The notes below the pieces were generated by a model. It saw only the letters and a list, made by a program, of their open reading frames with translations. It was not told the DNA's origin and did not search any database. The translations under genes were made by a program, and so were the position numbers. From contig NZ_CP060298.1 in NCBI RefSeq assembly GCF_014303395.1, positions 5,289,001-5,353,000 on the forward strand: a DNA stretch of 64,000 nt, written 5' to 3'. Positions 1 to 64,000 of this stretch are shown one piece after another (the stretch's first letter is position 1; every line of letters starts with the position of its first letter). Source of the stretch: Nakamurella sp. PAMC28650. Lineage in GTDB: Bacteria > Actinomycetota > Actinomycetes > Mycobacteriales > Nakamurellaceae.

Positions 1-2
1 AC

Positions 3-788
3 GCGCCGCGGCCGATCGTGGCCCAGAACGCCGACGGCATCCCGGCGCCCTCGTCGACCGGTGGGGTCTCCCGTCCACCGGACGCCCCCAGCGGAGGTGC
101 CGACCCCTTTGCCGGAAGTCCCGCCCGGGGCTGGCCCACCGCGGACCAAGGCGTGATCATGCCGACCGCAACGAAAGTCGGCCCCTACTCCTCGACGCAG
201 GTATCGGCCGCACTGGATCTCGCGCACCGATACATCCTGTTGACCCGCGCGGACCCCCGCGTCCTGGTCGATCACCAGCTCCAGCTGCTCACCGCGATGG
301 TCGACCCGGAGGAACTCAGCCGATCCGGCTTCCAGACCACCGGGCCGCATTCGGCTCTCCAGCCGACCCTGTTGGCACCGGGAAGTGCTTTGTCGGCGTC
401 GATCCGGGTCAACGGCACCGTCAACGCCGCCTACCGTCCAGATGCCGCAGGCCGCCCCATGCTGCAGGTCACCACCAACCTCGTCTGGGCCTACCCGCTC
501 GCTGATCGACCCGGTGTGATCACCGACGGCGGCACGATCGCCGTACGACACGACCAGATGACGCTCGACCTCTTCCCGTCCGACCCGAGACTGCGCACCA
601 GGTTGTTCGTCGAGAGCATTCGCGGGTACCAGTTCAACATGGACTGCGCATACGCCGATCAAGGCCTGCTGGGCCTACCCCGCATCGACGATCCCTCACG
701 GCTGCCCGCTCCGTCCGGCGCGATGCCCACCGGCAATCAGGCCTACGACCCGCACACTGCGATCGACGTCGGCCGGAGCTGCAGATGA
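3..788 (+). CDS. hypothetical extracytoplasmic protein, 5' end outside the window
   Basis: The frame is open to the left edge, so the true start may lie upstream; the first start codon inside the window is a GTG at 18. The first ~50 residues are rich in Pro, Gly, Ser and Ala, like a linker that would follow a missing membrane segment. From residue ~55 a compact domain begins with a helix (STQVSAALDLAHRYIL) and continues into beta-type stretches with two cysteines near the C-terminus. I recognise no family and assign no function. The stop overlaps the ATG of a tiny downstream frame (ATGA at 785), which in turn runs into a secreted protease, so the three may be co-expressed. Confidence 0.6.
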   Translation, partial: APRPIVAQNADGIPAPSSTGGVSRPPDAPSGGADPFAGSPARGWPTADQGVIMPTATKVGPYSSTQVSAALDLAHRYILLTRADPRVLVDHQLQLLTAMVDPEELSRSGFQTTGPHSALQPTLLAPGSALSASIRVNGTVNAAYRPDAAGRPMLQVTTNLVWAYPLADRPGVITDGGTIAVRHDQMTLDLFPSDPRLRTRLFVESIRGYQFNMDCAYADQGLLGLPRIDDPSRLPAPSGAMPTGNQAYDPHTAIDVGRSCR

Positions 789-925
789 GCACACCGACGA
801 CCGAATCTCCGGGCCGGGGCACCTCCCCGCCGCCGCGCGCGGTCGGCCTGCACCTCTGGACGGCGTCCTGGAGAACCCGTTGCCCTGTCACGTTGCTCGA
901 GCTCGCACCAGGAGGCATCAATTGA
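785..925 (+). CDS. possible 46-residue translationally coupled frame
   Basis: An ATG at 785 overlaps the stop of the preceding gene as ATGA. The frame runs 46 codons and ends in a TGA (923-925) that overlaps the probable TTG start of the downstream protease. Both junctions are typical of translational coupling. The product is Pro/Thr/Ser-rich with no recognisable domain. It may be a real small protein, or just a bridge that carries ribosomes to the protease; the evidence is only its junctions. Confidence 0.3.
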   Translation: MSTPTTESPGRGTSPPPRAVGLHLWTASWRTRCPVTLLELAPGGIN

Positions 926-2241
926 ACGCCAGCAGCTGCTACAAGATCGTGCTGGGCGTGGCGGCGGTCGTCCTCGCCGCCGTACCGCCCGGGCCGGTCG
1001 AACCGGCACCGGCGGCACACGCCGCGCTGGTCGGGCTGACCGATGCCCAGGTGGCGGCGCTGCCCGCGGTGGTCCAGGCGCAGTACCTGGCACCGCTTCG
1101 CACCACCGCCGTCGCCCTCGACGCAGCGGGAAAGGCCGGGGCCCACACCTTCTCGCAGATCACCATCGACCCGGAGCACCATGAGGTCGACCTCTACGTG
1201 ACGGCTCCGGCGCAGGCCGCCTCGATCATCAGGGCTGCGAAAAGGGTGCATCCGTCGATGGACGCCTCCCTGATCCGGATTCGTCAGGCCAGATACACGA
1301 TCCAGCAGTTGGATGCCGCCCGGGTGGCCTACCTCTCCCACGCCCACGCATTCGAGGCCTATGCCATCGGTCCGGCCCCGGACGGTTCCGGGCTCGACGT
1401 CGAAGTGGCGAACCCCGCACTGTCGGCCCAGCAGACCGGCGGCGTCGAGGCCGGCGTCGCGATCGTTTTCGAGCACGGTGCGCGGCGCGTCGCCAAAGTT
1501 TACGATTCTCTCGCTCGACCACCGGCCGGCCGGGCCACGTCGGGCCAACCGGTCAGCCCGGCCTGGGCGGCGGTGAAGTGGCACGACAGCACTCCGTTCA
1601 TCGGTGGCGATGTCATCACCCCGGACGGTCACCGGTACTGCACGGCAGGGCTGCCCGCAGTCCGGACCCGCGACCACCACCCCATCATGGTCACTGCGGC
1701 GCACTGCTTTTCGATCGGCCAGAACGTGTTCACCGGCGGGGGGCCGACATGGAGCTGGAACAACAACCGGACGGGGAACTTCGTCGGCAGGGTGACCGGT
1801 CGGATCCAGACCTGGGATGCGGAAACCCTCGACGGGGCCAACAACAATGCCGATGACAGCGAGAACGCCGGGTGGAAGCCCATGACCAGCGCTGCCTACT
1901 CCTACGTGGGTGATTTCGTCTGTCAATCAGGCGCCAGATCCGCCTACCTCGGTCACGGCACGCCCTGCGGTATCAAGGTGACCAATCAGGATCTCTGGTT
2001 CTCCATCGATGGCTACAGCACCCGCGGCGTGGAAGGGGTGGACGTCAACGGCTGGGGATCGGTCAATGGCGACAGCGGTGGCACTGTCTTCGCCCGCACC
2101 GCCGGCACCGACGATCGCCAGGCGCGGGGCATGGTCTCCGCCGGCGGCGCAGACGGGACGCCCGACCAGGCCAGGGTCGATTGGCCGGAAGCCCCGGACA
2201 TCCTCCGTGCCTACGGCCTGGAACTCAACCCCACCACCTGA
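922..2241 (+). CDS. secreted trypsin/chymotrypsin-like serine protease
   Basis: Predicted extracellular serine endopeptidase of the S1 (trypsin-like) fold. The TTG at 922 is preferred because AGGAGG lies 6 bases upstream and it gives a clean signal peptide (hydrophobic run VLGVAAVVLAAV, then Ala-X-Ala near residue 34). A longer in-frame start at 880 lacks both. Residues ~35-215 look like a pro-region with alternating strands. The catalytic domain follows: His in VTAAHCF (residue ~261) and Ser in NGDSGGTVF (residue ~385) are clear. The catalytic Asp probably lies between them in the Asp/Asn-rich stretch after TGRIQTWD and is less certain. Paired cysteines flank the His and Ser loops. It resembles streptogrisin or alpha-lytic-type secreted proteases; substrate unknown. 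Confidence 0.85.
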   Translation: MNASSCYKIVLGVAAVVLAAVPPGPVEPAPAAHAALVGLTDAQVAALPAVVQAQYLAPLRTTAVALDAAGKAGAHTFSQITIDPEHHEVDLYVTAPAQAASIIRAAKRVHPSMDASLIRIRQARYTIQQLDAARVAYLSHAHAFEAYAIGPAPDGSGLDVEVANPALSAQQTGGVEAGVAIVFEHGARRVAKVYDSLARPPAGRATSGQPVSPAWAAVKWHDSTPFIGGDVITPDGHRYCTAGLPAVRTRDHHPIMVTAAHCFSIGQNVFTGGGPTWSWNNNRTGNFVGRVTGRIQTWDAETLDGANNNADDSENAGWKPMTSAAYSYVGDFVCQSGARSAYLGHGTPCGIKVTNQDLWFSIDGYSTRGVEGVDVNGWGSVNGDSGGTVFARTAGTDDRQARGMVSAGGADGTPDQARVDWPEAPDILRAYGLELNPTT

Positions 2242-2299
2242 GGCGACGCTCTGCGCGGGCCGAGGTCCCTGCCGGTGCGGGGGTCCGCCCGGGCACACG

Positions 2300-3763
2300 T
2301 CAGGCGTGCACATCCGGTAGTGGGTCCCCTTGCAGCGCATCGGCACCCTCGAGCAGCGCCGGAGCCTGGGCGAGAGCGTTGGGCCGGACGATGGACAGCA
2401 CGACGACGTAGAGCACCCCGAGAGCGACGAGCCCGACGGTGAGCCAAGGCAGCGCGTTGTACGGCGCGGCCTGCCCGGGTCGCAGGTCACCCCAGATGGG
2501 GATGGCGAGCACGATCAACCCGATGACGGGTGAGAGGACCCACAGCAGGGGGTTCTTCCTGATGCCGCCACGGCGCAGCTTGACGAATTGCACGATCAGG
2601 GCGATGTTCGCGACGACGTACATGATGATCAGGCCGAGGATGCCGAAGGTACCCAGGAAGCCCGACGCGGTGGCGGGGTCGGTGAAGGCGGTGGAGATCA
2701 CGCCGATCGCCAGGCTGGGCGCGACGAAGGCGACGGCTGCGACCCAGGGAGTCCGGAAGCGCGGGCTGATCGTGGCCAGCGTCCTGGGCCATAGTCCGCC
2801 TCTGGCTCCGGCGAAGATCACCCGTGAGGTCTGGGTGTTGGCCGCGACGTAGGAGCTGGTGACGCTGGACAGGAACACCCAGGTGATGACCGGGGCCAGA
2901 AACGGGACGAACGTCTTGGAGGCCGTGTAGAACGGATTGGGATCGGCGGCGAAGGTGCCCATGTTCCCGACGCCGAAGGCCGTGACGATGGCGTACGAGC
3001 CGAAGACATAGATCAGGCCGCTGATCACGACGGAGCCGACGACCGCGATCGGTACGTTCCGGCGCGGGTTGCGGGTTTCCTCCGCAAGCGGGGCGGACGC
3101 CTCGAATCCGCCGAACGCGAGCACGGCCAGGCTGAAGGCCACGAAGATGTCCGAGGCGCCGGCCCCGGTCGGCCACGTGAAGGGTTTTGCCGAAAGTCCC
3201 TGCGCGCCACCGCGGGCGATCACGGCGATACCGAAAGCCAGCAGCACGACCACCTCGAAGACGTACAGCACGATCGTCGCCCGGATGCCGAACTGCAGCC
3301 CGACGATGACGGGCAGGGTCACGATGATGCCGAAGACAACGGTGACGATCTGGGTGATCCCGGGGATGTCGGGATTGTTCAGGACGTTCTGGACGATGTA
3401 GCTGCCGACGAAGACGTAGATCCCGCCGAAGGCGATCATGTAACCCACCAGGGCGATGACGCCGACGGCAGTCGCGACCTTCGGGCCGATCGACCTGGTG
3501 ATGTAGGTGACGAACGATCCGGCGCTGGGATAGATCGAAGCGAATTGAGCCAGACTCAGCCCGGTGGCGACCATGCCCACCATGCTGATGAGAAAGACCA
3601 GCGGGACCGAGGCCCCCGCGAGGGAGGCCATCACGCCGGTGGTGAAGAAAAGGTTGAAGGCGGGCGCGATCTGGGCCAGGCCCGGCATGAGAACGCCGAG
3701 CAGGCCAAGCTTCTTGGAACTGAGCGTGCCCGCAAGCGGAGCCCCTTCATCGAACCGCGTCAT
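2300..3763 (-). CDS. APC-family amino acid/polyamine permease
   Basis: Twelve-helix cytoplasmic-membrane transporter of the amino acid-polyamine-organocation family. The start is the ATG at 3763, which overlaps the hydrolase stop as ATGA and has GGAG just upstream; a longer upstream extension is not needed. After a short N-terminus (SSKKLGLLGVLMPGLAQIAP) there are about twelve hydrophobic segments, with the family-typical FGGFEASAPLAEETRNPRRN loop after helix 6. It is the last gene of a coupled series (M20 deacylase, GntR regulator, alpha/beta hydrolase, permease). Transport of the substrate of those enzymes is inferred; the specific solute cannot be read from sequence. Confidence 0.88.
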   Translation of the reverse strand: MTRFDEGAPLAGTLSSKKLGLLGVLMPGLAQIAPAFNLFFTTGVMASLAGASVPLVFLISMVGMVATGLSLAQFASIYPSAGSFVTYITRSIGPKVATAVGVIALVGYMIAFGGIYVFVGSYIVQNVLNNPDIPGITQIVTVVFGIIVTLPVIVGLQFGIRATIVLYVFEVVVLLAFGIAVIARGGAQGLSAKPFTWPTGAGASDIFVAFSLAVLAFGGFEASAPLAEETRNPRRNVPIAVVGSVVISGLIYVFGSYAIVTAFGVGNMGTFAADPNPFYTASKTFVPFLAPVITWVFLSSVTSSYVAANTQTSRVIFAGARGGLWPRTLATISPRFRTPWVAAVAFVAPSLAIGVISTAFTDPATASGFLGTFGILGLIIMYVVANIALIVQFVKLRRGGIRKNPLLWVLSPVIGLIVLAIPIWGDLRPGQAAPYNALPWLTVGLVALGVLYVVVLSIVRPNALAQAPALLEGADALQGDPLPDVHA

Positions 3764-4572
3764 CAGGAGCTCCGTCCGTTGTGCTGCAGCAGGAAGTCGA
3801 CGAAACTGGCATTGAAAGGATCTGGATGTTCCCAGATGCATCCGTGCCCGCCGGGGGTCGTCGCCCAGGACGATCCGGGGATCAGCTCGTGCAGTTCCTT
3901 GGACAATGCGGTGGGGATGAGGATGTCCTGCTCGCCGGCCAGCACCAGGGTCGGAACGCTGATCCCGCCCAGAAGCCCCGTGGTGTCGAAGTTCTGGATG
4001 ACGGCGAGCTGGGCGAGATAGGCCGGGACCGACTGGTCCATGTACCGCATGGCCGTCTCGAACTCGGCCAGCTCATCGGTTCTGGTGCGGAAGAAGTCGA
4101 GCGTGAACGCCCACAGGGTGACATCCCGCATCACGAACGGCACACCCAGCACCTGGGCGGCGTCCGCCCACATCGCGAACATTCGGGAGCAGAACGGTCC
4201 GGGGGCCGCGTAGGTGCAGGCCAGCGTCAGCGAACGGAGGTCCTCCTGGTAGCTCAACGCGTACTGCTGGGCCACCATGCCGCCCATCGACACGCCCATC
4301 AGGTGGAAGTCGGCGACCCCGAGATGGTCGACCAGCGCTTTGGCGTCGTCGGCGAGCAGCTGGGCGCTGTAGGGGCCGGTGGGTCTGTCGCTGGCCCCGA
4401 TACCGCGGTTGTCGAATCGGAGGACGCGGAAACCGGCAGCGAGCAGGGCCGGCACCTGGAAGGCCCAGGTTTCCAGGTCGTCGGCGAGACCGTTGACCAG
4501 GACGACGGTCTCGGGTCCTTCGCCCTCGATGCGGTAGTTGATCGCGCTGCCGTTCAATCGTTCAGTGGGCAC
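3763..4572 (-). CDS. alpha/beta hydrolase
   Basis: Cytoplasmic alpha/beta-hydrolase-fold enzyme of 269 residues, similar in size and motifs to 3-oxoadipate enol-lactonase and carboxylesterase relatives. The nucleophile elbow is GVSMGG, the oxyanion-side motif is NGLADD near residue 27, the acid is Asp in GEQDILIP, and the catalytic His is in PGGHGCIWEHP near the C-terminus. The start overlaps the 3' end of the GntR gene by 11 bases and the stop overlaps the permease start (ATGA), so translation is coupled on both sides. It probably hydrolyses an ester, lactone or amide in the pathway served by the adjacent permease. Confidence 0.85.
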   Translation of the reverse strand: MPTERLNGSAINYRIEGEGPETVVLVNGLADDLETWAFQVPALLAAGFRVLRFDNRGIGASDRPTGPYSAQLLADDAKALVDHLGVADFHLMGVSMGGMVAQQYALSYQEDLRSLTLACTYAAPGPFCSRMFAMWADAAQVLGVPFVMRDVTLWAFTLDFFRTRTDELAEFETAMRYMDQSVPAYLAQLAVIQNFDTTGLLGGISVPTLVLAGEQDILIPTALSKELHELIPGSSWATTPGGHGCIWEHPDPFNASFVDFLLQHNGRSS

Positions 4573-5356
4573 GCCGGTGGCCTCTCTGGGTGTGGGATGG
4601 AGTGGTGGACGGGGATCGCCCGATGCGGGTGTACAGCGCCCGGAGGGTCGTCTCGGTCAGGGAGAAGTGCTCGGCTGCCCTGGCGGCCGCCAGTTCCGGG
4701 TCATGGTCCAGGACGGCCTGGGCCAGACAGGGATGCTGCTCCAACGCGCGGGCCCGGACCTGCTCGTTGTAGGGCTCGGCCTCGAACCCCAGGCTGACCT
4801 CACGCCGGATGCGCAGGCTCAGGTCGGTCAGTTGCGGGTTGTGGGCGGCCACCGCGATGGCGTGATGCACCTCCAGGTCGGCCAGCCGGGAGGATTCCCG
4901 GTCCGCGCCTGCCTTTTCGTAGGCGCGCAGCGCCGTCTTGATCCGACGCCCGTCTGAGGCGGTGCAACGTTGCGCGGCGGTGCGCGCGATCTGCTGCTCG
5001 ATGAGTGATCGCAGATCCAGGGTGACCTCCAACCGACCCCAGTCCGGCTCCAGGGTGCGACGGACCATCGCATCGGAGTCCGGCCCCCACTGCCCGGTGA
5101 CCACGGTGCCCCCGCCGCGGCCTCGCTTGACCTTGACGTGGCCGAGCGCGGCCAGTCGGGCCAGGGCTTCCCGCACGGTGGTGGGGCTGACCTCGAGCAG
5201 GACACCCAGCTGTTGCACCGTCGGCAGCTTCTGGCCCGGCACGAATTGCCCGAGGGCGATCGCGGTGACGAAGCGGTCGGCGATTCGCGACGCGGCCGTC
5301 TCGGCGGGAAGTGGCCGCAGCGCACCGATGTCCAGGCCCACCTCGGGCACGGTCAC
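4562..5356 (-). CDS. GntR-family (FadR-type) transcriptional regulator
   Basis: DNA-binding regulator with an N-terminal winged helix (residues ~15-85; GQKLPTVQQLGVLLEVSPTT and REALARLAALGHVKVKRGRG carry the helix-turn-helix) and a C-terminal all-helical FCD/FadR ligand domain with the metal-binding-type histidine in LADLEVHHAIAVAAHN. The GTG at 5356 is chosen because it overlaps the M20 deacylase stop as GTGA; longer upstream frames give proline/arginine-rich nonsense. It sits inside the operon it probably controls, with a candidate operator upstream of the first gene (6659-6673). The effector is likely the pathway substrate or product. Confidence 0.88.
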   Translation of the reverse strand: MTVPEVGLDIGALRPLPAETAASRIADRFVTAIALGQFVPGQKLPTVQQLGVLLEVSPTTVREALARLAALGHVKVKRGRGGGTVVTGQWGPDSDAMVRRTLEPDWGRLEVTLDLRSLIEQQIARTAAQRCTASDGRRIKTALRAYEKAGADRESSRLADLEVHHAIAVAAHNPQLTDLSLRIRREVSLGFEAEPYNEQVRARALEQHPCLAQAVLDHDPELAAARAAEHFSLTETTLRALYTRIGRSPSTTPSHTQRGHRRAH

Positions 5357-6636
5357 CGCAGTTCCACCGCAGCCGGGTCGGGGGCGAACCAGTCCGACAG
5401 GAAGCGGGCCACCGACCGTGCGCACTCCACGATGCCGACCATTTCGACCGCCTCGTCCGTACCGTGCATGTTGCGTGTGCGGGGACCGTAGGCCACAGCC
5501 GGCATCTGGAACTGGTTGAGGTAGAACCGGGCGTCGGTGGTGGAGCCGATCACGACCCGACCCGGTGGCCGTCCGTGCGCGCTCTCGTGCGCCCTGGCGA
5601 GCAGGTCGACCAACTCGCCCCGGGGCTCCTGCGCATGCCGTTGTGCACGGAATCCGGTCAGCGCGCATCGCGGCGGATGCTGCACCAACCACGGATCAGA
5701 CCGCACACCGGCCAGCACAACGGCCCGGACCCGCTCCAGGGTCTCCTCGCTGCTCCAACTCCCCGGGTGCCCGACCCGCACCTGCAGCCGCGCCACCGCC
5801 GGAACGCTGGACGCCCAGTCCCCGGCGTGGACGGTCCCCACGTTCACGTTGTAGGGATGGATCATCTGGCTGAACGCGGGGTCCCCGGCGCTGCGGTGCG
5901 CGGCGTTCATCTGCTGCTCGAACTCTTGCAGGGCAACCAGCACGGCGGGAATGGCGGCGATCGGATTCACCGACCGCAGGGCCGCCTCCGCATGGCCGGC
6001 GCGCCCGTCGATCTCGATGTCCACCCACACGATACTGATTCCCCCGAGCAGGATGTCGAGGTCGGTGGGTTCCAGCAGGAGGGCCGCCTCCGCCGTGTAG
6101 CCGGCGCGGCCGGCGGCCAGCGTGCCGTTTCCGGTGCACTCCTCCTCGATCGCCGACACCACCGTCAGCCGACCGCCGAGCCACCCTGGCGCCACCTCGT
6201 CCAGCGCCCACAGGGCGAGCAGCCCGGCGGCGAACCCGCCCTTCATGTCCCCGGCCCCGCGGCCGACGAGCCAGCCGTCTCGTTCGGTGGCCACGAACGG
6301 CGGGCTGGTCCACCCGACCGGATCGTCGGCGGGCACGACGTCGATGTGCCCGTTGAGAAGAAGGCTGCGGCCGCCCTTTTCGCCGCGCTCGCCGACCAGG
6401 TCATAGCGGCCGGCGTAGCTGCGGGACGGTACGCCCGCGTCCGGGTCGGAGCCGATGGTCTCGGGGATGGCGAGCCGGGTGACGTCGAATCCCAGCTTCG
6501 CCAGCTCCGCGGCCAGTACTTCCTGGGCTCCGCTCTCGTGCCCCACGGTGCTCGGCTCGGCGACCAACCGGCGCAACACCCCGAAGGCGGTCGGCGCCAG
6601 CCGGCCGATCACCTCGTCGAGGCGCCGAACGTCCAT
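5353..6636 (-). CDS. M20-family metallodeacylase (ArgE/DapE/ACY1-like)
   Basis: Zinc-dependent amidohydrolase of about 427 residues. Visible metal and catalytic motifs are NGHIDVVPADD (His and following Asp), GRGAGDMKGG (bridging Asp) and the general base pair in SAIEEECTGNG; the dimerisation lid domain follows (IDGRAGHAEAA), and a late His is in TRNMHGTDE. Members remove acyl groups from N-acyl amino acids or act as dipeptidases. It is the first gene of the 6636-to-2300 series; the upstream purine-rich stretch AAGGGAAGGG serves as ribosome site. The exact N-acyl substrate is unknown. Confidence 0.88.
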   Translation of the reverse strand: MDVRRLDEVIGRLAPTAFGVLRRLVAEPSTVGHESGAQEVLAAELAKLGFDVTRLAIPETIGSDPDAGVPSRSYAGRYDLVGERGEKGGRSLLLNGHIDVVPADDPVGWTSPPFVATERDGWLVGRGAGDMKGGFAAGLLALWALDEVAPGWLGGRLTVVSAIEEECTGNGTLAAGRAGYTAEAALLLEPTDLDILLGGISIVWVDIEIDGRAGHAEAALRSVNPIAAIPAVLVALQEFEQQMNAAHRSAGDPAFSQMIHPYNVNVGTVHAGDWASSVPAVARLQVRVGHPGSWSSEETLERVRAVVLAGVRSDPWLVQHPPRCALTGFRAQRHAQEPRGELVDLLARAHESAHGRPPGRVVIGSTTDARFYLNQFQMPAVAYGPRTRNMHGTDEAVEMVGIVECARSVARFLSDWFAPDPAAVELR

Positions 6637-6658
6637 CCGGTCCGCCCTTCCCTTAAAG

Positions 6659-6673
6659 AACCAATCACTGGTT
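6659..6673. promoter_or_regulatory. candidate GntR operator
   Basis: AACCA-ATCAC-TGGTT is a perfect 5-bp-arm inverted repeat with a 5-bp spacer, 22 bases upstream of the M20 deacylase start, in the one AT-leaning spot of this region. Short palindromes of this spacing are typical of GntR-family sites, and a GntR gene lies in the same operon. Binding is inferred. Confidence 0.45.
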
Positions 6674-6736
6674 GTTTGATGCTAGCAACGCCGGCGACGT
6701 TGCGGAAGGCGTTGGGGCCTCGCGTCCGGCCCTCGG

Positions 6737-7615
6737 TCAGTTCTCCGGTCCGGAGGGAAATTCCACGCTGCGTGGATCGAGGCCGAGGCCGCGGATGTGG
6801 CGGGCGATCTCCTCCAGCGACGCCACCCAGACGTCGGCGCACGAGTTGACGTGGCCCATCAACTCGTCGAGCTGATGGGCGCGGGAGGGACGCCCGGACA
6901 GGAACGGGTGGTTCGTGAGCACCCAGCAGCCACCCACCGAACGCAGACCCTCGAATTCCGCCTGCCACAGTTCCCTTGCCTTGGCGGGTGTTTCGATCAG
7001 TCCGCTGCCGGAGATGTCGGGGAGGAAGCAGAATTGCTCCCAATCGTCCAGGGCCCACTGGATGGGTATCTCCACCACGGATCGCGGTGCATCCGGGCCT
7101 ACCTCGAGTTCGCACGGGTGGTCGGCGGCCATCAGGCTCGAGTCGTAGAGGAAATCCCGGGCGGCGAGCAGCGCCGGGGTCCGCCACGAGAGGTCCCACA
7201 TGGGAGCCCGGTAGCCGACCGGCCGGACACCGGCGACCTCCTCGAGGGCCTCGAGCCCCCGGTCGAGGGCAACCGCCTCCTCCGTAGCGCTCAGACCGGT
7301 GGGCTGCTCGTGCAGATATCCGTGATGGGCGATCTCATGTCCGGCGGCGACGATATCCCTGACCACCGAGGGATATCGATGAGCGGTGTACCCGGGAACG
7401 AAGAAGGTCGAACGGATCCGGTGCTTGTCCAGCAGGCCGAGCAGGCGCGGAACCCCGACCAGAGGGCCGTAGGCCTGGTGGCTGATCACGCTCATCCGAT
7501 GAGCGTTCTGCGGCGCCCGCCACAGGACGGCCGACTCTGCGTCGATGTCGAAACTGAACGACGCCGCCGAACTCTTCCCTTCCGGCCACGACACCGGGCC
7601 GGCCGGGCCGCTCAT
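6737..7615 (-). CDS. polysaccharide deacetylase-family hydrolase (PuuE/HpPgdA type)
   Basis: NodB-homology metal-dependent C-N hydrolase, 292 residues. Motif 1 is [11 protein letters not shown] (Asp pair), motif 2 is the metal-binding [10 protein letters not shown], and motif 3 is [10 protein letters not shown]. There is no signal peptide, so it acts in the cytoplasm, like allantoinase PuuE or cyclic imidases rather than cell-wall deacetylases. Its start overlaps the ureohydrolase stop as ATGA, which ties it to nitrogen-compound breakdown. The gene directly downstream belongs to the deacylase operon in the same orientation. Substrate uncertain. Confidence 0.82.
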
Positions 7616-8582
7616 CCGCGCCCACCGGTGGACATGATGGTCACCAGTTCGTACGCGAGATTGGCGGCGGCGACGGCAGTGATCTCGGCGTGGTCGTAGG
7701 CCGGGGACACCTCGACGATGTCGGCCCCGACGAGAGGGAGCCCGCCCATCCCCCGCAGGACGGCCAGCAATTCCCGACTGGTCATCCCACCCGCCTCCGG
7801 AGTACCGGTGGCCGGGGCGAAAGCCGGATCCAGCACGTCGATGTCGATCGAAACGTAGACCTTGGCATCGCCCACCCGGTCGACGACACGCTGCACGATC
7901 CCGTCGATCCCGATGCGGTCGATGTCTCGGCAGTGCACGATCGTGAACCCGAGTTCGGCATCATCGAGCAGATCCTTCCGGTCGTAGAGCGAGCCGCGGA
8001 TCCCGACGTGCGCGGAGTTGCCCTTGAGCAGCAGACCCTCCTCCGATGCGCGCCGAAATGGCGTGCCGTGCGTGGTCGGGGCGTTGAAATAGGTGTCCCA
8101 CGTGTCCAGATGCGCATCGAAGTGCACCAGGGCCACCGGTCCGTGCACGGCTTTGATGGCCCGTAGCGCCGGAAGGGCGACCGTGTGGTCTCCCCCAGGC
8201 CGAGAAAGGGCCGCCCGTCACCGATCAGCGGCCGCAGTCCCCGTTCGATCTGTTGCAGCGCTTCAGGTATGTCGAAGGGGTTGCAGGCGATGTCACCCGC
8301 GTCGACGATCTGCGCAGTGCGGAACGGCTCGGCGTCCAGGGCGGGGTTGTAGGGACGCAGGAGTCTGGAGGCCTGTCGGATGTGGGCCGGACCGAACCGT
8401 GCTCCCGGACGGTAGGTGACGCCGGTGTCGAACGGTAGGCCGACCACGGCCACGTCGTACCGGTCGACGTCCTCGAGTCGGGGGAGACGTGCGAACGTGG
8501 TCAGTCCCGCATAGCGCGGAACCTGCAGTCCGTCGATCTGCCCGACGACTCCGTCCGGGTAGTGCTGGTGTTGCTCGGTCAC
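7612..8582 (-). pseudogene. agmatinase-family ureohydrolase, single-base frameshift
   Basis: Two frames together make a full ~323-residue arginase/agmatinase-fold enzyme. The N-terminal frame starts at 8582 (MTEQHQHYPDGVV) and carries VAVVGLPFDTGVTYRPGARF. The C-terminal frame carries FDAHLDTWD and [13 protein letters not shown], the manganese-binding motifs. They should join at a GGDHT motif, but the C run at 8192-8196 (a G run on the coding strand) has five bases where six would restore [19 protein letters not shown]. As written, translation leaves frame just before the first metal ligand, so the enzyme would be dead. Family members cleave guanidino compounds (agmatine, guanidinobutyrate) to urea and an amine. 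Either a recent mutation or a homopolymer sequence error. Confidence 0.85.
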
Positions 8583-8641
8583 TGGTGATCGATCCCTTCC
8601 TCTTCTTCATCCGGTGGTGTCCAGCACTGCCCGCGGGCGTC

Positions 8642-9412
8642 TCAGGCCCGGCTGCGGGTCGATCCACCGTTGGCCTGGACCACCTGGCCGACGATGGCCG
8701 ACAGGCGGAAGTCCGCCAGAAATGCGACCACGGCGGATATCTCGTCCGGTTGCGCGATCCGGCCCAGTGGTATGCCGGCGGCGTAGATGGCGTGCATCTC
8801 GGCCAGGCCGAGCCCGGCCTCCCGGGCGTCGACCTCGAGCTGCGGGGTGTCGGTCACCCCCGGTGCGACTGCGTTGACGATGATCCCCTCCGGCGCGAGC
8901 TCCCGGCCGAGGGTCTTGACCAGGGAGATCAGTCCGGCCTTCGAGGCGGCGTAGGCCGTGGCGCCAGGCCATCCGGTGACGCCCCACTCGCTGGACACGA
9001 CCACGATTCTTCCGCTGCCGCGTCGGCGCATTCCGGGGAGCACGGCCTGCACGAGGTGAAAGGTGCCCCCCAGGTTGGTGTCGACGACCTTCCACCAGTC
9101 CTCGGCGTCCGCCTCGACGAGGGTGGCCATGCTCATGTAGGCATGATTGGCGACCAGCACGTCGACCGGCCCCAGCCGGGCCTGGACGTCGGCCACCACA
9201 TGCTGCACCGACTCCCGGTCGCTGACATCCCCTGGTGCTGCGACGCCCCCGATCTCCACGGCCAGCGCGGTGAGCTCGGGCGAGGTAACGCGGTCGTTGA
9301 CCGCCACCGCGGCACCGGCGGCGGCCAGACGTCGGGCATGGGAGGCGCCCATGCCCTGCGCGGCGCCGGTGACGAGGGCGACCTTGCCGGTGAGCGGCGG
9401 ATTCCAGGCCAC
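8642..9412 (-). CDS. SDR-family NAD(P)-dependent oxidoreductase
   Basis: Classical short-chain dehydrogenase, 256 residues. The cofactor motif TGAAQGMG is at residues ~15-22, NHA replaces the usual NNAG, the catalytic Ser is in VVVSSEWGV, and YAASK gives Tyr and Lys. PGVTDTP follows, as in family members. The GTG at 9412 lies one base after the stop of the next SDR gene upstream, so the pair is co-translated. It likely oxidises or reduces an alcohol/ketone intermediate of the catabolic island. Confidence 0.88.
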   Translation of the reverse strand: MAWNPPLTGKVALVTGAAQGMGASHARRLAAAGAAVAVNDRVTSPELTALAVEIGGVAAPGDVSDRESVQHVVADVQARLGPVDVLVANHAYMSMATLVEADAEDWWKVVDTNLGGTFHLVQAVLPGMRRRGSGRIVVVSSEWGVTGWPGATAYAASKAGLISLVKTLGRELAPEGIIVNAVAPGVTDTPQLEVDAREAGLGLAEMHAIYAAGIPLGRIAQPDEISAVVAFLADFRLSAIVGQVVQANGGSTRSRA

Positions 9413-9413
9413 G

Positions 9414-10121
9414 TCAGATCACCGCTCCGGCGTTCGGGTTCAGGACCTCGCCGACGCAGAACGAGCCCTCCTCGGTGAGGAATGCGATGCAGAGAGCGAC
9501 TTCCCGAGGTGCGACCAGCCGACCCAGCGGGAGGCTCCGAAGATATTCGGCTTGCCGCCAGGGCGAATCCGCTGCCAGCAGCGGCGTGTCGGTCGGGCCG
9601 GGCGCGACTGCGTTCACCCGGACTCCCCGGGGGGCCACTTCGGCGGCAAGGCTCCTGACCACACCCAGCATGGCGCCTTTCGCCGCCGCGTAGTGGGCGT
9701 CCCCGCCGCCGCCGCCGACGGCCAGTTCGCTCGACACCGCGACCACCGAACCGCTCCCCTGGGTCAGCATTCCCGGCAGCACCGCCCGACACAGGTTGAA
9801 CAGGCCACCCAGGTGGACCCGGAGCATCCGGGTCCATTGTTCGGGCCGGACGTCCTGGACCGGGAGCATTTCGTAGTAGCCGGCGACGGAGACCGCACAA
9901 TCAGTCGGTCCCCATCGGTCTTCGATCGAAACCACCGCAGCCGCAACGGCATCCGCATCGCGGACATCGACCTGCACCGTGTAGTCGCAGTCCACCGCCG
10001 GGTGCAGGTCCAGTCCCGCCACCGCCCATCCCCGTTGCTTCAGTTCGGCGGCGGCAGCGGCTCCGATGCCACTGGCGGCCCCGGTCACGATCGCCGTGGG
10101 CCGGGGGAATTCGCCGTTCAT
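9414..10121 (-). CDS. SDR-family oxidoreductase
   Basis: Short-chain dehydrogenase of 235 residues, a divergent paralogue of the neighbouring SDR. TGAASGIG binds the cofactor, SVAG takes the place of NNAG, AVSSELAV carries the catalytic Ser, and HYAAAKGA gives Tyr and Lys. The ATG at 10121 overlaps the stop of the upstream permease (ATGA); longer frames reading back into that permease are shadows. Two adjacent SDRs may act on different intermediates or form a heteromer; the sequence does not say which. Confidence 0.87.
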   Translation of the reverse strand: MNGEFPRPTAIVTGAASGIGAAAAAELKQRGWAVAGLDLHPAVDCDYTVQVDVRDADAVAAAVVSIEDRWGPTDCAVSVAGYYEMLPVQDVRPEQWTRMLRVHLGGLFNLCRAVLPGMLTQGSGSVVAVSSELAVGGGGGDAHYAAAKGAMLGVVRSLAAEVAPRGVRVNAVAPGPTDTPLLAADSPWRQAEYLRSLPLGRLVAPREVALCIAFLTEEGSFCVGEVLNPNAGAVI

Positions 10122-11587
10122 GGCCCGGAGATGCTGACGTCGAGCAACTCGTCCGCCTCCTCCGCGTCGTCGATCACCTTCGCGCTGATGATTCGCGACC
10201 GGACCGCTGCGTACACCACGGCGCCGATCACGCCCAGGACTGCCACCATGATCCACACGGACCAGTCCAGGTATCGATCCGGATACACCCGGCGGGGCCA
10301 GGCGATGTTCAGGAACTCGAAGACGACCCAGATCGTCGCGACCGCCGTCAGGATCATCGATCCCCGACCCATTGCGAACGGGCCGGGGCTCCACCGGCGA
10401 CGTGCCTGCAGTACCAGAAATCCGATCAGTGGAAACAGGAAGGCGAGGAAGAATCCCCCGGAGGAAAAATTCACCATGATCGTGTATGGGTTGGTCGCGA
10501 GGTTGCTCAGCAGGAACAGCACGGCACCCAGCACCGTGGTCACCAGGAGGGCGGCCCTTGGCAACCGCTGGCGGGTGCTCAGTCTGGACAGCATCTGCGA
10601 CCCGGGCAGGGCCCGGTCCCGAGCGAAGGCCCAGATCAGTCGGGATGCCGAGGTCTGCAGCGCGAGAAAGCTTGCGAGGAAACCGATGACGAACAGCACC
10701 TCGACGGGTTTGGCGATCCCGCTGCCGAGCGCACTGCTCAGCGTCGAGGAGACCGGATCCGCGACCGTACCCTGCGCGACGGCGGCAAGATCGGGGATCG
10801 CCAGGATGATGGCCAGGCTGGCGTAGATGACGACCACGGCGATGAAGACCAGCGAGAAGATCACCGCCCTGGGGAGATTCTTCCGCGGTTCGTGCACCTC
10901 CTCGGCGATGGCCCCGGCGCTCTTGAATCCCACGAAGGAGAACCCGATGAAAGCGACCGCGACCAGGAACGGACCCGATAGCGAGAAGTAGCCCGCTCCG
11001 CCCGCTCCGGCGCCGTCGAACAGCACACTCAACGAGTTGTGGCGGTGGAACAACAGCAACCAGGTGCCCAGGCCCAGTGAACCGACCACCTCGGCGATGA
11101 TGCTGGCCGTCATGAAGATCTTCAGGGCCTGCCGCCCGACCAGGTTCAACCCGGTGCCGCACAACAGAATCACGAACACGATGCCGGCACGCTGGGTCCC
11201 GGTGGGATTGTCGATGCCCACGATGTTGGCGATGAAACCGGCTGCACCCAACGCTACCGTCGCCATGGCGATGATCAGGGTCCAGGTGTAGGCCCACCCG
11301 GCGAACCATCCGAAGCCACTGCCCAGCAGTCGACGTGACCACTGGTAGATGGACCCTTCGATCGGCCACCGGGAGACGAGCGCCGCGAAGACGAACGCCA
11401 CCAGGATCTGCCCGGCGAACACCACGAAGAACCCCCACCAGAACCGCGGGCCGGCCGCGGTGATCGCCAGCCCGAAGATCCCGTAGAGCGCGACGATCGG
11501 CGAGATGAAGGCGAAGGCGAAGGCGAACGAGGACCACAGGCTGAATTCGCGCTTCAGGCTCTGGTCGGCAGGTGCGAGGGATGGCAT
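10118..11587 (-). CDS. APC-family amino acid permease
   Basis: Second APC-superfamily transporter of the island, ~489 residues with about twelve hydrophobic helices, including FGLAITAAGPRFWWGFFVVF and the family signature GFKSAGAIAEEVHEPRKN. The ATG at 11587 is chosen because AGGAGG stands 5-6 bases ahead; the longer frame to 11800 runs into the divergent promoter region. It heads the minus-strand series permease-SDR-SDR(-ureohydrolase-deacetylase), all with overlaps or short gaps. It probably imports the same class of amine or amino acid derivative as the other permease. Confidence 0.88.
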   Translation of the reverse strand: MPSLAPADQSLKREFSLWSSFAFAFAFISPIVALYGIFGLAITAAGPRFWWGFFVVFAGQILVAFVFAALVSRWPIEGSIYQWSRRLLGSGFGWFAGWAYTWTLIIAMATVALGAAGFIANIVGIDNPTGTQRAGIVFVILLCGTGLNLVGRQALKIFMTASIIAEVVGSLGLGTWLLLFHRHNSLSVLFDGAGAGGAGYFSLSGPFLVAVAFIGFSFVGFKSAGAIAEEVHEPRKNLPRAVIFSLVFIAVVVIYASLAIILAIPDLAAVAQGTVADPVSSTLSSALGSGIAKPVEVLFVIGFLASFLALQTSASRLIWAFARDRALPGSQMLSRLSTRQRLPRAALLVTTVLGAVLFLLSNLATNPYTIMVNFSSGGFFLAFLFPLIGFLVLQARRRWSPGPFAMGRGSMILTAVATIWVVFEFLNIAWPRRVYPDRYLDWSVWIMVAVLGVIGAVVYAAVRSRIISAKVIDDAEEADELLDVSISGP

Positions 11588-11750
11588 CGGTCCTCCTGGC
11601 GGGTTGTAGGTACCGATAATCCGCAGATCGGCAGAAACCTCAATAGTTCGTGCCGTTTGCGTTCGCCATCCACATCCCGGTGACCGAACGTTGTAGATTC
11701 CTACTACCGGAAGGTTCCCGGCACGGTGATCTGTCGATAATCTGATCGAC
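11588..11750. promoter_or_regulatory. divergent promoter region between permease and PucR genes
   Basis: 163 bases separate two divergently transcribed genes. The stretch is more AT-rich than its neighbours and contains dispersed GATC/CGATAATC repeats (around 11614 and 11733), but no convincing long palindrome. By position it should carry the site through which the PucR-type protein acts on the permease operon. Confidence 0.4.
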
Positions 11751-13220
11751 ATGCCTGATCCGATCGAAGCCGGTGGCCGCTCCGATCCGGCGCTGGACAT
11801 GGCGCTGGACAGGACCGATCACGGGCCCGTGGACGGGACGTCCCTGCGGGATCTGCTGCAGGTGGCCGGTCTGGGGCTGGAGCTGGTGGCGGGTGATCAG
11901 GCCCGGCTGGATCTACCGGTCAGATGGACCCACACCACCGAGTTGCTGTACCCGGCGCCCTATCTGCGCGGCGGCGAGCTGGTGTGCACGGTCGGTGCCC
12001 TTCTGGTCGACGAACGGAGCTGTCGCACCTTCGTGAGCGCAGCATCGGCGGCCCGCGCAGTCGGCCTCTGCTTCGGGCTGGGAGACGTTCACGAAGTGAT
12101 TCCACCGGCCCTGGTCGAGGCATGTCATTCCGCGCACCTGCCACTGCTGCAGGCCCCATTGGGGATGCCGTTCCTGGCCATTGCGGAATACCTGGCCGAA
12201 CGTCGGACCCTTGCCGCCGGAAGGGACAACCTCCGCATCGAATCGCTGTTGACGGAGCTGCTCGACGGTCTGCGATCGCAGGCGTCCGTTGCTGCGATGA
12301 TGGCAATGGCGGTGCGCACGCTCGAGGGCTGCCTGTCGTTGGTCGCCGATGGACGCCCGATCGCGGTCGATGCTCCGGAAAGAGCCGTCGACGGTGTGCT
12401 CGTCACCGCCGCACTCGGCCCTGGCACAGTTTTCACCTGGTCCGGCGCCGGGGCACCTCCCGGTCTCCGGGTGCTGGCCCGCCTCGGCAGGGTGATCGAG
12501 CTGGCGTCGCACGGGCGCAACGTCGAGGATTCGCTGAAACGAGAGCGCACGGGCCAACTTCTCCTGCCGGTCGGAGATCGCCTGGCCAATCCCGTGGCCC
12601 TGCGACCGATGCTGGAGGAGCTGGGGATCGGTGACGGTCCGTTGGTGATCTCCGCGTGGCCGGCCGGTTCGGCGCCGCTGCTGGCCGTTCACATGGCCGG
12701 TGGCCTGATCAGCGAGGCACCGGGGATCGCGCTGGCCGTCACCCGCACGGCGGAGGAGGTCGCCGCCGCCTCAGGCGTGCTGCTGCTGCCCTGCGGCTTC
12801 AGCCGATCGGTGGCCCTCGTCGATGCCGCCGGGGCGATTGCCGAATCAATTGCGGCGCTTCAACTCTCCCGGCGGCGCGGTGTGATCGTCGGGCCCGCCA
12901 GCCTGACCAGTCTCGAGGGCCTCCTGGAGCAGCAGCCGATCGGGCGTCTGGACCCCTTCGTCGACCAGCTGCTCACGCCGTTGATCTCCGCCGACGAACT
13001 GCAGGGCACCAGAGCACTGGAGACCCTCCGGAGTTTCCTGCGGAACGAGGGATCGCTGCAGCGCACGGCAGAGGACCAGTACGTGCACGTCAACACCGTC
13101 CGACATCGCTTGATGCGGATACACCGGGTCACCGGCCACGACCCACTCGTCTTCGCTGACCGGGTTGCCCTTGCGATCGCGCTCTGGGCATTCGACAGGC
13201 GCCAGAATTCCCGGCGCTGA
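11751..13220 (+). CDS. PucR-family transcriptional regulator
   Basis: 489-residue regulator. The N-terminus (residues ~25-150; LRDLLQVAGLGLELVAGDQA, LYPAPYLRGGELVCTVG) matches the PucR N-terminal domain, the middle is a GGDEF-like/CdaR-type region without catalytic motifs, and the C-terminal ~60 residues (TLRSFLRNEGSLQRTAEDQ, VHVNTVRHRLMRIHRVTG) are the PucR helix-turn-helix. Such proteins usually activate purine, amine or other nitrogen-compound catabolism. It is divergent from the permease-SDR operon, the standard arrangement for a local activator. Confidence 0.88.
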   Translation: MPDPIEAGGRSDPALDMALDRTDHGPVDGTSLRDLLQVAGLGLELVAGDQARLDLPVRWTHTTELLYPAPYLRGGELVCTVGALLVDERSCRTFVSAASAARAVGLCFGLGDVHEVIPPALVEACHSAHLPLLQAPLGMPFLAIAEYLAERRTLAAGRDNLRIESLLTELLDGLRSQASVAAMMAMAVRTLEGCLSLVADGRPIAVDAPERAVDGVLVTAALGPGTVFTWSGAGAPPGLRVLARLGRVIELASHGRNVEDSLKRERTGQLLLPVGDRLANPVALRPMLEELGIGDGPLVISAWPAGSAPLLAVHMAGGLISEAPGIALAVTRTAEEVAAASGVLLLPCGFSRSVALVDAAGAIAESIAALQLSRRRGVIVGPASLTSLEGLLEQQPIGRLDPFVDQLLTPLISADELQGTRALETLRSFLRNEGSLQRTAEDQYVHVNTVRHRLMRIHRVTGHDPLVFADRVALAIALWAFDRRQNSRR

Positions 13221-13342
13221 CCGACACCGTGCCGACCGGCGACCCGGGCCGCGACCGGGGTCCACTACCGCGACAACGGCAGACCGATGCTCGGATCGAC
13301 GCTGGTGCGCGACCCCGCCGTCCAGGATCTGGTCTTCGAGGG
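13221..13342 (+). other. short orphan coding-like stretch before IS1380
   Basis: Directly after the PucR stop, in the same frame, about 40 codons read through to a TAG inside the IS1380 target site; the last part (YRDNGRPMLGSTLVRDPAVQ) looks protein-like. There is no start codon or ribosome site. It could be the 3' remnant of a deleted gene or chance. Confidence 0.2.
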
Positions 13343-13346
13343 CTAG

Positions 13347-15033
13347 CCTCGCGCTTTCACGCGGATAGCTGACGGGGCGTTTCGGAGTGAGGGAAAGGTG
13401 CCCCGACCTGCGATAATGAGGGTCTCTGAGATCCACGACGTCAGCAAACTGGAGCACCTTTCTGATGCCGAACCCTACCGGTTTCTACCCGCCGTTGACA
13501 GTGGACACGACCGCGAAGCGGGTGGTGTCCCACGCCGGTGCTGTGCTGCTGGTCACCACCGCCGGGAAGGTCGGGTTGGACCGGGCTTTGTCGGAGGCGT
13601 TGGCGCCGTGGCGCAAGCAGTGGGCGGTGTTGGATCCGGGGAAGATCCTGCTGGACCTGGCGGTCAGCGTCGCGATCGGCGGGGACTGCCTGGCCGACAT
13701 CGCGGCGTTGCGGTCTGAGCCGGCGGTGTTTGGCCGGGTCGCGTCCGACCCGACGGTGTCCCGGCTGGTCGACTCGTTGGCCGCGACCCCGCAGGCCGCT
13801 TTGGCGGCGATCAACCAGGCCAGAGCAACTGTCAGACAACGGGTGTGGAAGATGGCCGGGAAGGACGCCCCTGACTTCGGAATCGACCGGGACCGGCCGT
13901 TGATCATCGACCTGGACGCTACGTTGATCACCTCCCATTCGGAGAAGGAACTGGCGGCGCCGACCTACAAGCGCGGTTTCGGGTTCCATCCGTTGGGATC
14001 GTGGGTGGACCACGGCCCCGACGGCACCGGTGAGCCGCTGTCGATGATGCTGCGCCCCGGAAGGGCCGGGTCCAACACCGCCGCCGACCACATCGCGGTC
14101 ACCAAGGATGCGTTGCGGCAGTTGCCCTTCAACCGCCGCGGTGGCCGGATTGGGCGCAAGGTGCTGGTCCGCGCCGACAGTGGCGGCGGCACCCACGAAT
14201 ACCTGAAGTGGCTGGCCGGGCAGGGCCTGTCGTATTCGGTGGGGTTCGGGCTGACGCAGGACATCGTCGACAAGATCAACCTGATCCCCGACCAAGGGTG
14301 GACCCCGGCCTACGACGGCGATGGGAAGGTCCGCGACGGGGCGTGGGTCACCGAACTCACCGGCCTGCTGGACCTGTCAACGTGGCCGGCAGGGATGCGG
14401 GTGATCGTCCGGGCCGAACGTCCGCACCCCGGGGCGCAGCTGCGGTTCACCGACTCAGGCGGCAACCGGCTGACCGCGTTCGTCACCAACACTGTTGGTG
14501 GGCAGCTGGCGGACCTGGAGTTGCGGCACCGGCACCGGGCCCGCTGCGAGGACCGGATCCGCAACGCGAAAGACACCGGCCTGCGGAACCTGCCCTTGAC
14601 TGCGTTCGCGCAAAATCAGATCTGGGTCGCTGTCGTCCAGTTGGCTACGGAGCTGACCGCGTGGCTGCAGATGCTCGCGCTGACCGGCACCGGCGCCCGC
14701 CGTTGGGAACCGAAACGGCTGCGGTTGCAGCTGTTCTCCGTGGCGGCGACCATCGCCCGGCGGAGCCGCCGGGTCTGGTTGCACCTGTCCGGTCACGCAA
14801 CCCACCGGCACCTGTTCACCACCGCCCTGGACCGGCTGACCCAGCTGCCGGCGCCGACCTGACCTTCAACAACCCACCCGGCCAGCAAGAAGACAAACCC
14901 CCCGGAACGTGGAATCCGGCACCCACCCAGGTGACCCACCGGGGCTTCGACGAACCCGCAGACATGCCCGTCGGTGCGAAACACCAGATCTATCGCGCCG
15001 AGGAAAGGCCGGGCGTCTCACGAAAGATTGAGG
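13347..15033 (+). mobile_element. IS1380-family insertion sequence, intact
   Basis: 1687 bp. The left end begins CCTCGCGCTTTCACG and the right end, read inward, begins CCTCAATCTTTCGTG; CCTC and CTTTC are shared, giving an imperfect terminal inverted repeat. The flanking tetranucleotide CTAG is present at 13343-13346 and again at 15034-15037, a target duplication of the size known for this family. One transposase gene fills the element. Intact ends plus duplication indicate a fairly recent insertion. Confidence 0.88.
13465..14862 (+). CDS. IS1380-family transposase
   Basis: 465-residue DDE-type transposase. The first catalytic Asp lies in LIIDLDATLITSHSEKE, the second in VLVRADSGGGTHEYLKW and the Glu in the HRHRARCEDRIRNAKDTG block, the order and spacing typical of IS1380 (DDE_Tnp_1-like). 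Full length and undamaged, so probably functional. It lies alone between the terminal repeats of the element, with 118 bases upstream that should hold its promoter. Confidence 0.92.
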   Translation: MPNPTGFYPPLTVDTTAKRVVSHAGAVLLVTTAGKVGLDRALSEALAPWRKQWAVLDPGKILLDLAVSVAIGGDCLADIAALRSEPAVFGRVASDPTVSRLVDSLAATPQAALAAINQARATVRQRVWKMAGKDAPDFGIDRDRPLIIDLDATLITSHSEKELAAPTYKRGFGFHPLGSWVDHGPDGTGEPLSMMLRPGRAGSNTAADHIAVTKDALRQLPFNRRGGRIGRKVLVRADSGGGTHEYLKWLAGQGLSYSVGFGLTQDIVDKINLIPDQGWTPAYDGDGKVRDGAWVTELTGLLDLSTWPAGMRVIVRAERPHPGAQLRFTDSGGNRLTAFVTNTVGGQLADLELRHRHRARCEDRIRNAKDTGLRNLPLTAFAQNQIWVAVVQLATELTAWLQMLALTGTGARRWEPKRLRLQLFSVAATIARRSRRVWLHLSGHATHRHLFTTALDRLTQLPAPT

Positions 15034-15182
15034 CTAGAGCCCATGGTCGTAGATGGCTTTCGGCTCTGGTGCGGCACCGATGACAAGGATGCCGTAGTTG
15101 TCGCTCATGGTGCTTGAAAACCGATATTGAACATCGTGGCCTATGGTTGGGGTTTTAAGGGGTAAACGCCTATAGTGCCCTC

Positions 15183-15926
15183 ATGATTGCTGAAAGTGCG
15201 GTAAATTGGCTGCACTCGGGGGCGCCCGTGGTGCTCGGTAGCTATGAGGACGCTGGTTCCGGCCGGACTTTTGTGGTGGCCCGGCCGGCGGACGAGCCGG
15301 CGCTCTGGCAGGACTACTTCCGCGGCGCCCGGCGCAATTATCGCCGGTACGGAGTCGAACAGGCGGTCAATTTCGACGAGGCCGCCACCGGTGAGTCCAC
15401 CGCAGTGTTCGTGGCGGCTGTCGATCCGAACGGGCAGGTGGTCGGAGGTCTGCGGGCTCAGGGGCCGTTTTCGCGGGTCGAGCAGGTGTACGCGCTCCGG
15501 GAATGGGCCGGGCGGAAGGGTACCGATCAACTCCGGAAAGAGCTCGTCCAGCGCATGGATGAAGGTGTCGTCGAGATCAAAGCGGTCTGGGTCGAACATG
15601 GCGCGGCGCGGCACGGTGAACTCACGACGACGATGTCCCGCGCCTTCGTGCATGTCCTACGACTGCTGCAAGTGCGCTACGCGCTCTGCACCGCCGCTTC
15701 GCACGCCCTTCCTCGGTGGCGGTCGAGCGGCGGCGTGGTCAGCACCGGCGTGAGCCCGGTTCCCTACCCGGACGAACGCTATCTGACCTGGCTGATGTGG
15801 TGGGACCGGCAGGAGATATCCAGGCTGATCTCCGCTGACCAGAACTGGAACATGGAACGGGAGTTGCAACAATTGCTCGGCTCCGCGGCCCGCGGGCACG
15901 CGACCGCGACGCCGGCCGCCCGATGA
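15183..15926 (+). CDS. GNAT/N-acyl amino acid synthase-like protein
   Basis: 247 residues, no signal peptide. The fold signature resembles acyltransferases of the GNAT/autoinducer-synthase type: a basic RGARRNYRRYG helix, the strand pair VFVAAVDPNGQVVGGLRA (residues ~79-96), and later MSRAFVHVLRLLQVRYALCT followed by SGGVVSTG, where acyl-CoA-binding family members have a comparable helix-strand-Gly turn. I infer acyl transfer, possibly to an amino group; no substrate is evident. It starts the signalling block and its stop overlaps the next start as ATGA, so it is stoichiometrically tied to the ThiF-nitroreductase fusion. An AT-rich leader (15110-15182) probably holds the promoter. Confidence 0.6.
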   Translation: MIAESAVNWLHSGAPVVLGSYEDAGSGRTFVVARPADEPALWQDYFRGARRNYRRYGVEQAVNFDEAATGESTAVFVAAVDPNGQVVGGLRAQGPFSRVEQVYALREWAGRKGTDQLRKELVQRMDEGVVEIKAVWVEHGAARHGELTTTMSRAFVHVLRLLQVRYALCTAASHALPRWRSSGGVVSTGVSPVPYPDERYLTWLMWWDRQEISRLISADQNWNMERELQQLLGSAARGHATATPAAR

Positions 15927-18121
15927 CCACCGTCTCCGACACGTCCGCTACCGGACGCGACACCGGTGCGGTCGCCGGTGTTGATCCCGATGCCCACCGC
16001 GCCGTCATGCTGTCCGAGGGAAATCAGTTGCACCGGGGAATGCTCGCTCACCTGCGGGCCACCGGGGACATCATCGTCATCGACCGGTCCGCCACCATCG
16101 CCGCAGAGTTGGCGGCCCTGCTGCCGGCGGTCAGCCCGGCGGAACTCGACGAGCCCGAACAGTGGGCGTGGTATCCGTGGCGCCGGACCCTGGTGAAAAT
16201 ACCGGGCCCGGTGAATTTCCGGCGGTTGCGTCTGGATCGGAATCGCCACAAGATCACTGCTCGGGAACAGGACGGCTTTCGCCGGCTGAACATCGGCATC
16301 GTCGGGTTGAGCGTGGGACATTCCATTGCTCACACGCTGGCGCTCGAGGGCCTCTGCGGGAGGTTGCGGCTGGCCGATCAGGACACCATCGAATTGGCCA
16401 ACCTGAACCGGATTCCCGCGACCATTTTCGATATCGGCATCAACAAGGCAGTGGTGCTGGCACGCCGCATCGCCGAGCTGGATCCTTACCTGCCCACCGA
16501 CGTCCTCACGAGCGGCATCAGCCAGAACAACATGGCCGAATTCTTCGACGGGCTCGACCTGGTGATCGAGGAATGTGATTCGCTCGACATCAAGGTAGCA
16601 GTACGTCAGGAGGCCCGGAAACGACGGATACCGGTATTCATGGAGACCAGCGACCGTGGCCTCTTCGACGTGGAGCGCTTCGATGTCGAGCGACAGCGGG
16701 AACCTTTCCACGGCCTGCTGGGACCGGTGGATCCCGATTCGCTGATCGGACTGACCACCCACGCGAAAGCGCCCCATGTGATGCGCATCCTGCAGACGAA
16801 CGAACTGTCGGCCCGCATGGCCGCGTCCATGGTGGAGATCGGTCACACGGTCTCCACCTGGCCGCAACTGGGAGGCGATGTACAGCTGGGCGGCGCCACG
16901 GTCGCGGCTGCGGTCCGGCGATTCGGTCGCGGTTGGAAACTGCCGTCGGGTCGGATCCGTGTCGATCTGGAGCACGCGCTGGACACCCTGGGTGCCGGGC
17001 CCGCGGCCGTGTCCCCGACGACGCCCGCGGCGCCCGGTATCGACCTGACCGAACAGGTGCCGTGCTCACCGCTCGACGCGGTGGCCCATGCCATCGCACT
17101 TGCCCCTTCCGGCGGTAACAGTCAACCGTGGAGGCTGACGCCGACACCGGACGGGATCGATGTGCGGATGGTCAGGGGTCGGACATCTGCAATGGATGTC
17201 GGCTTCCGGGGCAGCTATGTCGGTATCGGCGCCGCCACCTTCAACGCCCAGGTCGCCGCAGCCCGCCACCAGATGCGGGCCGGGCTCACCGAGTTCCCGC
17301 AGGGAACGGAATCGGACCTGGTGGTCTCGATCGTCCTCACCGCGGGCAGCGACCCGCGTCTGGCCGACCTGTACCCGTCCATGGTCCAGCGCATCACCAA
17401 CCGGAACATCGGTCGACGACAGCCTGTGGCCCAGCCCATGATCACGGCGTGGCAGCGGGAAGCAGGCGCCGCCGGCGCGCACCTGCACCTGATCACCGAG
17501 CCGGGCCGGATCGCGGCCCTGGCTGACGTCCTGGCCGCATCCGACCGCATCCGCTTTCTCACGCCGCTTCTGCACGAACAGATGATCGGTGAACTCAAAT
17601 GGCCGGGTCCACAACGTACTTCGCTGGGAATTGAGGTAGAGAGCCTGGGGCTGGACGAGTCCGATCTGGCGAAATTGGCCGTAGCAGGGCGGACGGACGT
17701 GATGGCGCAACTGGCATCCTGGAACCTGGGCGCGGCCCTGGGCGATCCGACCCGGGACCGCGTCAATTCCAGTTCCGCCGTCGCCGTGCTCACCGTGGAC
17801 GCGGACACACCCACCGACTATCTGCGCGGTGGCCGCGCGGCAGAACAGTTCTGGATCCGCGCCGGGCAGGCCGGACTGGCCGTGCAGCCGGTGTCACCGG
17901 TATTCCTCTACGCCAGATCCGAGGCGGATCTCTTGGCCCTGTCCCCCGATTTCCACCCGGAACTGCGCACCTTGCAGCGACGGTTCAACGAGCTCACCGG
18001 GATCGACGACGAGGATGCGATCGTCCTGGTGGTTCGCCTCAGTCACGACACTCCGCCCCCGGCGGTGCGCAGTCAACGGCTGGACCGCGCCCCCACGGTA
18101 GCCGCACCGGATCCGGACTGA
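15923..18121 (+). CDS. ThiF/E1-like and nitroreductase fusion protein (Rv1355c-like)
   Basis: 732 residues with two enzyme-like halves. Residues ~120-300 form an E1/ThiF Rossmann domain: NIGIVGLSVGHS in the nucleotide loop, RLADQDTIELANLNR matching the DxDxIxxxNLxR adenylation motif, and a lone Cys in EECDSLD. From ~385 on, LAPSGGNSQPWRL begins an FMN-dependent nitroreductase-like domain, with TNRNIGRR and a C-terminal RAGQAGLAVQPVSPV in family positions. The same domain order is known in mycobacterial Rv1355c (MoeY). E1 domains adenylate a carboxyl group; nitroreductases reduce nitro or dehydrogenate ring groups. A peptide or metabolite modification role is plausible but unproven. ATGA-coupled to the acyltransferase-like gene and 4 bases from the GGDEF-EAL gene. 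Confidence 0.8.
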   Translation: MTTVSDTSATGRDTGAVAGVDPDAHRAVMLSEGNQLHRGMLAHLRATGDIIVIDRSATIAAELAALLPAVSPAELDEPEQWAWYPWRRTLVKIPGPVNFRRLRLDRNRHKITAREQDGFRRLNIGIVGLSVGHSIAHTLALEGLCGRLRLADQDTIELANLNRIPATIFDIGINKAVVLARRIAELDPYLPTDVLTSGISQNNMAEFFDGLDLVIEECDSLDIKVAVRQEARKRRIPVFMETSDRGLFDVERFDVERQREPFHGLLGPVDPDSLIGLTTHAKAPHVMRILQTNELSARMAASMVEIGHTVSTWPQLGGDVQLGGATVAAAVRRFGRGWKLPSGRIRVDLEHALDTLGAGPAAVSPTTPAAPGIDLTEQVPCSPLDAVAHAIALAPSGGNSQPWRLTPTPDGIDVRMVRGRTSAMDVGFRGSYVGIGAATFNAQVAAARHQMRAGLTEFPQGTESDLVVSIVLTAGSDPRLADLYPSMVQRITNRNIGRRQPVAQPMITAWQREAGAAGAHLHLITEPGRIAALADVLAASDRIRFLTPLLHEQMIGELKWPGPQRTSLGIEVESLGLDESDLAKLAVAGRTDVMAQLASWNLGAALGDPTRDRVNSSSAVAVLTVDADTPTDYLRGGRAAEQFWIRAGQAGLAVQPVSPVFLYARSEADLLALSPDFHPELRTLQRRFNELTGIDDEDAIVLVVRLSHDTPPPAVRSQRLDRAPTVAAPDPD

Positions 18122-18125
18122 ACCC

Positions 18126-19985
18126 GTGACGGTGAAGCTGACCCTCGATGATCTGGTGACCTCGGTCGCGACCGACCTGATGGGTGTCACCCATGAAACC
18201 CTCCCGGCGGCCACCAAGGATCTGCTGCACCAGCTGGTCGACTTCCTGCAGGTCGATCTGAGTTTTCTGCGCCGCAACGATCACGATCTCGGCGCCACCA
18301 TCCTGATCGCCGAGTGGCCGGAGCGGCTCGACATCCCGGAGCCGGACCCGCTGGGAGTCATCTTCTTCGCCACCGCCGACCCGACATTCGCAGCCCTGGA
18401 GCACCTGTCGACGGTGCTCACCACCGATCCGCACACCGACGACGAATACCAGACCCGCATCCGTCAGGGCTCCGGCATCCAGGGCGTGTCCTTGGCGACC
18501 GTGCCGCTGATGAGTGGCCCCGTCACCACCGGCACGCTGGGGTTCATCAAGTACGGCGATCGGCGATGGCGGCCGGCGGAGATCAGCGCTCTCCGAGCGG
18601 TCGCCGCGCTGCTGGCCCAGTTGCAGGCGCGGGTCGCCGCCGAGGAACAGCTCCGATACCTGGCCTACCATGATGAATTGACCGGACTGGCCACGCGCCG
18701 AGCGCTGGCCGATCACCTCGCCGAGCGCCTGCGCCACGGTGCCCCCGGCCCCGTTGCGATCATCTTTCTCGACGTCGACAGACTCAAGGTGCTGAACAGC
18801 TTCTTCGGTCATGCTGCCGGTGACGAATTCTTGCAGACCCTCGCGGAACGACTGCTCCACGCATCCCCCGAGGATCATTTCCTCGCCCGGCTCGGTGGCG
18901 ACGAGTTCGTCGCCGTCATGAATGGACCCACGACCCCGAATCAGGTCAATGCCTACGCCGAGTTGCTACGCCAGGCCGCCCTCGCACCCATCCCCGTCGG
19001 CGGCGAGGGGATCAGCCGGGCGGTCAGCCTCGGGGTCGCACTGGGCGAACCCGGCTGCGCGGTGGCAGAGTTGATGAACCAGGCCGACCAGGCCATGCTC
19101 CAGGCAAAACTACGCGGCGGTAACAACATCTGCTTGTTCACCCCGGCCCTCCGCGAACGCAACGCCGTCGGTATCGATATCGAACTGCACCTGCTGGCCG
19201 CGATCGCCACCAACTCTCTGGTCCTGCACTACCAACCCCAGGTCACCCTCACCACCGGTGAGATGATCGGCGTCGAGGCGCTGGTCCGGTGGCCCCATCC
19301 GCATCTGGGACTGCTGCAGCCCAGTTCCTTCATCGAACTGGCCGAGGCCACCAACCTCGCCGGCGAACTCGGCCGGTGGGTCCTCAACACCAGCTGCCGA
19401 CAGGCGAAAGCCTGGCACGACCGCTTCCCGGACCGCACACCCATCGGAATGAGTGTGAATGTGTCTCCGGCCGAACTGATCACCGCCGATTTCGTGGAAT
19501 CCGTCCGCGGGATCCTTCAGGAGTGTGGCCTGGAGGGACGGCACCTGACCCTGGAAATCACCGAGAACGCGATCATCAGCGATACGGAGCAGGCCCTCAA
19601 GACCCTCCGCGGTCTGAAGGAGATCGGCGTCAAGGTCGCGATCGACGACTTCGGCACCGGATACAGTTCCTTCGCTCAGCTCAAGACCCTCCCCGTCGAT
19701 GAACTCAAGATCGACTATGGCTTCGTCCGCGACCTCGGACACAACAACGACGACCTGGCGATCGTGCATTCGATCATCGGCCTGGCCAATTCCTTCGGCA
19801 TGCACACCGTCGCCGAAGGTGTCGAAACAGAAGTAGCCGCCGCCACCCTCATCGCGCTCGGGTGCCAACACGCCCAGGGCTTCCTCTACGCCAAACCGGT
19901 TCCGGCCGAGGACATCGAACAACTCCTGACCAGACCGGGCGCAGCACTGCGGCACCCCAACCGACTCGGCCGTCCCCCGTCATGA
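18126..19985 (+). CDS. GAF-GGDEF-EAL cyclic-di-GMP enzyme (Rv1354c-like)
   Basis: 619-residue soluble protein. Residues ~20-170 are GAF-like (GSGIQGVSLATVPLMSG), then a diguanylate cyclase domain with intact ARLGGDEF (GGDEF at 257-261), then a phosphodiesterase domain with intact EAL at ~384-386, SVNVSP, DDFGTGYSS and VAEGVET. All main catalytic residues of both domains are present, so it could make and degrade c-di-GMP, with GAF input deciding. Domain order, length and its place beside a ThiF-nitroreductase gene match M. tuberculosis Rv1354c-Rv1355c. The GTG at 18126 is chosen because it follows the previous stop by 4 bases. Confidence 0.9.
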   Translation: MTVKLTLDDLVTSVATDLMGVTHETLPAATKDLLHQLVDFLQVDLSFLRRNDHDLGATILIAEWPERLDIPEPDPLGVIFFATADPTFAALEHLSTVLTTDPHTDDEYQTRIRQGSGIQGVSLATVPLMSGPVTTGTLGFIKYGDRRWRPAEISALRAVAALLAQLQARVAAEEQLRYLAYHDELTGLATRRALADHLAERLRHGAPGPVAIIFLDVDRLKVLNSFFGHAAGDEFLQTLAERLLHASPEDHFLARLGGDEFVAVMNGPTTPNQVNAYAELLRQAALAPIPVGGEGISRAVSLGVALGEPGCAVAELMNQADQAMLQAKLRGGNNICLFTPALRERNAVGIDIELHLLAAIATNSLVLHYQPQVTLTTGEMIGVEALVRWPHPHLGLLQPSSFIELAEATNLAGELGRWVLNTSCRQAKAWHDRFPDRTPIGMSVNVSPAELITADFVESVRGILQECGLEGRHLTLEITENAIISDTEQALKTLRGLKEIGVKVAIDDFGTGYSSFAQLKTLPVDELKIDYGFVRDLGHNNDDLAIVHSIIGLANSFGMHTVAEGVETEVAAATLIALGCQHAQGFLYAKPVPAEDIEQLLTRPGAALRHPNRLGRPPS

Positions 19986-20098
19986 GGCCTTCCCGTCCGC
20001 GGGAGCTGACCTACTGCTGCGCCACCCGGAGCTGTCGTCGCACGCCTGTCTCCGGGTCCTGCTGCGGTCAGGGATGCGAAAGCGATGGGACACAGGAA

Positions 20099-20566
20099 TC
20101 ATGGACTCGGGTCAACGGCGGCCAGTCGCTCGAGGATCTTGCTGATGGCAGCGTCCTGGACGAGCAGGTGCGCCTGGATCTGCTTGGCCTCTTCCAAGAC
20201 CGCCGAGGCATCGTCGTACGTGGCCTGGGAACGGGCGTCGGCGGCATTGGCCTGCACGTTCTGACCCACGATGATGATCGGCAACAGGACCAACTGCAGA
20301 AATGTCTGGGCGATCCAGGCCACGATGATCAATTTGTCACCACTGGCAAAGGCGGACGGTGCGCTGATGAGCGCCAGCACGGTGAACAGGTACGCCGACC
20401 ACATCGTGCCGACGATCAGGGTGATCTTCAACCCCACCTTTGCGTTGAACCGCCCCACGGGGCCGGGGCCGTGGACAACGGCGGCAGCAGCAGCGACCTT
20501 CGGCGGTCCCGCCGCCTGCCGCTGCTGGGCGTGCGGGTGCTGGATGTATTCGAAGAAATCAGCCAT
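20099..20566 (-). CDS. small two-helix membrane protein (DUF1003-like)
   Basis: 155 residues. After a polar N-terminus (MADFFEYIQHPHAQQRQAAG) come two hydrophobic segments, ITLIVGTMWSAYLFTVLALI and LIIVAWIAQTFLQLVLLPII, then a charged helix rich in Ala, Glu and Gln. The pattern of a second helix ending in a QN motif followed by an Asp/Ala-rich helix resembles DUF1003 membrane proteins, but the match is by eye. The ATG at 20566 is preferred over an upstream extension that is arginine/valine noise. It lies convergent to the GGDEF-EAL gene; function unknown. Confidence 0.6.
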   Translation of the reverse strand: MADFFEYIQHPHAQQRQAAGPPKVAAAAAVVHGPGPVGRFNAKVGLKITLIVGTMWSAYLFTVLALISAPSAFASGDKLIIVAWIAQTFLQLVLLPIIIVGQNVQANAADARSQATYDDASAVLEEAKQIQAHLLVQDAAISKILERLAAVDPSP

Positions 20567-21096
20567 GGGCAACACGATCCCACGAACGGGACCCGCGATC
20601 ACCGAGGACCGCACGAGGAGTTCGTGTCGTCGCACGACTGGATCAGGCGGCCCCGGTCAGTGCGAGTTCGACGATGCGTACCCGAGCAGATCGCGCGCTG
20701 TCCTCAGCTGGTGCGGTCACGTCGCCGGAGTCGCCAGCGCGACGGCCTGACGGGAACCGCGGCTGGATCCAGGTGCTGCGCCTGCGGTTGCTGCTGCAGC
20801 TGATCCTGGGAGCGTCGGATGTCGGCGCGCCGGGTGTCGGCCGCAGCACGGCGGGCATCGAACTCGGCCAACCGCGCATCCAGATCTTCCCGCAGGGTCA
20901 CCTTTTCAGTTCGCCGCCGACCGCCCCTGGGATGGCCCTGCCCACGGCATTCAGCCGATGGTCGAATCACGTTGCAGACCGTCACCTGCCTTGGGCGCCG
21001 GCCCCCGACATCTATGTTCCAGAGTGTCGCATTCAACGAACGGACCGGCCATGGTCACTGGGAGTCGCGACCGACAGCGAGAAGGCCTATGGCTCT
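20567..21096. other. 530-base gap with no confident gene
   Basis: Between the membrane protein and the second GGDEF-EAL gene there is no clear gene. The minus strand holds a charged coiled-coil-like stretch (candidate listed separately) and, in another frame, a short protein-like tail (SARVRIVELALTGAA) ending at 20643. This could be a frameshift-broken small gene. Otherwise nothing is recognised. Confidence 0.4.
20704..20901 (-). CDS. possible small coiled-coil protein
   Basis: From a GTG at 20901 the minus strand encodes about 65 residues with a strongly helical, charged segment (LREDLDARLAEFDARRAAAD, then Gln-rich). No good ribosome site and no recognised family. The tail after a possible -1 slip looks more protein-like than the frame's own end, so a decayed gene is as likely as a working one. 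Confidence 0.22.
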   Translation of the reverse strand: MTLREDLDARLAEFDARRAAADTRRADIRRSQDQLQQQPQAQHLDPAAVPVRPSRWRLRRRDRTS

Positions 21097-22977
21097 TCAG
21101 ACGTCCAGGGGTAGTCGTGGGTCGACCTGGTCCATCAGGTGATCGATGGTGTCGGCGACTTCTGGTCTGGCGAAGTAGAAGCCCTGGCAGTGATCACAAC
21201 CCAGGTCGGTGATCTGTCGGTACTGCTGATCGGTCTCGACTCCTTCGGCGACCACGGTCATGTCCAGGTCGTGGGCCAGTACGACCATGGCCTTGATGAT
21301 GGCGGTGGTGGAGGGCCGGTCGAGGTGGGAGATGAAGGATCGGTCGATCTTGATGACGTCGACGGGGAACTTGTCCAGGTAGCTCAAGGAGGAGTAGCCG
21401 GTGCCGAAATCGTCCAGGGCCACTCCGACACCCATGGCGCGGATGTCGGTGAGTACCTCCAGGGCCCGGTCGGTGTCGCGGATGAACAGGCTTTCGGTGA
21501 CCTCCAGAATGAGGGTGCCGGCGCTGCGACTGGGTGATTTGGCCAGGAGCGCGGCGACGGCGTCGGTGAAGCCCGTGGCGGTCAGTTGGTGGGGGGAGAC
21601 GTTCACCGACATGGTCAGTGGGCCGGCCGGCCGGGCGGAGTGCCAGCGCCAGTGATCTGCCCACGCCCGCTGCAGGACGTATTCGCCGATGGGCCAGATC
21701 AGCCCGGTCTGCTCGGCCAGCGGGATCAGCGTCGAGGGTGGAATCGCACCGTGGCGGGGGTGCCGCCAGCGGATCAGCGCTTCGAAGCCGCTGACCTGCC
21801 CGGTGCCGGTGGTGATGATCGGTTGGTAGGCGTTGTGCAGTTCGTCCCGGTACAACGCGCCCTGCAGGTCCCGTTCCAGGTCCAGTTGGGTGTCGGCGTA
21901 GTGCTGCAATTTCTCGTCGAAGATCTGGAGGCGGTCGCCGCCGCCCCGTTTGGCCAGGTACATGGCGCTGTCGGCCTCCTGCAGCAGTTGTTCGCAGGAG
22001 TGATCGTCATGGTCGGCGTAGGCGATCCCGATGCTGGCGGTCACCTTGACCTGGGCGCAGGACAGCGAAAAGGTGCGGCTGACCGCACCCAGGAGCCTGG
22101 TGGCGATGGCGACCGCGTCGGCCGGGGTGTCCAGGTCTTCGCACAGGACCACGAATTCGTCGCCGGACATCCGGGCCAGCGTGTCACCCGGTCGGATCGC
22201 ACGGGCCAGCCGGGTGGCCACCGCGGTGAGCAGTTCGTCGCCGGCGGAGTGGCCGTACGTGTCGTTGACGGCCTTGAGCCGGTCGAGGTCCAGGAACAGC
22301 GCACACGTGCGTTTCCCGGTACGGCGGCTGCGCAGGAACGCGTTGTCCATCCGGTCGATCAGCAGGATCCGGTTGGGTAGTCCGGTCAGGGCATCGTGCA
22401 ATGCTGCCTGGTGGGCGCGGTCGCGTGAATCCTGCAGGTCCTGACGGCCGCGGGCGTTGATCAGATAGGCACTGGCCACATCGGCCAGGATCTGCGCGGT
22501 GGCCAGTGCCGACTCGGTCATCGGGCCGGTGGTGTAGAGATTCAACGCCCCGATCTGGCTGCCGCTGTGCCGCAACGGAAATGCGAACATCGCCTGGAGG
22601 CCCAACTGCGCCGCGGCCGGGATGAACCGCGGAAATCGGATTTCCGAGGAAACATCGATCACGTGCACCGGCCTGCCCTGCTCGAAGGCCAGCACGCACG
22701 GACCCTCGTTCAGATCGGTCTGCAACTGCTCGAACTGCCGGGCCGAGAGATCCGACCCGGCCAGGTATGTGGGGGTTCCTCCGGTGGAGATCAACGTCAT
22801 CCCGGCGGCCAGCACCGGTAGCACATCTACGATCCGATGGACCAACTGCTCCAGGATCGCCGGCGCGGGGAAGTCGGTGAGCATCGTGGAAGCGAACCCC
22901 GCCAACACCAACGCCAGCTTCGCAGCTTCGTCGATCGCCACCGACCGGGCAACCGTTTCCTCTGCAGCTGCGTCCAT
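21097..22977 (-). CDS. GAF-GGDEF-EAL cyclic-di-GMP enzyme
   Basis: 626 residues, no membrane segment. A GAF domain covers ~20-175 (EGPCVLAFEQGRPVHVIDVS, QAMFAFPLRHSGSQIGALNL), followed by GGDEF with the signature ARMSGDEF (SGDEF at 271-275, a variant found in active cyclases), then EAL at ~399-401 with SVNVSP, DDFGTGYSSL and VAEGVET intact. Dual synthesis/degradation of c-di-GMP is possible. It is the second GAF-GGDEF-EAL protein within 3 kb but on the opposite strand and too divergent to be a recent duplicate. The upstream gap with inverted repeats probably contains its control region. Confidence 0.9.
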   Translation of the reverse strand: MDAAAEETVARSVAIDEAAKLALVLAGFASTMLTDFPAPAILEQLVHRIVDVLPVLAAGMTLISTGGTPTYLAGSDLSARQFEQLQTDLNEGPCVLAFEQGRPVHVIDVSSEIRFPRFIPAAAQLGLQAMFAFPLRHSGSQIGALNLYTTGPMTESALATAQILADVASAYLINARGRQDLQDSRDRAHQAALHDALTGLPNRILLIDRMDNAFLRSRRTGKRTCALFLDLDRLKAVNDTYGHSAGDELLTAVATRLARAIRPGDTLARMSGDEFVVLCEDLDTPADAVAIATRLLGAVSRTFSLSCAQVKVTASIGIAYADHDDHSCEQLLQEADSAMYLAKRGGGDRLQIFDEKLQHYADTQLDLERDLQGALYRDELHNAYQPIITTGTGQVSGFEALIRWRHPRHGAIPPSTLIPLAEQTGLIWPIGEYVLQRAWADHWRWHSARPAGPLTMSVNVSPHQLTATGFTDAVAALLAKSPSRSAGTLILEVTESLFIRDTDRALEVLTDIRAMGVGVALDDFGTGYSSLSYLDKFPVDVIKIDRSFISHLDRPSTTAIIKAMVVLAHDLDMTVVAEGVETDQQYRQITDLGCDHCQGFYFARPEVADTIDHLMDQVDPRLPLDV

Positions 22978-23573
22978 CTCGATTCCCCCGGCCGGTCGAC
23001 TCCCCTCATCCGACCAGACCCCAACCTCGCCAGGCGGCGAGATTTCAACAGCATCTGGTCACCCCAAACCAGATGGGCAAGAGCCTTTCGCTCAACGTAC
23101 ACGTCGACAAAAAAGTACGTCTGGTGAGGTCGCATTTGCATCAATAGATCACTCACTTACACTCGAATGCCGCAAGATATCCAAAATTGTGGAATTCTCC
23201 CCCGGTGAAACGGCCATACCCGTCATTTTCGGTTGCAGGTGTCACTCGGACCAGTTTGGAAATGTCCAGAGGAGTGACGAGGGGATCTGGGAGGTACCTA
23301 TCCATCCTGCGGGAGTCCCGTCCTGGACGACAACCCGAGGTGAGATCGCCAGGGCCCGCTTGGTACCGATGAAACAGCGCCCAGTCACGTGACCGAGAAC
23401 GTCGGGTTCCTGATCAGGCCGGCGGCCGAGGAGCTCCAGTTTCCCCAGGAGCGCCCTCGAAGGGACCTTCGCCTCTACCGGCCGCCCCCGACGGGCTGGA
23501 GGGTGGTACCGGACAGGTGGCGCCCCGTGGTGGTGCTGCACCAGCGGAAAGACCAGCGGAGGTCGAACACGAG
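22978..23573. promoter_or_regulatory. 596-base intergenic region with inverted repeats
   Basis: Lies between divergently transcribed GGDEF-EAL and Usp-like genes. It is AT-rich at 23041-23240, where promoters are likely. A perfect 8-bp inverted repeat (CATCTGGT/ACCAGATG, 8-base loop) lies at 23052-23075, and ACGTAC/GTACGT lies at 23095-23120; both sit upstream of the GGDEF-EAL start and are operator candidates. The half nearer the Usp gene has only weak, arginine/proline-rich frames that I do not accept as genes. Confidence 0.45.
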
Positions 23574-24464
23574 ATGCAGGGTCAGATGATCGCACCCTGG
23601 GTCGGCGGCGCTGATGGTGATGCGGTGGTGGCCTGGGCAGGCCAGCACGCCATGCTGACCGGACGTGGACTCACCATCGTCGTCGCGAAGAACCGGGGTG
23701 CGTCGGCGCGGGCGACCAGTGGCCGCAACAGCGCGTCCCGATCCCCGCACATCGCACAGGCGGCGCTGCCCGCCCTGACCCGTGACCTGCGGGCCTTCCA
23801 CCCGTGCCTGGACATCGAGGTCCGCGTCCGTCCCGACCGTGCATCTACCGGACCCTCGCGCGAATCCACGCGGGCGGATCTGTTGGTCATCCACTCGCCA
23901 GCGGGGCCACACCTTCGACTCGTCGGCCCGCCCTCGACGATCCTGGCGTGCGGCACCCGCACTCCGGTCGTCCACGTCCCGCCCCCGGACGGAATTTCCC
24001 CAATCGGCAGCGCCGTCGTGGTCGCCATCGGATCATCTCCGGCCGGACGCGCCGCTCTCCGGTCGGCTGCCGAAGAAGCCGCCCGGATGGCCTGCACCCT
24101 GGTCGCCGTCGCAGCAGACTCCGGGACAGCCGACCTGTCTCGTCGTCACACGCTGACGCTCCTGCAGGAGGTCCTCGCGGACCTACCGGACGTCACGACG
24201 GAGGTGTACTGGCCCGCCGACGGCATCGCCCGAACCCTCACGGATCTGTCGCGTAGCGCCCGCGTGGTCGTCGTCGGGAACGACGTCGGACTCGACCGTG
24301 CGCTGCACCCGCTGGATCCGCTGGCGGCGGCCCTGGTGCGTTTCGCCCAGGCGGCGGTCATCGTGGTTGGGCCGAACGCGCCCGCTCCCCCCGTAGACCA
24401 CTCTCGCACCGGCGCACCAGGAGGCCACCCACGCGGCGTCTTCGCCCTGGGGGCCCGGCGATGA
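23574..24464 (+). CDS. tandem universal-stress-protein-like protein
   Basis: 296 residues. Two UspA-like halves are visible: MIAPWVGGADGDAVVAWAGQ with a short first half, and VVVAIGSSPAGRAALRSAAE opening a second, with VVVGNDVGLD and AQAAVIVVGPN near its end in place of the GxxG(9)G(S/T) ATP motif. The ATP-binding glycines are degenerate, so nucleotide binding is doubtful. The ATG at 23574 follows GGAGG by 11 bases. Its stop overlaps the CBS protein start (ATGA). Such pairs are often expressed in hypoxia or stationary phase in actinobacteria; no DosR-type box was seen. Confidence 0.7.
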   Translation: MQGQMIAPWVGGADGDAVVAWAGQHAMLTGRGLTIVVAKNRGASARATSGRNSASRSPHIAQAALPALTRDLRAFHPCLDIEVRVRPDRASTGPSRESTRADLLVIHSPAGPHLRLVGPPSTILACGTRTPVVHVPPPDGISPIGSAVVVAIGSSPAGRAALRSAAEEAARMACTLVAVAADSGTADLSRRHTLTLLQEVLADLPDVTTEVYWPADGIARTLTDLSRSARVVVVGNDVGLDRALHPLDPLAAALVRFAQAAVIVVGPNAPAPPVDHSRTGAPGGHPRGVFALGARR

Positions 24465-25141
24465 CCACGGCACACGAACATGCAATCTTCACCGACGCAG
24501 CGACATCCTCCGCCGGACAGTTCGGGTCAGGTACACAGCGTCGGCAGCTCGCCCTGGAAAGGTATGTCGCTGCCATCGCCGGTGACGGACATCTACACCG
24601 CAGAACAATGGGTTCAGCAGCTTCGAAATCCCAGAGCACCAGCGGCACACCGCCCATCGGGGAGGCGACAGTCTCCACCATCATGAGCACCGATACCTTT
24701 TCGCTACCGGCCACGGCCACGTTCGGGGAAGTCCTGACCGCCCTGACCGACCGCCAGATCACCGCAGCTCCGGTGGTCGATCGCGACGGAGTGGTGATCG
24801 GTGTGGTGTCCGAGGCGGATCTGCTGGCGCGCGCCGTTCGTTCCGACCGACCCCTGAGCTCGGTGCCCACCGGACCGCACCCTGCCCCATCGGCCGAGAG
24901 CCGTTTGACTGCCGCTGATCTGATGTCCTCTCCGGCCATCACTATCACCGCTGACGCCTCCATCACCGATGCGGCGACCATCGCTGCGCAGGGGCACGTC
25001 AAGAGGCTTCCCGTCATCGACCCGGCCGGCCGGCTGATCGGATTGATCACCAGAGGTGACCTTTTGGCCGCCTACGTCGATCAAGCCGATCCGAAGGCGT
25101 CGGAGCCCTCGCCGAAGACCCTGCCCTGCAAGAACACCTGA
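24461..25141 (+). CDS. CBS-domain pair protein
   Basis: 226 residues. A Ser/Gln-rich N-terminal ~70 residues precedes two CBS motifs: VSTIMSTDTFSLPATATFGE to VVSEADLLARAV and ADLMSSPAITITADASITDA to GLITRGDLLAAYV. Paired CBS modules bind adenine nucleotides and report energy state. Coupled to the Usp-like gene by ATGA. A later in-frame ATG at 24608 would remove most of the atypical N-terminus, so the true start could be there. Confidence 0.8.
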   Translation: MTTAHEHAIFTDAATSSAGQFGSGTQRRQLALERYVAAIAGDGHLHRRTMGSAASKSQSTSGTPPIGEATVSTIMSTDTFSLPATATFGEVLTALTDRQITAAPVVDRDGVVIGVVSEADLLARAVRSDRPLSSVPTGPHPAPSAESRLTAADLMSSPAITITADASITDAATIAAQGHVKRLPVIDPAGRLIGLITRGDLLAAYVDQADPKASEPSPKTLPCKNT

Positions 25142-25251
25142 GCCGCTCTGCGGACGTCGTCCAAACAACGTCACATCCACTACCTCATATTGATCGACGA
25201 CGGAGTACCGGGAATCCGGAGCCGACCGAGAAAGCCGGGCGCTCCAACGAT

Positions 25252-25659
25252 TCAGCCCGCGGCTTTGATGAGGAGCGCGTGGAGAGTGGTCCGCTCGGTC
25301 GTCGTGAGCCGGCCGATCGTCGCCTGCATCACGCCGTCCAAGAGCACTGATCCTCGGACCCTCAGGTCCTCACCGCTGGTGGTGAGCCGGTGCTGCACGG
25401 CCCGGCCCGGAGTCTCCATCCGCTCCAGGACCCCATGCTCGACCATCCGGCCGGCGAGCGCACCCATCGATTGGTCGGTCTGGAAGGTCAGTACGGCGAG
25501 GGCATGCAGCGAAGCCTCCGGATTGTCGTGCAGGTGGCGCAGGACGTCCCACTGCGCCAACGACAGCCCGATGGTGGCCAGCTGCTTGTTCGCGGTGCTG
25601 TGATGGCGCCACTGCAGACGCTTCACGGCAAGTCCGACATCCTGGAGGCTGAGGCTCAT
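25252..25659 (-). CDS. MarR-family transcriptional regulator
   Basis: 135-residue winged-helix repressor. SLQDVGLAVKRLQWRHHSTA is the dimer helix, LSLAQWDVLRHLHDNPEASL and HALAVLTFQTDQSMGALAGR form the DNA-binding helices, and RAVQHRLTTSGEDLR is the wing. The ATG at 25659 is chosen because it begins at the normal MarR N-terminus; an upstream extension reads through AT-rich promoter sequence. It is divergent from a 44-residue charged protein gene, a possible target. Confidence 0.82.
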   Translation of the reverse strand: MSLSLQDVGLAVKRLQWRHHSTANKQLATIGLSLAQWDVLRHLHDNPEASLHALAVLTFQTDQSMGALAGRMVEHGVLERMETPGRAVQHRLTTSGEDLRVRGSVLLDGVMQATIGRLTTTERTTLHALLIKAAG

Positions 25660-25847
25660 CGCGCAATCGTATCGCTCTATCTCAACAACCTTGGATAGGC
25701 ACCGAGACCACTTTCGGACGACGTGATCCACCTCGCAGACCGGCACGACCTCGCGGTCTCCGGGGATGGCAGTTTCCTCATTGCCGGCTCAGCCTGCGGC
25801 CATCGCGAAACGACAGACTGGAGATACCCAAACAGGAGGAGAACGAC

Positions 25848-25982
25848 ATGGCCTACGTCAAGCACACCAGCAGCGGGTTCGAGCGGGAAGGCCGCGAGAG
25901 CCGGCACACCGAACACGCGGAGACGCATCGGGCAGAGCGCCGCGAAGTCGACCGCGAGGTCGAAGATCCCCGCGATCGCTGA
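25848..25982 (+). CDS. small 44-residue highly charged protein
   Basis: ATG at 25848 has a near-ideal AGGAGG 8 bases upstream. The product, starting MAYVKHTSSGFEREGRESRH, is made almost wholly of Arg, Glu, His and Asp with no hydrophobic core, so it is probably disordered or nucleic-acid associated. No family recognised. A strong hairpin at 26006-26026 follows the stop by 23 bases, which supports a complete short transcription unit. Divergent to the MarR gene. Confidence 0.6.
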   Translation: MAYVKHTSSGFEREGRESRHTEHAETHRAERREVDREVEDPRDR

Positions 25983-26005
25983 TCGCAGCAACCGAAACGC
26001 CGTTT

Positions 26006-26026
26006 CCACCACCATCGAGGTGGTGG
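26006..26026 (+). terminator. strong hairpin after small charged-protein gene
   Basis: CCACCACC, 5-base loop ATCGA, GGTGGTGG: a perfect 8-bp stem shortly after the stop at 25982. Only a weak TTTT follows (26033-26036), so it may act with Rho or be bidirectional with the convergent response-regulator gene. Confidence 0.6.
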
Positions 26027-26098
26027 GACCGGCTTTTCGGCTTTCACCGGTCTCGGTCCGGTCACCTCGCGCCGCGGCTCGGCGCTCGTGTGGACAGA

Positions 26099-26818
26099 TC
26101 AGTGCGCCTGGTGCCCCATCGGATCGACGACGGCCGCGGCCAGGGTCACGGCCACGGGGACCTCCACCAGTCGATAGCCTGCACCGCGGACGGTCCGGAT
26201 GCGAGCGTGGCCGATCTTGTTGCGGAGATAGCGGATGTAGACCTCGACGACGTTGGAGCCGGGGTCGTAGTCGTAGCCCCACACGTGGCTCAGGAGTTGT
26301 TCGCGGCTGAGTACGTGGCCGGGATGGGACAAGAACATCTCGGCCAGCGAGAATTCCCTGGCCGAGAGTTCGACTGTGCTCCCGGCGACGTTGAGTTGCC
26401 GGGTCCTTATGTCCAGACTGAGGTCGCCGTACCGAAAGACGAATACCTCCCGGGCATGTTCCTCGCGTAGCCGAAGCCGCACTCGGGCAGGCAGTTCCGG
26501 GAGTCGGAACGGCTTGCTCATGTAGTCGTCGGCGCCGCCGTCCAGGCCCGCCACCACATCGTCGGGGGCGCCCCGAGCGGTGAGCACGATGATCGGTATC
26601 GGCATGCGCCGGCGACGCAGTTCGGTCAGAACGGAGAAGCCATCACAGCCGGGAAGGCCCAGATCGAGAAGCATCAGATCGAATTGACCGGTCAGTGCCA
26701 GATCCAGCGCCAAATTGCCGTCATCGACGGCTGAGACGGAATAGCCCTGGGCCTGAAGCCCCTTGGTGAGAAATCGCACGATCTGAGGTATGTCCTCCGC
26801 GATGAGGATGCGGTTCAC
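26099..26818 (-). CDS. OmpR-family response regulator
   Basis: 239 residues. Receiver domain with acidic pair E8-D9, phospho-acceptor D52 in LLDLGLPG, Thr in VLTARG and Lys in MSKPF, then an OmpR-type winged helix ending ARIRTVRGAGYRLVEVP. Its start overlaps the kinase stop as ATGA, so the two are made together. A palindrome with flanking repeats upstream of the kinase (28370-28401) is a likely autoregulatory site. The signal is unknown; MprAB- or TcrXY-type systems are the nearest by architecture. Confidence 0.92.
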   Translation of the reverse strand: MNRILIAEDIPQIVRFLTKGLQAQGYSVSAVDDGNLALDLALTGQFDLMLLDLGLPGCDGFSVLTELRRRRMPIPIIVLTARGAPDDVVAGLDGGADDYMSKPFRLPELPARVRLRLREEHAREVFVFRYGDLSLDIRTRQLNVAGSTVELSAREFSLAEMFLSHPGHVLSREQLLSHVWGYDYDPGSNVVEVYIRYLRNKIGHARIRTVRGAGYRLVEVPVAVTLAAAVVDPMGHQAH

Positions 26819-28350
26819 GAGATGCTTCCGACCGCTACGGCCGTTACCGGTCCCCGGGCGGGCGATCTCGCCGCTCGGAATGGGATCTGCAGTGCGAAGC
26901 TGGCGCCGCCACCTGGTGTTTCGGTGAGGCTGATGCTGCCGGAGTGGGCAGCCGCAATGGCCTTCACGATGGCAAGGCCGAGACCGGTCCGCTCGGCCCG
27001 GTGAGGGTTGAGCTGGGTGAACCGGTCGAATACACGCGATCGGTCCTGGAACGCGACACCCTCACCGTGATCGATGACCTGGAAGCTCAGGCCGGCCGGC
27101 GTGCTCAGACACTCCAGGTCCACGACGGTTCGATTCCGCGTGTGAGCCACCGCATTGGCCGCCAGTTGCATGACAGCCTGGGTGATCCGTTGAGCATCGA
27201 GCATCGCCCAGCCGATCATCGTCGAATGCAGCCGCCATCCCCGATCGCCCAGGGCCTGCGCCTTGGCTGTCAGCGATATGGCAAGGGCGCCGAGGTCGGT
27301 GGGGGCAGGCCGAAGAAAATCCGGACGTTCACTGGCCGCGAGCAGGGACAGCTCGTCCACCAGGCGCGTCATCCGGGACAGTTCCTCGGCCACGATTGCG
27401 AGCGTCTCGACCTCGTCGGCGTCCGTGGGGGCCAGGGTGTCCAGGTTGCCCTGGATGATCGTGATCGGCGTACGCAGTTCGTGTCCGGCATCGGCCAGGA
27501 ACCGTTGCTGAGCGCTGAAAGCGTTCTGCAGTCGGTCGAGCATCGCATTGAAGGTTGAGGCCATCTGGCTCACCTCGTCATGGCCGCGGACCGGAATGCG
27601 GGAGGTCAGGTCGGCATCGGTGATCGAACGGGCCAGGGTCGTGGTCGCTCGGATCGGTCGCAGAACTCGCCCAGCCGCCAGCCAGGCCAGAAACGATGCC
27701 AGCAGAAGGGAGGCAGCTCCGACTTCCAGTTGCAGTTGGGTGATCCGCCAGACCGCGCTGCGCTCCGGCCCTGTCATCACGGCGGTGATGAACGCGCCGT
27801 GGTTCGGGTCGCCGGCGACCCGAACCGGGAGGGTTGCGAAGCGAGCCGGGTGGCCGGCAATGGTCATGTTCCCTTCCGAAGGGCCGCTCAGGGCCGACAT
27901 CTCGGCAAGTTGAGAGGCCGGCAGGTGTAGGTCGGTGCCGTCAGCCCCATTGCTCACCGCATAGACCTGCCCGTTCACGACACCGATCAGTACGATTTCA
28001 CTCTCTGGCACCGCACGGGCCGTCGCGACCCTCAATTTTGCGGTGACACCCGATCCGACTGCAGCGCTCGGCGCCGGCAGTGCGTTGAACTCATCGACCT
28101 CGTGCTGCAATTCGGCCGCGATCCGGGCGTCTGCCCGGCCATTCAGCAGGACGTGGGTGGCGGCCGCACCGGCCAGCAGCGAGACGGTGAGCAACAACAT
28201 CGACCAACCGAGAATCCGTGTGCGGGCCGACACCCGCACCCCGGATGAAGGCGCGCCGGTCCGGTGCGCCTCTTTCCCGGCCGCACTCGTGGGGGCGGCG
28301 TTCGTAGAGGCCATCACCGCAGTATCCGCGCCCGCACACCGTTCAGACAT
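26815..28350 (-). CDS. membrane sensor histidine kinase
   Basis: 511 residues. A first membrane helix at ~47-68 (ILGWSMLLLTVSLLAGAAAT), a ~130-residue extracellular sensor, a second helix (ASLLLASFLAWLAAG), HAMP (RSITDADLTSRIPV), and the kinase core: phospho-acceptor H290 in AGHELRTPIT, N box NAVAHT, G1 IDHGEGV, F box and G2 TGLGLAIVKA. The order is kinase then regulator, coupled by ATGA. The start may instead be the ATG 12 codons later (28314); both precede the first helix. Confidence 0.9.
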   Translation of the reverse strand: MSERCAGADTAVMASTNAAPTSAAGKEAHRTGAPSSGVRVSARTRILGWSMLLLTVSLLAGAAATHVLLNGRADARIAAELQHEVDEFNALPAPSAAVGSGVTAKLRVATARAVPESEIVLIGVVNGQVYAVSNGADGTDLHLPASQLAEMSALSGPSEGNMTIAGHPARFATLPVRVAGDPNHGAFITAVMTGPERSAVWRITQLQLEVGAASLLLASFLAWLAAGRVLRPIRATTTLARSITDADLTSRIPVRGHDEVSQMASTFNAMLDRLQNAFSAQQRFLADAGHELRTPITIIQGNLDTLAPTDADEVETLAIVAEELSRMTRLVDELSLLAASERPDFLRPAPTDLGALAISLTAKAQALGDRGWRLHSTMIGWAMLDAQRITQAVMQLAANAVAHTRNRTVVDLECLSTPAGLSFQVIDHGEGVAFQDRSRVFDRFTQLNPHRAERTGLGLAIVKAIAAAHSGSISLTETPGGGASFALQIPFRAARSPARGPVTAVAVGSIS

Positions 28351-28369
28351 GAGCCAGGGATGACAGTTC

Positions 28370-28401
28370 TCTCATCTTCATAGTATGAAAAGGTTCTCAT
28401 C
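28370..28401. promoter_or_regulatory. palindrome flanked by direct repeats upstream of the kinase
   Basis: TTCATAGTATGAA (28377-28389) is a perfect 13-bp palindrome. TCTCATC occurs on each side at 28370 and 28395, spaced 25 bp. Direct repeats of this kind are usual for OmpR-type regulators. It is 20 bases from the kinase start, so autoregulation is the simplest reading. It is also close to the inferred left edge of the mobile element. Confidence 0.5.
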
Positions 28402-28498
28402 CGCAGGCCATCGGCAACTCATCCCATCGAGTCAGGCTGGAAACCAGAATGCAGACCGCGGATCTCGTGGACGACCGGACGAGGAGGTGGGAACCGTC

Positions 28499-28722
28499 GT
28501 GCTCTGGATGACGCTGATCACCCTTGCCGTGCTGGCGGCTTCAGTCGTCGGAGCGTTCGCACAACGGCACCGGACGTCACGGATGGCCATCCTTCCCGTC
28601 GGCCGGCGCGGTCGCGGTGATGTGGTGGCGATCAGAGTCGTCGTCGCGGCACGCAGTGGCCTTGAAGCGCATCGCGGAAGAGACCGACGACGCCAACCAG
28701 GCGGTCGAGGCCATCGCACGAG
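28499..28722 (+). pseudogene. 5' part of small element gene(s) interrupted by IS66
   Basis: A GTG at 28499 follows GAGGAGG and opens a frame with one membrane helix (MTLITLAVLAASVVGAFAQR). From 28656 a different frame (GTG; ALKRIAEETDDANQAVEAIA) takes over with much higher third-position GC, so either two overlapping genes exist or one gene carries a frameshift near 28650. The second frame is cut by IS66 at 28722 and resumes exactly at 30289. Small membrane proteins just ahead of the transfer ATPase are common in actinomycete conjugative elements. Confidence 0.5.
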
Positions 28723-30280
28723 GTAACTGGTCAGGTGTGGGCGGGTAGCCAGGGGTTCCTGCTGGTCAGCTGGGTGAGGGCGGCCAGGGCTGGTACGCCG
28801 TGTTTTGCGGTCGTTTGTAGGTAGGAGCGGAGGTCCGCGAAGTGTCCGGCTCCTTTTTCGGTGCGCATGGTGCCCGATATTTTCTGTCGGATCTTGGTCA
28901 TGCGGATCTCTTGTTCGGCGGGGTTGTTGGTGAACGGGATCGCCGGGTCGGAGGCGAATTTGAGGTAGTCGACTTCTCTGCGGTGGATGCGGCGGGCCAG
29001 TGCTCGGTGTTTGCGGCCGATGGCGCCGTCGGGGTGGGTGGCGGCGAGGAGGGCGTGCCGGATCTTGACGGTTTCGGCGGCGATGACCGCCTGGTCGACG
29101 GGGGTGTCGGGGTGGGCGGCGGCCGCTTTGTGCAGGGTGAGCAGCGCGTCGCGGACTTGCTGCGCCCAGCACCAGGCGCCGGGCAGGTCTGTGTTGCTGG
29201 CGTGGTGGTGGTCGGTGACGGCCTGTAGCTCGCGGAGCAGATGCGCATTGCACAGCGCATGCCGCGCGGCGGTGTAGGTGTCATACGGTGCCCACGCGTC
29301 GTGGACGGCGGTGCCGGTGAAGCCGGGCAGGATGTTCATCTTGGCCATCGCTTCGGTACCGCGTCTGCGGTGGAAGAACAGTCTGGTGAAGGCCGGGGTG
29401 GACGCGGAGTGCAGCCAGTGGTTGCGACCTTCGCAGCGCAGCCCGGTCTCATCAAAGTGCACCACCGGAGAGGATTTCAAGCGGGCGGTGACCTGGGCCA
29501 AAAATTCGCCCAGGTCACCGGCGGCGCGACTGGTCACCGCGGCGACGGTGCCATCAGAGACAGGAATGCCGAACAGTTCGCTGATGGCCTGGGCGGTCCG
29601 CTTCTTGGACAGGAACTGCCCCATGAACAGATAGATGACGACCGCGCACATCACCGGCCCGTACTGCACGGGTCCGCCCGCCTGGGCGGGTGTGTCGCCG
29701 GTCGAGGTCTTCCCGCAGTGGCAGCGGCGGCTGATGATCTGATGTTCGGTGACGTGCACTTTGATCGGCGGGATGTCGAAGACCTGCCGACGTGAGCAGC
29801 CAACCTCGGTCGCATCGGCCAGATCCGATCCGCAGCCAGTGCAGCAGCTCGGTTCGTGGCGGATCACCACATCCGGGTCGGCGACCTGGGCTAAAGTCTG
29901 CCCGCGGTGCCCGTCCTGTCCGCCGGGCTTGCGTGTCGACGGCGTGCGCAGCGACCTGGTCTTCGCCTTGCCGGGTCCGTCCGCCGATGGTGGCTTCGAG
30001 GAGTTCTGCGAGTTGGTCCGCAACCGTGCTTCCAGGTCCGCGACCCGCACCTTTAATGCCGCATTCTCGGCGCGGAGGATGTTCAGTTCGGTGCGCATTT
30101 CGACGATCAGTTCCACCAGTTCGGCGTACGTCGGCTGCGTCATTCCATTATTATCGCATCAGACAACACCATTGTTCGGCGACACGCCGACACGGCTCAC
30201 CCCACATAGATCGACATTCTCCGGTCTATTCGCCCAATGAATGACAGTCTATTTCACCGCGGTGAGACCTGACCAGTTAC
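28723..30280 (-). mobile_element. IS66-family insertion sequence
   Basis: 1558 bp. Both ends begin GTAACTGGTCAGGT when read inward, a perfect 14-bp terminal match with the GTAA start typical of IS66. The flanks carry the identical 8-mer CGCACGAG at 28715-28722 and 30281-30288, the duplication length of the family. Only the large transposase (TnpC type) is present; no tnpA/tnpB accessory genes are visible. Inserted in a small gene of the conjugative element. Confidence 0.95.
28731..30143 (-). CDS. IS66-family transposase
   Basis: 470 residues. An N-terminal leucine-zipper-like helix (LVELIVEMRTELNILRAENA), zinc-finger segment (CCTGCGSDL ... CHCGKTS), and the DDE core with VVHFDETGLR, AVHDAWAPY and NNPAEQEIRMTKIRQK. 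Full length and apparently intact. A single-ORF IS66 relative. The ATG at 30143 lies 137 bases inside the right end. Confidence 0.95.
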   Translation of the reverse strand: MTQPTYAELVELIVEMRTELNILRAENAALKVRVADLEARLRTNSQNSSKPPSADGPGKAKTRSLRTPSTRKPGGQDGHRGQTLAQVADPDVVIRHEPSCCTGCGSDLADATEVGCSRRQVFDIPPIKVHVTEHQIISRRCHCGKTSTGDTPAQAGGPVQYGPVMCAVVIYLFMGQFLSKKRTAQAISELFGIPVSDGTVAAVTSRAAGDLGEFLAQVTARLKSSPVVHFDETGLRCEGRNHWLHSASTPAFTRLFFHRRRGTEAMAKMNILPGFTGTAVHDAWAPYDTYTAARHALCNAHLLRELQAVTDHHHASNTDLPGAWCWAQQVRDALLTLHKAAAAHPDTPVDQAVIAAETVKIRHALLAATHPDGAIGRKHRALARRIHRREVDYLKFASDPAIPFTNNPAEQEIRMTKIRQKISGTMRTEKGAGHFADLRSYLQTTAKHGVPALAALTQLTSRNPWLPAHT

Positions 30281-30288
30281 CGCACGAG

Positions 30289-30350
30289 AAGCGCAGCGGC
30301 GAATGATCGACATCTTGTTGGCCGCCAGAGCGACACGAGACCGGTCGTGA
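30289..30350 (+). pseudogene. 3' part of the small gene split by IS66
   Basis: After the second target copy (30281-30288) the frame continues as EAQRRMIDILLAARATRDRS and stops at 30350. Joining 28656-28722 to 30289-30350 gives 129 bases, exactly 43 codons, so the pre-insertion gene is recovered without loss. Its stop overlaps the GTG of the following membrane protein (GTGA). Confidence 0.6.
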
Positions 30351-30493
30351 ACCAGGTTCGATCGGTCGCACTCGGGGCCGGGGTACTCATCATCTTGGTG
30401 ATCGCCGCGGCCGTGGTGCTCGAACCGTTGTTGCCGTACTTGATCGGACTGTTCTTTCTGGCGACGATTCTGCGACTGTTATTCCGCAACTGA
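30347..30493 (+). CDS. small 48-residue membrane protein of the mobile element
   Basis: GTG start overlapping the preceding stop (GTGA at 30347). Most of the protein is hydrophobic: ALGAGVLIILVIAAAVVL and PYLIGLFFLATILRLLF make one long or two short membrane helices, ending in basic residues. Similar tiny membrane proteins (Spd-like) accompany transfer ATPases in actinomycete conjugative elements and affect spreading in mycelia; that role is inferred from position only. Confidence 0.6.
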   Translation: MNQVRSVALGAGVLIILVIAAAVVLEPLLPYLIGLFFLATILRLLFRN

Positions 30494-30512
30494 TCATTTC
30501 GGTGTTGATCTT

Positions 30513-30528
30513 GTTCCGAAAACGGAAC
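30513..30528. promoter_or_regulatory. GTTCCG-AAAA-CGGAAC inverted repeat, candidate XRE operator
   Basis: Perfect 6-bp arms with a 4-base spacer. The half-site CGGAAC recurs at 30601 just ahead of the transfer genes, and twice at 43254 and 43274 upstream of the element's XRE repressor. Shared sites at both regulated ends suggest a common repressor. Confidence 0.5.
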
Positions 30529-30542
30529 AGAATGGCAACAGA

Positions 30543-30578
30543 GGGGCCAAGATCGCAATGCCGGTCTTGGCCCCTTTT
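30543..30578 (+). terminator. rho-independent terminator
   Basis: GGGGCCAAGA, 12-base loop, TCTTGGCCCC, then TTTT: a perfect 10-bp GC-rich stem with a T tract. It sits 50 bases after the small membrane gene and 52 before the next gene, so it either ends the upstream unit or attenuates the transfer operon. Confidence 0.85.
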
Positions 30579-30629
30579 GTGTCCGAGCCTGTTTCACTTT
30601 CGGAACACATATTAATTGAGGGAATTACG

Positions 30630-30779
30630 ATGCGTCGACGACTACGAGTCCGCGGAACACAGAAACCGGAAATAGAACTGGAACTGCTCGCGCGCGCCCT
30701 CTTGTGGGCGGCGCAGGAGAAGGCCGAGAAGGCCCGGATCGATCGCGCGAGAGAACCGGAGGCCAGCCATGAACAATGA
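30630..30779 (+). CDS. small 49-residue basic/acidic protein of the transfer operon
   Basis: ATG at 30630 with GAGGG 7 bases upstream. The product begins MRRRLRVRGTQKPEIELELL and continues as an amphipathic helix (ARALLWAAQEKAEKARIDRA). It overlaps the transfer ATPase start by 11 bases. No family recognised; probably an accessory of the ATPase. Confidence 0.6.
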   Translation: MRRRLRVRGTQKPEIELELLARALLWAAQEKAEKARIDRAREPEASHEQ

Positions 30780-33021
30780 GCTGACCATCATCGTGGTGAT
30801 TGCCGTGCTGGGCTGCATGGCCGGCGGCGGCATCGTGGCTGTTCGGGCTGTCGACCAAGGAGGCCGTGATGTTCGGCGGACCGATGTCGTGGTGTCGTTC
30901 CCGCGTGGTCTGACCGACCGGCAGGTTGTAGCCGTCGCACGGATCGTCGTAGGGCTCGCGACCAACAGGAACGGTCTCGGCGGCCAGGACAGTGTCGTGT
31001 TCGAGGTCATCGGCACCGATCGGGCGATAACCCACCGGCTGCGGCTGCCCGCTTCCGCTTCGACGTATGTCATGGCGCAGATCAGGACGACGGTGCCCGG
31101 CATCGCCATGACCGAGGAGATCGAGTCCGACACCGCGAGCATGAAGAGAATGGTGGTGAACAAGACGAAACCGGCCCCCACCGTGGCCGACGTGACCGCC
31201 GGAATCGAGCTGCGACGTCGTCAGACCGATGCCGACCTGGCCGTCGGGAAGCTGGTCGAGATCAGCCGCGCAATCATCACGGTGGCGACGCAACTCCACC
31301 GGCATGAGGTCGTCGTCTGGCAGCTCGTCGCGTGCGGTGGCATCAGTCCGCGACCGACAGCCCGGCCGCGGTTTGTCGAATTGCTGTCGACCGGCAAGCC
31401 GACGGCGAAGAACAAGGCCGTTGACTCCGGCGTCATGCGGGTAGCGGTCCGGCTCGGGGCGACGGCGGGAACACCGCGACGAACGGCCGAACTGCTGTCA
31501 CGGTTGCGCCGAGCGGCGTCGTCGGTGTCGGCTCCGCAGGCCCGCCTCGTTCCGCGACTGTTACCCCAGTGGCTGGTGGCACAGTGGATTCGGCAGGGTA
31601 CGACTCCCCTGTTGGCAACCTCGGTTTTGCTGACGGTCGAGGAGTTCGCCGCGCTGATGGCCTGGCCGCTCGACTCGCCGCTGATCGGCAATCTGTCACT
31701 CGGCGGCAGTCCGCAGCTCCCGGCCGCGCCGATCGTGCCCCGCACGGGACGGGTGCTCGGGCTGGCCAGTGTCGGCGACCGGCCGGTGGCGCAGAGCGTG
31801 GCCGCCGGGAGGCTTCACACCCTGGTCGCCGGCCCGACCGGCTCCGGCAAGAGTTGGTTGGCCGCCCGGTGGGCGCTCGAAGACATCGAAGCCCGGCGCT
31901 GCCTGATCTCGATCGATCCGAAGGGCTCGACGAACCAGGCGATCCTTGACCGGGCTCCGGCTGAGGCTATCGGCCGGATCATCGTGGTCGACCCGCTCGA
32001 CCTGGTGCGGCCGGTGCCAATGCCGCTGTTGTCGGACCAGCTGTCGGCCGACGCCGTGGTGCAGCTGCTCAAGCACCGCTTCGGGGACCTTGGGCCGCGA
32101 AGTTCGGACATCATCTCGGCCAGCCTGTACGCCCTGGCAAGGCGACCGGGCTCGACGATCATGGACCTGTTGCCGTTGTGGACAGACGTCAGTTTCCGGT
32201 CGCAGGTGGCCGGTCTCGTGGCCGACGACCCGGTGCTCGCCAGCTTCTTCGGCTGGTTCGAGGCGCTCGGGGCGGCGGAGCGCAGCTCGGTGCTGGCCGC
32301 ACCGATGAACAAGATTCGGCCGCTCCTGCAACGGGTCGGCGTCCGCAACATCATCGCGGCTCCCCGCGCGACGTTCTCGATGGCAGAAGCCATGCGGGAC
32401 AGGTTGGTCGTGCTCGTGAACCTGCCGGAGGGCGAACTCGGTGCCGACGCAACGACGTTGCTCGGACAGGCCGTGGTCGGTCAGGTCTGGGCGGCAACGC
32501 AGTCACGGATCGCGCGGACGCCGGTCAGCTTCTTGATCGACGAGGCGGCCCGGTTCGTCGACTCCCCCGTCGATCTCGGAGACATGCTCGCGAAGTCCCG
32601 GGAATACGGCGTCGGCCTGCAGCTCGTTGTGCAGTCGGTCAGTCAGTTCCCGTCGAAGTTGCGCGAGATCGCTCTCAACTCGGCCCGAACCAAGGTCGGC
32701 TTCGGGACATCGGCGACGGACGCCAAGCGTCTCGCTGCCGAGTTCGGGCCCGGCGTCGAGGCCGACTACTTCACCGGGCTCGGCCCGTACGAGGCCATCG
32801 GCCAGGTTGCGCTCGAAGCCAGCGTGTCGCCGGCCTTCACCTTTCGCACTGAAGCCCTGGGGCCGGTCATTCCTGGCCGGGCGAAGGCGATCCGGGCAGC
32901 GTCGCGGGCGAAATGGGGTGTGCCGCGTGAAGAGATCGAGGCGGCTTGGAAGCGCTCAACCGGGACGGACGAGAGCCCGGGCGGCACCCCGGGACCGATT
33001 GGACGGAGGCCGAAGCGATGA
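30769..33021 (+). CDS. VirD4/TraB-like conjugative DNA-transfer ATPase
   Basis: 750 residues. One N-terminal membrane helix (ELTIIVVIAVLGCMAGGGIV), an ~300-residue middle region, and a RecA-type motor: Walker A GPTGSGKS at ~355-362, Walker B FLIDEAAR with Asp ~591 and Glu ~592, and a TraM-recognition-type C-terminus (REYGVGLQLVVQSVSQFPSK). Such ATPases pump DNA through the conjugation pore; in actinomycetes a single FtsK/TraB-like protein can move double-stranded DNA. It is the central transfer gene of this element and appears intact. ATGA overlap with the next frame. Confidence 0.85.
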   Translation: MNNELTIIVVIAVLGCMAGGGIVAVRAVDQGGRDVRRTDVVVSFPRGLTDRQVVAVARIVVGLATNRNGLGGQDSVVFEVIGTDRAITHRLRLPASASTYVMAQIRTTVPGIAMTEEIESDTASMKRMVVNKTKPAPTVADVTAGIELRRRQTDADLAVGKLVEISRAIITVATQLHRHEVVVWQLVACGGISPRPTARPRFVELLSTGKPTAKNKAVDSGVMRVAVRLGATAGTPRRTAELLSRLRRAASSVSAPQARLVPRLLPQWLVAQWIRQGTTPLLATSVLLTVEEFAALMAWPLDSPLIGNLSLGGSPQLPAAPIVPRTGRVLGLASVGDRPVAQSVAAGRLHTLVAGPTGSGKSWLAARWALEDIEARRCLISIDPKGSTNQAILDRAPAEAIGRIIVVDPLDLVRPVPMPLLSDQLSADAVVQLLKHRFGDLGPRSSDIISASLYALARRPGSTIMDLLPLWTDVSFRSQVAGLVADDPVLASFFGWFEALGAAERSSVLAAPMNKIRPLLQRVGVRNIIAAPRATFSMAEAMRDRLVVLVNLPEGELGADATTLLGQAVVGQVWAATQSRIARTPVSFLIDEAARFVDSPVDLGDMLAKSREYGVGLQLVVQSVSQFPSKLREIALNSARTKVGFGTSATDAKRLAAEFGPGVEADYFTGLGPYEAIGQVALEASVSPAFTFRTEALGPVIPGRAKAIRAASRAKWGVPREEIEAAWKRSTGTDESPGGTPGPIGRRPKR

Positions 33022-33134
33022 GAACAGCACGACCGATCGCCCGTCCGATCGCTGCCTGCAGCGCACTGGCCGTGAGCTGGTCAAACGGTGGGTTAAGCGC
33101 GACGACATTTGCGCCCGAAAGGCGGGCGCAATGA
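33018..33134 (+). CDS. 38-residue coupled frame between transfer ATPase and replication-relaxation gene
   Basis: ATG at 33018 overlaps the ATPase stop (ATGA) and the TGA at 33132-33134 overlaps the next ATG (33131). The product (MRTARPIARPIAACSALAVS ...) is basic with no recognised domain. Coupling at both ends is the only support; it may simply pass ribosomes to the downstream gene. Confidence 0.35.
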   Translation: MRTARPIARPIAACSALAVSWSNGGLSATTFAPERRAQ

Positions 33135-33892
33135 GCAAGCGAATTTCACGAGAGCGGCTGGCACGCATCACGTCCGAGTTGACGCCGCGTGATCGCGAGA
33201 TGGTCGAGTTCCTGGCGCGGGTGAAGCTCGCGACGGGTAGTCAGCTGCGCCGCGCCGTCTGGACCGATCAGTCCGCTGCCGGAAAGCGTTCGGCCCGTCG
33301 AGCCCTGGCGCGCCTGGTCTGTTGGCGCGTGCTCGCCCGCCTGGAACGTCGGCAAGGTGGCCTCGGCAAGGGCAGTGATTCGTGGACCTATGCCCTCGAT
33401 ACGGCCGGCCAGCGGCTGCTCGGCGAGGCCGGAGCCAGACGTCCGCACCTACCGCGCCCGGCAATGTGGGCCCACGTGCTGCTCGGCACCGAAGTCGCGG
33501 TGACCCTAGCCGAGGCGCTGCGCGGAACCGATCGAACCGTTGCCATCTGGCAGGGGGAGCCCGAGTGCTGGCGGTCTTACACCGGGTCCCACGGACAACG
33601 CCTGACCTTGAAACCGGACGCATTCGTCGACGTCTTGTCGCCGGAATTCCACGATGTGTCATACCTCGAAGCCGACACTGGCAGCCAGTCGCGGACGGTG
33701 ATCCGGGCGAAGCTGGCGGCCTACCAGCGCTACGCCGCGACCGGCCTCGACCAACGAATGCAGGACGGCATATTCCCGCTAACCGTGTTCGTCACGGTGA
33801 CGCCAGAGCGTCAGGCCGTTCTCGTCGACCTTGTCAACGGCCATCTTGAGGTCCCCGCTGGTGGCCAGTTGATTGTCCCCACCCGTTGCTGA
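33131..33892 (+). pseudogene. replication-relaxation-like protein, 3' end displaced by IS21
   Basis: The intact part (33131-33831) encodes a winged-helix N-terminus (LTPRDREMVEFLARVKLATG, then SARRALARLVCWRVLARLER), a middle linker and a nuclease-like core (KPDAFVDVL, YLEADTGSQS) typical of the replication-relaxation family found in actinobacterial mobile elements. After 33831 the frame enters the IS21 end and stops at 33892 with 20 foreign residues. The real C-terminus is at 40228-40318; 701 + 91 bases make 264 codons in frame. The family is proposed to act in DNA processing for replication or transfer. Confidence 0.75.
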
Positions 33893-33897
33893 GGTTT

Positions 33898-34705
33898 TCA
33901 GGTGTTCGTGGTGGCCTCCCGGTGGTTGCGTGCGTCTTTCATGCGGCGGGATTCGCCGTGGGTGACCACGATGGTGGCTTGGTGCAGGAGCCGGTCCAGG
34001 ATGCTGACTGCGGTGGTGTGTTCGGGCAGGAAGTGGCCCCATTGGTCGAAGGGCCAGTGGGAGGCGATCGCCAGGGAGCGGCGTTCGTAGGCGGCGGCGA
34101 CCAGGCGGAACAGCAGTTGGGTGCCGGTGTCATCCAGCGGTGCGAAGCCGACTTCGTCGATGATGATCAGGTCGTTGCGGATGAGGGTGTCGATGATGCG
34201 GCCGACGGAGTTGTCGGCCAGGCCGCGGTAGAGCTGTTCGATGAGATCTGCTGCGGTGCAGTACTTTACTTTCATTCCGGCGGTGACGGCGGCCTGGCCC
34301 AGTGCGATGAGGGTGTGCGATTTGCCGGTGCCGGGCGGTCCGACCAGGCCAGATTCGACTTGTCGGTGATCCACTGGAGGTCGGCGAGGTAGCTGAACGT
34401 CTTGGCCGGGATCGAGGAGCCTTCGACGTCGAAGGTGTCCAGGATTTGGTGACGGGGAACGCGGCGGCTTTGAGCCGGTTGGCGGTGTTGGAGGCATCGC
34501 GGGCGGCCAGCTCAGCTTCGATCAGGGTGCGCAGCAACTCCTCCGGGGTCCAGCGTTGCGTTTTGGCGGTGAGCATCACCGCGGCGGCGATGCCGCGGAT
34601 GGTGGACAGCTTCAGCCGGCGCAGTCCGGCGGTCAGGTCGGCGGGCAGTTCGGGGACGACCGGTGTTGCCGGCGGCGTAGACCTGGTTGAGGTGGTGGTG
34701 GTCAT
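33898..34705 (-). pseudogene. istB: IS21 helper ATPase IstB, two frameshifts
   Basis: The N-terminus (LRRLKLSTIRGIAAAVMLTA) starts at 34705, coupled to istA by ATGA. The first frame is lost near VTKS (about 34450), where one C seems missing; the next frame (DTFDVEGSSIPAKTFSYLAD) is lost near 34350, where GG stands for GGG before GLVGPPGTGKSHTLIALG. The last frame then carries Walker A GPPGTGKS and Walker B LIIIDEVGF and ends at 33898. The order and content are normal IstB, so only the two single-base losses break it. Confidence 0.85.
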
Positions 34706-35598
34706 GGGGTGACTCCTGTTGCGGTGGTGGGGTTGTGGCCGGTGACCGCGGCGAGGTTGTAGTCGGCCAATGAGCGGGTGCCGGCGGCGGGGAGGGCGAC
34801 GATCAGGGCTCCGCCGGGTGGGACCTGGGTGGGTGTGGCGGTGCCGGCGGCCAGGATGGAGCGGACGTCGGCGGCGCGGAACCGTTTGAACGCCACCGCC
34901 CGGCCCAACGCCGCAATGAGTTGGTCGTGGCCGTGGGCGGCGCCCAGGGCCAGCAGCACGTCCAGTTCGGAGCTCAGGCGGGTGTTGCCGATGGCGGCGG
35001 CGCCGACCAGGAACGCCTCCGCGGCCTCGCCCAAAGCGCAGAACTGCCGCTCGGAGGCGGTGCGGGGTCGCGGTGCCCGTGAGGGCGCGGGCCGCGGCCC
35101 GCCGTAGTGGACGTCCTGGACGGACACCTCGCCGGGGGCGACCAACAGGTGTTCGGCCAGGACTTCACCGGTGCTGGGGTCGCCGATCACCAGGTGGCCG
35201 GCGGCCTGGACGAGGCGGACCTGCCGGCCGATCATGGTGGTCGGCACGGAGTAGCGGGCCGAGGCGAACCGGACGCAGGAGAGCCGGTCGACCTTGCGGA
35301 TCACCGGCGCCGGTCCGAAGTCCAACCGCAGAGAGGGCAACGGTCGCAACACTTCCCGCTCCACCACCAGTCTTTCGTCGGGGATGGCGGCGATCTCCGA
35401 ATGCACCCGGGCGTTGACCTCCGCGCACCAGATCTTCGCCGCAGCGTTCGCCGCATCGACCCCGACCGGTCGGCCTGCCAACTGTGCTTCGGTGAGCAGC
35501 GGCACCACCAGATCCCGCTGCGCGTAGCCGACCAGGTTCTCCACGATTCCTTTGGACTCCGGGTCCTGGGCGTGGCAGAAGTCCGGGGTGAACCCGTA
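34702..35598 (-). pseudogene. istA: 3' part of IS21 transposase istA
   Basis: Coding resumes at 35598 with GFTPDFCHAQDPESKGIVEN, then LVGYAQRDLVVPLL and the C-terminal Mu-like domain (VDRLSCVRFASARYSVPTTM). The catalytic Glu of the DDE triad (in SKGIVEN) is here, apart from the first two acids, which lie 3.8 kb away. The join to the 5' part is at a TAC codon. Ends in ATGA with istB. Confidence 0.85.
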
Positions 35599-35651
35599 TT
35601 CTCTGAACTTTTTTCACTGAATGCGGTGGCCTGACGCCGAGCTGATCGTTG

Positions 35652-38099
35652 TCAGCGCTTGCCTGTGATGCCCTCTGGCTGCCTTCTGGCGGTAGGGTCA
35701 CCGAGGTTGACGGTGTTGTTTCGGCCGGAGGTGCGCCGGTTGTCGATCTGGCTGATCTTTTCGGTTGCTCCAGCGAGACTTACTTCCAGTCCTTCGATTT
35801 CACCGAGCCAACCCTCGTTCTGGGCTTCGGTGATCCGCGCCTGCAGGTTGTCGCGGATGTCGACGAGGCGGGGCCGCTGGTCGGGGTCGGGCCAGAGCAT
35901 GGAGCAGCGGACGCAGGCGTGTTCGTGGATGCAGGGGCTTCCGAACGCGCGGGCGCAGGTGCCGATCGAGACTTTCCTTCGCTCGAAGTGGCCGAGAAAT
36001 TCCTGCCATTCGTCGTCGGTGGGGACGCGGTATTCCTCGGTGGGCCGCAACGAGCGTCGGCGGGCGAGGAACGCCAGGTGGGCGTGGATGGTTTCTTCCG
36101 GATAGATCGCTTTGTAGCCGAGGGTCACGTTGATGTCGCGATGCCCGGCGATGATCTGGGCGATGTGCGGTGGGAGGCCGCCGAGGATTGCGCCGGTGAT
36201 GAACATCCTGCGGAAGTCGTGTGGGGTGTAGTGCAGCGGTTCGTCCTCGCCGGGATTGTTCAAACCGGCTTTGGTGAGAGCTTCGGAGAGGAACTTGCCG
36301 ACGCTGGTGGTGGAGATTGCCCGGCTCTCCGTGCCGATCCTTCGTTGGAACAGCACCGGCGCCGGCGCTGCCCAGAGTCGCTCGCGTGTGTCATAAGCCG
36401 AGACCAGCGGGACAGCCCCGGAGCGCAGACGAATGCGAGAGATGATGGTGCTGAGCACTTCTGCCAGTTCCGGGCTGACCACGAGCAGCCGTTCGGTGTC
36501 GGTCTTGGACGGCAGGATCTGCAGCAGCGGGACGATCTGTCCGGTGGTGGGCAGCCGATACTGCACCAGGCTGTGATGGTTGAGCTCGAGGAGTTCCTCG
36601 GCCCTGACGCCGGTGGTGCGTAGGACCTCCACGATCGCCCAACTCCAGAACGCGTGGTCCTCCTCACGGGTGAGGTTGCGCCGCTTCCCGGTGATCGGGT
36701 CATCCGCCCAGATGGTCTCGCGGGCTCCGCGTGCGACGACAGCTCTGATCAGGGTGGCACCGGCGGCCGTGAACGGCTGTCCTGGTTCTGCTTGGGTCGC
36801 CGCGTCGAGCAATGATCTGGCGGTGGTGCGGTGCTGATCGACCGCCCGGACCAGGGCCGGCAGGGCGGGCAGCAGCCGGCGGGTCCGTGCATCCATGCGT
36901 GCTTTGAGGCGCCGTTTCGCTTTGCGTCGGTCGATCTCTTCCTCTCCGACCGGGCAGGGCACCACCCACCGGCCCCAGCGTGCAGGGTCCTCGACCGCCC
37001 AGTGCGCCAGATCAAGATAGAAGGCCCTGACCGGTGTCAGACATTCCCGGTAGTTGATGCGTTCAACGGTCACGGCCGTCCGTTCACCGGCAGGCAGAGT
37101 TCTCGTCTTGGTGAAAGTGCGAAGCCGACGTTTCCAGTCGTCGGCGACCTGAGCAGACAGATGCAGGGTGTCGATGCCTGGGTGGTGGGCCTCAATGTCG
37201 GCCCAGAACCGTTTGCCCAGGTAGTAGGACAACGAGTCCAAGCTGGTGTAGTCCAGCGCCGGTTGACGTTCCCGCAGGTAGTCCACGAACAGGTCCCGGA
37301 CGGCGGGATTGACCAGCTGGTAGCGGTCGATCAGTTGCTCCGGTGTCTGCTGCCCGCGGGTGCGCAGCCCGCGGAGCATCGCCGGTGCGTCGTCGCTGAA
37401 CACTCCGAGGTCGCGCAGGACCCGGTAGAAGGTGGTGCGACCACTTGATGCGTCCGGGCGTGACCGGTCTTCCGCGGCGAATAACTCCACCACATCGCCG
37501 ATGGTGATCTGTGCGATGGTGCCGCCCTTGGCTGCCAAGATCAGCGCGCAACGGTAAACGCACTGGGTGGCAGTGGGTTTGGACACGCCACCGTCATCGG
37601 CGCAGAGTTCTCGGAGCCGCGCGAAACCCGACTGATCCCGGGAAGCGGCCAGGTTCCGCACCAGCAGGCCACCCCGACCGCCACCGCCGCCGACCAGCCA
37701 GGCCAGTGTGGGTCGGAACAGGTCGGCGCTGATCGCCAACGGCAGCGCCTCCACCAACGCTTCCTGATGCCAACGCCGGTGGCCGCGAACACCGAGCCAC
37801 TCGTTAGGAACCTGCCGCCAATCCGCGCCGGCAGTATCAGCGCCGCTCACCAACCACCGGTCCTGCCACGTCGCGCCAGGCATAGCGCTGAGCCAGTGAA
37901 GGAGCAAACCGATCCCACACAGCCGTTTGCTGTGTTCACCGGTCGCCGACCGGACGGGCGGCATCGAGGCGAGATGTTCGCGCGCCAACTCCGCAGACCA
38001 CCAGGTCGCCGGCCATGACTGGCCTGCGGCCCGCGGCGCGGGTTGCGCTGGCGGTGTCGCCGGCGAGGCAACTACCGAGCCGATCGCCGTCGCGTTCAC
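35652..38099 (-). CDS. TnpB-like large tyrosine recombinase
   Basis: 815 residues, long for the family. The C-terminal catalytic domain has the first Arg in TTGVRAEELLELNH, HDFRRMFITGAILGG (His-x-x-Arg), IIAGHRDINVTLGYK (His and following Tyr region). The N-terminal ~400 residues include a core-binding domain and a helical extension. A zinc-binding-like cluster (CARAFGSPCIHEHACVRCSM) lies near the C-terminus, as in several Tn554-TnpB relatives. It overlaps the preceding recombinase by ATGA. The two proteins probably act together at the element ends. Confidence 0.88.
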   Translation of the reverse strand: MNATAIGSVVASPATPPAQPAPRAAGQSWPATWWSAELAREHLASMPPVRSATGEHSKRLCGIGLLLHWLSAMPGATWQDRWLVSGADTAGADWRQVPNEWLGVRGHRRWHQEALVEALPLAISADLFRPTLAWLVGGGGGRGGLLVRNLAASRDQSGFARLRELCADDGGVSKPTATQCVYRCALILAAKGGTIAQITIGDVVELFAAEDRSRPDASSGRTTFYRVLRDLGVFSDDAPAMLRGLRTRGQQTPEQLIDRYQLVNPAVRDLFVDYLRERQPALDYTSLDSLSYYLGKRFWADIEAHHPGIDTLHLSAQVADDWKRRLRTFTKTRTLPAGERTAVTVERINYRECLTPVRAFYLDLAHWAVEDPARWGRWVVPCPVGEEEIDRRKAKRRLKARMDARTRRLLPALPALVRAVDQHRTTARSLLDAATQAEPGQPFTAAGATLIRAVVARGARETIWADDPITGKRRNLTREEDHAFWSWAIVEVLRTTGVRAEELLELNHHSLVQYRLPTTGQIVPLLQILPSKTDTERLLVVSPELAEVLSTIISRIRLRSGAVPLVSAYDTRERLWAAPAPVLFQRRIGTESRAISTTSVGKFLSEALTKAGLNNPGEDEPLHYTPHDFRRMFITGAILGGLPPHIAQIIAGHRDINVTLGYKAIYPEETIHAHLAFLARRRSLRPTEEYRVPTDDEWQEFLGHFERRKVSIGTCARAFGSPCIHEHACVRCSMLWPDPDQRPRLVDIRDNLQARITEAQNEGWLGEIEGLEVSLAGATEKISQIDNRRTSGRNNTVNLGDPTARRQPEGITGKR

Positions 38100-39337
38100 C
38101 GCGAGATGTTCTTGCCGAAAAGCACTTCCATCGTCTCGGGTCGATATCCCGGTGCGAGCGGCGGAACCGCCCGGGCGGCCGCGCGTTGGGACTGCTCGGC
38201 GTGGTGAGTGAGCAGCCTTCGGATCACGTCCTCCTTGCGAGGTGTCAGGTAGATCTGTGTGGTGCTGAGCTGGGCATGACCCAACACCAACTGCACGTCG
38301 GTCAACGGGAGCGCCGGATCCTCAGCCATCCGGTAGGCCGCGGTATGCCGCAACGCGTGCAACGTCGCCGCGGTGCCCGCCCGCTCGTTCACCCGCTCGA
38401 ACATGCGGTGCACCGCGTGATAGGTCAACGGGCGCGGCGGGCGTCGCAAGGTCCACCACAACGGCTGGCCACGCCCCGGCGGGATGACCCCATCCATTTC
38501 CAACTGGTAGAGCCGCAACCAGACGAACGCATCGGTCGACGCCGGAAGTTGCTGCGCAGCACCAGAACCCTTGCGGACCACGGTGATCAGCTGACGACCA
38601 GGATCGGCACCGCCCGAGGTGACGGACAACAGTTCCGAAGCGCGCGCCCCCGTCGAGACATAGAAGGCCACCAGTGCCCGATCTCGATGCGAGGGTAGTC
38701 GCGCGAAGATGTCGTTGAACTCTGCATCCGGAATGCTGCGCGGGATCCGGCTCGGGACGACGGGCCGATAAAGGCCGGCCCGTTCATTGCGATACGGCTC
38801 CATCGGATTGTGATGAGCGTGTGCCCGGCCACCGCGACGAGAACGATCCAACGGAAACGGGTTCAGGATCGGGCCAGTGCCGCAATCGCGGTGGAAGTCA
38901 TAGAAGCCCCGCAACACCGACTCGCTGTGGGCGCGTACCGACACCGCATAGGCCATGCCACCCGGAGCGGCCGCCACCGACCCGACCGCCGGTTCGTCCG
39001 CCGGCCGCCGCCAATGCGGCCGCGGAGACCGGCCGGTGACCTGGAGCCAGCGGGAGAAGTCCCGGGCCTCGACCCTCGTCGCCCGATCCCACCGCACCCC
39101 GACCGCCCACAAAAACCGGAACCACCGCAGCAGATCCATCCCGTAGGACCGGGCCGTCGACGCCGACCGACCAGCGGCCTGCAACTCCCGGAAGAACTCC
39201 GACACCGACTCCACCGGGTCCCCGGCCACATCCAGCAGCCGATACGGCTCCGACACCTCGCCGGTCCCGAACAGCCGACCGACCAACGGAACTACCAGCC
39301 GAGCCCGATCCGCCAGCCCCTCTCCCACGATTTCCAT
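38096..39337 (-). CDS. TnpA-like tyrosine recombinase
   Basis: 413 residues. The SAM-like core-binding N-terminus (SEFFRELQAAGRSASTARSY) precedes a full catalytic set: STGARASELLSV (Arg), Lys in VVRKGSG, HALRHTAAYRM (His-x-x-Arg), VLGHAQLSTTQIYL (His and Tyr nucleophile). First gene of the element, coupled to the larger recombinase. It appears intact, so the Tn554-like element may still move even though its IS21 host is broken. Confidence 0.9.
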   Translation of the reverse strand: MEIVGEGLADRARLVVPLVGRLFGTGEVSEPYRLLDVAGDPVESVSEFFRELQAAGRSASTARSYGMDLLRWFRFLWAVGVRWDRATRVEARDFSRWLQVTGRSPRPHWRRPADEPAVGSVAAAPGGMAYAVSVRAHSESVLRGFYDFHRDCGTGPILNPFPLDRSRRGGRAHAHHNPMEPYRNERAGLYRPVVPSRIPRSIPDAEFNDIFARLPSHRDRALVAFYVSTGARASELLSVTSGGADPGRQLITVVRKGSGAAQQLPASTDAFVWLRLYQLEMDGVIPPGRGQPLWWTLRRPPRPLTYHAVHRMFERVNERAGTAATLHALRHTAAYRMAEDPALPLTDVQLVLGHAQLSTTQIYLTPRKEDVIRRLLTHHAEQSQRAAARAVPPLAPGYRPETMEVLFGKNISR

Positions 39338-39426
39338 CCACGATTTCTAGCATCATCAGGTGATCCTCTCGCCGACGACACGCCGCCTTTGAGCTGCAGT
39401 TACACACCAAGTAGTTCAGTCAACGG

Positions 39427-40059
39427 GTAGTGTCCGGCCAACCGGATGAAATCCGGTGTGGGGATGACGACGTTGGCCACGACACCGCCTTTGAGGCACG
39501 CCATCCGGTCGGTCAGCAACTTGCCCGGGACACCACCGGCGGCCTGCAGCGCTTCGGCCAGGAAACCCAAAGTGGTGGAGGACCTCTCGTTGGTGGCGAA
39601 GGCGACGAACCGCCACCTCGACCAGGCCAGCACCGCGCAGAACAGGTGCAACCCGGCGCCGACATCAGCCCAGTCGAACACCATGAACGCGCCCGGTTCC
39701 CACACCGCCGGGCGGCGACCACGGTGATTACTGCGGCGCCACAACGCTTTCTGGTCTGCGACCAGACGCCGGAAGTTCCGGGCCGACCCCTGATAGCCGG
39801 CGGCCTGAGCCACCGGCAGCAGCCGCTTCGCCGAGATCCGGCCCTTCGACGTTTCGATTCGTTTGGCGACCAGCTCGGTCACCGCCTCGAAGTTCCGGGC
39901 CCGCGGCGCCGGCACCGGCCGGTCCTGGCCGGCCTCGGCGCGTTCCACGACCCGCCGCACAGTCTTGTGGGCGGTGGCGCAGATCTGCGCTGCGCCCCGG
40001 TAGGTGCCGACCTCGCGGTAGGCGGAAATGATGTCCATTCGTTCCCTCGCTGACAACAT
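39427..40059 (-). pseudogene. istA: 5' part of IS21 transposase istA
   Basis: ATG at 40059 with GGAG upstream. N-terminal helix-turn-helix (YREVGTYRGAAQICATAHKT), then the DDE domain up to VFDWADVGAGLHLFCAVLAW (first Asp) and KLLTDRMACLKGG (second Asp). It is cut after PTPDFIRLAGHY; the open frame then reads nine foreign codons to a stop at 39400. The catalytic Glu part is at 34702-35598. Confidence 0.88.
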
Positions 40060-40227
40060 GGAGCTCCCTGGGCGGTGCGGTGACTGGTTGGCACCGCCAC
40101 CGTCACCGCCCAGGGCCTCACGGCTCGACACGACACGACGAGCAAGGGGTGGGGACTTTCAACTGGCCAAAACCGGGGACCTCACCTGGCCACCACCGGG
40201 GACTTTCTCATGGCCACGGACAGACCT

Positions 40228-40318
40228 GCTGGCGGAGCTCCCGAGCACGGTCTGGCCGATGTTCGCAGTCGGCCTGGTGTCCGACGTGCCGCGATTGTTC
40301 ACCGGAGGCGGCTCGTGA
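40228..40318 (+). pseudogene. displaced 3' end of the replication-relaxation gene
   Basis: Beyond the second GACCT copy (40223-40227), the sequence reads LAELPSTVWPMFAVGLVSDV and stops at 40318. In frame with 33131-33831 once IS21 is removed; joined across the single GACCT the protein would be 263 residues. Confidence 0.75.
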
Positions 40319-40435
40319 GGCGGGCCGTGGCACGGGGGCCACCACGAACCATCTTGGCCCCCTCTCTGGTTGGCCGGTCCCCTACCGCGCATCACCCCCG
40401 ATGCCATCCCCTCCCTCAACCAACTGGAGACCCTC

Positions 40436-40795
40436 ATGCCCTCAGGACGATTCCCCGAACCAACGACCCCGGAGTGCCTCATGATCGCGCAGGTCCTTTG
40501 CCGAGGCACCCTCGACCAGTCCGTCACCGCCGTCACGGGTCAAGCGGCTCGCGACGGCAAAGCCCAGATTCGTGTCAGCTTCGGCCGCATCCTGTTCTAC
40601 CTCGAAGACCGGGCCTCGCTCATCGTGCTGACGGCGGCCATCGACCGGGCCAACGAGCTCGCGCCAAAGGTCTTCGGACCAGCGGACGACGAGCGCTGGA
40701 CCTATGCCGAAGCGGTCCGTCGCCATGTCGCCCGCAGCGGAGCCCTGCCGAAGAACGGCAGCCGCGCCTGGGAGACCTTGCAGTCCGCTCGCTGA
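40436..40795 (+). CDS. small element protein, paralogue of the next gene
   Basis: 119 residues from ATG 40436, with GGAG 6 bases upstream. Core IRVSFGRILFYLEDRASLIV is shared almost position for position with the following gene's IRLSFGRIVISLEDEEALDA, and both continue with a helix ending in a Phe-Gly pair (KVFG, EAFG). No known family. Tandem paralogues in a mobile element suggest an adaptable accessory role, but nothing more can be said. Confidence 0.65.
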   Translation: MPSGRFPEPTTPECLMIAQVLCRGTLDQSVTAVTGQAARDGKAQIRVSFGRILFYLEDRASLIVLTAAIDRANELAPKVFGPADDERWTYAEAVRRHVARSGALPKNGSRAWETLQSAR

Positions 40796-40835
40796 TTGTC
40801 TGCCCCGCCACCCCCGACCCGATAGGAGAACGCAC

Positions 40836-41105
40836 GTGAGCAGTTTCCGTAGCAGTGACCCGCTCCTGCCCGAGACCTACGTCATGACCCAGATGATCTG
40901 CCGCGGGTTCGTCGATCACAAGGTTGTCGTGGTCGATGGACACATGACTCTGAGCGGCGCGCCCGGTATCCGCCTGTCCTTCGGCCGCATCGTGATCAGT
41001 CTCGAAGACGAGGAAGCATTGGACGCCCTGATCTCCGCAGTCGACCAGGCCCACGAGTTGGTCGAAGAGGCCTTCGGCCTTGGATCCGGCAGCACCAGCT
41101 TCTGA
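40836..41105 (+). CDS. small element protein, paralogue of the previous gene
   Basis: 89 residues from GTG 40836, preceded by AGGAG. Shares the R-x-SFGRI-x(3)-LED core and the downstream helix (LISAVDQAHELVEEAFG) with the gene 40 bases upstream but lacks its extra C-terminal ~30 residues. A strong hairpin follows at 41153. Function unknown. Confidence 0.65.
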   Translation: MSSFRSSDPLLPETYVMTQMICRGFVDHKVVVVDGHMTLSGAPGIRLSFGRIVISLEDEEALDALISAVDQAHELVEEAFGLGSGSTSF

Positions 41106-41152
41106 CTCACACGCCGCACTCTTGATCCTTGAAAATTGAACAGAGACAATCG

Positions 41153-41188
41153 AGCCCGGATGGTTGGCATCCGCCGACCATCCGGGCT
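41153..41188 (+). terminator. long perfect hairpin after the paralogue pair
   Basis: AGCCCGGATGGT, 12-base loop, ACCATCCGGGCT: a perfect 12-bp stem 48 bases after the stop at 41105. There is no T tract, so termination would need Rho or may be bidirectional with the fragment on the other strand. Confidence 0.6.
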
Positions 41189-41204
41189 GTACCACTGGAA
41201 GCAG

Positions 41205-41333
41205 CTACAGCGAGTCGACGATCAACGTCCGCAGCACGCGCATTGCTTCCATCGTGCGAACCCGCACAACGTTCCACTGACCGTTCCAGTCGTTGGAGAG
41301 GTGGGCCAGACCTAGCCTGAGACGAGCCTTCAT
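41205..41333 (-). CDS. possible small protein or gene fragment cut by IS3
   Basis: The minus strand reads MKARLRLGLAHLSNDWNGQW and continues to a TAG at 41205-41207, 42 residues with protein-like composition. The frame is open further upstream (NLADAA before the ATG) to the IS3 end near 41395, so the 5' part of a longer gene may have been removed. No good ribosome site; no family recognised. The rest of the 41106-41394 gap holds only the hairpin. Confidence 0.35.
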   Translation of the reverse strand: MKARLRLGLAHLSNDWNGQWNVVRVRTMEAMRVLRTLIVDSL

Positions 41334-41394
41334 GGCGGCGTCGGCCAAATTTCCGCCCTCGTGCGTCGTAGCATCACTGGAGTGTTCCCGATTT

Positions 41395-41746
41395 TGTGGA
41401 CTCGAAGTTAAGCCGCGAGCTCGTTTAGATGTCTAAATCCTAACTCATATTCCACGGGTGTCAAGTAGCCAATTGAGGAATGGCGTCGGTGTGTGTTATA
41501 GTAAGTTTCGATCCACAGAAACGTTTCCCGTCGTAGACGTTTCAACGTCGGCCACGGCTTCGTATGGATCAGTTCCTTCTTGTACGTCGCGAAGAATGAT
41601 TCGGCGACGGCGTTGTCGTAACACGTACCGGTGCGGCCCATCGACCGGCGGATACCATTCGCTCCGCAGAAGTCCGCGAAAATTCCGGACGTATATTGAC
41701 CAGACTCAACCGGTGGTAGCAACACTCGGCTCCTGCAGTAATAGTA
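41395..41746 (-). mobile_element. IS3-family remnant
   Basis: One end is kept (TGTGGACTCGAAGTTAAGCC near 41395) with the 3' part of the orfB transposase; the other end and the rest are missing. The remnant meets the ISL3 left end at 41747, so ISL3 insertion or later recombination removed the remainder. Confidence 0.75.
41408..41690 (-). pseudogene. C-terminal fragment of IS3 transposase OrfB
   Basis: About 94 residues of the rve integrase core: QYTSGIFADFCGANGIRRSM, TGTCYDNAVAESFFATYKKE (second Asp and catalytic Glu region), YYNTHRRHSSIGYLTPVEYE. Upstream, the family's HSDRGS part is replaced by unrelated sequence (VLLPPVES), so the gene is truncated and cannot work. Confidence 0.88.
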
Positions 41747-43127
41747 GGCTCTTGTGACGTTCTCGTGGGTGGTTTGACCCCTGGTTGTGGGCGACACACC
41801 GGGCTGCGTATAGGTTCTGGCTTATCTAGGGTCAGTCACTATCCAGGAGCACGGTGTGCGCGGTGTAACGATATGGCGAAAGCTGCTCGGTGTCGAGCAA
41901 CTGCAGGTGTGCGATGTGGCGTGGGAGGAGGCCGACGACCGGCAGGTGCTGGTCGTTTCGGTGCGTGCGACGAAGGGCGCCCGGAGTAGGTGCAGTCGAT
42001 GCCGGCGTAGACGGCCGGGCTATGACCAGGGCGGCGGAACCCGGCGGTGGCGGTCGCTGGACTGGGGGTCGACGATGGTATTCCTGCAGGCTGCGGCCCC
42101 GCGGGTGAACTGCCGGACGCACGGGGTGGTCGTCGCGGCGGTGCCGTGGGCCCGACCCGGCGCGCGGGCAACCCGAGCGTTTGAAGACCAGTGCGCGTGG
42201 TTGGCGGCGCACACCGCTTCGTCGGTGGTGGCGCAGTTGATGCGGACGTCGTGGCGGCACGTGAGCGCAATCATCGAGCACGTCGTCGCCGACGGTTTGG
42301 CCGGCCGGGACGTGCTCGCGGGGCTGCAGCGGATCGGCATCGATGAAATCTCCCACCGCAAAGGCCAGCGGTATCTGACGTGCGTGGTCGATCAAGACTC
42401 CGGCAGATTGGTGTGGGCCGCACCGGGCCGCAACAGCGACACCCTGGGTCGGTTCTTCGACCAACTCGGCCCAGAACGGGCGGCGGCGTTGACGCACGTC
42501 TCGGCCGACGGGGCGCAGTGGATCCACGACACCGTGACGGCCCGCGCGCCGCAGGCGGTGCTGGGATTGGATCCGTTTCATATCGTGGGGTGGGCCACCC
42601 GGGAGTTGGACAAGGTCCGTCGTCAGACGTGGAACACGCTGCGGGGTAACAGTAGCTCTGCGCAGGCGTCGTCGGTGAAGGGCAGCCGCTGGGCATTGCT
42701 GAAAAACCCGGCGGACCTGTCCCCGGAGCAACGCGGGTCCCTCGCCTCGATCGCCCAGACCAACCGGCATCTGTATCGGGCGTATCTGCTGAAGGAGCAA
42801 CTGCGCGCGGTGTTCCAGGTCAAGGGCCAGGCCGGCCGTGAACTGCTGGCCGGCTGGATCGCCTGGGCCCGCCGCTCCCAACTCCCCGGCTTCATCGCCC
42901 TGGCCGCAACGTTGAAGCGGTTCCAGCAGCTGATCTGGAACACCCTGATCCACCACATGAGCAACGCCCAATCCGAGGCCACCAACACCCACCTACGGGC
43001 CTTGACCCGCAGGTCGTACGGCTTTCACAGCCCAGAAGCGTTGATAGCCATGGCAATGCTCACCCGCGGCGGGTTATGCCCGCCGCTTCCCGGACGCTAA
43101 ACCACCCACGAAAACGTCAGGAGACCC
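41747..43127 (+). mobile_element. ISL3-family insertion sequence
   Basis: Left end GGCTCTTGTGACGTT and right end, read inward, GGGTCTCCTGACGTT share 11 of 15 bases and both run into TCGTGGGTGGTTT; GGCTCTT is the usual ISL3 start. It carries one full transposase. The 8-bp flanks (TAATAGTA and CTAAATGG) do not match, so the expected target duplication is absent, consistent with a rearrangement next to the IS3 remnant. Confidence 0.85.
41856..43100 (+). CDS. ISL3-family transposase
   Basis: 414 residues from GTG 41856. The N-terminal zinc finger has CSRCRRRRPGYD and VNCRTHGVVVAAVPWARPGA; the DDE domain follows with IGIDEISHRKGQRYLTCVVD (first Asp), LGLDPFHIVGWATRELDKVR (second Asp) and SNAQSEATNTHLRALTRRSY (Glu). 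All family hallmarks are intact. Alone within the element. Confidence 0.92.
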   Translation: MRGVTIWRKLLGVEQLQVCDVAWEEADDRQVLVVSVRATKGARSRCSRCRRRRPGYDQGGGTRRWRSLDWGSTMVFLQAAAPRVNCRTHGVVVAAVPWARPGARATRAFEDQCAWLAAHTASSVVAQLMRTSWRHVSAIIEHVVADGLAGRDVLAGLQRIGIDEISHRKGQRYLTCVVDQDSGRLVWAAPGRNSDTLGRFFDQLGPERAAALTHVSADGAQWIHDTVTARAPQAVLGLDPFHIVGWATRELDKVRRQTWNTLRGNSSSAQASSVKGSRWALLKNPADLSPEQRGSLASIAQTNRHLYRAYLLKEQLRAVFQVKGQAGRELLAGWIAWARRSQLPGFIALAATLKRFQQLIWNTLIHHMSNAQSEATNTHLRALTRRSYGFHSPEALIAMAMLTRGGLCPPLPGR

Positions 43128-43253
43128 CTAAATGGGTTGGCACTTTAGGTGTTCGGCTACTGTTTGAGTAATACCGCAAGGATTCATTCAGTTAATACCA
43201 CAGAAATATGCGCCTTCATTCGTCTCGCCCATCAGCTTTACCCGTTGCGCGGC

Positions 43254-43279
43254 CGGAACTAATTTGCCATAATCGGAAC
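43254..43279. promoter_or_regulatory. paired CGGAAC sites upstream of the XRE gene
   Basis: CGGAAC at 43254-43259 and again at 43274-43279, 20 bp (two helical turns) apart, in the AT-rich 172-base region before the XRE start and overlapping its likely -10 area. The same hexamer occurs near the transfer operon at 30523 and 30601, with an inverted copy at 30513. Confidence 0.45.
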
Positions 43280-43300
43280 AGATAAAAGACGGGTACTGTG

Positions 43301-43675
43301 ATGGCAGAAGAAAATAAACTTGGTCAGGTGCTGCGTCGCCTGCGAACGGAAAAAGGTATGACGGTGCGGGAACTCGCCGAACTGACGAGCATTCCGACAA
43401 CGAGCATCTTCCGTGTTGAGACTGGTGAAGTCGCCGCCCCCAGACCGAAACAGTTACAAGTGTTGGCGCGTGCGCTCGGTATCGACGTGGAGGAGCTCTA
43501 CGCCACCGCTGGCTACATCGCCTCGGCTGATTTACCGTCCCTGCGCCCGTACCTCCGAGCCAAGTTCGGCCTCTCCGATCAAGCCCTCGGCCAAGTCGAA
43601 GGCTACGTCCAAGCACTACGTGACCAAACAAGCGAACAGGAGGAACGAGAACATGATGGAGACAAAGACACGTAG
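43301..43675 (+). CDS. XRE-family regulator (ImmR-like)
   Basis: 124 residues. Helix-turn-helix in residues ~8-65 (LGQVLRRLRTEKGMTVRELA, TSIPTTSIFRVETGEVAAPR), then a helical C-terminus. It overlaps the start of a HELGH protease gene by 23 bases and lies before the recombinase, the arrangement of ICE/phage repressors controlled by a dedicated protease (ImmR-ImmA of ICEBs1). Probably represses the element's transfer and excision genes until cleaved. Confidence 0.85.
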   Translation: MAEENKLGQVLRRLRTEKGMTVRELAELTSIPTTSIFRVETGEVAAPRPKQLQVLARALGIDVEELYATAGYIASADLPSLRPYLRAKFGLSDQALGQVEGYVQALRDQTSEQEEREHDGDKDT

Positions 43676-44225
43676 CAAGTTGACCGAACTGCGGGACCTC
43701 GTACCCGAGCGCGCCCTGACGCCTTCAGAGGTCCGCCAGGTGCTAGAACGACAAGCTACCCGGCTACTGAAGTTGGCCGATGTCCATGGTCCGGGCGTCC
43801 CGATCGACGAGGTCGCGACCTCACTTCCGCGCGTCGTGGTCAAGAATGTCCCCGACCTGCCGTCATCCGGCCGCGCCCAGTGGAGCGGTCAAGCTTGGGT
43901 GCTGTTCGTTGACTCGACCGAGGCGAAGGTGCGACAGCGGTACAGCTTGGCTCACGAACTGGGGCACGTAATCTGGCATCCGCTCGCAGCGACCGTGCTC
44001 CCGGACACACCGAAGCAGTTGGCAGAGGACCGGCTCGAACTGGCCTGCGAGTACTTCGCCGCCTGCTTGCTGATGCCGCGCATGTGGATGAAGCGGGCCT
44101 ATTTCGAGGAAGGCATCCAAGACGTAGCCTCGATCTCCCGGTTGGTCAACGTCTCATGGGTCGCGATGCGTGTGCGGCTCGAGCAGCTCGGGTTCGTCCC
44201 GGCCGCTGAAAGGGAGGCAGCATGA
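43653..44225 (+). CDS. ImmA/IrrE-family metalloprotease
   Basis: 190 residues from ATG 43653, with AGGAGG 8 bases upstream. The zinc motif HELGH is at ~101-105 (RYSLAHELGHVIWHP) and the third-ligand helix is RLELACEYFAACLLMP. Proteins of this family cleave partner XRE repressors, here presumably the gene just upstream, to induce the element. The stop overlaps the recombinase start as ATGA, so repressor, protease and recombinase form one operon. Confidence 0.9.
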   Translation: MMETKTRSKLTELRDLVPERALTPSEVRQVLERQATRLLKLADVHGPGVPIDEVATSLPRVVVKNVPDLPSSGRAQWSGQAWVLFVDSTEAKVRQRYSLAHELGHVIWHPLAATVLPDTPKQLAEDRLELACEYFAACLLMPRMWMKRAYFEEGIQDVASISRLVNVSWVAMRVRLEQLGFVPAAEREAA

Positions 44226-46204
44226 AGACTGCCGTGCTCTACCTACGCGTTTCGACCATCAGCCAAGTTCAGACTGACTACGACTCGGACGGCATCTCGA
44301 TTGCAGCTCAACGCGTCGCTTGCACGCGCAAAGCCGAGCAGATGGGGGTGAGCGTGATCGACGAGTATGTCGAACCCGGGCGCAGCGCCACAACCGTACT
44401 CAACCGGCCGGTCTTCCAGACGATGATGGCGCGGCTAAAGCAGGAGCGCGACGTCGACTACGTGATCGTCTACAACCTGTCGCGACTGAATCGCAACCGT
44501 GTCGATGATGCCCAGGTCCTGATGGCAATGCGCGCCTCCAAGATCACCTTGGTGTCGGCGCAGGAGAACATCGACGCCACGCCTGCAGGCCAGCTGATGC
44601 ACGGCATCCTCGCTGCCTTCAACGAGTACCGGTCGATGGCCGATGGGGCCGACATCCGGTACAAGATGGGACAAAAGGCGAAGTCCGGCGGCACCCTGAC
44701 CCTTGCTCCGGTGGGCTACCTCAACATTCGTGATCAGTTCGAGGGGCATGAGGTGCGCTCGGTCATTCTGGACCCCGATCGTGCCCCGTTCATCAAACTG
44801 GCCTTCGAGCTATGCGCTACGGGTGACTACACCATGACCCGGATCGCAAAGACACTCGCTGATCGGGGCATGCGGATGCGTGCCCGCGTCGGGAACGCGC
44901 CCGGGCTGCTGTCATCTAAGTCGCTGCCGAAGATTCTGCGGGATCGCTACTACCTCGGTGTCGTCGTCTACCAAGGTAACGAGTACGCCGGCCGGCACGA
45001 GGCGCTGATCGACCGCACGTTGTACGACAAGGTCCAGTTGGTTCTCGATGCTCGGGCCGCCCGCGACGGTGAACGCGAACGTAAGCACCACCATTACCTC
45101 AAGAGCACCGTTTGGTGCGGCCGATGCCACGATGCTGGCCGCGAATCTCGCTTCATCCTCATCAACGCGAAGGGCCGAGGCGGGCTCTACCGCTACTTCA
45201 TGTGTAGCTCCCGCCCTGATCATGAATGCGACTTGCCGTACCTGGCGGTCGAAGACGTCGAAGCGGCCGTGATTGACCACTACGCGACCCTGCGACTGCC
45301 AGCCGGGTTCGCTGCACGGGTCCGCACGATTTTGAACGGAACCTTGACCGACGAACAGTCGACTCAGCGGCTGTCGCGCGACCACCTCAACGCCACGCTC
45401 GCGTCGCTCGATCGTCAGGAAGAGAACATGCTCGACTTCATCGCCAGCGGCGACCTGGCGTCGGGCAAGATTCGGGCTCGACTGGCGGCAATCACGGAGG
45501 AACGCGAACGGGTACGGGCAGACCTCGCGGAAGCCCGGCCCCCGCTCGACGCCGGGGCAGCGATCGTCGAAAGCGCGCTCGATCTGCTCGACGACCCGCA
45601 AGGGCTCTACCGTCAGACGACCGACAAGGTCCGCCGGCAGCTCAACCAGGTCATCTTTGAGCGGATGTACGTCGACCCAGGCGGCGTGACCTCCGACGAG
45701 TTGGCCGCACCGTTCGGCGACTTCGTTCGTCGCCCGCTACGACGACCCGTCCACGAGCGTCAGCGTCCGAACCGGCCCCCAACGCGAAACGGCACCCCGA
45801 AGGGTGCCGTTCAACGAACTATTTCCGACCGGCTAGGGCGGCTTGGCTTGGGCCAGGGTTCTAGTAAGGCTGAAATGGTGGAGCTGCAGGGAATCGAACC
45901 CTGGACCTCTTCGATGCGAACGAAGCGCGCTACCAACTGCGCTACAGCCCCGAACCCGGATCGCTCCGTGAACAGGGTGAAGAATACCAGCGCCGCGATG
46001 CTCTCCAGAACACCTGGCCCGGCCAACGGGTCGGACCGGAGTCACGCTGCCCGGAACGACTCCCCGACCAGCACCGGGACCTTGGTGGAGACGTTCTCCT
46101 GGGCCGCGAGGGCGATCTCGCTGCCGAAACCGTCGCTGATCAACTCCTGGCCGGACGCACAGGCGATCAGAGATTTGCCGAGGCTGCGTCCGAGGTCACG
46201 GTAG
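44222..46204 (+). CDS. large serine recombinase (integrase)
   Basis: Serine-integrase architecture: resolvase domain with nucleophile S11 in LYLRVSTISQ and YNLSRLNRNRVDD, a recombinase domain (LAPVGYLN, LPKILRDRYYLGVVVYQG), a zinc ribbon (WCGRCHDAG ... MCSSRPDHECD) and a coiled-coil tail. The frame has no stop until 46204 and passes through a terminator hairpin and, antisense, the whole tRNA-Ala gene (GIEPWTSSMRTKRATNCAT is that tRNA read backwards). The natural protein probably ends near residue ~520 in the free element, with the stop supplied by its other end. Functions in excision and integration. Confidence 0.85.
   Translation: MKTAVLYLRVSTISQVQTDYDSDGISIAAQRVACTRKAEQMGVSVIDEYVEPGRSATTVLNRPVFQTMMARLKQERDVDYVIVYNLSRLNRNRVDDAQVLMAMRASKITLVSAQENIDATPAGQLMHGILAAFNEYRSMADGADIRYKMGQKAKSGGTLTLAPVGYLNIRDQFEGHEVRSVILDPDRAPFIKLAFELCATGDYTMTRIAKTLADRGMRMRARVGNAPGLLSSKSLPKILRDRYYLGVVVYQGNEYAGRHEALIDRTLYDKVQLVLDARAARDGERERKHHHYLKSTVWCGRCHDAGRESRFILINAKGRGGLYRYFMCSSRPDHECDLPYLAVEDVEAAVIDHYATLRLPAGFAARVRTILNGTLTDEQSTQRLSRDHLNATLASLDRQEENMLDFIASGDLASGKIRARLAAITEERERVRADLAEARPPLDAGAAIVESALDLLDDPQGLYRQTTDKVRRQLNQVIFERMYVDPGGVTSDELAAPFGDFVRRPLRRPVHERQRPNRPPTRNGTPKGAVQRTISDRLGRLGLGQGSSKAEMVELQGIEPWTSSMRTKRATNCATAPNPDRSVNRVKNTSAAMLSRTPGPANGSDRSHAARNDSPTSTGTLVETFSWAARAISLPKPSLINSWPDAQAIRDLPRLRPRSR
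45787..45810 (-). terminator. UUCG-loop terminator behind tRNA-Ala
   Basis: On the minus strand AACGGCACCC-TTCG-GGGTGCCGTT: a perfect 10-bp stem with a stable UUCG tetraloop, followed by TTCG, about 66 bases past the 3' end of tRNA-Ala. It should terminate the tRNA transcript; it also lies inside the recombinase frame on the other strand. Confidence 0.8.
45876..45951 (-). tRNA. tRNA-Ala (anticodon CGC)
   Basis: 76 bases with encoded CCA. The acceptor arm GGGGCTG/CAGCTCC contains the G3-U70 pair that marks alanine tRNAs, the D arm and GGTTCGATTCC T arm are canonical, and the anticodon loop TTCGCAT gives CGC at 45916-45918, reading GCG. The mobile element's recombinase abuts its 3' side, but no second copy of the 3' half was seen at the other end of the element. 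Confidence 0.97.
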
Positions 46205-46821
46205 GCGGCCGCGGCCGCGGCCGCCTCGGGGGAGGCCGGTCCGACGCCGGCGGTCAGCAGCGCATTCACGACGGCCCCTGCGCCTCAGAGGTCTTCGACC
46301 GCGGGGCGGAGCAGGTCACCGGGCCATCTCTCCCCTGCGGCCACCACCGCGACCGGCCCGCGCACAGCGCCGGCAGTGATCCAGCTGGCCACGGCCTTGG
46401 CGTTGCGCAGGCAGGCCCCGACCACGACCGACCCGGACTCGGCCAGGGCACGGGAGATCGTCGAGCCGTTGGGAGACGGCAGCACCAACTTGCGCGAGAC
46501 GGCCAGTGCGCCGGTCCGGGCTGCGTCCTGGACGGACAGCGGGGACAGGCTCACCCCTGACGTCCCGGCCTCTTTGCGCCCGATGGCCAGCACGGCACCC
46601 CGGGTGGCGGCGAAGGCAGCTGCCGACGCGTCACGGAAGCGGAAGGGGAAGACCTCCACGCCTTCGTCGACGGCGACGGACAAGGTGGTGGTGAACGACA
46701 AAACGTCGACCACGACGACCGCAGCCGCGCCCTGCGCAATGGCCACCGAGCCGGGCAGACCCCAGTCGAATCGGATGGCCCAGGCGGACTGCCGATGGTG
46801 CTCCCGATCAGGCGGCGTCAT
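46042..46821 (-). pseudogene. comB: 2-phosphosulfolactate phosphatase family (ComB), in-frame stop
   Basis: Reads as one ~259-residue ComB protein except for a TGA at 46285-46287 (VEDL-stop-GAGAVVNALL), in the same frame on both sides. N-terminal VVVVDVLSFTTTLSVAVDEG, then LVLPSPNGSTISRALAESG and VVVGACLRNAKAVASWI are family motifs; the C-terminal FGSEIALAAQENVSTKVPVL is intact. A CGA-to-TGA transition would explain it. A GTG at 46269 could restart the tail but not give an active enzyme. Family members release phosphate from 2-phosphosulfolactate in archaea; the actinobacterial role is unclear. Confidence 0.82.
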
Positions 46822-46870
46822 GGGCTCTCCCTGGTCGTCTCGACCGGCTCAGGCGGTGGGCCGCCCGGGA

Positions 46871-48022
46871 TCACTGTCCGGAGGCGCGTCGGTATTGGAT
46901 GGGCTGGTAGTAGTCCAGATCGTCGAACGACGGATCGTCGTCCTCGAGATCCACGATCTCGCGGCCGCGTCGGTAACCGGACGGCGGAACCTGCGAGGCC
47001 ACGAGATCCCGTCGTCCGAATCCGCTCCCGGTGACCGGCTCCTCCACCTGATCGAGGTGGTATTCCGGACGGATCTGGCGGGCACGACGCAATCGGGTCA
47101 GGCGTCGCTGCTGGATGTCGTTCTCGATCCGCACCTGACGACGGAGGTAGCCCAGGTAGGCGACCAGTAGCAGGCCGAAAACGACGGTCCCGCTCCACAA
47201 CACCGGCTGGAACAGATACGCCGCGACCGAGGAGGCGATGGTGGCCAACAGGAGAATGACGGTGACCCGGCGGCGGCGGGAGTAACGATAGGCCCTGGCC
47301 AGTTCGGCCGCGTCCGGGTCGTATCCGCCGCGGCCGTGCCGGCGCGGGACAGGCCGCAACTGGGCCTCGTCGACACCTTCCAGCGGATCGCGCCGAGCGC
47401 GCACGCTCTGGCCCTCGAACTCTTCCGAACGCGGCGCAGCGTAGGCGTACTCGGCCTCGCGCACCGGCGCCTGGTGGACCGGGATGTCATCGACTCCGGA
47501 ATCGGGACCGGAGGTCTCGGCCTCGGCGAACACCTCGGGCCGGGACCGACGCCACGGCAGCGCGCCCTTCGAGCGGCCTCCGCCGGCCTGCAGGGGCGCC
47601 GGCTCGGATTCGGCCGGCTCGTACCGGACGTCGTCGACCTCCTCGTAACGGGTCTCCTCGTACCGCACTTCTTCGTACCGCACTTCTTCGTACCGGGTCT
47701 CCTCGAACTCCTCGTCCGACAGGTCGTCATCCTCGTTGTCGAGCAGTTCCTCGTCCAATTCCTCGTCGGTGAGAGCTCCGGTGGCATCGAGCTCTTCCGG
47801 CGAATGCGGATCTTCGGCGTACTCGGCGTCGTCCAGGTCGTCGCGGCGACCGAACTTCGGCCGGCGCCGGATCGACGCGGACGCACGGCGCAGAACGCGG
47901 AACGTTCCACTGTCGACCTCGACCTCCGGGACCGCCTCGCGGCGACGAGCGACCATCGGTACCAGCACCGTGAGCCAGGCAGCGACGAGGACCACGAAGA
48001 TCAGCGACGTGGGTATGGACAT
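46871..48022 (-). CDS. sepX: divisome protein SepX/GlpR
   Basis: ~383 residues. An N-terminal membrane helix (SLIFVVLVAAWLTVLVPMVA) precedes a long acidic, disordered region, then two adjacent helices near residues ~255-305 (VILLLATIASSVAAYLF, LWSGTVVFGLLLVAYLGYLR) and a basic/acidic tail. This layout and the moeA-RimJ-like neighbourhood match the actinobacterial SepX (Streptomyces)/GlpR (corynebacteria) septum protein, a membrane partner of FtsZ/Wag31. ATG 48022 fits AGGAGG best. Four 15-bp tandem repeats (47645-47704) encode RYEE-type units in the acidic region. Confidence 0.85.
   Translation of the reverse strand: MSIPTSLIFVVLVAAWLTVLVPMVARRREAVPEVEVDSGTFRVLRRASASIRRRPKFGRRDDLDDAEYAEDPHSPEELDATGALTDEELDEELLDNEDDDLSDEEFEETRYEEVRYEEVRYEETRYEEVDDVRYEPAESEPAPLQAGGGRSKGALPWRRSRPEVFAEAETSGPDSGVDDIPVHQAPVREAEYAYAAPRSEEFEGQSVRARRDPLEGVDEAQLRPVPRRHGRGGYDPDAAELARAYRYSRRRRVTVILLLATIASSVAAYLFQPVLWSGTVVFGLLLVAYLGYLRRQVRIENDIQQRRLTRLRRARQIRPEYHLDQVEEPVTGSGFGRRDLVASQVPPSGYRRGREIVDLEDDDPSFDDLDYYQPIQYRRASGQ
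47645..47704. repeat. four 15-bp tandem repeats inside sepX
   Basis: Units begin at 47645, 47660, 47675 and 47690; the middle two (GTACCGCACTTCTTC) are identical and the outer two differ by two or three bases. On the coding strand each gives Glu-Glu-x-Arg-Tyr. An in-frame microsatellite likely to vary in copy number. Confidence 0.85.
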
Positions 48023-48200
48023 CACGGCCTCCTCTCACAAATCGGGTGCGGCAACCGGATCGACGAACGCGCCGGCTGACCTTGCGCTCACGCTAGCGAC
48101 CGATCCCCGCCCAAACCCGGAGGACACGCCCGCGGCAATCACCCGACTGGCCGGTCAAGCCTGCATCCAGACTCGAGATCGGGACTCGAGCGTGCTGGGG

Positions 48201-48875
48201 TCAGCGCAGGGGAAACCCGTCCGGGCCGAGCCGAGGCGAGACGCGCAGCAACAACTCTGCCGTCCCGCCGGGCACTTCTTCCCTGGTCATCGCGAACAGC
48301 AGGTGATCTCGCCACGCGCCGTTGATATCGAGATAGCGCTGCAGCAGGCCCTCCTGCCGGAATCCGAGATGAGCGACAACCCGCTGGCTGGAAACGTTCT
48401 CGGGCGCGATGGTGGCCTCCACCCGGTGCAGTCCGACCGGTCCGAGCGCGTGACCGACGGCCAGCGCGAGCGCAGTGGTGGCCACGCCGCGTCCCTGCTT
48501 CGTCGAGTCCACCCAGTAGCCGACCCAGGCCGAACGCAGTGCGCCCCTCTGGATTCCGCCGATGGTGATCTGCCCGACGAATTCGCCGCCGAGCGTGATC
48601 ACGAACGGCAACACTTCGCCGCGGCGGGCCGCGGAGATCAGCAGCGAGCGGTGCGAGTGCCATTGGGCGCGGTTGTGCCGGTCCGCCCAGGAAAGACTGC
48701 TGGTGGCATCCCATGGCGCGATCCCGCTCTCGTCACGGATGCGGATGCGCTGCCAGCGATCGCCATCCGACCGGCGGAGCGGTCGCAGTTCCACCGAGCC
48801 CGCCCTGATCGACACCGGACCGAGCCTGGTCGGCCACCCGGGGTGCCGACCGCCGGGCGGCCACCCGTCAGCCAT
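48201..48875 (-). CDS. RimJ/RimL-like GNAT acetyltransferase
   Basis: ~224 residues. GNAT elements: an N-terminal VELRPLRRSDGDRWQRIRIR, strand FVITLGGEFVGQITIGG, the acetyl-CoA loop WVDSTKQGRGVATTALALAV (Q/RxxGxA), and NVSSQRVVAHLGFRQEG. It lies between moeA and sepX, the usual actinobacterial place for a RimJ-like N-terminal protein acetyltransferase; target unknown. GTG-ATG at 48878/48875 are both possible starts. Confidence 0.88.
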   Translation of the reverse strand: MADGWPPGGRHPGWPTRLGPVSIRAGSVELRPLRRSDGDRWQRIRIRDESGIAPWDATSSLSWADRHNRAQWHSHRSLLISAARRGEVLPFVITLGGEFVGQITIGGIQRGALRSAWVGYWVDSTKQGRGVATTALALAVGHALGPVGLHRVEATIAPENVSSQRVVAHLGFRQEGLLQRYLDINGAWRDHLLFAMTREEVPGGTAELLLRVSPRLGPDGFPLR

Positions 48876-48884
48876 CACCGGGAC

Positions 48885-50108
48885 TCACGCGCGTTGCGCG
48901 AGAAAGGAAACGGAAACCGAGGTACCGACCGGGATGTCGGTCGCCTCCTCGTCGATCAGCACCAGGCAGTTGGCCTCCGCCAGCGAGGCCAGCAGGTGGG
49001 TGCCTCCGCCGCCCAACACGTGGACCAGATATTCGTCGTCCTCGTCACGCATCAGCTGGCCACGCAGGAACTGGCGCCGGCCGACGGGAGAACTGATCGG
49101 TTCCAGGGTGCGGGCGGTCACCGTGCGACGGTAGGGGTTCCGCCGACCCAGCATGACGCGCAGCACCGGGCGGACCATCACCTCGAACACGACCAAAGCC
49201 GAGACCGGGTTGATGGGCAGCAGGAACGTCGGGACGGAATCCGGTCCGAGCCGCCCGAAACCCTGGGCAGAACCGGGCTGCATGGCGACCCGGGTGAGGT
49301 CGAGCTCCCCCAGATCGGACAGCGCCTCGACGACCAGCTCGGCGCTGTGACCACCGGCCGCACCGGAGATCACCACGCATTCGGAGACCAGCAGCCGGGC
49401 CTCGACGAGTTCCCGCAGCTTCCGCGGATCGCGCGGCGCGATACCGACGCGATTGACCTCGGCGCCGGCGTCGCGGGCCGCCGCGGCCAGGGCGAACGAG
49501 TTGACGTCGTAGACCTGGCCGGGTCCCGGAGAACGCGAGACGTCGACCAACTCGTCGCCGACCGAGATGATCGACAGGCGCGGTTTCGGGTGCACCAGTA
49601 CCTTGTCGCGCCCGACCGCAGCGAGCAGACCCACCTGGGCGGACCCGATGAACGCTCCCGAACGGACCGCGACGTCACCCGGCTGGACGTCCTCACCCGT
49701 GCGGCGGACGTACTGGCCCGACGTGACCGACCTGGTCACGTTGACCCTGGCCCCGGCACGCTCGGTGGCCGACCGCGGCACCACCGCGTCGGCGATCGTC
49801 GGCAGCGGGGCGCCGGTGGCGACGTAGACGCACTGGTGCGGCTGCAGGCGGGAGGCGGTGCGGGTACCGGCATCGATCTCGCCGACGACCGGCAGGGCGA
49901 TCGGGTTGACGGGCGACGCTCCGTGGACGTCGACTGAGCGGACTGCGTACCCGTCGACGGCCGCCTGGTCGAAGGCCGGAAGGGCCGCCGAGGCGACGAC
50001 CTCCTCGGCGCACAGCAGGCCCTGGGCCTCCGAGATGGCCACCCGCACCGGCGGTGGGGTCAACGCGGCGGCCAGCACCAGGTCGAGTTGTTCCGTGACC
50101 GAACGCAT
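48885..50108 (-). CDS. moeA: molybdopterin molybdenumtransferase MoeA
   Basis: ~407 residues. Domain order and motifs are those of MoeA: ALPAFDQAAVDGYAVRSVDV near residue 45, VTRSVTSGQYVRRTGEDVQP, the MoCF-binding ISVGDELVDVSRSPGPGQVY and ISGAAGGHSAELV, and QPGSAQGFGRL. It inserts molybdate into adenylated molybdopterin. GGGAG precedes the ATG at 50108. Divergent from the 5-FTHF cyclo-ligase gene. Confidence 0.93.
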   Translation of the reverse strand: MRSVTEQLDLVLAAALTPPPVRVAISEAQGLLCAEEVVASAALPAFDQAAVDGYAVRSVDVHGASPVNPIALPVVGEIDAGTRTASRLQPHQCVYVATGAPLPTIADAVVPRSATERAGARVNVTRSVTSGQYVRRTGEDVQPGDVAVRSGAFIGSAQVGLLAAVGRDKVLVHPKPRLSIISVGDELVDVSRSPGPGQVYDVNSFALAAAARDAGAEVNRVGIAPRDPRKLRELVEARLLVSECVVISGAAGGHSAELVVEALSDLGELDLTRVAMQPGSAQGFGRLGPDSVPTFLLPINPVSALVVFEVMVRPVLRVMLGRRNPYRRTVTARTLEPISSPVGRRQFLRGQLMRDEDDEYLVHVLGGGGTHLLASLAEANCLVLIDEEATDIPVGTSVSVSFLAQRA

Positions 50109-50126
50109 CACATCTCCCGATTCCGT

Positions 50127-50186
50127 GGAGCGGCAGTCGGTGGAGCGGCGATCGGTGGAGCCGCGGTGGGTCCAGCGGCGGTCGGG
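50127..50186. repeat. four 15-bp imperfect tandem repeats between moeA and cyclo-ligase
   Basis: Units start at 50127, 50142, 50157 and 50172 (consensus GGAGCGGCGGTCGGT). They sit in the divergent 224-base intergenic region, just upstream of the moeA ribosome site. Could modulate either promoter or be a neutral satellite. Confidence 0.8.
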
Positions 50187-50332
50187 CAGGCCCTGGCGTG
50201 CGGCGTCGTCGGCGGATCCGGGGTCATGTCCGGTAACGCTACTGTCTCGCTGCTGCGGCGGGCCGCAGACACCACCGGGCGGGTCCTGCCGGCTCGGTCC
50301 TCGTTCTGCCGTGCTCGCCCTAGATTGAACGG

Positions 50333-50929
50333 GTGAACCAGCCGATCCCGGATCCGGCGCCGGCGAAGGACCGGTTGCGCGCGACGCTCATCGCCGCCCG
50401 ACGGCAGCGCTCTGGCGCCGACCGTGCGGCCGCCGCCCGCGCGAATGCCGCACATCTGCGCACTTTGCTGGCCGGCGCCCGCACCGTCTGCGGTTACCTC
50501 CCGCTGGACAGCGAGCCGCTGCGCACCGACCTGCTGGACCATCTGGTCGCGGCGGGCTGCGCCGTGCTGGTGCCGGTCATCGCGCCAGATGCCCCGCTGG
50601 ACTGGTGCTCCTACCCGTCACCGTCCGCCCCCGGAGCATTCGGCATCGCCGAACCTGTCGGACCAAGGCTCGGACCCGGCGCGGCGTCGTCGGCCGATGC
50701 CGTCCTGGTGCCGGCTCTGGCCGTGGATCGGACGGGCGCACGCCTGGGCCGGGGCGGCGGCCACTACGACCGGACGCTGGCCCTGCTCTCGGACCACCAT
50801 CGTGACCGTGAGCTGGTAGCCGTCCTGTTCGACGGCGAACTTCTGGACGTCGTGCCTACCGGCGCGCACGACCGAGCCGTCACGTCAGCGGTTCAGCCCA
50901 CCGGTGGAATCCACCGTTTTCGCAGTTGA
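50333..50929 (+). CDS. 5-formyltetrahydrofolate cyclo-ligase
   Basis: 198 residues. N-terminal KDRLRATLIAARRQRSG binds ATP, VCGYLPLDSEPLRTDLLDHL is the conserved second motif, and RTGARLGRGGGHYDRTLALL is the family signature. Converts 5-formyl-THF to 5,10-methenyl-THF with ATP. In actinobacteria it commonly sits beside moeA, as here. Short leader, GTG start. Confidence 0.93.
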   Translation: MNQPIPDPAPAKDRLRATLIAARRQRSGADRAAAARANAAHLRTLLAGARTVCGYLPLDSEPLRTDLLDHLVAAGCAVLVPVIAPDAPLDWCSYPSPSAPGAFGIAEPVGPRLGPGAASSADAVLVPALAVDRTGARLGRGGGHYDRTLALLSDHHRDRELVAVLFDGELLDVVPTGAHDRAVTSAVQPTGGIHRFRS

Positions 50930-50976
50930 CGAGGGGGTCGTTTGCACCGCCCTGCCCTGTCGGAGCATCATCGAAC

Positions 50977-51001
50977 TGGCAGTCTCAGCGGTAGAGTGCC
51001 A
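50977..51001 (+). promoter_or_regulatory. CIRCE-like inverted repeat upstream of fmdB
   Basis: TGGCAGTC-N9-GAGTGCCA, matching the HrcA operator (GCACTC-N9-GAGTGC) in arm sequence and 9-base spacing with one mismatch (G for C) in the left arm. It ends 83 bases before the fmdB start. HrcA sites normally control groES/groEL or dnaK. Confidence 0.55.
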
Positions 51002-51084
51002 ACCAGCGCCATCAACACCCACAGACAGATGCACAGTCAGTACCTCGCGAGCCGTGCGCCACGGGGTGACCGTCGGAGGAATGC

Positions 51085-51558
51085 GTGCCCACGTACCAAT
51101 ACGCCTGTACCGAGTGCGACAACCGCTTCGAGCAGGTCCAGGCCTTCTCCGACGCATCGCTGACGGTCTGTCCGGTCTGCGGCGGCAAGCTGCGCAAGGT
51201 CTACGGATCGGTCGGCGTCGTCTTCAAGGGCAGCGGTTTCTACCGCACCGACTCGCGGGCGGGGGCCGTCAGCGCAGTCAGCGGCGGTGACAAGTCCGAA
51301 TCCTCGGCCTCCACCGATTCCGGCAAGACCCCGGCCAAGGAGTCGGCCGGCTCGACGGCGAAATCCGGCGACTCCGGCTCTTCCTCGACTTCCTCCTCCG
51401 CTTCCAACGGTTCCGGCAGTTCCAGCTCGGGTTCCGGCTCCGGCAGCTCGAGTTCCAGCAGCTCGAGTTCCAACGGCTCGGGTTCCAACGGCTCGTCGGG
51501 CAACGGATCGTCCAGTTCCAAGACCGCCAAGTCGACGGCACCGGCCAAGTCCAAATAG
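51085..51558 (+). CDS. FmdB-family zinc-ribbon protein with Ser/Gly tail
   Basis: 157 residues from GTG 51085 after GGAGGAA. The first ~50 residues are the FmdB zinc ribbon: PTYQYACTECDNRFEQVQAF, then VCPVCGGKLRKVYGSVGVVF and KGSGFYRTDSR. The remaining ~100 are almost only Ser, Gly, Lys, Thr and Ala, a flexible tail longer than in most relatives. FmdB proteins are of unproven function; regulatory binding is assumed. A CIRCE-like element lies upstream. Confidence 0.9.
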   Translation: MPTYQYACTECDNRFEQVQAFSDASLTVCPVCGGKLRKVYGSVGVVFKGSGFYRTDSRAGAVSAVSGGDKSESSASTDSGKTPAKESAGSTAKSGDSGSSSTSSSASNGSGSSSSGSGSGSSSSSSSSSNGSGSNGSSGNGSSSSKTAKSTAPAKSK

Positions 51559-51690
51559 GTCCGGCGGGCGGCTCCTCGCGAGGGGCGTCCCCGGTCCCGG
51601 CAGCCGCCGAGGTTGTCCCCATACCCCGGTTCATCCACATCCGGGCCTTCCGGTGTGCGCACCTGGAACCGGCCGCCTAGCGTCGTGCGG

Positions 51691-52356
51691 ATGGATGCCA
51701 CGCGCAGGGTCGACCGGGCCGCCGACCTCCAGCCGCGCTGGCCGGACCGACTGGCCACCGCTGCCCTCGGGCGACGACGCGGTGGGCGTTGCTCCCGGAA
51801 CTTCCGCCGCGCCCTGGCCGCGCTGCTGCTGATCACCGCCGGTCTCCTCGCGCTCATCGGCGATCCGGTACAGCCGCCCGGGACGAGGGTGCTGGCCGTC
51901 AGCCGCGACCTCCCGACGGGCGCCACCATCGGGCCGTCGGATCTGGTCGTCGTCTCGCTGAACGCGATCCCGGACGGCGCCCTGCGCACCGCGGCTCAAG
52001 CGGTCGGCCGGGTCCTGTCGTCCCCGGTGCGGAGGGGGGAGATCCTCACCGACCTGCGGCTGGTCACCTCCGGGCGGCCGGATCCCGGCCCCGGCCGGGT
52101 CGCCGTCCCGGTACGGCCCGCCGATCCCGGCACCGTCGACCTGCTGACCCCGGGCGTCCACGTCGCGGTGCTGGCCGTCGCCCAGAACGGGCAAGCCACC
52201 CTGCTGGCTCCGGACGCGGTCGTGCTGACCATCCCGCCCGCGTCGAAGGATCGCACCACCCGCCTGGTGGTGCTCGCCGTCCCGACCGCCACGGCCGACC
52301 GGATCACCGCGGCCGGAGTCGTCGGAACGGTGGCCCTCCGGTTCGCAACCGCATGA
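51691..52356 (+). CDS. SAF-domain protein (CpaB/RcpC-like)
   Basis: 221 residues from ATG 51691. A membrane helix (ALAALLLITAGLLALIGDP) is followed by a SAF domain: VLAVSRDLPTGATIGPSDLV, VVVSLNAIPDGALRTAAQAV, then a second beta domain (VAVPVRPADPGTVDLLTPGV). SAF proteins include the pilus-assembly factor CpaB, but here the gene lies between fmdB and mscL, a common actinobacterial arrangement without pilus genes, so its role is open. Confidence 0.82.
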   Translation: MDATRRVDRAADLQPRWPDRLATAALGRRRGGRCSRNFRRALAALLLITAGLLALIGDPVQPPGTRVLAVSRDLPTGATIGPSDLVVVSLNAIPDGALRTAAQAVGRVLSSPVRRGEILTDLRLVTSGRPDPGPGRVAVPVRPADPGTVDLLTPGVHVAVLAVAQNGQATLLAPDAVVLTIPPASKDRTTRLVVLAVPTATADRITAAGVVGTVALRFATA

Positions 52357-52493
52357 AGCGCGTTGCAGCACGGGCGAAACCGGTGCATCGGTCCTTCTCC
52401 GGCTGATCACCGCAGGGTAGTGTCCGCCGCGTCCAGCAGGAGCAGTTCTGCGCCATCCGGTGCCGGGCAGGCGCCCACAGTCAGGGAGATTCC

Positions 52494-52889
52494 GTGCTCA
52501 AAGGCTTCAAGGACTTCATCCTCCGCGGCAACATCGTCGAACTGGCCATCGCGGTCGTCATCGGCACGGCGTTCACTGCGCTGGTGGCCGCGTTCACGAA
52601 GTCGATCATCCAGCCCATCATCGCGGCTTTCGGCGGCCACAGCGCCAACGGTCTGGCCTTCTACCTGGTCACCGGCAACTCGGCGACGCTGATCGACTTC
52701 GGGGCCGTGATCACGGCGGCCATCACCTTCGTCATCACCGCGGCCGTCGTGTACTTCGTCTTCGTCGTTCCGATGAACAAGATCTCCGAGCGGCGCAAGC
52801 GCGGCGAGGTGCAGGTCGCCGCCGATCCGACCGAACTGGAACTGCTGGTCGAGATCCGCGATCTGCTGAAGACCCAGCGCCAGGTCTGA
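52494..52889 (+). CDS. mscL: large-conductance mechanosensitive channel MscL
   Basis: 131 residues from GTG 52494. N-terminal LKGFKDFILRGNIVELAIAV includes TM1, then VVIGTAFTALVAAFTKSIIQ, a periplasmic loop, TM2 (ITFVITAAVVYFVFVVPMNK) and a C-terminal helical bundle (ELELLVEIRDLLKTQ). Opens under membrane tension to release solutes on hypo-osmotic shock. Full length and typical. Confidence 0.96.
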   Translation: MLKGFKDFILRGNIVELAIAVVIGTAFTALVAAFTKSIIQPIIAAFGGHSANGLAFYLVTGNSATLIDFGAVITAAITFVITAAVVYFVFVVPMNKISERRKRGEVQVAADPTELELLVEIRDLLKTQRQV

Positions 52890-52911
52890 CCCGCACGGGC
52901 CGTCAGCCGGG

Positions 52912-53142
52912 TCAACCGTGGTGGGGCGGCCGGTTCTCCCGGTACCACTGCTCGCTGTACGAGCCACTGCCGGAGCCGGCGTCACGTTCGTCATTGGTGG
53001 TGTCCGGCAACACATCCCCGAAGATCTCGTCCAGCAGTCTGCGGTCGGGCACCGCCCGCTCGACTGCGGGACCCGCGTCCCCGGACCGGCTGACCTCCGG
53101 AGCGGGGTCGTCCGGCACATCGATCGATTCAGAGCCTGTCAC
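52912..53142 (-). CDS. small acidic actinobacterial protein
   Basis: 76 residues from GTG 53142, four bases after the MoaB-like stop. Acidic and proline-rich N-terminus, then AVPDRRLLDEIFGDVLPDTT and a Gly/Ser-Tyr/Trp tail (SYSEQWYRENRPP). The LLDEIFGDVLP segment is typical of small conserved actinobacterial proteins, but I know no function for it. Coupled downstream of the Mog-type gene. Confidence 0.65.
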   Translation of the reverse strand: MTGSESIDVPDDPAPEVSRSGDAGPAVERAVPDRRLLDEIFGDVLPDTTNDERDAGSGSGSYSEQWYRENRPPHHG

Positions 53143-53145
53143 GGG

Positions 53146-53643
53146 TCAGATCTCCGGGTCGGAGAGCTCCCCGATCACGTGCACGGCGAGCGGGATCAGC
53201 GTGGCCAGTCCGTCCCGGATGGCCTGACGTGAGCCGGCGACGTTGGCCACCATCGTCGAGCCGGACACACCGACCAGGCCGCGCGAGACGACGGCATCGA
53301 CGACCCCGGCGGCCATCCCGGACCAGCGCAGGGCCTGCGCGATGCCTGGCAGTTCGCGGTCCAGCACCTCACCGGTGACGTCGGGAGTGACGTCCCGGGG
53401 CGAGATTCCGGTTCCGCCGACGGTCACCACCAGGTCGACGCCCCCGATCACCGCGGTATTCAGCGCATTGCGGATGTCCACCGCATCGGAGGGCACCGCG
53501 ACCGAACCATCGACGACGAAACCGGCTTCGGTCAGCAGTTCCGTGACCAGCGCGCCGGCCCCGTTGTCACCCTCACCGTGCACGAGCTGATCGGTGATCG
53601 AGACGATGAGCGCTCGGCCGGCGTGGGGCGTGATGGTGGGCAT
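53146..53643 (-). CDS. MoaB/Mog-family molybdopterin-binding protein
   Basis: 165 residues from ATG 53643 with GGGAGG upstream; the longer frame to 53862 overlaps the divergent phosphatase gene and is rejected. Motifs: ALIVSITDQLVHGEGDNGAG, LVVTVGGTGISPRDVTPDVT (MPT-binding TGGTG with PRDxT), LPGIAQALRW and SGSTMVANVAGSRQAIRDGL. Adenylates molybdopterin before MoeA; with moeA nearby it completes the late Moco steps in this locus. Confidence 0.9.
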   Translation of the reverse strand: MPTITPHAGRALIVSITDQLVHGEGDNGAGALVTELLTEAGFVVDGSVAVPSDAVDIRNALNTAVIGGVDLVVTVGGTGISPRDVTPDVTGEVLDRELPGIAQALRWSGMAAGVVDAVVSRGLVGVSGSTMVANVAGSRQAIRDGLATLIPLAVHVIGELSDPEI

Positions 53644-53770
53644 GCTGGGACCTCCCGTTGCGAAGCCGTCCCCGAGCCGAGGACGAACCTGTTCGCAAGG
53701 AGAGTAGCCATCGTCGCCACCAGCGGTGCGCCCGCGTCCGGGCACCCGGGGGTGAGGCAGGATCGAATCC

Positions 53771-54436
53771 ATGCGCCTGATCCTGATCCGGCACGGCGAA
53801 TCCGTCGGCAACGTCGACGAGTCCGCCTTCTGCCGCATCCCCGACCACACGATGGATCTCACCCCGAACGGGGTCCGGCAGTCGCAGGCGACCGGAGCCC
53901 GGCTCCGGGAACTGTTGGGAGACCAGAGTATCGACGTGTTCGTCAGCCCCTACCGGCGCACCTGGCAGACCCTGGAACATCTGGAGCTCGGTGCCAGGGT
54001 GCGCCGGATCCGGGAGGAACCCCGCCTGCGCGAACAGGACTGGGGCAATTTGCAGGACCCGTCCACCCAGGTCCGGCAGCGGCGGGAACGGGATGCCTTC
54101 GGCCACTTCTTCTACCGGCTGGCATCCGGCGAGTCCGGGGCCGACGTCTACGACCGGCTGACCGGCTTCCTGACGGGGCTGACCTCGCCCTGGGCCGATG
54201 CGGCCCGCGAGCACGGCCGGACTGTCCTGCTGGTCACCCACGGGTTGGCGATGCGACTGGCCTGCATGGCGCTGATGGGGTGGACGGTCGCCGAATTCGA
54301 GGCGCTCTCGAACCCGGCCAACGGCGACTACCGGGTCCTGACCCGGCAGAACACGAACGGCAGCGCGACCGGCGGCGGCATCCTCGGCCTCGGACCGAAG
54401 TGGACCCTGGACCGGCCGTTCGACACCTGGAAGTAG
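53771..54436 (+). CDS. histidine phosphatase-family protein (PGM-like)
   Basis: 221 residues. The phospho-His motif LILIRHGESVGN is at the N-terminus, VSPYRRTWQT carries the second Arg, and LLVTHGLAMRL the second His. Glu in REQDWGNLQD is the likely proton donor. Acts on a phosphorylated small molecule; substrate not deducible. The 3' end and the bases beyond the stop contain a short repeated unit (54421-54470). Confidence 0.88.
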   Translation: MRLILIRHGESVGNVDESAFCRIPDHTMDLTPNGVRQSQATGARLRELLGDQSIDVFVSPYRRTWQTLEHLELGARVRRIREEPRLREQDWGNLQDPSTQVRQRRERDAFGHFFYRLASGESGADVYDRLTGFLTGLTSPWADAAREHGRTVLLVTHGLAMRLACMALMGWTVAEFEALSNPANGDYRVLTRQNTNGSATGGGILGLGPKWTLDRPFDTWK

Positions 54437-54470
54437 TGGGACACCTGGAAGAAGTCGATACCTGGAAGCA
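54421..54470. repeat. threefold ACACCTGGAAG repeat across a stop codon
   Basis: GACACCTGGAAG occurs at 54422 and 54440, and GATACCTGGAAG at 54458, each about 18 bases apart, the first being the last codons (DTWK) of the phosphatase gene. It looks like a local duplication that started inside the gene and now lies in the 3' spacer. Confidence 0.75.
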
Positions 54471-54476
54471 ACGGGG

Positions 54477-55331
54477 TCAGACGTCCGCCGCCGTCAGGAA
54501 CTCGGTCGCCGCGGACCGGAACACCGACGAGGTGATCGCACTGATGTGGTTGCGCCCGTGCAGTTCCAGGTGCCGTCCGTCGGGCAGACCGGCGGCCCAC
54601 GTCCTGGTGCCGTCGGTGATCGCATCGCGATCCCCGGCCACCACCAGCGTCGGCGCGGCGACGGCCCAGGGCGGCAGCGCCGTCGAAGCCTGCCCGAGAC
54701 CGATGACCAGCGCGGACATCGCCGCCAGGTCGTTCCCACGGGTGGCCGTCGCGATCGCGGCGATCCGCCGACTGTGCGTGTCCGGTCCAGGGGCACCGGC
54801 CAGTGCAGCGGCGAACTCGGCCGGTACCAGCCCTTCGAACAGGGGCCGGCCGTCGTAACCGCCGATCACGGCCCGCCGCACGGACGGGAGTTGCGGGCCC
54901 CAGGCCCGCAGGTCAGCCCCCAGGCCCGAGCCCGTCGCCGTCGCGATCAGCTCGGCCACCATCCGTCCACCCATCGAATACCCGACGAGATCGATCCGGG
55001 GTACCGGGCCGAGTACCTCGGCCAGGGCACCGATCGCGCAACGCAGGTCGGCCACCAGGATGGGAAGTCGGTAGGCCTCCGGCTCGTGAGGTCTGCCCGA
55101 CAGTCCGTGACCACGCAGATCGACGGTGACGCTCGTCAGCCCGGCCCGCTCCAGGTTGTCCAACCACCCGGTCGCCGACCAGTTGGCTCTGCCGTTGGAG
55201 CCGAAGCCGTGCACCAGCAGTACCGGGACCGCCGCGTCACCGGGCCGGATCCGGACGGCGATCGGCACGTCCTGGTATCCGGGGACCTCCAGCGAGACGA
55301 TCTCGGGGGACGGGACGCTCATGGACAACAT
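54477..55331 (-). CDS. alpha/beta hydrolase
   Basis: ~284 residues. VLLVHGFGSNGRANW (oxyanion HGFG), VDLRGHGLSGRP, nucleophile elbow LVGYSMGGRM, acid in VVAGDRDAITDG and His in LHGRNHISAI. Cytoplasmic; substrate unknown. The start may be ATG 55322 (MSVPSPEI), 3 codons in. Divergent from bioY with about 97 bases between. Confidence 0.85.
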   Translation of the reverse strand: MLSMSVPSPEIVSLEVPGYQDVPIAVRIRPGDAAVPVLLVHGFGSNGRANWSATGWLDNLERAGLTSVTVDLRGHGLSGRPHEPEAYRLPILVADLRCAIGALAEVLGPVPRIDLVGYSMGGRMVAELIATATGSGLGADLRAWGPQLPSVRRAVIGGYDGRPLFEGLVPAEFAAALAGAPGPDTHSRRIAAIATATRGNDLAAMSALVIGLGQASTALPPWAVAAPTLVVAGDRDAITDGTRTWAAGLPDGRHLELHGRNHISAITSSVFRSAATEFLTAADV

Positions 55332-55428
55332 CGTGCCCCAGCCCTGGGTATCCTCTGCTCACCCGGGCACGTGCCCAGCCGGCCCGATCAGGCAGTCGCC
55401 CGGGCCGGACGATCCCTAGGAGTGCATC

Positions 55429-56037
55429 GTGGCCAGCCGCCGGAGTACCGCTCGTGACCTTGCCCAGATCGCCATCTTCGCCGCACTGATCGCGGCTTTC
55501 GGGCTCCCTGGCACGATCAACCTCCCGTTCGCCGAGGGCGTGCCGATCACCTTGCAGACCCTCGGGGTGATGCTGGCCGGGGCGATCCTGGGTGCTCGCA
55601 AGGGTTTCCTGGCCGTGCTGACCTTCGAGGTTCTGACGTTCGCCGGGCTGCCGCTGCTGGCCGGGGGCCGTGGCGGCCCGCACTGGTTCCTGTCCTCGGT
55701 CTCGACGGGTTTCCTCTGGGGCTGGCTGCCGGGAGTCGCACTGATCGGGCTGCTGACCGGTTGGATCCTGCCGCGGTACCGCCTGTGGCTCGGCATCCTG
55801 GTGACGGCCGCCGGGGGCATGGTCGTCATCTACTGCATCGGAATCCCGGTGCTGGCGCTCAAGTTGCACCTGTCGCTGGCCGCCGCCACCCACGCGAACC
55901 TGGCCTTCCTGCCGGGTGATGCGGTCAAGGTGGTCATCACCGCGCTGGTCGCGAAGCAGGTCCACCGCTCCTACCCGGGGCTGATCAGGACTCGTGCACC
56001 GCGTCCGGTCGCGCAGCGCACCGGCTCTGTTGGCTGA
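55429..56037 (+). CDS. bioY: biotin ECF transporter S component BioY
   Basis: 202 residues from GTG 55429, TAGGAG upstream. Six hydrophobic segments with ITLQTLGVMLAGAILGARKG, GGRGGPHWFLSSVSTGFLWG and the Lys in FLPGDAVKVVITALVAKQV, the BioY signatures. Binds biotin in the membrane and works with the ATPase and T-component encoded at 58477-59770. First gene of a five-gene operon. Confidence 0.93.
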   Translation: MASRRSTARDLAQIAIFAALIAAFGLPGTINLPFAEGVPITLQTLGVMLAGAILGARKGFLAVLTFEVLTFAGLPLLAGGRGGPHWFLSSVSTGFLWGWLPGVALIGLLTGWILPRYRLWLGILVTAAGGMVVIYCIGIPVLALKLHLSLAAATHANLAFLPGDAVKVVITALVAKQVHRSYPGLIRTRAPRPVAQRTGSVG

Positions 56038-57265
56038 AGGGCCCGTGGCCGGGGGTTTCACGCTCGGCGCCGAAGGGGGCCGGCCGGCGATCAGTGTCGG
56101 TGGCCGCACGCTGACCTACCGGAACCTGCAGGACCTCGCGTCATCCATCGACACCGTCGCGTCATCCGCACCGCCGGGGGCCGGACCGATCGACCTGGCC
56201 GGACTCGACGTCGTCGACACCATGGCGACGATCTTCGCCGCAGCGGTCCGCGGGGTGCCGGTCCTGGTCCGCGCTCCGGACACCGAGCTGCCGCCATTGC
56301 CTGCCCTGAGCCCGGGGACCTTCCTGGTGGTGATGACGTCCGGCACCTCCGGGCGCCCGCGTCTGGTCGCCCGGACGGCGGCTTCGTGGTCGACCTCGTT
56401 CGAGCCGCTGGCCGCGCTGACGGGCCTCACCCGGACCGACACGGTGCTCCTCACCGGCCCGCTGCACTCGACGTTGCACCTCTTCGCCGCTATCCACACC
56501 CTTTGGCTGGGAGGGCATCTCACCGACGATCCGTCGGTCGCCACCGCCGTGCACGCCGTCCCGACGGTACTGGCCGACCTGCTGTTGGACGCTCCACCGA
56601 AATTGCGGGTCGCCGTGGTGGCCGGCGCGCTGATGCCGTCAGGTCTGGCGCACCGGGCGGCCGGTCTCGGGGTCCGTCTCGTCGAGTACTACGGCGCCGC
56701 CGAGCTGTCGTTCGTGGCCGCGCGGGTGGCACCGCAGCCGCTGCGGGCATTTCCGGGGGTCGACGTCCGGGTCACCGACGGCGAGGTGTGGGCGCGATCG
56801 CCGTATCTGGCCCTCGGACGGCTCGGTTCCGGTCCGGACCTCCGCCGCTCCGCGGACGGGTTCGTCACGGTGGGCGACCTGGCCGAGATCGCCGACGACG
56901 GCGCGATCCTCGTCCGCGGCCGGGGTGAATCCGCCGTGTCCACCGGCGGCCACACCGTCCTGGTGGAGGATGTCGAGGCAGTGCTGTCCGGGGTGCCGGG
57001 CGTGCGGGAGGTGGCCGTCGTCGGGACCGACCACCGCCGACTGGGTCAGGTGGTGACGGCGGTCGTCGTCCTGGCCGACGGAATGGACCTGGCGCAGGTC
57101 AGACGGTCGGCCCGGTCGATGCTCACCGGTGCCGCGCTCCCCCGCCGCTGGCGCACGGTCGGCGCGCTGCCCCGGACCGACGGCGGGAAGGTCGCCCGCC
57201 AGACGATCGCGGCCTCGTTCGACGGCTGCGGCGGCCGTGGGTACCGTGAGCACCCGTGCCCCTGA
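55994..57265 (+). CDS. AMP-binding acyl-CoA ligase-like protein
   Basis: About 405-423 residues, short for the ANL family (usually ~500). The AMP loop is VVMTSGTSGRPRLV (~residue 113), VEYYGAAELSFVA is the A5 region, VTVGDLAEIADDGAILVRGR the A7/A8 hinge, and GGKVARQTI carries the C-terminal catalytic Lys. The N-terminal domain is reduced. The 55994 start overlaps bioY by 44 bases; GTG 56045, right after the bioY stop, is an alternative. Likely activates a carboxylic acid; biotin-precursor context is inferred from the operon. Confidence 0.82.
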   Translation: MHRVRSRSAPALLAEGPVAGGFTLGAEGGRPAISVGGRTLTYRNLQDLASSIDTVASSAPPGAGPIDLAGLDVVDTMATIFAAAVRGVPVLVRAPDTELPPLPALSPGTFLVVMTSGTSGRPRLVARTAASWSTSFEPLAALTGLTRTDTVLLTGPLHSTLHLFAAIHTLWLGGHLTDDPSVATAVHAVPTVLADLLLDAPPKLRVAVVAGALMPSGLAHRAAGLGVRLVEYYGAAELSFVAARVAPQPLRAFPGVDVRVTDGEVWARSPYLALGRLGSGPDLRRSADGFVTVGDLAEIADDGAILVRGRGESAVSTGGHTVLVEDVEAVLSGVPGVREVAVVGTDHRRLGQVVTAVVVLADGMDLAQVRRSARSMLTGAALPRRWRTVGALPRTDGGKVARQTIAASFDGCGGRGYREHPCP

Positions 57266-58446
57266 CGATGTCGACCCCAGGACACGTTCCGGTCATCGTG
57301 ACGTCGAGGCGGACGGCGGTCGGCACCGCCGGGCACGCCTTCTCGAAGCTCGGCACCACCGACCTCGCGGCGCCTCTGCTCGCCGAGGCCTTCGCCTCGT
57401 GCGCCGCCCTGGGTCTGCCCGTCGACGACGTCATCCTCGGCAACTGCATGGGGGCGGGCGGCGATGTGGCCAGGGTCGCCGCGTTGGCCGCCGGGTTGGG
57501 CGTCGACGTGCCGGCGGTCACCGTGGATCGCCAGTGCGGGTCCGGGCTCGATGCCGTTCTGCAGGCCGCCTCCCGGGTCAGGGCCGGCGATGCCGAACTG
57601 GTCCTGGCCGGTGGGGTGGAGTCGGCCTCGACCGCGGTCTGGCGCACTCGGCCGCCGAGCGACGGAACACCGGCCGTCAGGTACACCCGCGCGCCTTTTG
57701 CGCCGGAAGGATTTGCCGACCCGGACATGGGTTGCGCCGCAGAGGATCTCGCACTGCGCCTGGGGATCTCCCGCGCGCGTCAGGACGACTATGCCGCCCG
57801 ATCCCATGCGTTGGCCGCAGCTTCGGTGGCGTCCGGCGTCTTCGCGGCGGAGATCCTCCCCGTGGCCGGGATCTTCGCGGACGAACGGCCCCGGACCGGT
57901 CTGACGGTCCACCGACTCGGGCGGCTCCGGCCGGCCTTTCGGCCCGGCGGTACCGTCACGGCCGGAAATTCCTCCGGGGTCTCGGACGGGGCCGCGGTGG
58001 TGAGCGTGACGACCGCCGCGCTGGCCCACCGGGCGGGGATGTCCGGTACCCGAATCCTCGGGGCGGCCGTGACCGGTGGAGATCCGGCACTGCCCGGGCT
58101 GGCGATCGCCACCTCGGTCCGCAAACTGTTGGCGGGCAGGGGTATCGCCGACCACGGGATTGCTGTCCGGGACATCGGAGCAGTGGAGATCACCGAGGCG
58201 TTCGCCGCGGTGGCACTCGCGGCCATCGACGGGCTGGCCCTGGACGCCGAGGTGGTCTGCAGCGACGGCGGCGCGATCGGAATGGGACACCCCTGGGCAG
58301 CGTCCGGAGCGATCCTGCTGGTCCGGCTGATCGCCAGGATGTCCCGCCCGGGCGGCTCCCGTCTCGGCCTGGCCGCGTGTGCCATCGGCGGCGGCCAGGG
58401 CATCGCGATGCTGCTCGAGCGCGATCCGGCGTCCGGTGCAGGATGA
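57256..58446 (+). CDS. thiolase-family acyl-CoA acetyltransferase
   Basis: 396 residues from GTG 57256. All thiolase residues: nucleophile C94 in DRQCGSGLDAV, H345 in GMGHPWAASGA and C375 in CAIGGGQGIAMLLE. Full length and typical of acetyl-CoA C-acetyltransferases. It overlaps the AMP-ligase and precedes the ECF ATPase, so it is part of the bioY operon; degradation or synthesis of a pimelate-like chain is a guess. Confidence 0.9.
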   Translation: MPLTMSTPGHVPVIVTSRRTAVGTAGHAFSKLGTTDLAAPLLAEAFASCAALGLPVDDVILGNCMGAGGDVARVAALAAGLGVDVPAVTVDRQCGSGLDAVLQAASRVRAGDAELVLAGGVESASTAVWRTRPPSDGTPAVRYTRAPFAPEGFADPDMGCAAEDLALRLGISRARQDDYAARSHALAAASVASGVFAAEILPVAGIFADERPRTGLTVHRLGRLRPAFRPGGTVTAGNSSGVSDGAAVVSVTTAALAHRAGMSGTRILGAAVTGGDPALPGLAIATSVRKLLAGRGIADHGIAVRDIGAVEITEAFAAVALAAIDGLALDAEVVCSDGGAIGMGHPWAASGAILLVRLIARMSRPGGSRLGLAACAIGGGQGIAMLLERDPASGAG

Positions 58447-58476
58447 TCCGGGATGCCGGATGACCGGAGCGGCGGG

Positions 58477-59157
58477 ATGAGCGAGATCCGCTTCACCGCA
58501 GTTCATCACCGGTACGGCGACCGGGTGGTGCTGTCGGGCGTCGACCTGCTGCTCACCGAGCAGCGGATCGGCATCGTGGGGGCCAACGGCTCCGGCAAAT
58601 CGACCCTGGCCCGGATGATCAACGGCCTGGTCGAACCGTCCTCCGGGCACGTCAGCGTCGACGGACTGGACTCCATCCGGCAGGGCCGCGAGGTCAGGAA
58701 GCGGGTCGGTTTCGTCTTCACCGACCCCGACAACCAGATCGTGATGCCCACCGTCGCCGAGGATGTCGCCTTCTCCCTGCGCAAATCGGGACTGAGCCGC
58801 GCCGAGATCGCCGCGCGCGTCACCGAATCGCTGTCCCGTTTCGATCTGACGGCGCACGCCGACCACCCGACCCATCTCCTGTCCGGCGGACAGAAGCAGT
58901 TGCTGGCGCTGGCCGCCGTGCTGATCCGGCGGCCCGCCCTCGTCGTCGCCGACGAGCCGACCACCCTGCTGGACCTGCGCAACGCCCGGATGGTCTCGGA
59001 CCTGCTGGCCTCGCTCGACGAGCAACTGATCCTGGTCACCCATCACCTGCACCTGCTGGCCGGGTTCGACCGGGTACTGCTGGTCGAGGCCGGTCGGATC
59101 GTCGCAGACGGCACGCCGGCCCAGACCACCGCACGGTACGAGGCGATGTTGGGATGA
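58477..59157 (+). CDS. ECF transporter ATPase (BioM-like)
   Basis: ~226 residues from ATG 58477. Walker A GANGSGKS, Q loop FTDPDNQIVMPTVAEDVAF, signature LSGGQKQLLALAAVLIRRPA, Walker B LVVADEPT and switch HHLHLLAGFD. CbiO/BioM-type energizing subunit for BioY. An upstream in-frame start at 58453 adds only eight unlikely residues. Confidence 0.92.
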   Translation: MSEIRFTAVHHRYGDRVVLSGVDLLLTEQRIGIVGANGSGKSTLARMINGLVEPSSGHVSVDGLDSIRQGREVRKRVGFVFTDPDNQIVMPTVAEDVAFSLRKSGLSRAEIAARVTESLSRFDLTAHADHPTHLLSGGQKQLLALAAVLIRRPALVVADEPTTLLDLRNARMVSDLLASLDEQLILVTHHLHLLAGFDRVLLVEAGRIVADGTPAQTTARYEAMLG

Positions 59158-59167
59158 TGACGACGCG

Positions 59168-59770
59168 ATGACGACGATCGGTCTGTACCGCCCGGGAACC
59201 TCGGTGCTGCATCGTCTTCCGGCCGGCTGGAAGCTGTTCGCGATGTTCGCCGGGATCATCGGCCTGGTGGCTCTGCACCGTCCCTGGGAGATCGGTGTGG
59301 CCGCGGCGATCGTGGCCGCGGTCTACGTGAGGGCCGGGATTCCGGCGCGCGTCGTGCTGCGTCAGCTGTGGCCGCTGCGATGGTTGCTGCTGATCGTCGC
59401 CGTCCTACAGGTGGTTCTGAGCGGTTGGCAGGCAGCCGTGGTCGTCTGCGGTGGTCTGCTGATCTCGATGGCCATCGCCACCCTGGTCACCCTCACCACC
59501 CGGGTGACGGAGATCCTCGACGTCTGCCAGCGCCTGCTCCGCCCGTTCACGAGGTGGGGGCTGGACGCCGACCGGGTCGGACTCGTCCTGGCCATGACGA
59601 TCCGCTGCATTCCGCTGGTCGCCGGCATCGTGGACGAGGTCTCGCAGGCACGCAAGGCCAGGGGCCTGGGATTCTCGGTGGTCGCCCTGGTCGTGCCGGT
59701 GGTGGTCAGAGCTCTCCGGTCGGCGGACGCCATGGGAGACGCGCTGATCGCCCGCGGGATCGACGACTGA
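59168..59770 (+). CDS. ECF transporter T component (BioN-like)
   Basis: 200 residues, five or six hydrophobic segments. The two Ala-Arg-Gly coupling motifs are SQARKARGLG and DALIARGID near the C-terminus, as in CbiQ/BioN. Connects the ATPase to BioY. Starts 11 bases after the ATPase stop. Confidence 0.9.
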   Translation: MTTIGLYRPGTSVLHRLPAGWKLFAMFAGIIGLVALHRPWEIGVAAAIVAAVYVRAGIPARVVLRQLWPLRWLLLIVAVLQVVLSGWQAAVVVCGGLLISMAIATLVTLTTRVTEILDVCQRLLRPFTRWGLDADRVGLVLAMTIRCIPLVAGIVDEVSQARKARGLGFSVVALVVPVVVRALRSADAMGDALIARGIDD

Positions 59771-59794
59771 CGGTGACCCGGGACCGACGCTGAC

Positions 59795-60448
59795 TCAATA
59801 GGTGACGATGACGCCGCGCCGGTCCGCCGAGAACTCGACCTGCGAGAGGTTCGCGATCGAGGTCACGCCGAGCCCGCGATGGGTGGTGAGCAGCCCGATC
59901 ACCGGAATCCCGGCCGACCGGGCCGAGGCGACCCCGGCCGGGGCGTCCTCGAACACCAGGCACCGACCCGGCTCACGGCCGACCCTGGACGCCGCCAGTA
60001 GATACGGCGCGGGATCGGGTTTGCCCTGCAGGACATCGTCTGCGGTGATCAGGAACCGCGGCATCGGCAGCCCCGCCGCGGCGATCCGGGCCGTCGCCAG
60101 ACGGCGGCTCCCGCTCGTCACGATCGCCCAGCGCGTAGTCGGCAGGACGTCCAGCGCAGTGAGGGCACCGGGCAGCGGGATGCAGTCCTGGGTGTCGGTG
60201 GACTCGCCGACGACCATCATCTCGTTCAGTTCCTCCACCACGTCGTCGGACATGTCCGGGTCGATCATGCGCAGTGCCTGCTTGCCGGGAATACCGTGGA
60301 TGAACGGCTCGATCTCCGCGTAGGGACGGCCGATCTCCGCGGCCAGGCGCCGCCAGTTCCGCTCCACGCTCGCTGCAGAATCGACGAGGGTACCGTCCAG
60401 GTCGAACAGGATCGCCTCGGCGACTCGTTGCGTCATGAGCTGATGCAT
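59795..60448 (-). CDS. HAD-superfamily sugar phosphatase
   Basis: 217 residues. Motif I LFDLDGTLVDS, motif II WAIVTSGSRRLATAR, Lys in LQGKPDPAPYL, motif III CLVFEDAPAGVASA. Members of this subfamily dephosphorylate small sugar phosphates such as 2-deoxyglucose 6-phosphate. The cap domain (RLAAEIGRPYAEIEPFIHGI) is of HAD-IA type. Convergent with BioN. Confidence 0.9.
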   Translation of the reverse strand: MHQLMTQRVAEAILFDLDGTLVDSAASVERNWRRLAAEIGRPYAEIEPFIHGIPGKQALRMIDPDMSDDVVEELNEMMVVGESTDTQDCIPLPGALTALDVLPTTRWAIVTSGSRRLATARIAAAGLPMPRFLITADDVLQGKPDPAPYLLAASRVGREPGRCLVFEDAPAGVASARSAGIPVIGLLTTHRGLGVTSIANLSQVEFSADRRGVIVTY

Positions 60449-60501
60449 ACCAGTTTCCGTCCCGGGGCGTTCAAACCACCGACACAGGGAACCAAGCGAA
60501 C

Positions 60502-61725
60502 ATGTCAGTTGATCAGCAGTCCTCGACCCAGCCGTCCTCGACCCAGCAGACCGTTGCCGACCTCGTCGTCGTCGGCGGTGGACACGCCGGCCATTCGGCG
60601 TTCAGCGCCTACCTGAAGGCAGGCGGACCGGGGCCGGTCATCCTGATCAGCGAGGACGACACGGCGCCTTATCGACGGCCGCCCCTGTCCAAGGATTTCC
60701 TGCGCGGCGAGTCGGGCTCCGACCAGCTGGCGATGGACCCGGCGGACTTCTACACCGGGGGCGACAACGAACTCCTGCTCGACGATGCGGTGACCTCGAT
60801 CGATACCGCGAAACGAATGCTGCACACCCGATCAGGTCGCGAGATCACCTACCGGCACTGCATTCTCGCCACCGGCAGCGCACCGACCCCCCTCGACGTT
60901 CCCGGCGGGGACACGGCCACCGGACTCCGATTCCTGTCCGAGGCCCGGGAACTGCGGGATGCCGCCCAGAGCGCAACCACCGCCGTGGTCATCGGTTCGG
61001 GATTCATCGGATGCGAGGCCTCCGCCTCCCTGGCCGTGCGCGGCATCGCCGTCACCCTGGTCTCGACCTCGTCCGGACCGCAGGAGAAGCGGCTCGGCCC
61101 TGACGCCTCGTCACTGATCTCCGGCTGGCTGGAGGACGCCGGCGTTCGGATGCACCACAACACCGGTGTGCGGGAGATCGAGGCCGGTCACGTCGTCAGG
61201 CTGACCGACGGCACCGAGCTGGCCGCCGATCTGGTGCTGAATGCGACCGGCGTCACGCTGCGTACCGAACTGGCCGAGCAGGCCGGCGCCGAGGTGCGGG
61301 AGGGTCGCGTCGTGGTCGACGAGCAGATGCGCACCTCCGTCCCCGGGCTGTTCGCCGTGGGCGACGTCGCCCTGGCCATGAACACCGCGGCCGGTCGTCA
61401 TCTCGCCGTCGAGCACTGGAACGCCGCCGAGCGGATGGGCGAGGTCGCCGGGACGGTCGCCGCGGGCGGCGAGGCGCACTGGGCCGAGCCGCTGGGGTTC
61501 TTCTCGCTGATCGGCCATCACCTGCTCAAGTACGCCGCCTGGGCCGACGGCTTCGACGAGGCGATCCCGGTGCACCACGAGGGCGGCGGGCTGACGGTGT
61601 GGTACGCCCGCGACGGCGTCACCGTCGGTGTGCTGACCAGCGAAGCGGACGACGACCTGGACCTCGGGCGCAAGCTGCTGCTGCAGGGGGCCCCGCCTCC
61701 GGTGGCGCCGCCGAACCATGGCTGA
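60502..61725 (+). CDS. FAD-dependent NAD(P)H reductase (ferredoxin reductase type)
   Basis: 407 residues. FAD-binding VVVGGGHAGHSAFSAYLKAG, YRRPPLSKDFLRGE, the ATGSAPTPLDVPG loop, NAD-binding VVIGSGFIGCEASASLA, and FAVGDVALAMN with HLAVEHWNAAERMG. Resembles ferredoxin-NAD reductases of oxygenase systems; no ferredoxin or P450 gene is near. C-terminal reductase domain present; full length. Confidence 0.9.
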   Translation: MSVDQQSSTQPSSTQQTVADLVVVGGGHAGHSAFSAYLKAGGPGPVILISEDDTAPYRRPPLSKDFLRGESGSDQLAMDPADFYTGGDNELLLDDAVTSIDTAKRMLHTRSGREITYRHCILATGSAPTPLDVPGGDTATGLRFLSEARELRDAAQSATTAVVIGSGFIGCEASASLAVRGIAVTLVSTSSGPQEKRLGPDASSLISGWLEDAGVRMHHNTGVREIEAGHVVRLTDGTELAADLVLNATGVTLRTELAEQAGAEVREGRVVVDEQMRTSVPGLFAVGDVALAMNTAAGRHLAVEHWNAAERMGEVAGTVAAGGEAHWAEPLGFFSLIGHHLLKYAAWADGFDEAIPVHHEGGGLTVWYARDGVTVGVLTSEADDDLDLGRKLLLQGAPPPVAPPNHG

Positions 61726-61795
61726 TGCTTGGCCCCGGTCCCCGCGGGGTATTCCTGATGGTGGATCGTCATCAATCTTTACGCCGGGAGCTGCC

Positions 61796-61861
61796 TTGAA
61801 CACCGAAGTACGTCGTCCGTCCGCGTCCCTCTCGCTCGTCGACCCGGTCGTCGCCGCATGA
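61796..61861 (+). CDS. possible leader peptide coupled to glgX
   Basis: TTG at 61796 follows GGGAG by 5 bases and reads 21 codons (ending SLVDPVVAA) to a TGA overlapping the glgX ATG (ATGA at 61858). glgX itself has no ribosome site of its own, so this short frame may bring ribosomes to it. Confidence 0.35.
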   Translation: MNTEVRRPSASLSLVDPVVAA

Positions 61862-63985
61862 ACGCCACCGCCCGCGTCTGGCCGGGTACGGCCTACCCCC
61901 TCGGCGCGACCTACAACGGCACCGGGACCAACTTCTCGCTCTTCTCCGAGGTGGCGAACCGGGTGGAACTCTGCCTGTTCGACGAAGCCGGCCAGGAGAC
62001 GAAGTACGACCTGACCGAGCGTGATGCCTTCGTCTGGCACGGGTATCTGCCGCACGTGGGTCCCGGTCAGCGCTACGGCTTCCGGGTGCACGGCCCCTAC
62101 GAGCCCGAGAACGGCCATCGCTGCAACCCGAGCAAGCTGCTGCTCGACCCCTACGCGAAAGCCATCGAGGGCGACATCGACTGGGCCCAGGCGTGCTTCT
62201 CCTACACGTGGGGGGAGGAGGACTCGTTGAACGAGGAGGACTCCGCCCCGCACATGAGCAAGTCGGTGGTGATCAGCCCGTTCTTCGATTGGGAGAACGA
62301 CCGGCCGCCGCGGACGCCGTACCAGAACACGGTCATCTACGAGGCCCACGTCAAGGGACTCACCCAGACGCACCCTGACATCCCCGAGGACATCCGGGGG
62401 ACCTACGCGGCCATCTCCCACCCGGTGATGATCGAGCACTACAGGAAGCTGGGCATCACCGCCGTCGAGTTGATGCCAGTGCACCAGTTCGTGCACGACA
62501 GCCACCTGGCCGACCGCGGACAGCGGAACTACTGGGGCTACAACACCATCGGGTTCTTCGCCCCTCACAACGACTACTGCTCGCAGGGCCAGAACGGCCA
62601 GCAGGTCCAGGAGTTCAAGGCCACCGTCAAGGCGCTGCACGAAGCGGGCCTGGAGGTGATCCTGGACGTCGTCTACAACCACACGGCCGAGGGCAACCAG
62701 CTGGGCCCGACGCTCTCCTTCCGCGGCATCGACAATGCCGCTTACTACCGGCTGGTGGACGGCGACGCCGGTCACTACTACGACACCACCGGAACCGGCA
62801 ACACGCTGCTGATGAAGCACCCCCACGTGCTGCAGCATGATCATGGATTCGCTGCGGTACTGGGTGACCGACATGCATGTCGACGGTTTCCGGTTCGACC
62901 TGGCCAGTTCGCTGGCCCGCCAGTTCCACGAGGTGGACCGGCTCTCCGCCTTCTTCGACCTGGTCCAGCAGGACCCGATCGTCAGCCAGGTCAAGCTCAT
63001 CGCCGAACCGTGGGACATCGGCGAGAACGGTTACAACGTCGGCGGGTTCCCGCCGTTGTGGACGGAGTGGAACGGCAAGTTCCGCGACACGGTGCGCGAC
63101 TTCTGGCGCGGCGAGGAAGCCACTCTCGGCGAGTTCGCCTCCCGTTTCACCGGGTCTGCGGATCTCTACGAGCAGGACGGGCGACGCCCCTACGCCTCGA
63201 TCAACTTCGTCACCGCCCATGACGGGTTCACCATGCACGACCTGGTGTCCTACAACGAGAAGCACAACGACGCCAACGGCGAGGGTGGCAACGACGGCGA
63301 GAGCAACAACTCGTCGTGGAACTGCGGCGCCGAGGGCGAGACCGACGATCCCGAGGTCAACGCCCTGCGGGAGCAGCAGAAGCGCAACATGCTCACCACC
63401 CTGTTCCTGTCCCAGGGCGTCCCGATGCTCCTGCACGGCGACGAACTGGGCCGCACCCAGCAGGGCAACAACAACGTCTACGCCCAGAACAACGAACTGG
63501 CCTGGATCGACTGGAGTCGCGCCGAGGGCTTCACCGAGCTGACCAGTTTCGTGGAGCGCCTCGGCGCCCTTCGTCATGCCCACCCGATCTTCCAGCGGCG
63601 CAGGCACTTCCGGGGCAGAGGGCTCAAGGCGGACGGCCTGAGCGACATCGGCTGGTTCACCCCGGGCGGCGACTGGATGAGCGACGAGGACTGGGACACC
63701 GCCCACATCAAATCGGTCGCCGTCTTCCTCAACGGGGCGGCCATCCGTGAGCCTGACGACCGCGGCGAGCACATCGTCGACGACTCGTTCTTCGTCCTGT
63801 TCAACGCCCACTACGAGCCGATCGACTTCGTGCTGCCCGACATCGGGGTCAGCGACGAGTGGGTCCTGGAGATCTACACGGCCCTGGGCGAGGCGTCGGA
63901 CGCCGACGCCCGTACCGAGCGGACCGGCGAGAAATTCCCGATGGCCGCCCGTTCCGTCGCGGTGCTGCGCGGCGTGGCGAGCTGA
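61858..63985 (+). pseudogene. glgX: glycogen debranching enzyme GlgX, single-base frameshift
   Basis: Two frames make a ~709-residue GlgX. The first (61858 on) has the CBM48-like NFSLFSEVANRVELCLF and catalytic region I VIYEAHVKGLTQTHPDIPED, LDVVYNHTAEG. At about 62837, CAG-CATGATC stands where CAG-CTGATC is expected: one extra A. The second frame (MDSLRYWVTDMHVDGFRFDL) has the nucleophile Asp, Glu in LIAEPWDIGENGYN and Asp in VTAHDGFTMHDLVS. As read, no single product has all catalytic residues. Normally trims glycogen alpha-1,6 branches. Real lesion or sequence error. Confidence 0.88.
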
Positions 63986-64000
63986 CGTGGCCTCTTCCCC

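Follow-up and report, generated by a model that had tools for sequence, protein, structure and literature searches.

Tn554-related transposons that pair a long recombinase gene with a typical one have been described in actinobacteria, a subset of them without TnpC (Van Houdt et al. 2012, PMC3414803, in the accessible text), and R. jostii plasmid pRHL2 (NC_008270) is listed in the table of that class (PMC3414803). Since the accessible parts of that paper give tnpA and tnpB differently in text and table, the two genes are called short and long recombinase throughout. As for insertions in transposase genes, one SE-6945 element is reported in insJ of IS3 (PMC10214605, accessible text), and no report of transposase-gene targeting by the TnpC-less class was found in the open-licence PubMed Central literature as far as its text is accessible.

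A three-level nest in a Replic_Relax gene

The stretch of DNA under study (the window; 64,000 nucleotides, positions 5,289,001-5,353,000 of a 5.63-Mb genome in one contig) holds a three-level nest, in which an IS21-family element interrupts a Replic_Relax gene and has its own istA cut by a smaller element, called here the inner element (Table 1). The initial annotation had described the GACCT cut of the Replic_Relax gene by an IS21 with TGTC/GACA ends and the cut of istA at a TAC codon by a 3.83-kb Tn554-like element with two tyrosine recombinases. Both cuts were confirmed, the second by the restored istA frame and by PF00589 matches in both recombinases, and the identity of the two elements was borne out by profile matches and relatives; of the coordinates given, only the exact positions had to be moved, by 1-2 bases.

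The IS21 ends are fixed because a second copy in the same genome (L088, positions 10375-16766) matches exactly 33832-40222 and its flanks are unmatched, and they read TGTC at 33832 and GACA at 40222 with GACCT on either side. When the IS and one GACCT are removed, the Replic_Relax frame is restored at the 264 codons announced (263 aa and a stop) with the junction at residue 234. The joined protein aligns clearly across this junction to L121 (residues 4-263, 30% identity) and L123 (residues 10-261), while the alignments of the other six of the eight homologues tried end at residues 229-238 or 253 in five cases and at residue 205 in one. Removal of the inner element by script leaves an IS21 of 2,560 bp with an istA open frame of 541 codons. 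Uninterrupted homologues display the predicted junctions at this level as well: a genome of the same genus (L091) has an uninterrupted IS21 with 80% identity over bases 1-1699 of the 2,560, through the junction, an istA of this type is annotated, without interruption, on an R. ruber plasmid, and CACTACGGGTTC is found at the empty site of both.

The outer element resembles the IS21 family in having an istA transposase gene (NF033546), an istB ATPase gene (NF038214/PF01695), 5'-TG..CA-3' ends and a short, 5-bp duplication (GACCT here, CCATC at the second copy), and differs from it in that both genes are damaged, istA being interrupted and istB frameshifted. Elsewhere in the window, a 660-codon frame at 44222-46204, which we take to resemble a large serine recombinase, overlaps a tRNA-Ala (CGC) gene at 45876-45951 on the opposite strand, and the two could possibly be the integrase and the attachment site of the outermost element.

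Table 1. Features of the nested locus, in positions of the window.
Feature	Position	Strand	Basis
Replic_Relax (PF13814) gene, 5' part (remainder at 40228-40318)	33131..33831	+	Pfam 3e-32; joined frame 263 aa
Replic_Relax gene, 3' end	40228..40318	+	joined frame
GACCT target duplication, left copy	33827..33831	.	sequence
GACCT target duplication, right copy	40223..40227	.	sequence
IS21-family element with inner element aboard, 6,391 bp	33832..40222	-	exact ends from second copy L088, flanks different
istB, two frames	33898..34705	-	PF01695, NF038214; alignment to L091; comparison with L088
istA, 3' part	34705..35598	-	PF22483, NF033546; empty-site alignment to L091
Tn554-related two-recombinase transposon, including left hexamer TACCCG (39429-39424)	35599..39429	-	ends compared with relatives
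Long tyrosine recombinase, 815 aa	35652..38099	-	PF00589 1.5e-10; alignment; model; motifs
Short tyrosine recombinase, 413 aa; 4-bp overlap with long gene	38096..39337	-	PF00589 2.3e-17, PF02899; catalytic motifs conserved
istA, 5' part; last codon is the His of His-Tyr-Gly-Phe	39430..40131	-	NF033546 8.7e-32; L091 site

Genes and ends of the inner element

The inner element measures 3,825 bp from motif to motif and 3,831 bp with its left hexamer. The catalytic motifs of its long recombinase are conserved and lie in the C-terminal half, the N-terminal half being helical in the predicted model (mean pLDDT 79), and an alignment of relatives reveals an invariant Cys/His cluster past the catalytic Tyr, at residues 715-732, which is perhaps zinc-binding. 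Among the best 50 of 176 Foldseek matches of the model, XerA and Cre come first, with weak scores (best E 1e-3) and without aligned ranges, and are uninformative on the N-terminal half.

The element has the adjacent short and very long tyrosine recombinases of the TnpC-less class, both with a PF00589 match, and the short recombinase of the pRHL2 element is 72% identical to that of the window, the ends of the pRHL2 element lying at the IS21 His-Tyr-Gly site. Taken strictly, the Tn554 family has tnpA, tnpB and tnpC; no tnpC is present in the inner element, as only 53 bp separate the stop of the long gene from the right end, and a hidden TnpC behind the long gene was rejected for want of room. 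The family is also site-specific and makes no ordinary target duplication, and here the inner element agrees with it, codons being reused and the hexamer overlap standing alone at the ends. Three other identities were rejected: RIT elements need three recombinase genes and the inner element has two, BIM elements pair a recombinase with a conserved protein of unknown function and both partners here are recombinases, and SE elements need intA, tfp, intB and srap, whereas the inner element has no more than two genes.

The left end reads GGACAC-TACCCG-TTGACTGAACT, from 39429 downwards, and the right end AGTTCAGAGAA-TACGGG-TTC, to 35599; the two form an imperfect inverted repeat. Since TAC flanks the element on either side, the Tyr codon can be assigned to either side of the cut. 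Relatives were sampled as 80 of the 86 loci that match the short recombinase. With at most two mismatches, the left end was found in 78 of 82 copies, as a hexamer, in most cases NNNCYR, that precedes TTGACTGAACT. At the same tolerance 26 copies show the right end AGTTCAGAGAA; it was not found in the remaining 56, some of whose contigs end earlier and whose divergent members may differ there. The left hexamer is the same in two relatives (L016 and L017) whose right hexamers differ, and the right hexamer of the window element is what stands at the natural site of L091 and L127, which indicates that the left hexamer travels with the element while the right one is the target's. Furthermore, left and right hexamers match at positions 1-3 in 21, 17 and 15 of 25 copies (L033 and L038 excluded) against 11, 13 and 9.8 after shuffling, a sum reached by 0 of 10,000 shuffles, which ignore relatedness, while positions 4-6 match no better than shuffled ones.

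Target genes of the element and its relatives

Targets were counted on the 76 left flanks with 60 bp or more (74 from relatives' copies, the window and a further copy in the same genome, L089), which fall into 69 clusters, L027-L029 being one of them. Four copies with shorter flanks (L010, L038, L056, L068) and four whose left end was not found (L052, L053, L054, L059) were excluded, L010 and L068 being tallied separately for the His-Tyr site. Mobile-element genes were found at 46 of the 69 clusters, other genes at 18 and no assignment at 5, many of the profile matches scoring under the curated cut-off because the genes are interrupted. This preference of the family for transposase genes had gone unremarked in the initial annotation. 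Support for the 46 comes in 41 cases from a profile match, from tblastn to recombinases or istA, or from tblastn or blastp to a supported flank; two (L045, L055) were assigned through the neighbouring ATPase gene and three (L044, L019, L085) by eye or by a match below the cut-off.

Among these 46 clusters, 16 concern IS21, with 10 at the His-Tyr-Gly-Phe site and 6 elsewhere in istA; 5 lie in an ATPase gene and 4 in the TnsB-like transposase gene that adjoins it; kin elements are entered in their long gene in 5 clusters, and a further 5 lie in Tn3 transposases, 3 in IS110, and 8 in others including IS3, IS256, IS1380 and ISKra4. The ATPase is counted as mobile because the frame that precedes it in L063 matches solved TnsB transposases (1e-8), and a fragment in L049 is similar to the C-terminus of that frame (2e-17). 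The 18 other clusters comprise 11 in DNA ligase genes, all in one outlying subgroup and two of them (L072, L074) assigned by eye, 4 in NucS-like genes, a label resting on one match below the cut-off (L022) and on reading, and one each in DUF4259, NUDIX and methyltransferase genes. A flank in a same-genus genome (L103) is an IS1380-type transposase gene.

Single codons are used repeatedly and across different hosts. The IstA His-Tyr-Gly-Phe site is occupied in 12 distinct IS21s (the 10 clusters, L010 and L068), with slight variation of the residues, such as Tyr-Gly-Leu in L026, and with only the left side seen in L008, L009, L012, L027 and L089; plasmids L128 and L133 are entered at the same site. 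Likewise, a single codon of the IstA C-terminal domain, residue 1 of the L132 flank, opens the right flanks of L024, L031, L033, L035 and L066, and a single ATPase codon opens those of L011, L014, L015 and L063. L042, L043 and L131 are inserted, in both orientations, close to position 346 in the Tn3 transposase profile. One IS21 type carries at the same codon elements of two well-supported lineages (L008 and L032), and one istA of Rhodococcus koreensis (L026, 1727-9684) holds two elements at two sites about 0.3 kb apart. On plasmids, for which 10 of 154 records matching the short recombinase were looked at, the target is IS21 in L128, L132 (right flank), L133 and L136 and Tn3 in L131; a recombinase gene in L130 is below the cut-off, L129 was assigned by eye, and L134, L135 and L137 are without assignment.

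Several further observations were made by eye. In the distant subgroup found at ATP-dependent DNA ligase genes of Mycolicibacterium and Mycobacterium (L071-L080), what directly follows the long recombinase reads in 8 of 10 loci as a ligase gene start, as if it were element-borne. The NucS-like gene of L022, L025, L030, L039 and L064, a weak profile match, is apparently entered at one site in both orientations, and L018 and L020 have entered kin elements at a shared position of the long recombinase gene, behind 'ERLL'. A CRISPR-like repeat array stands upstream of the insertion in L067 (4610-5350).

As a control, segments 3 kb upstream of the insertions were scanned with Pfam, and with NCBIfam for the 10 that lacked an informative Pfam match. 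A transposase was found in 2 of 20 segments, as compared to 13 of the same 20 insertion points that are supported as lying in mobile-element genes (Fisher p=0.0004), or 12 of 20 without L049 (p=0.001); the 20 were the first of the 42 that remained after exclusion of L026 and L041, whose segments lie in another element copy. Searching the segments by tblastn with flank queries found nothing. Moreover, target class follows the recombinase tree, with 21 changes over 68 rows where 200 shuffles gave no fewer than 44, and with 12 against a shuffled minimum of 15 within the window's clade, which suggests that lineages keep their target and switch sometimes. That clade (36 rows, SH-aLRT 99 in a quick tree) has 28 rows in mobile-element genes, 5 in NucS-like genes and 3 without class, of which L037 is the DUF4259 gene.

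The same observations would also fit recombinases that merely read a short DNA sequence, incidentally conserved in transposase genes, with no adaptation to life in mobile elements, an explanation that we regard as a serious one, if slightly short of probable. Target specificity is reported for Tn554 and SE elements in the sources accessible to us, and the window's genome, which has no strict full site CAYTAYGGNTTCNNCC, has half-sites TACGGNTTCACCC at three further places, all unoccupied and two of them in what look by eye like host genes. What speaks against it is that, across the tree, mobile-element genes of many families outnumber host genes as targets.

Copies in this genome and order of insertion

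The second copy of the interrupted IS21 (L088) lies at 1,076-1,083 kb, within its own 5-bp duplication CCATC. It differs from the window copy at two points in 6.39 kb, a mismatch at 33979 and a base lost near 34444 in istB of the window copy; by alignment, the net -1 shift of istB relative to the homologue L091 is common to both copies. A third copy of the inner element, truncated and overlooked in the initial annotation, occupies the same codon of a different IS21 (L089). A copy-number artefact was rejected, as the three places lie in a one-contig genome and their flanks differ. No other match to the window istA was found in the genome at E<=0.001, though the more distant IS21 of L089 is present. 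Near the second copy, an IS66-like fragment (L088, 1-951) is joined to a sequence whose counterpart in the window stands 12 kb apart from it, beside an IS3-type frame (28723-29506; 41747-41918), the families being assigned by eye.

The initial annotation had deduced the order of events as arrival of the outermost element, then IS21, then the Tn554-like element. This order is unsupported, because the same interrupted IS21 recurs with a different duplication and only two differences. Where the inner element can ride inside the outer one, a cleanly nested structure does not by itself give the order of insertion. It could still be that IS21 entered the Replic_Relax gene first and that the inner element came later, and separately also into the other IS21 copy; two insertions at one codon are possible because the element is specific for that codon, and it has entered the different IS21 of L089 as well. 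We hold this to be unlikely given the near identity of the two copies, their common istB frameshift and their different duplications, and one insertion followed by one move of the block is simpler than two insertions. The inner element was probably aboard the IS21 before the latter entered one or both of its sites.

Discussion

The reading that we favour, and with good confidence for one drawn from sequence comparison, is that a TnpC-less Tn554-related transposon, site-specific through its two tyrosine recombinases, entered an IS21 at the DNA encoding the IstA His-Tyr-Gly-Phe, and that the block moved later. As judged by comparison between copies, the ends, the reuse of codons, the passage of the left hexamer with the element and of the right hexamer with the target, and the matching of the first three bases all belong to this system. 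The inner element would form a circular intermediate and exchange strands with its target over a six-base overlap, both recombinases presumably recognising the target jointly. It would have entered istA first, and the broken IS21 would then have moved as a single block with transposase supplied from elsewhere. Counting against this explanation are the 18 of 69 clusters in other genes and the 5 without assignment, the 56 of 82 copies in which the right end was not found, the neglect of relatedness in the hexamer shuffles, and the need of the block for an outside transposase, no further istA match being found in the genome at E<=0.001. That there is no recognition of transposase genes at all, insertion being broad and persisting in common ISs where it is harmless, would agree with the minority of insertions in ordinary genes and with target DNA of different classes having little in common, and is nonetheless very improbable in view of the single codon used in 12 distinct IS21s, the similar reuse in the IS21 C-terminus, the ATPase and the Tn3 transposase, and the tracking of the recombinase tree by target class.

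On a wider scale, we tentatively propose, without holding it to be the probable case, that the family is a widespread, mainly actinobacterial lineage specialised as a transposon parasite. It would use conserved transposase codons (in IS21, Tn3, IS1380, IS110, IS3, TnsB-like genes with their ATPases, and its own kin) as attachment sites, disable the host element, ride with it when outside transposase moves it, and switch between families by changes of hexamer and recombinases. If transposase genes are true attachment sites, such elements act as natural brakes on ISs and as their passengers. With its ends and target codons defined, the class is readily found and its hexamer rule open to testing.

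Tn554 of Staphylococcus carries cargo, whereas the inner element has neither a cargo gene nor TnpC. The two have in common two tyrosine recombinases, target specificity, imperfect inverted ends and a six-base footprint (PMC10214605, accessible text). In the inner element the six bases carried along remain gene-proximal, whereas those of Tn554-related elements pass from the left of the donor to the right of the new copy, provided that the ends are named alike (PMC10214605, accessible text). SE/GInt elements likewise have several recombinases, spacer bases at their ends and selected targets (PMC10214605, PMC5385486, accessible text), and SE elements differ in having four genes and in that their spacer ends up on the opposite side. 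The closest likeness is to the TnpC-less class itself (Famint36/41, PMC3414803), with its adjacent typical and very long recombinases, mostly actinobacterial distribution and lack of TnpC, to which the inner element is linked by homology to a listed member. The ends and target genes given here are absent from the accessible text of that description; the class is already known, and its targeting is apparently new.
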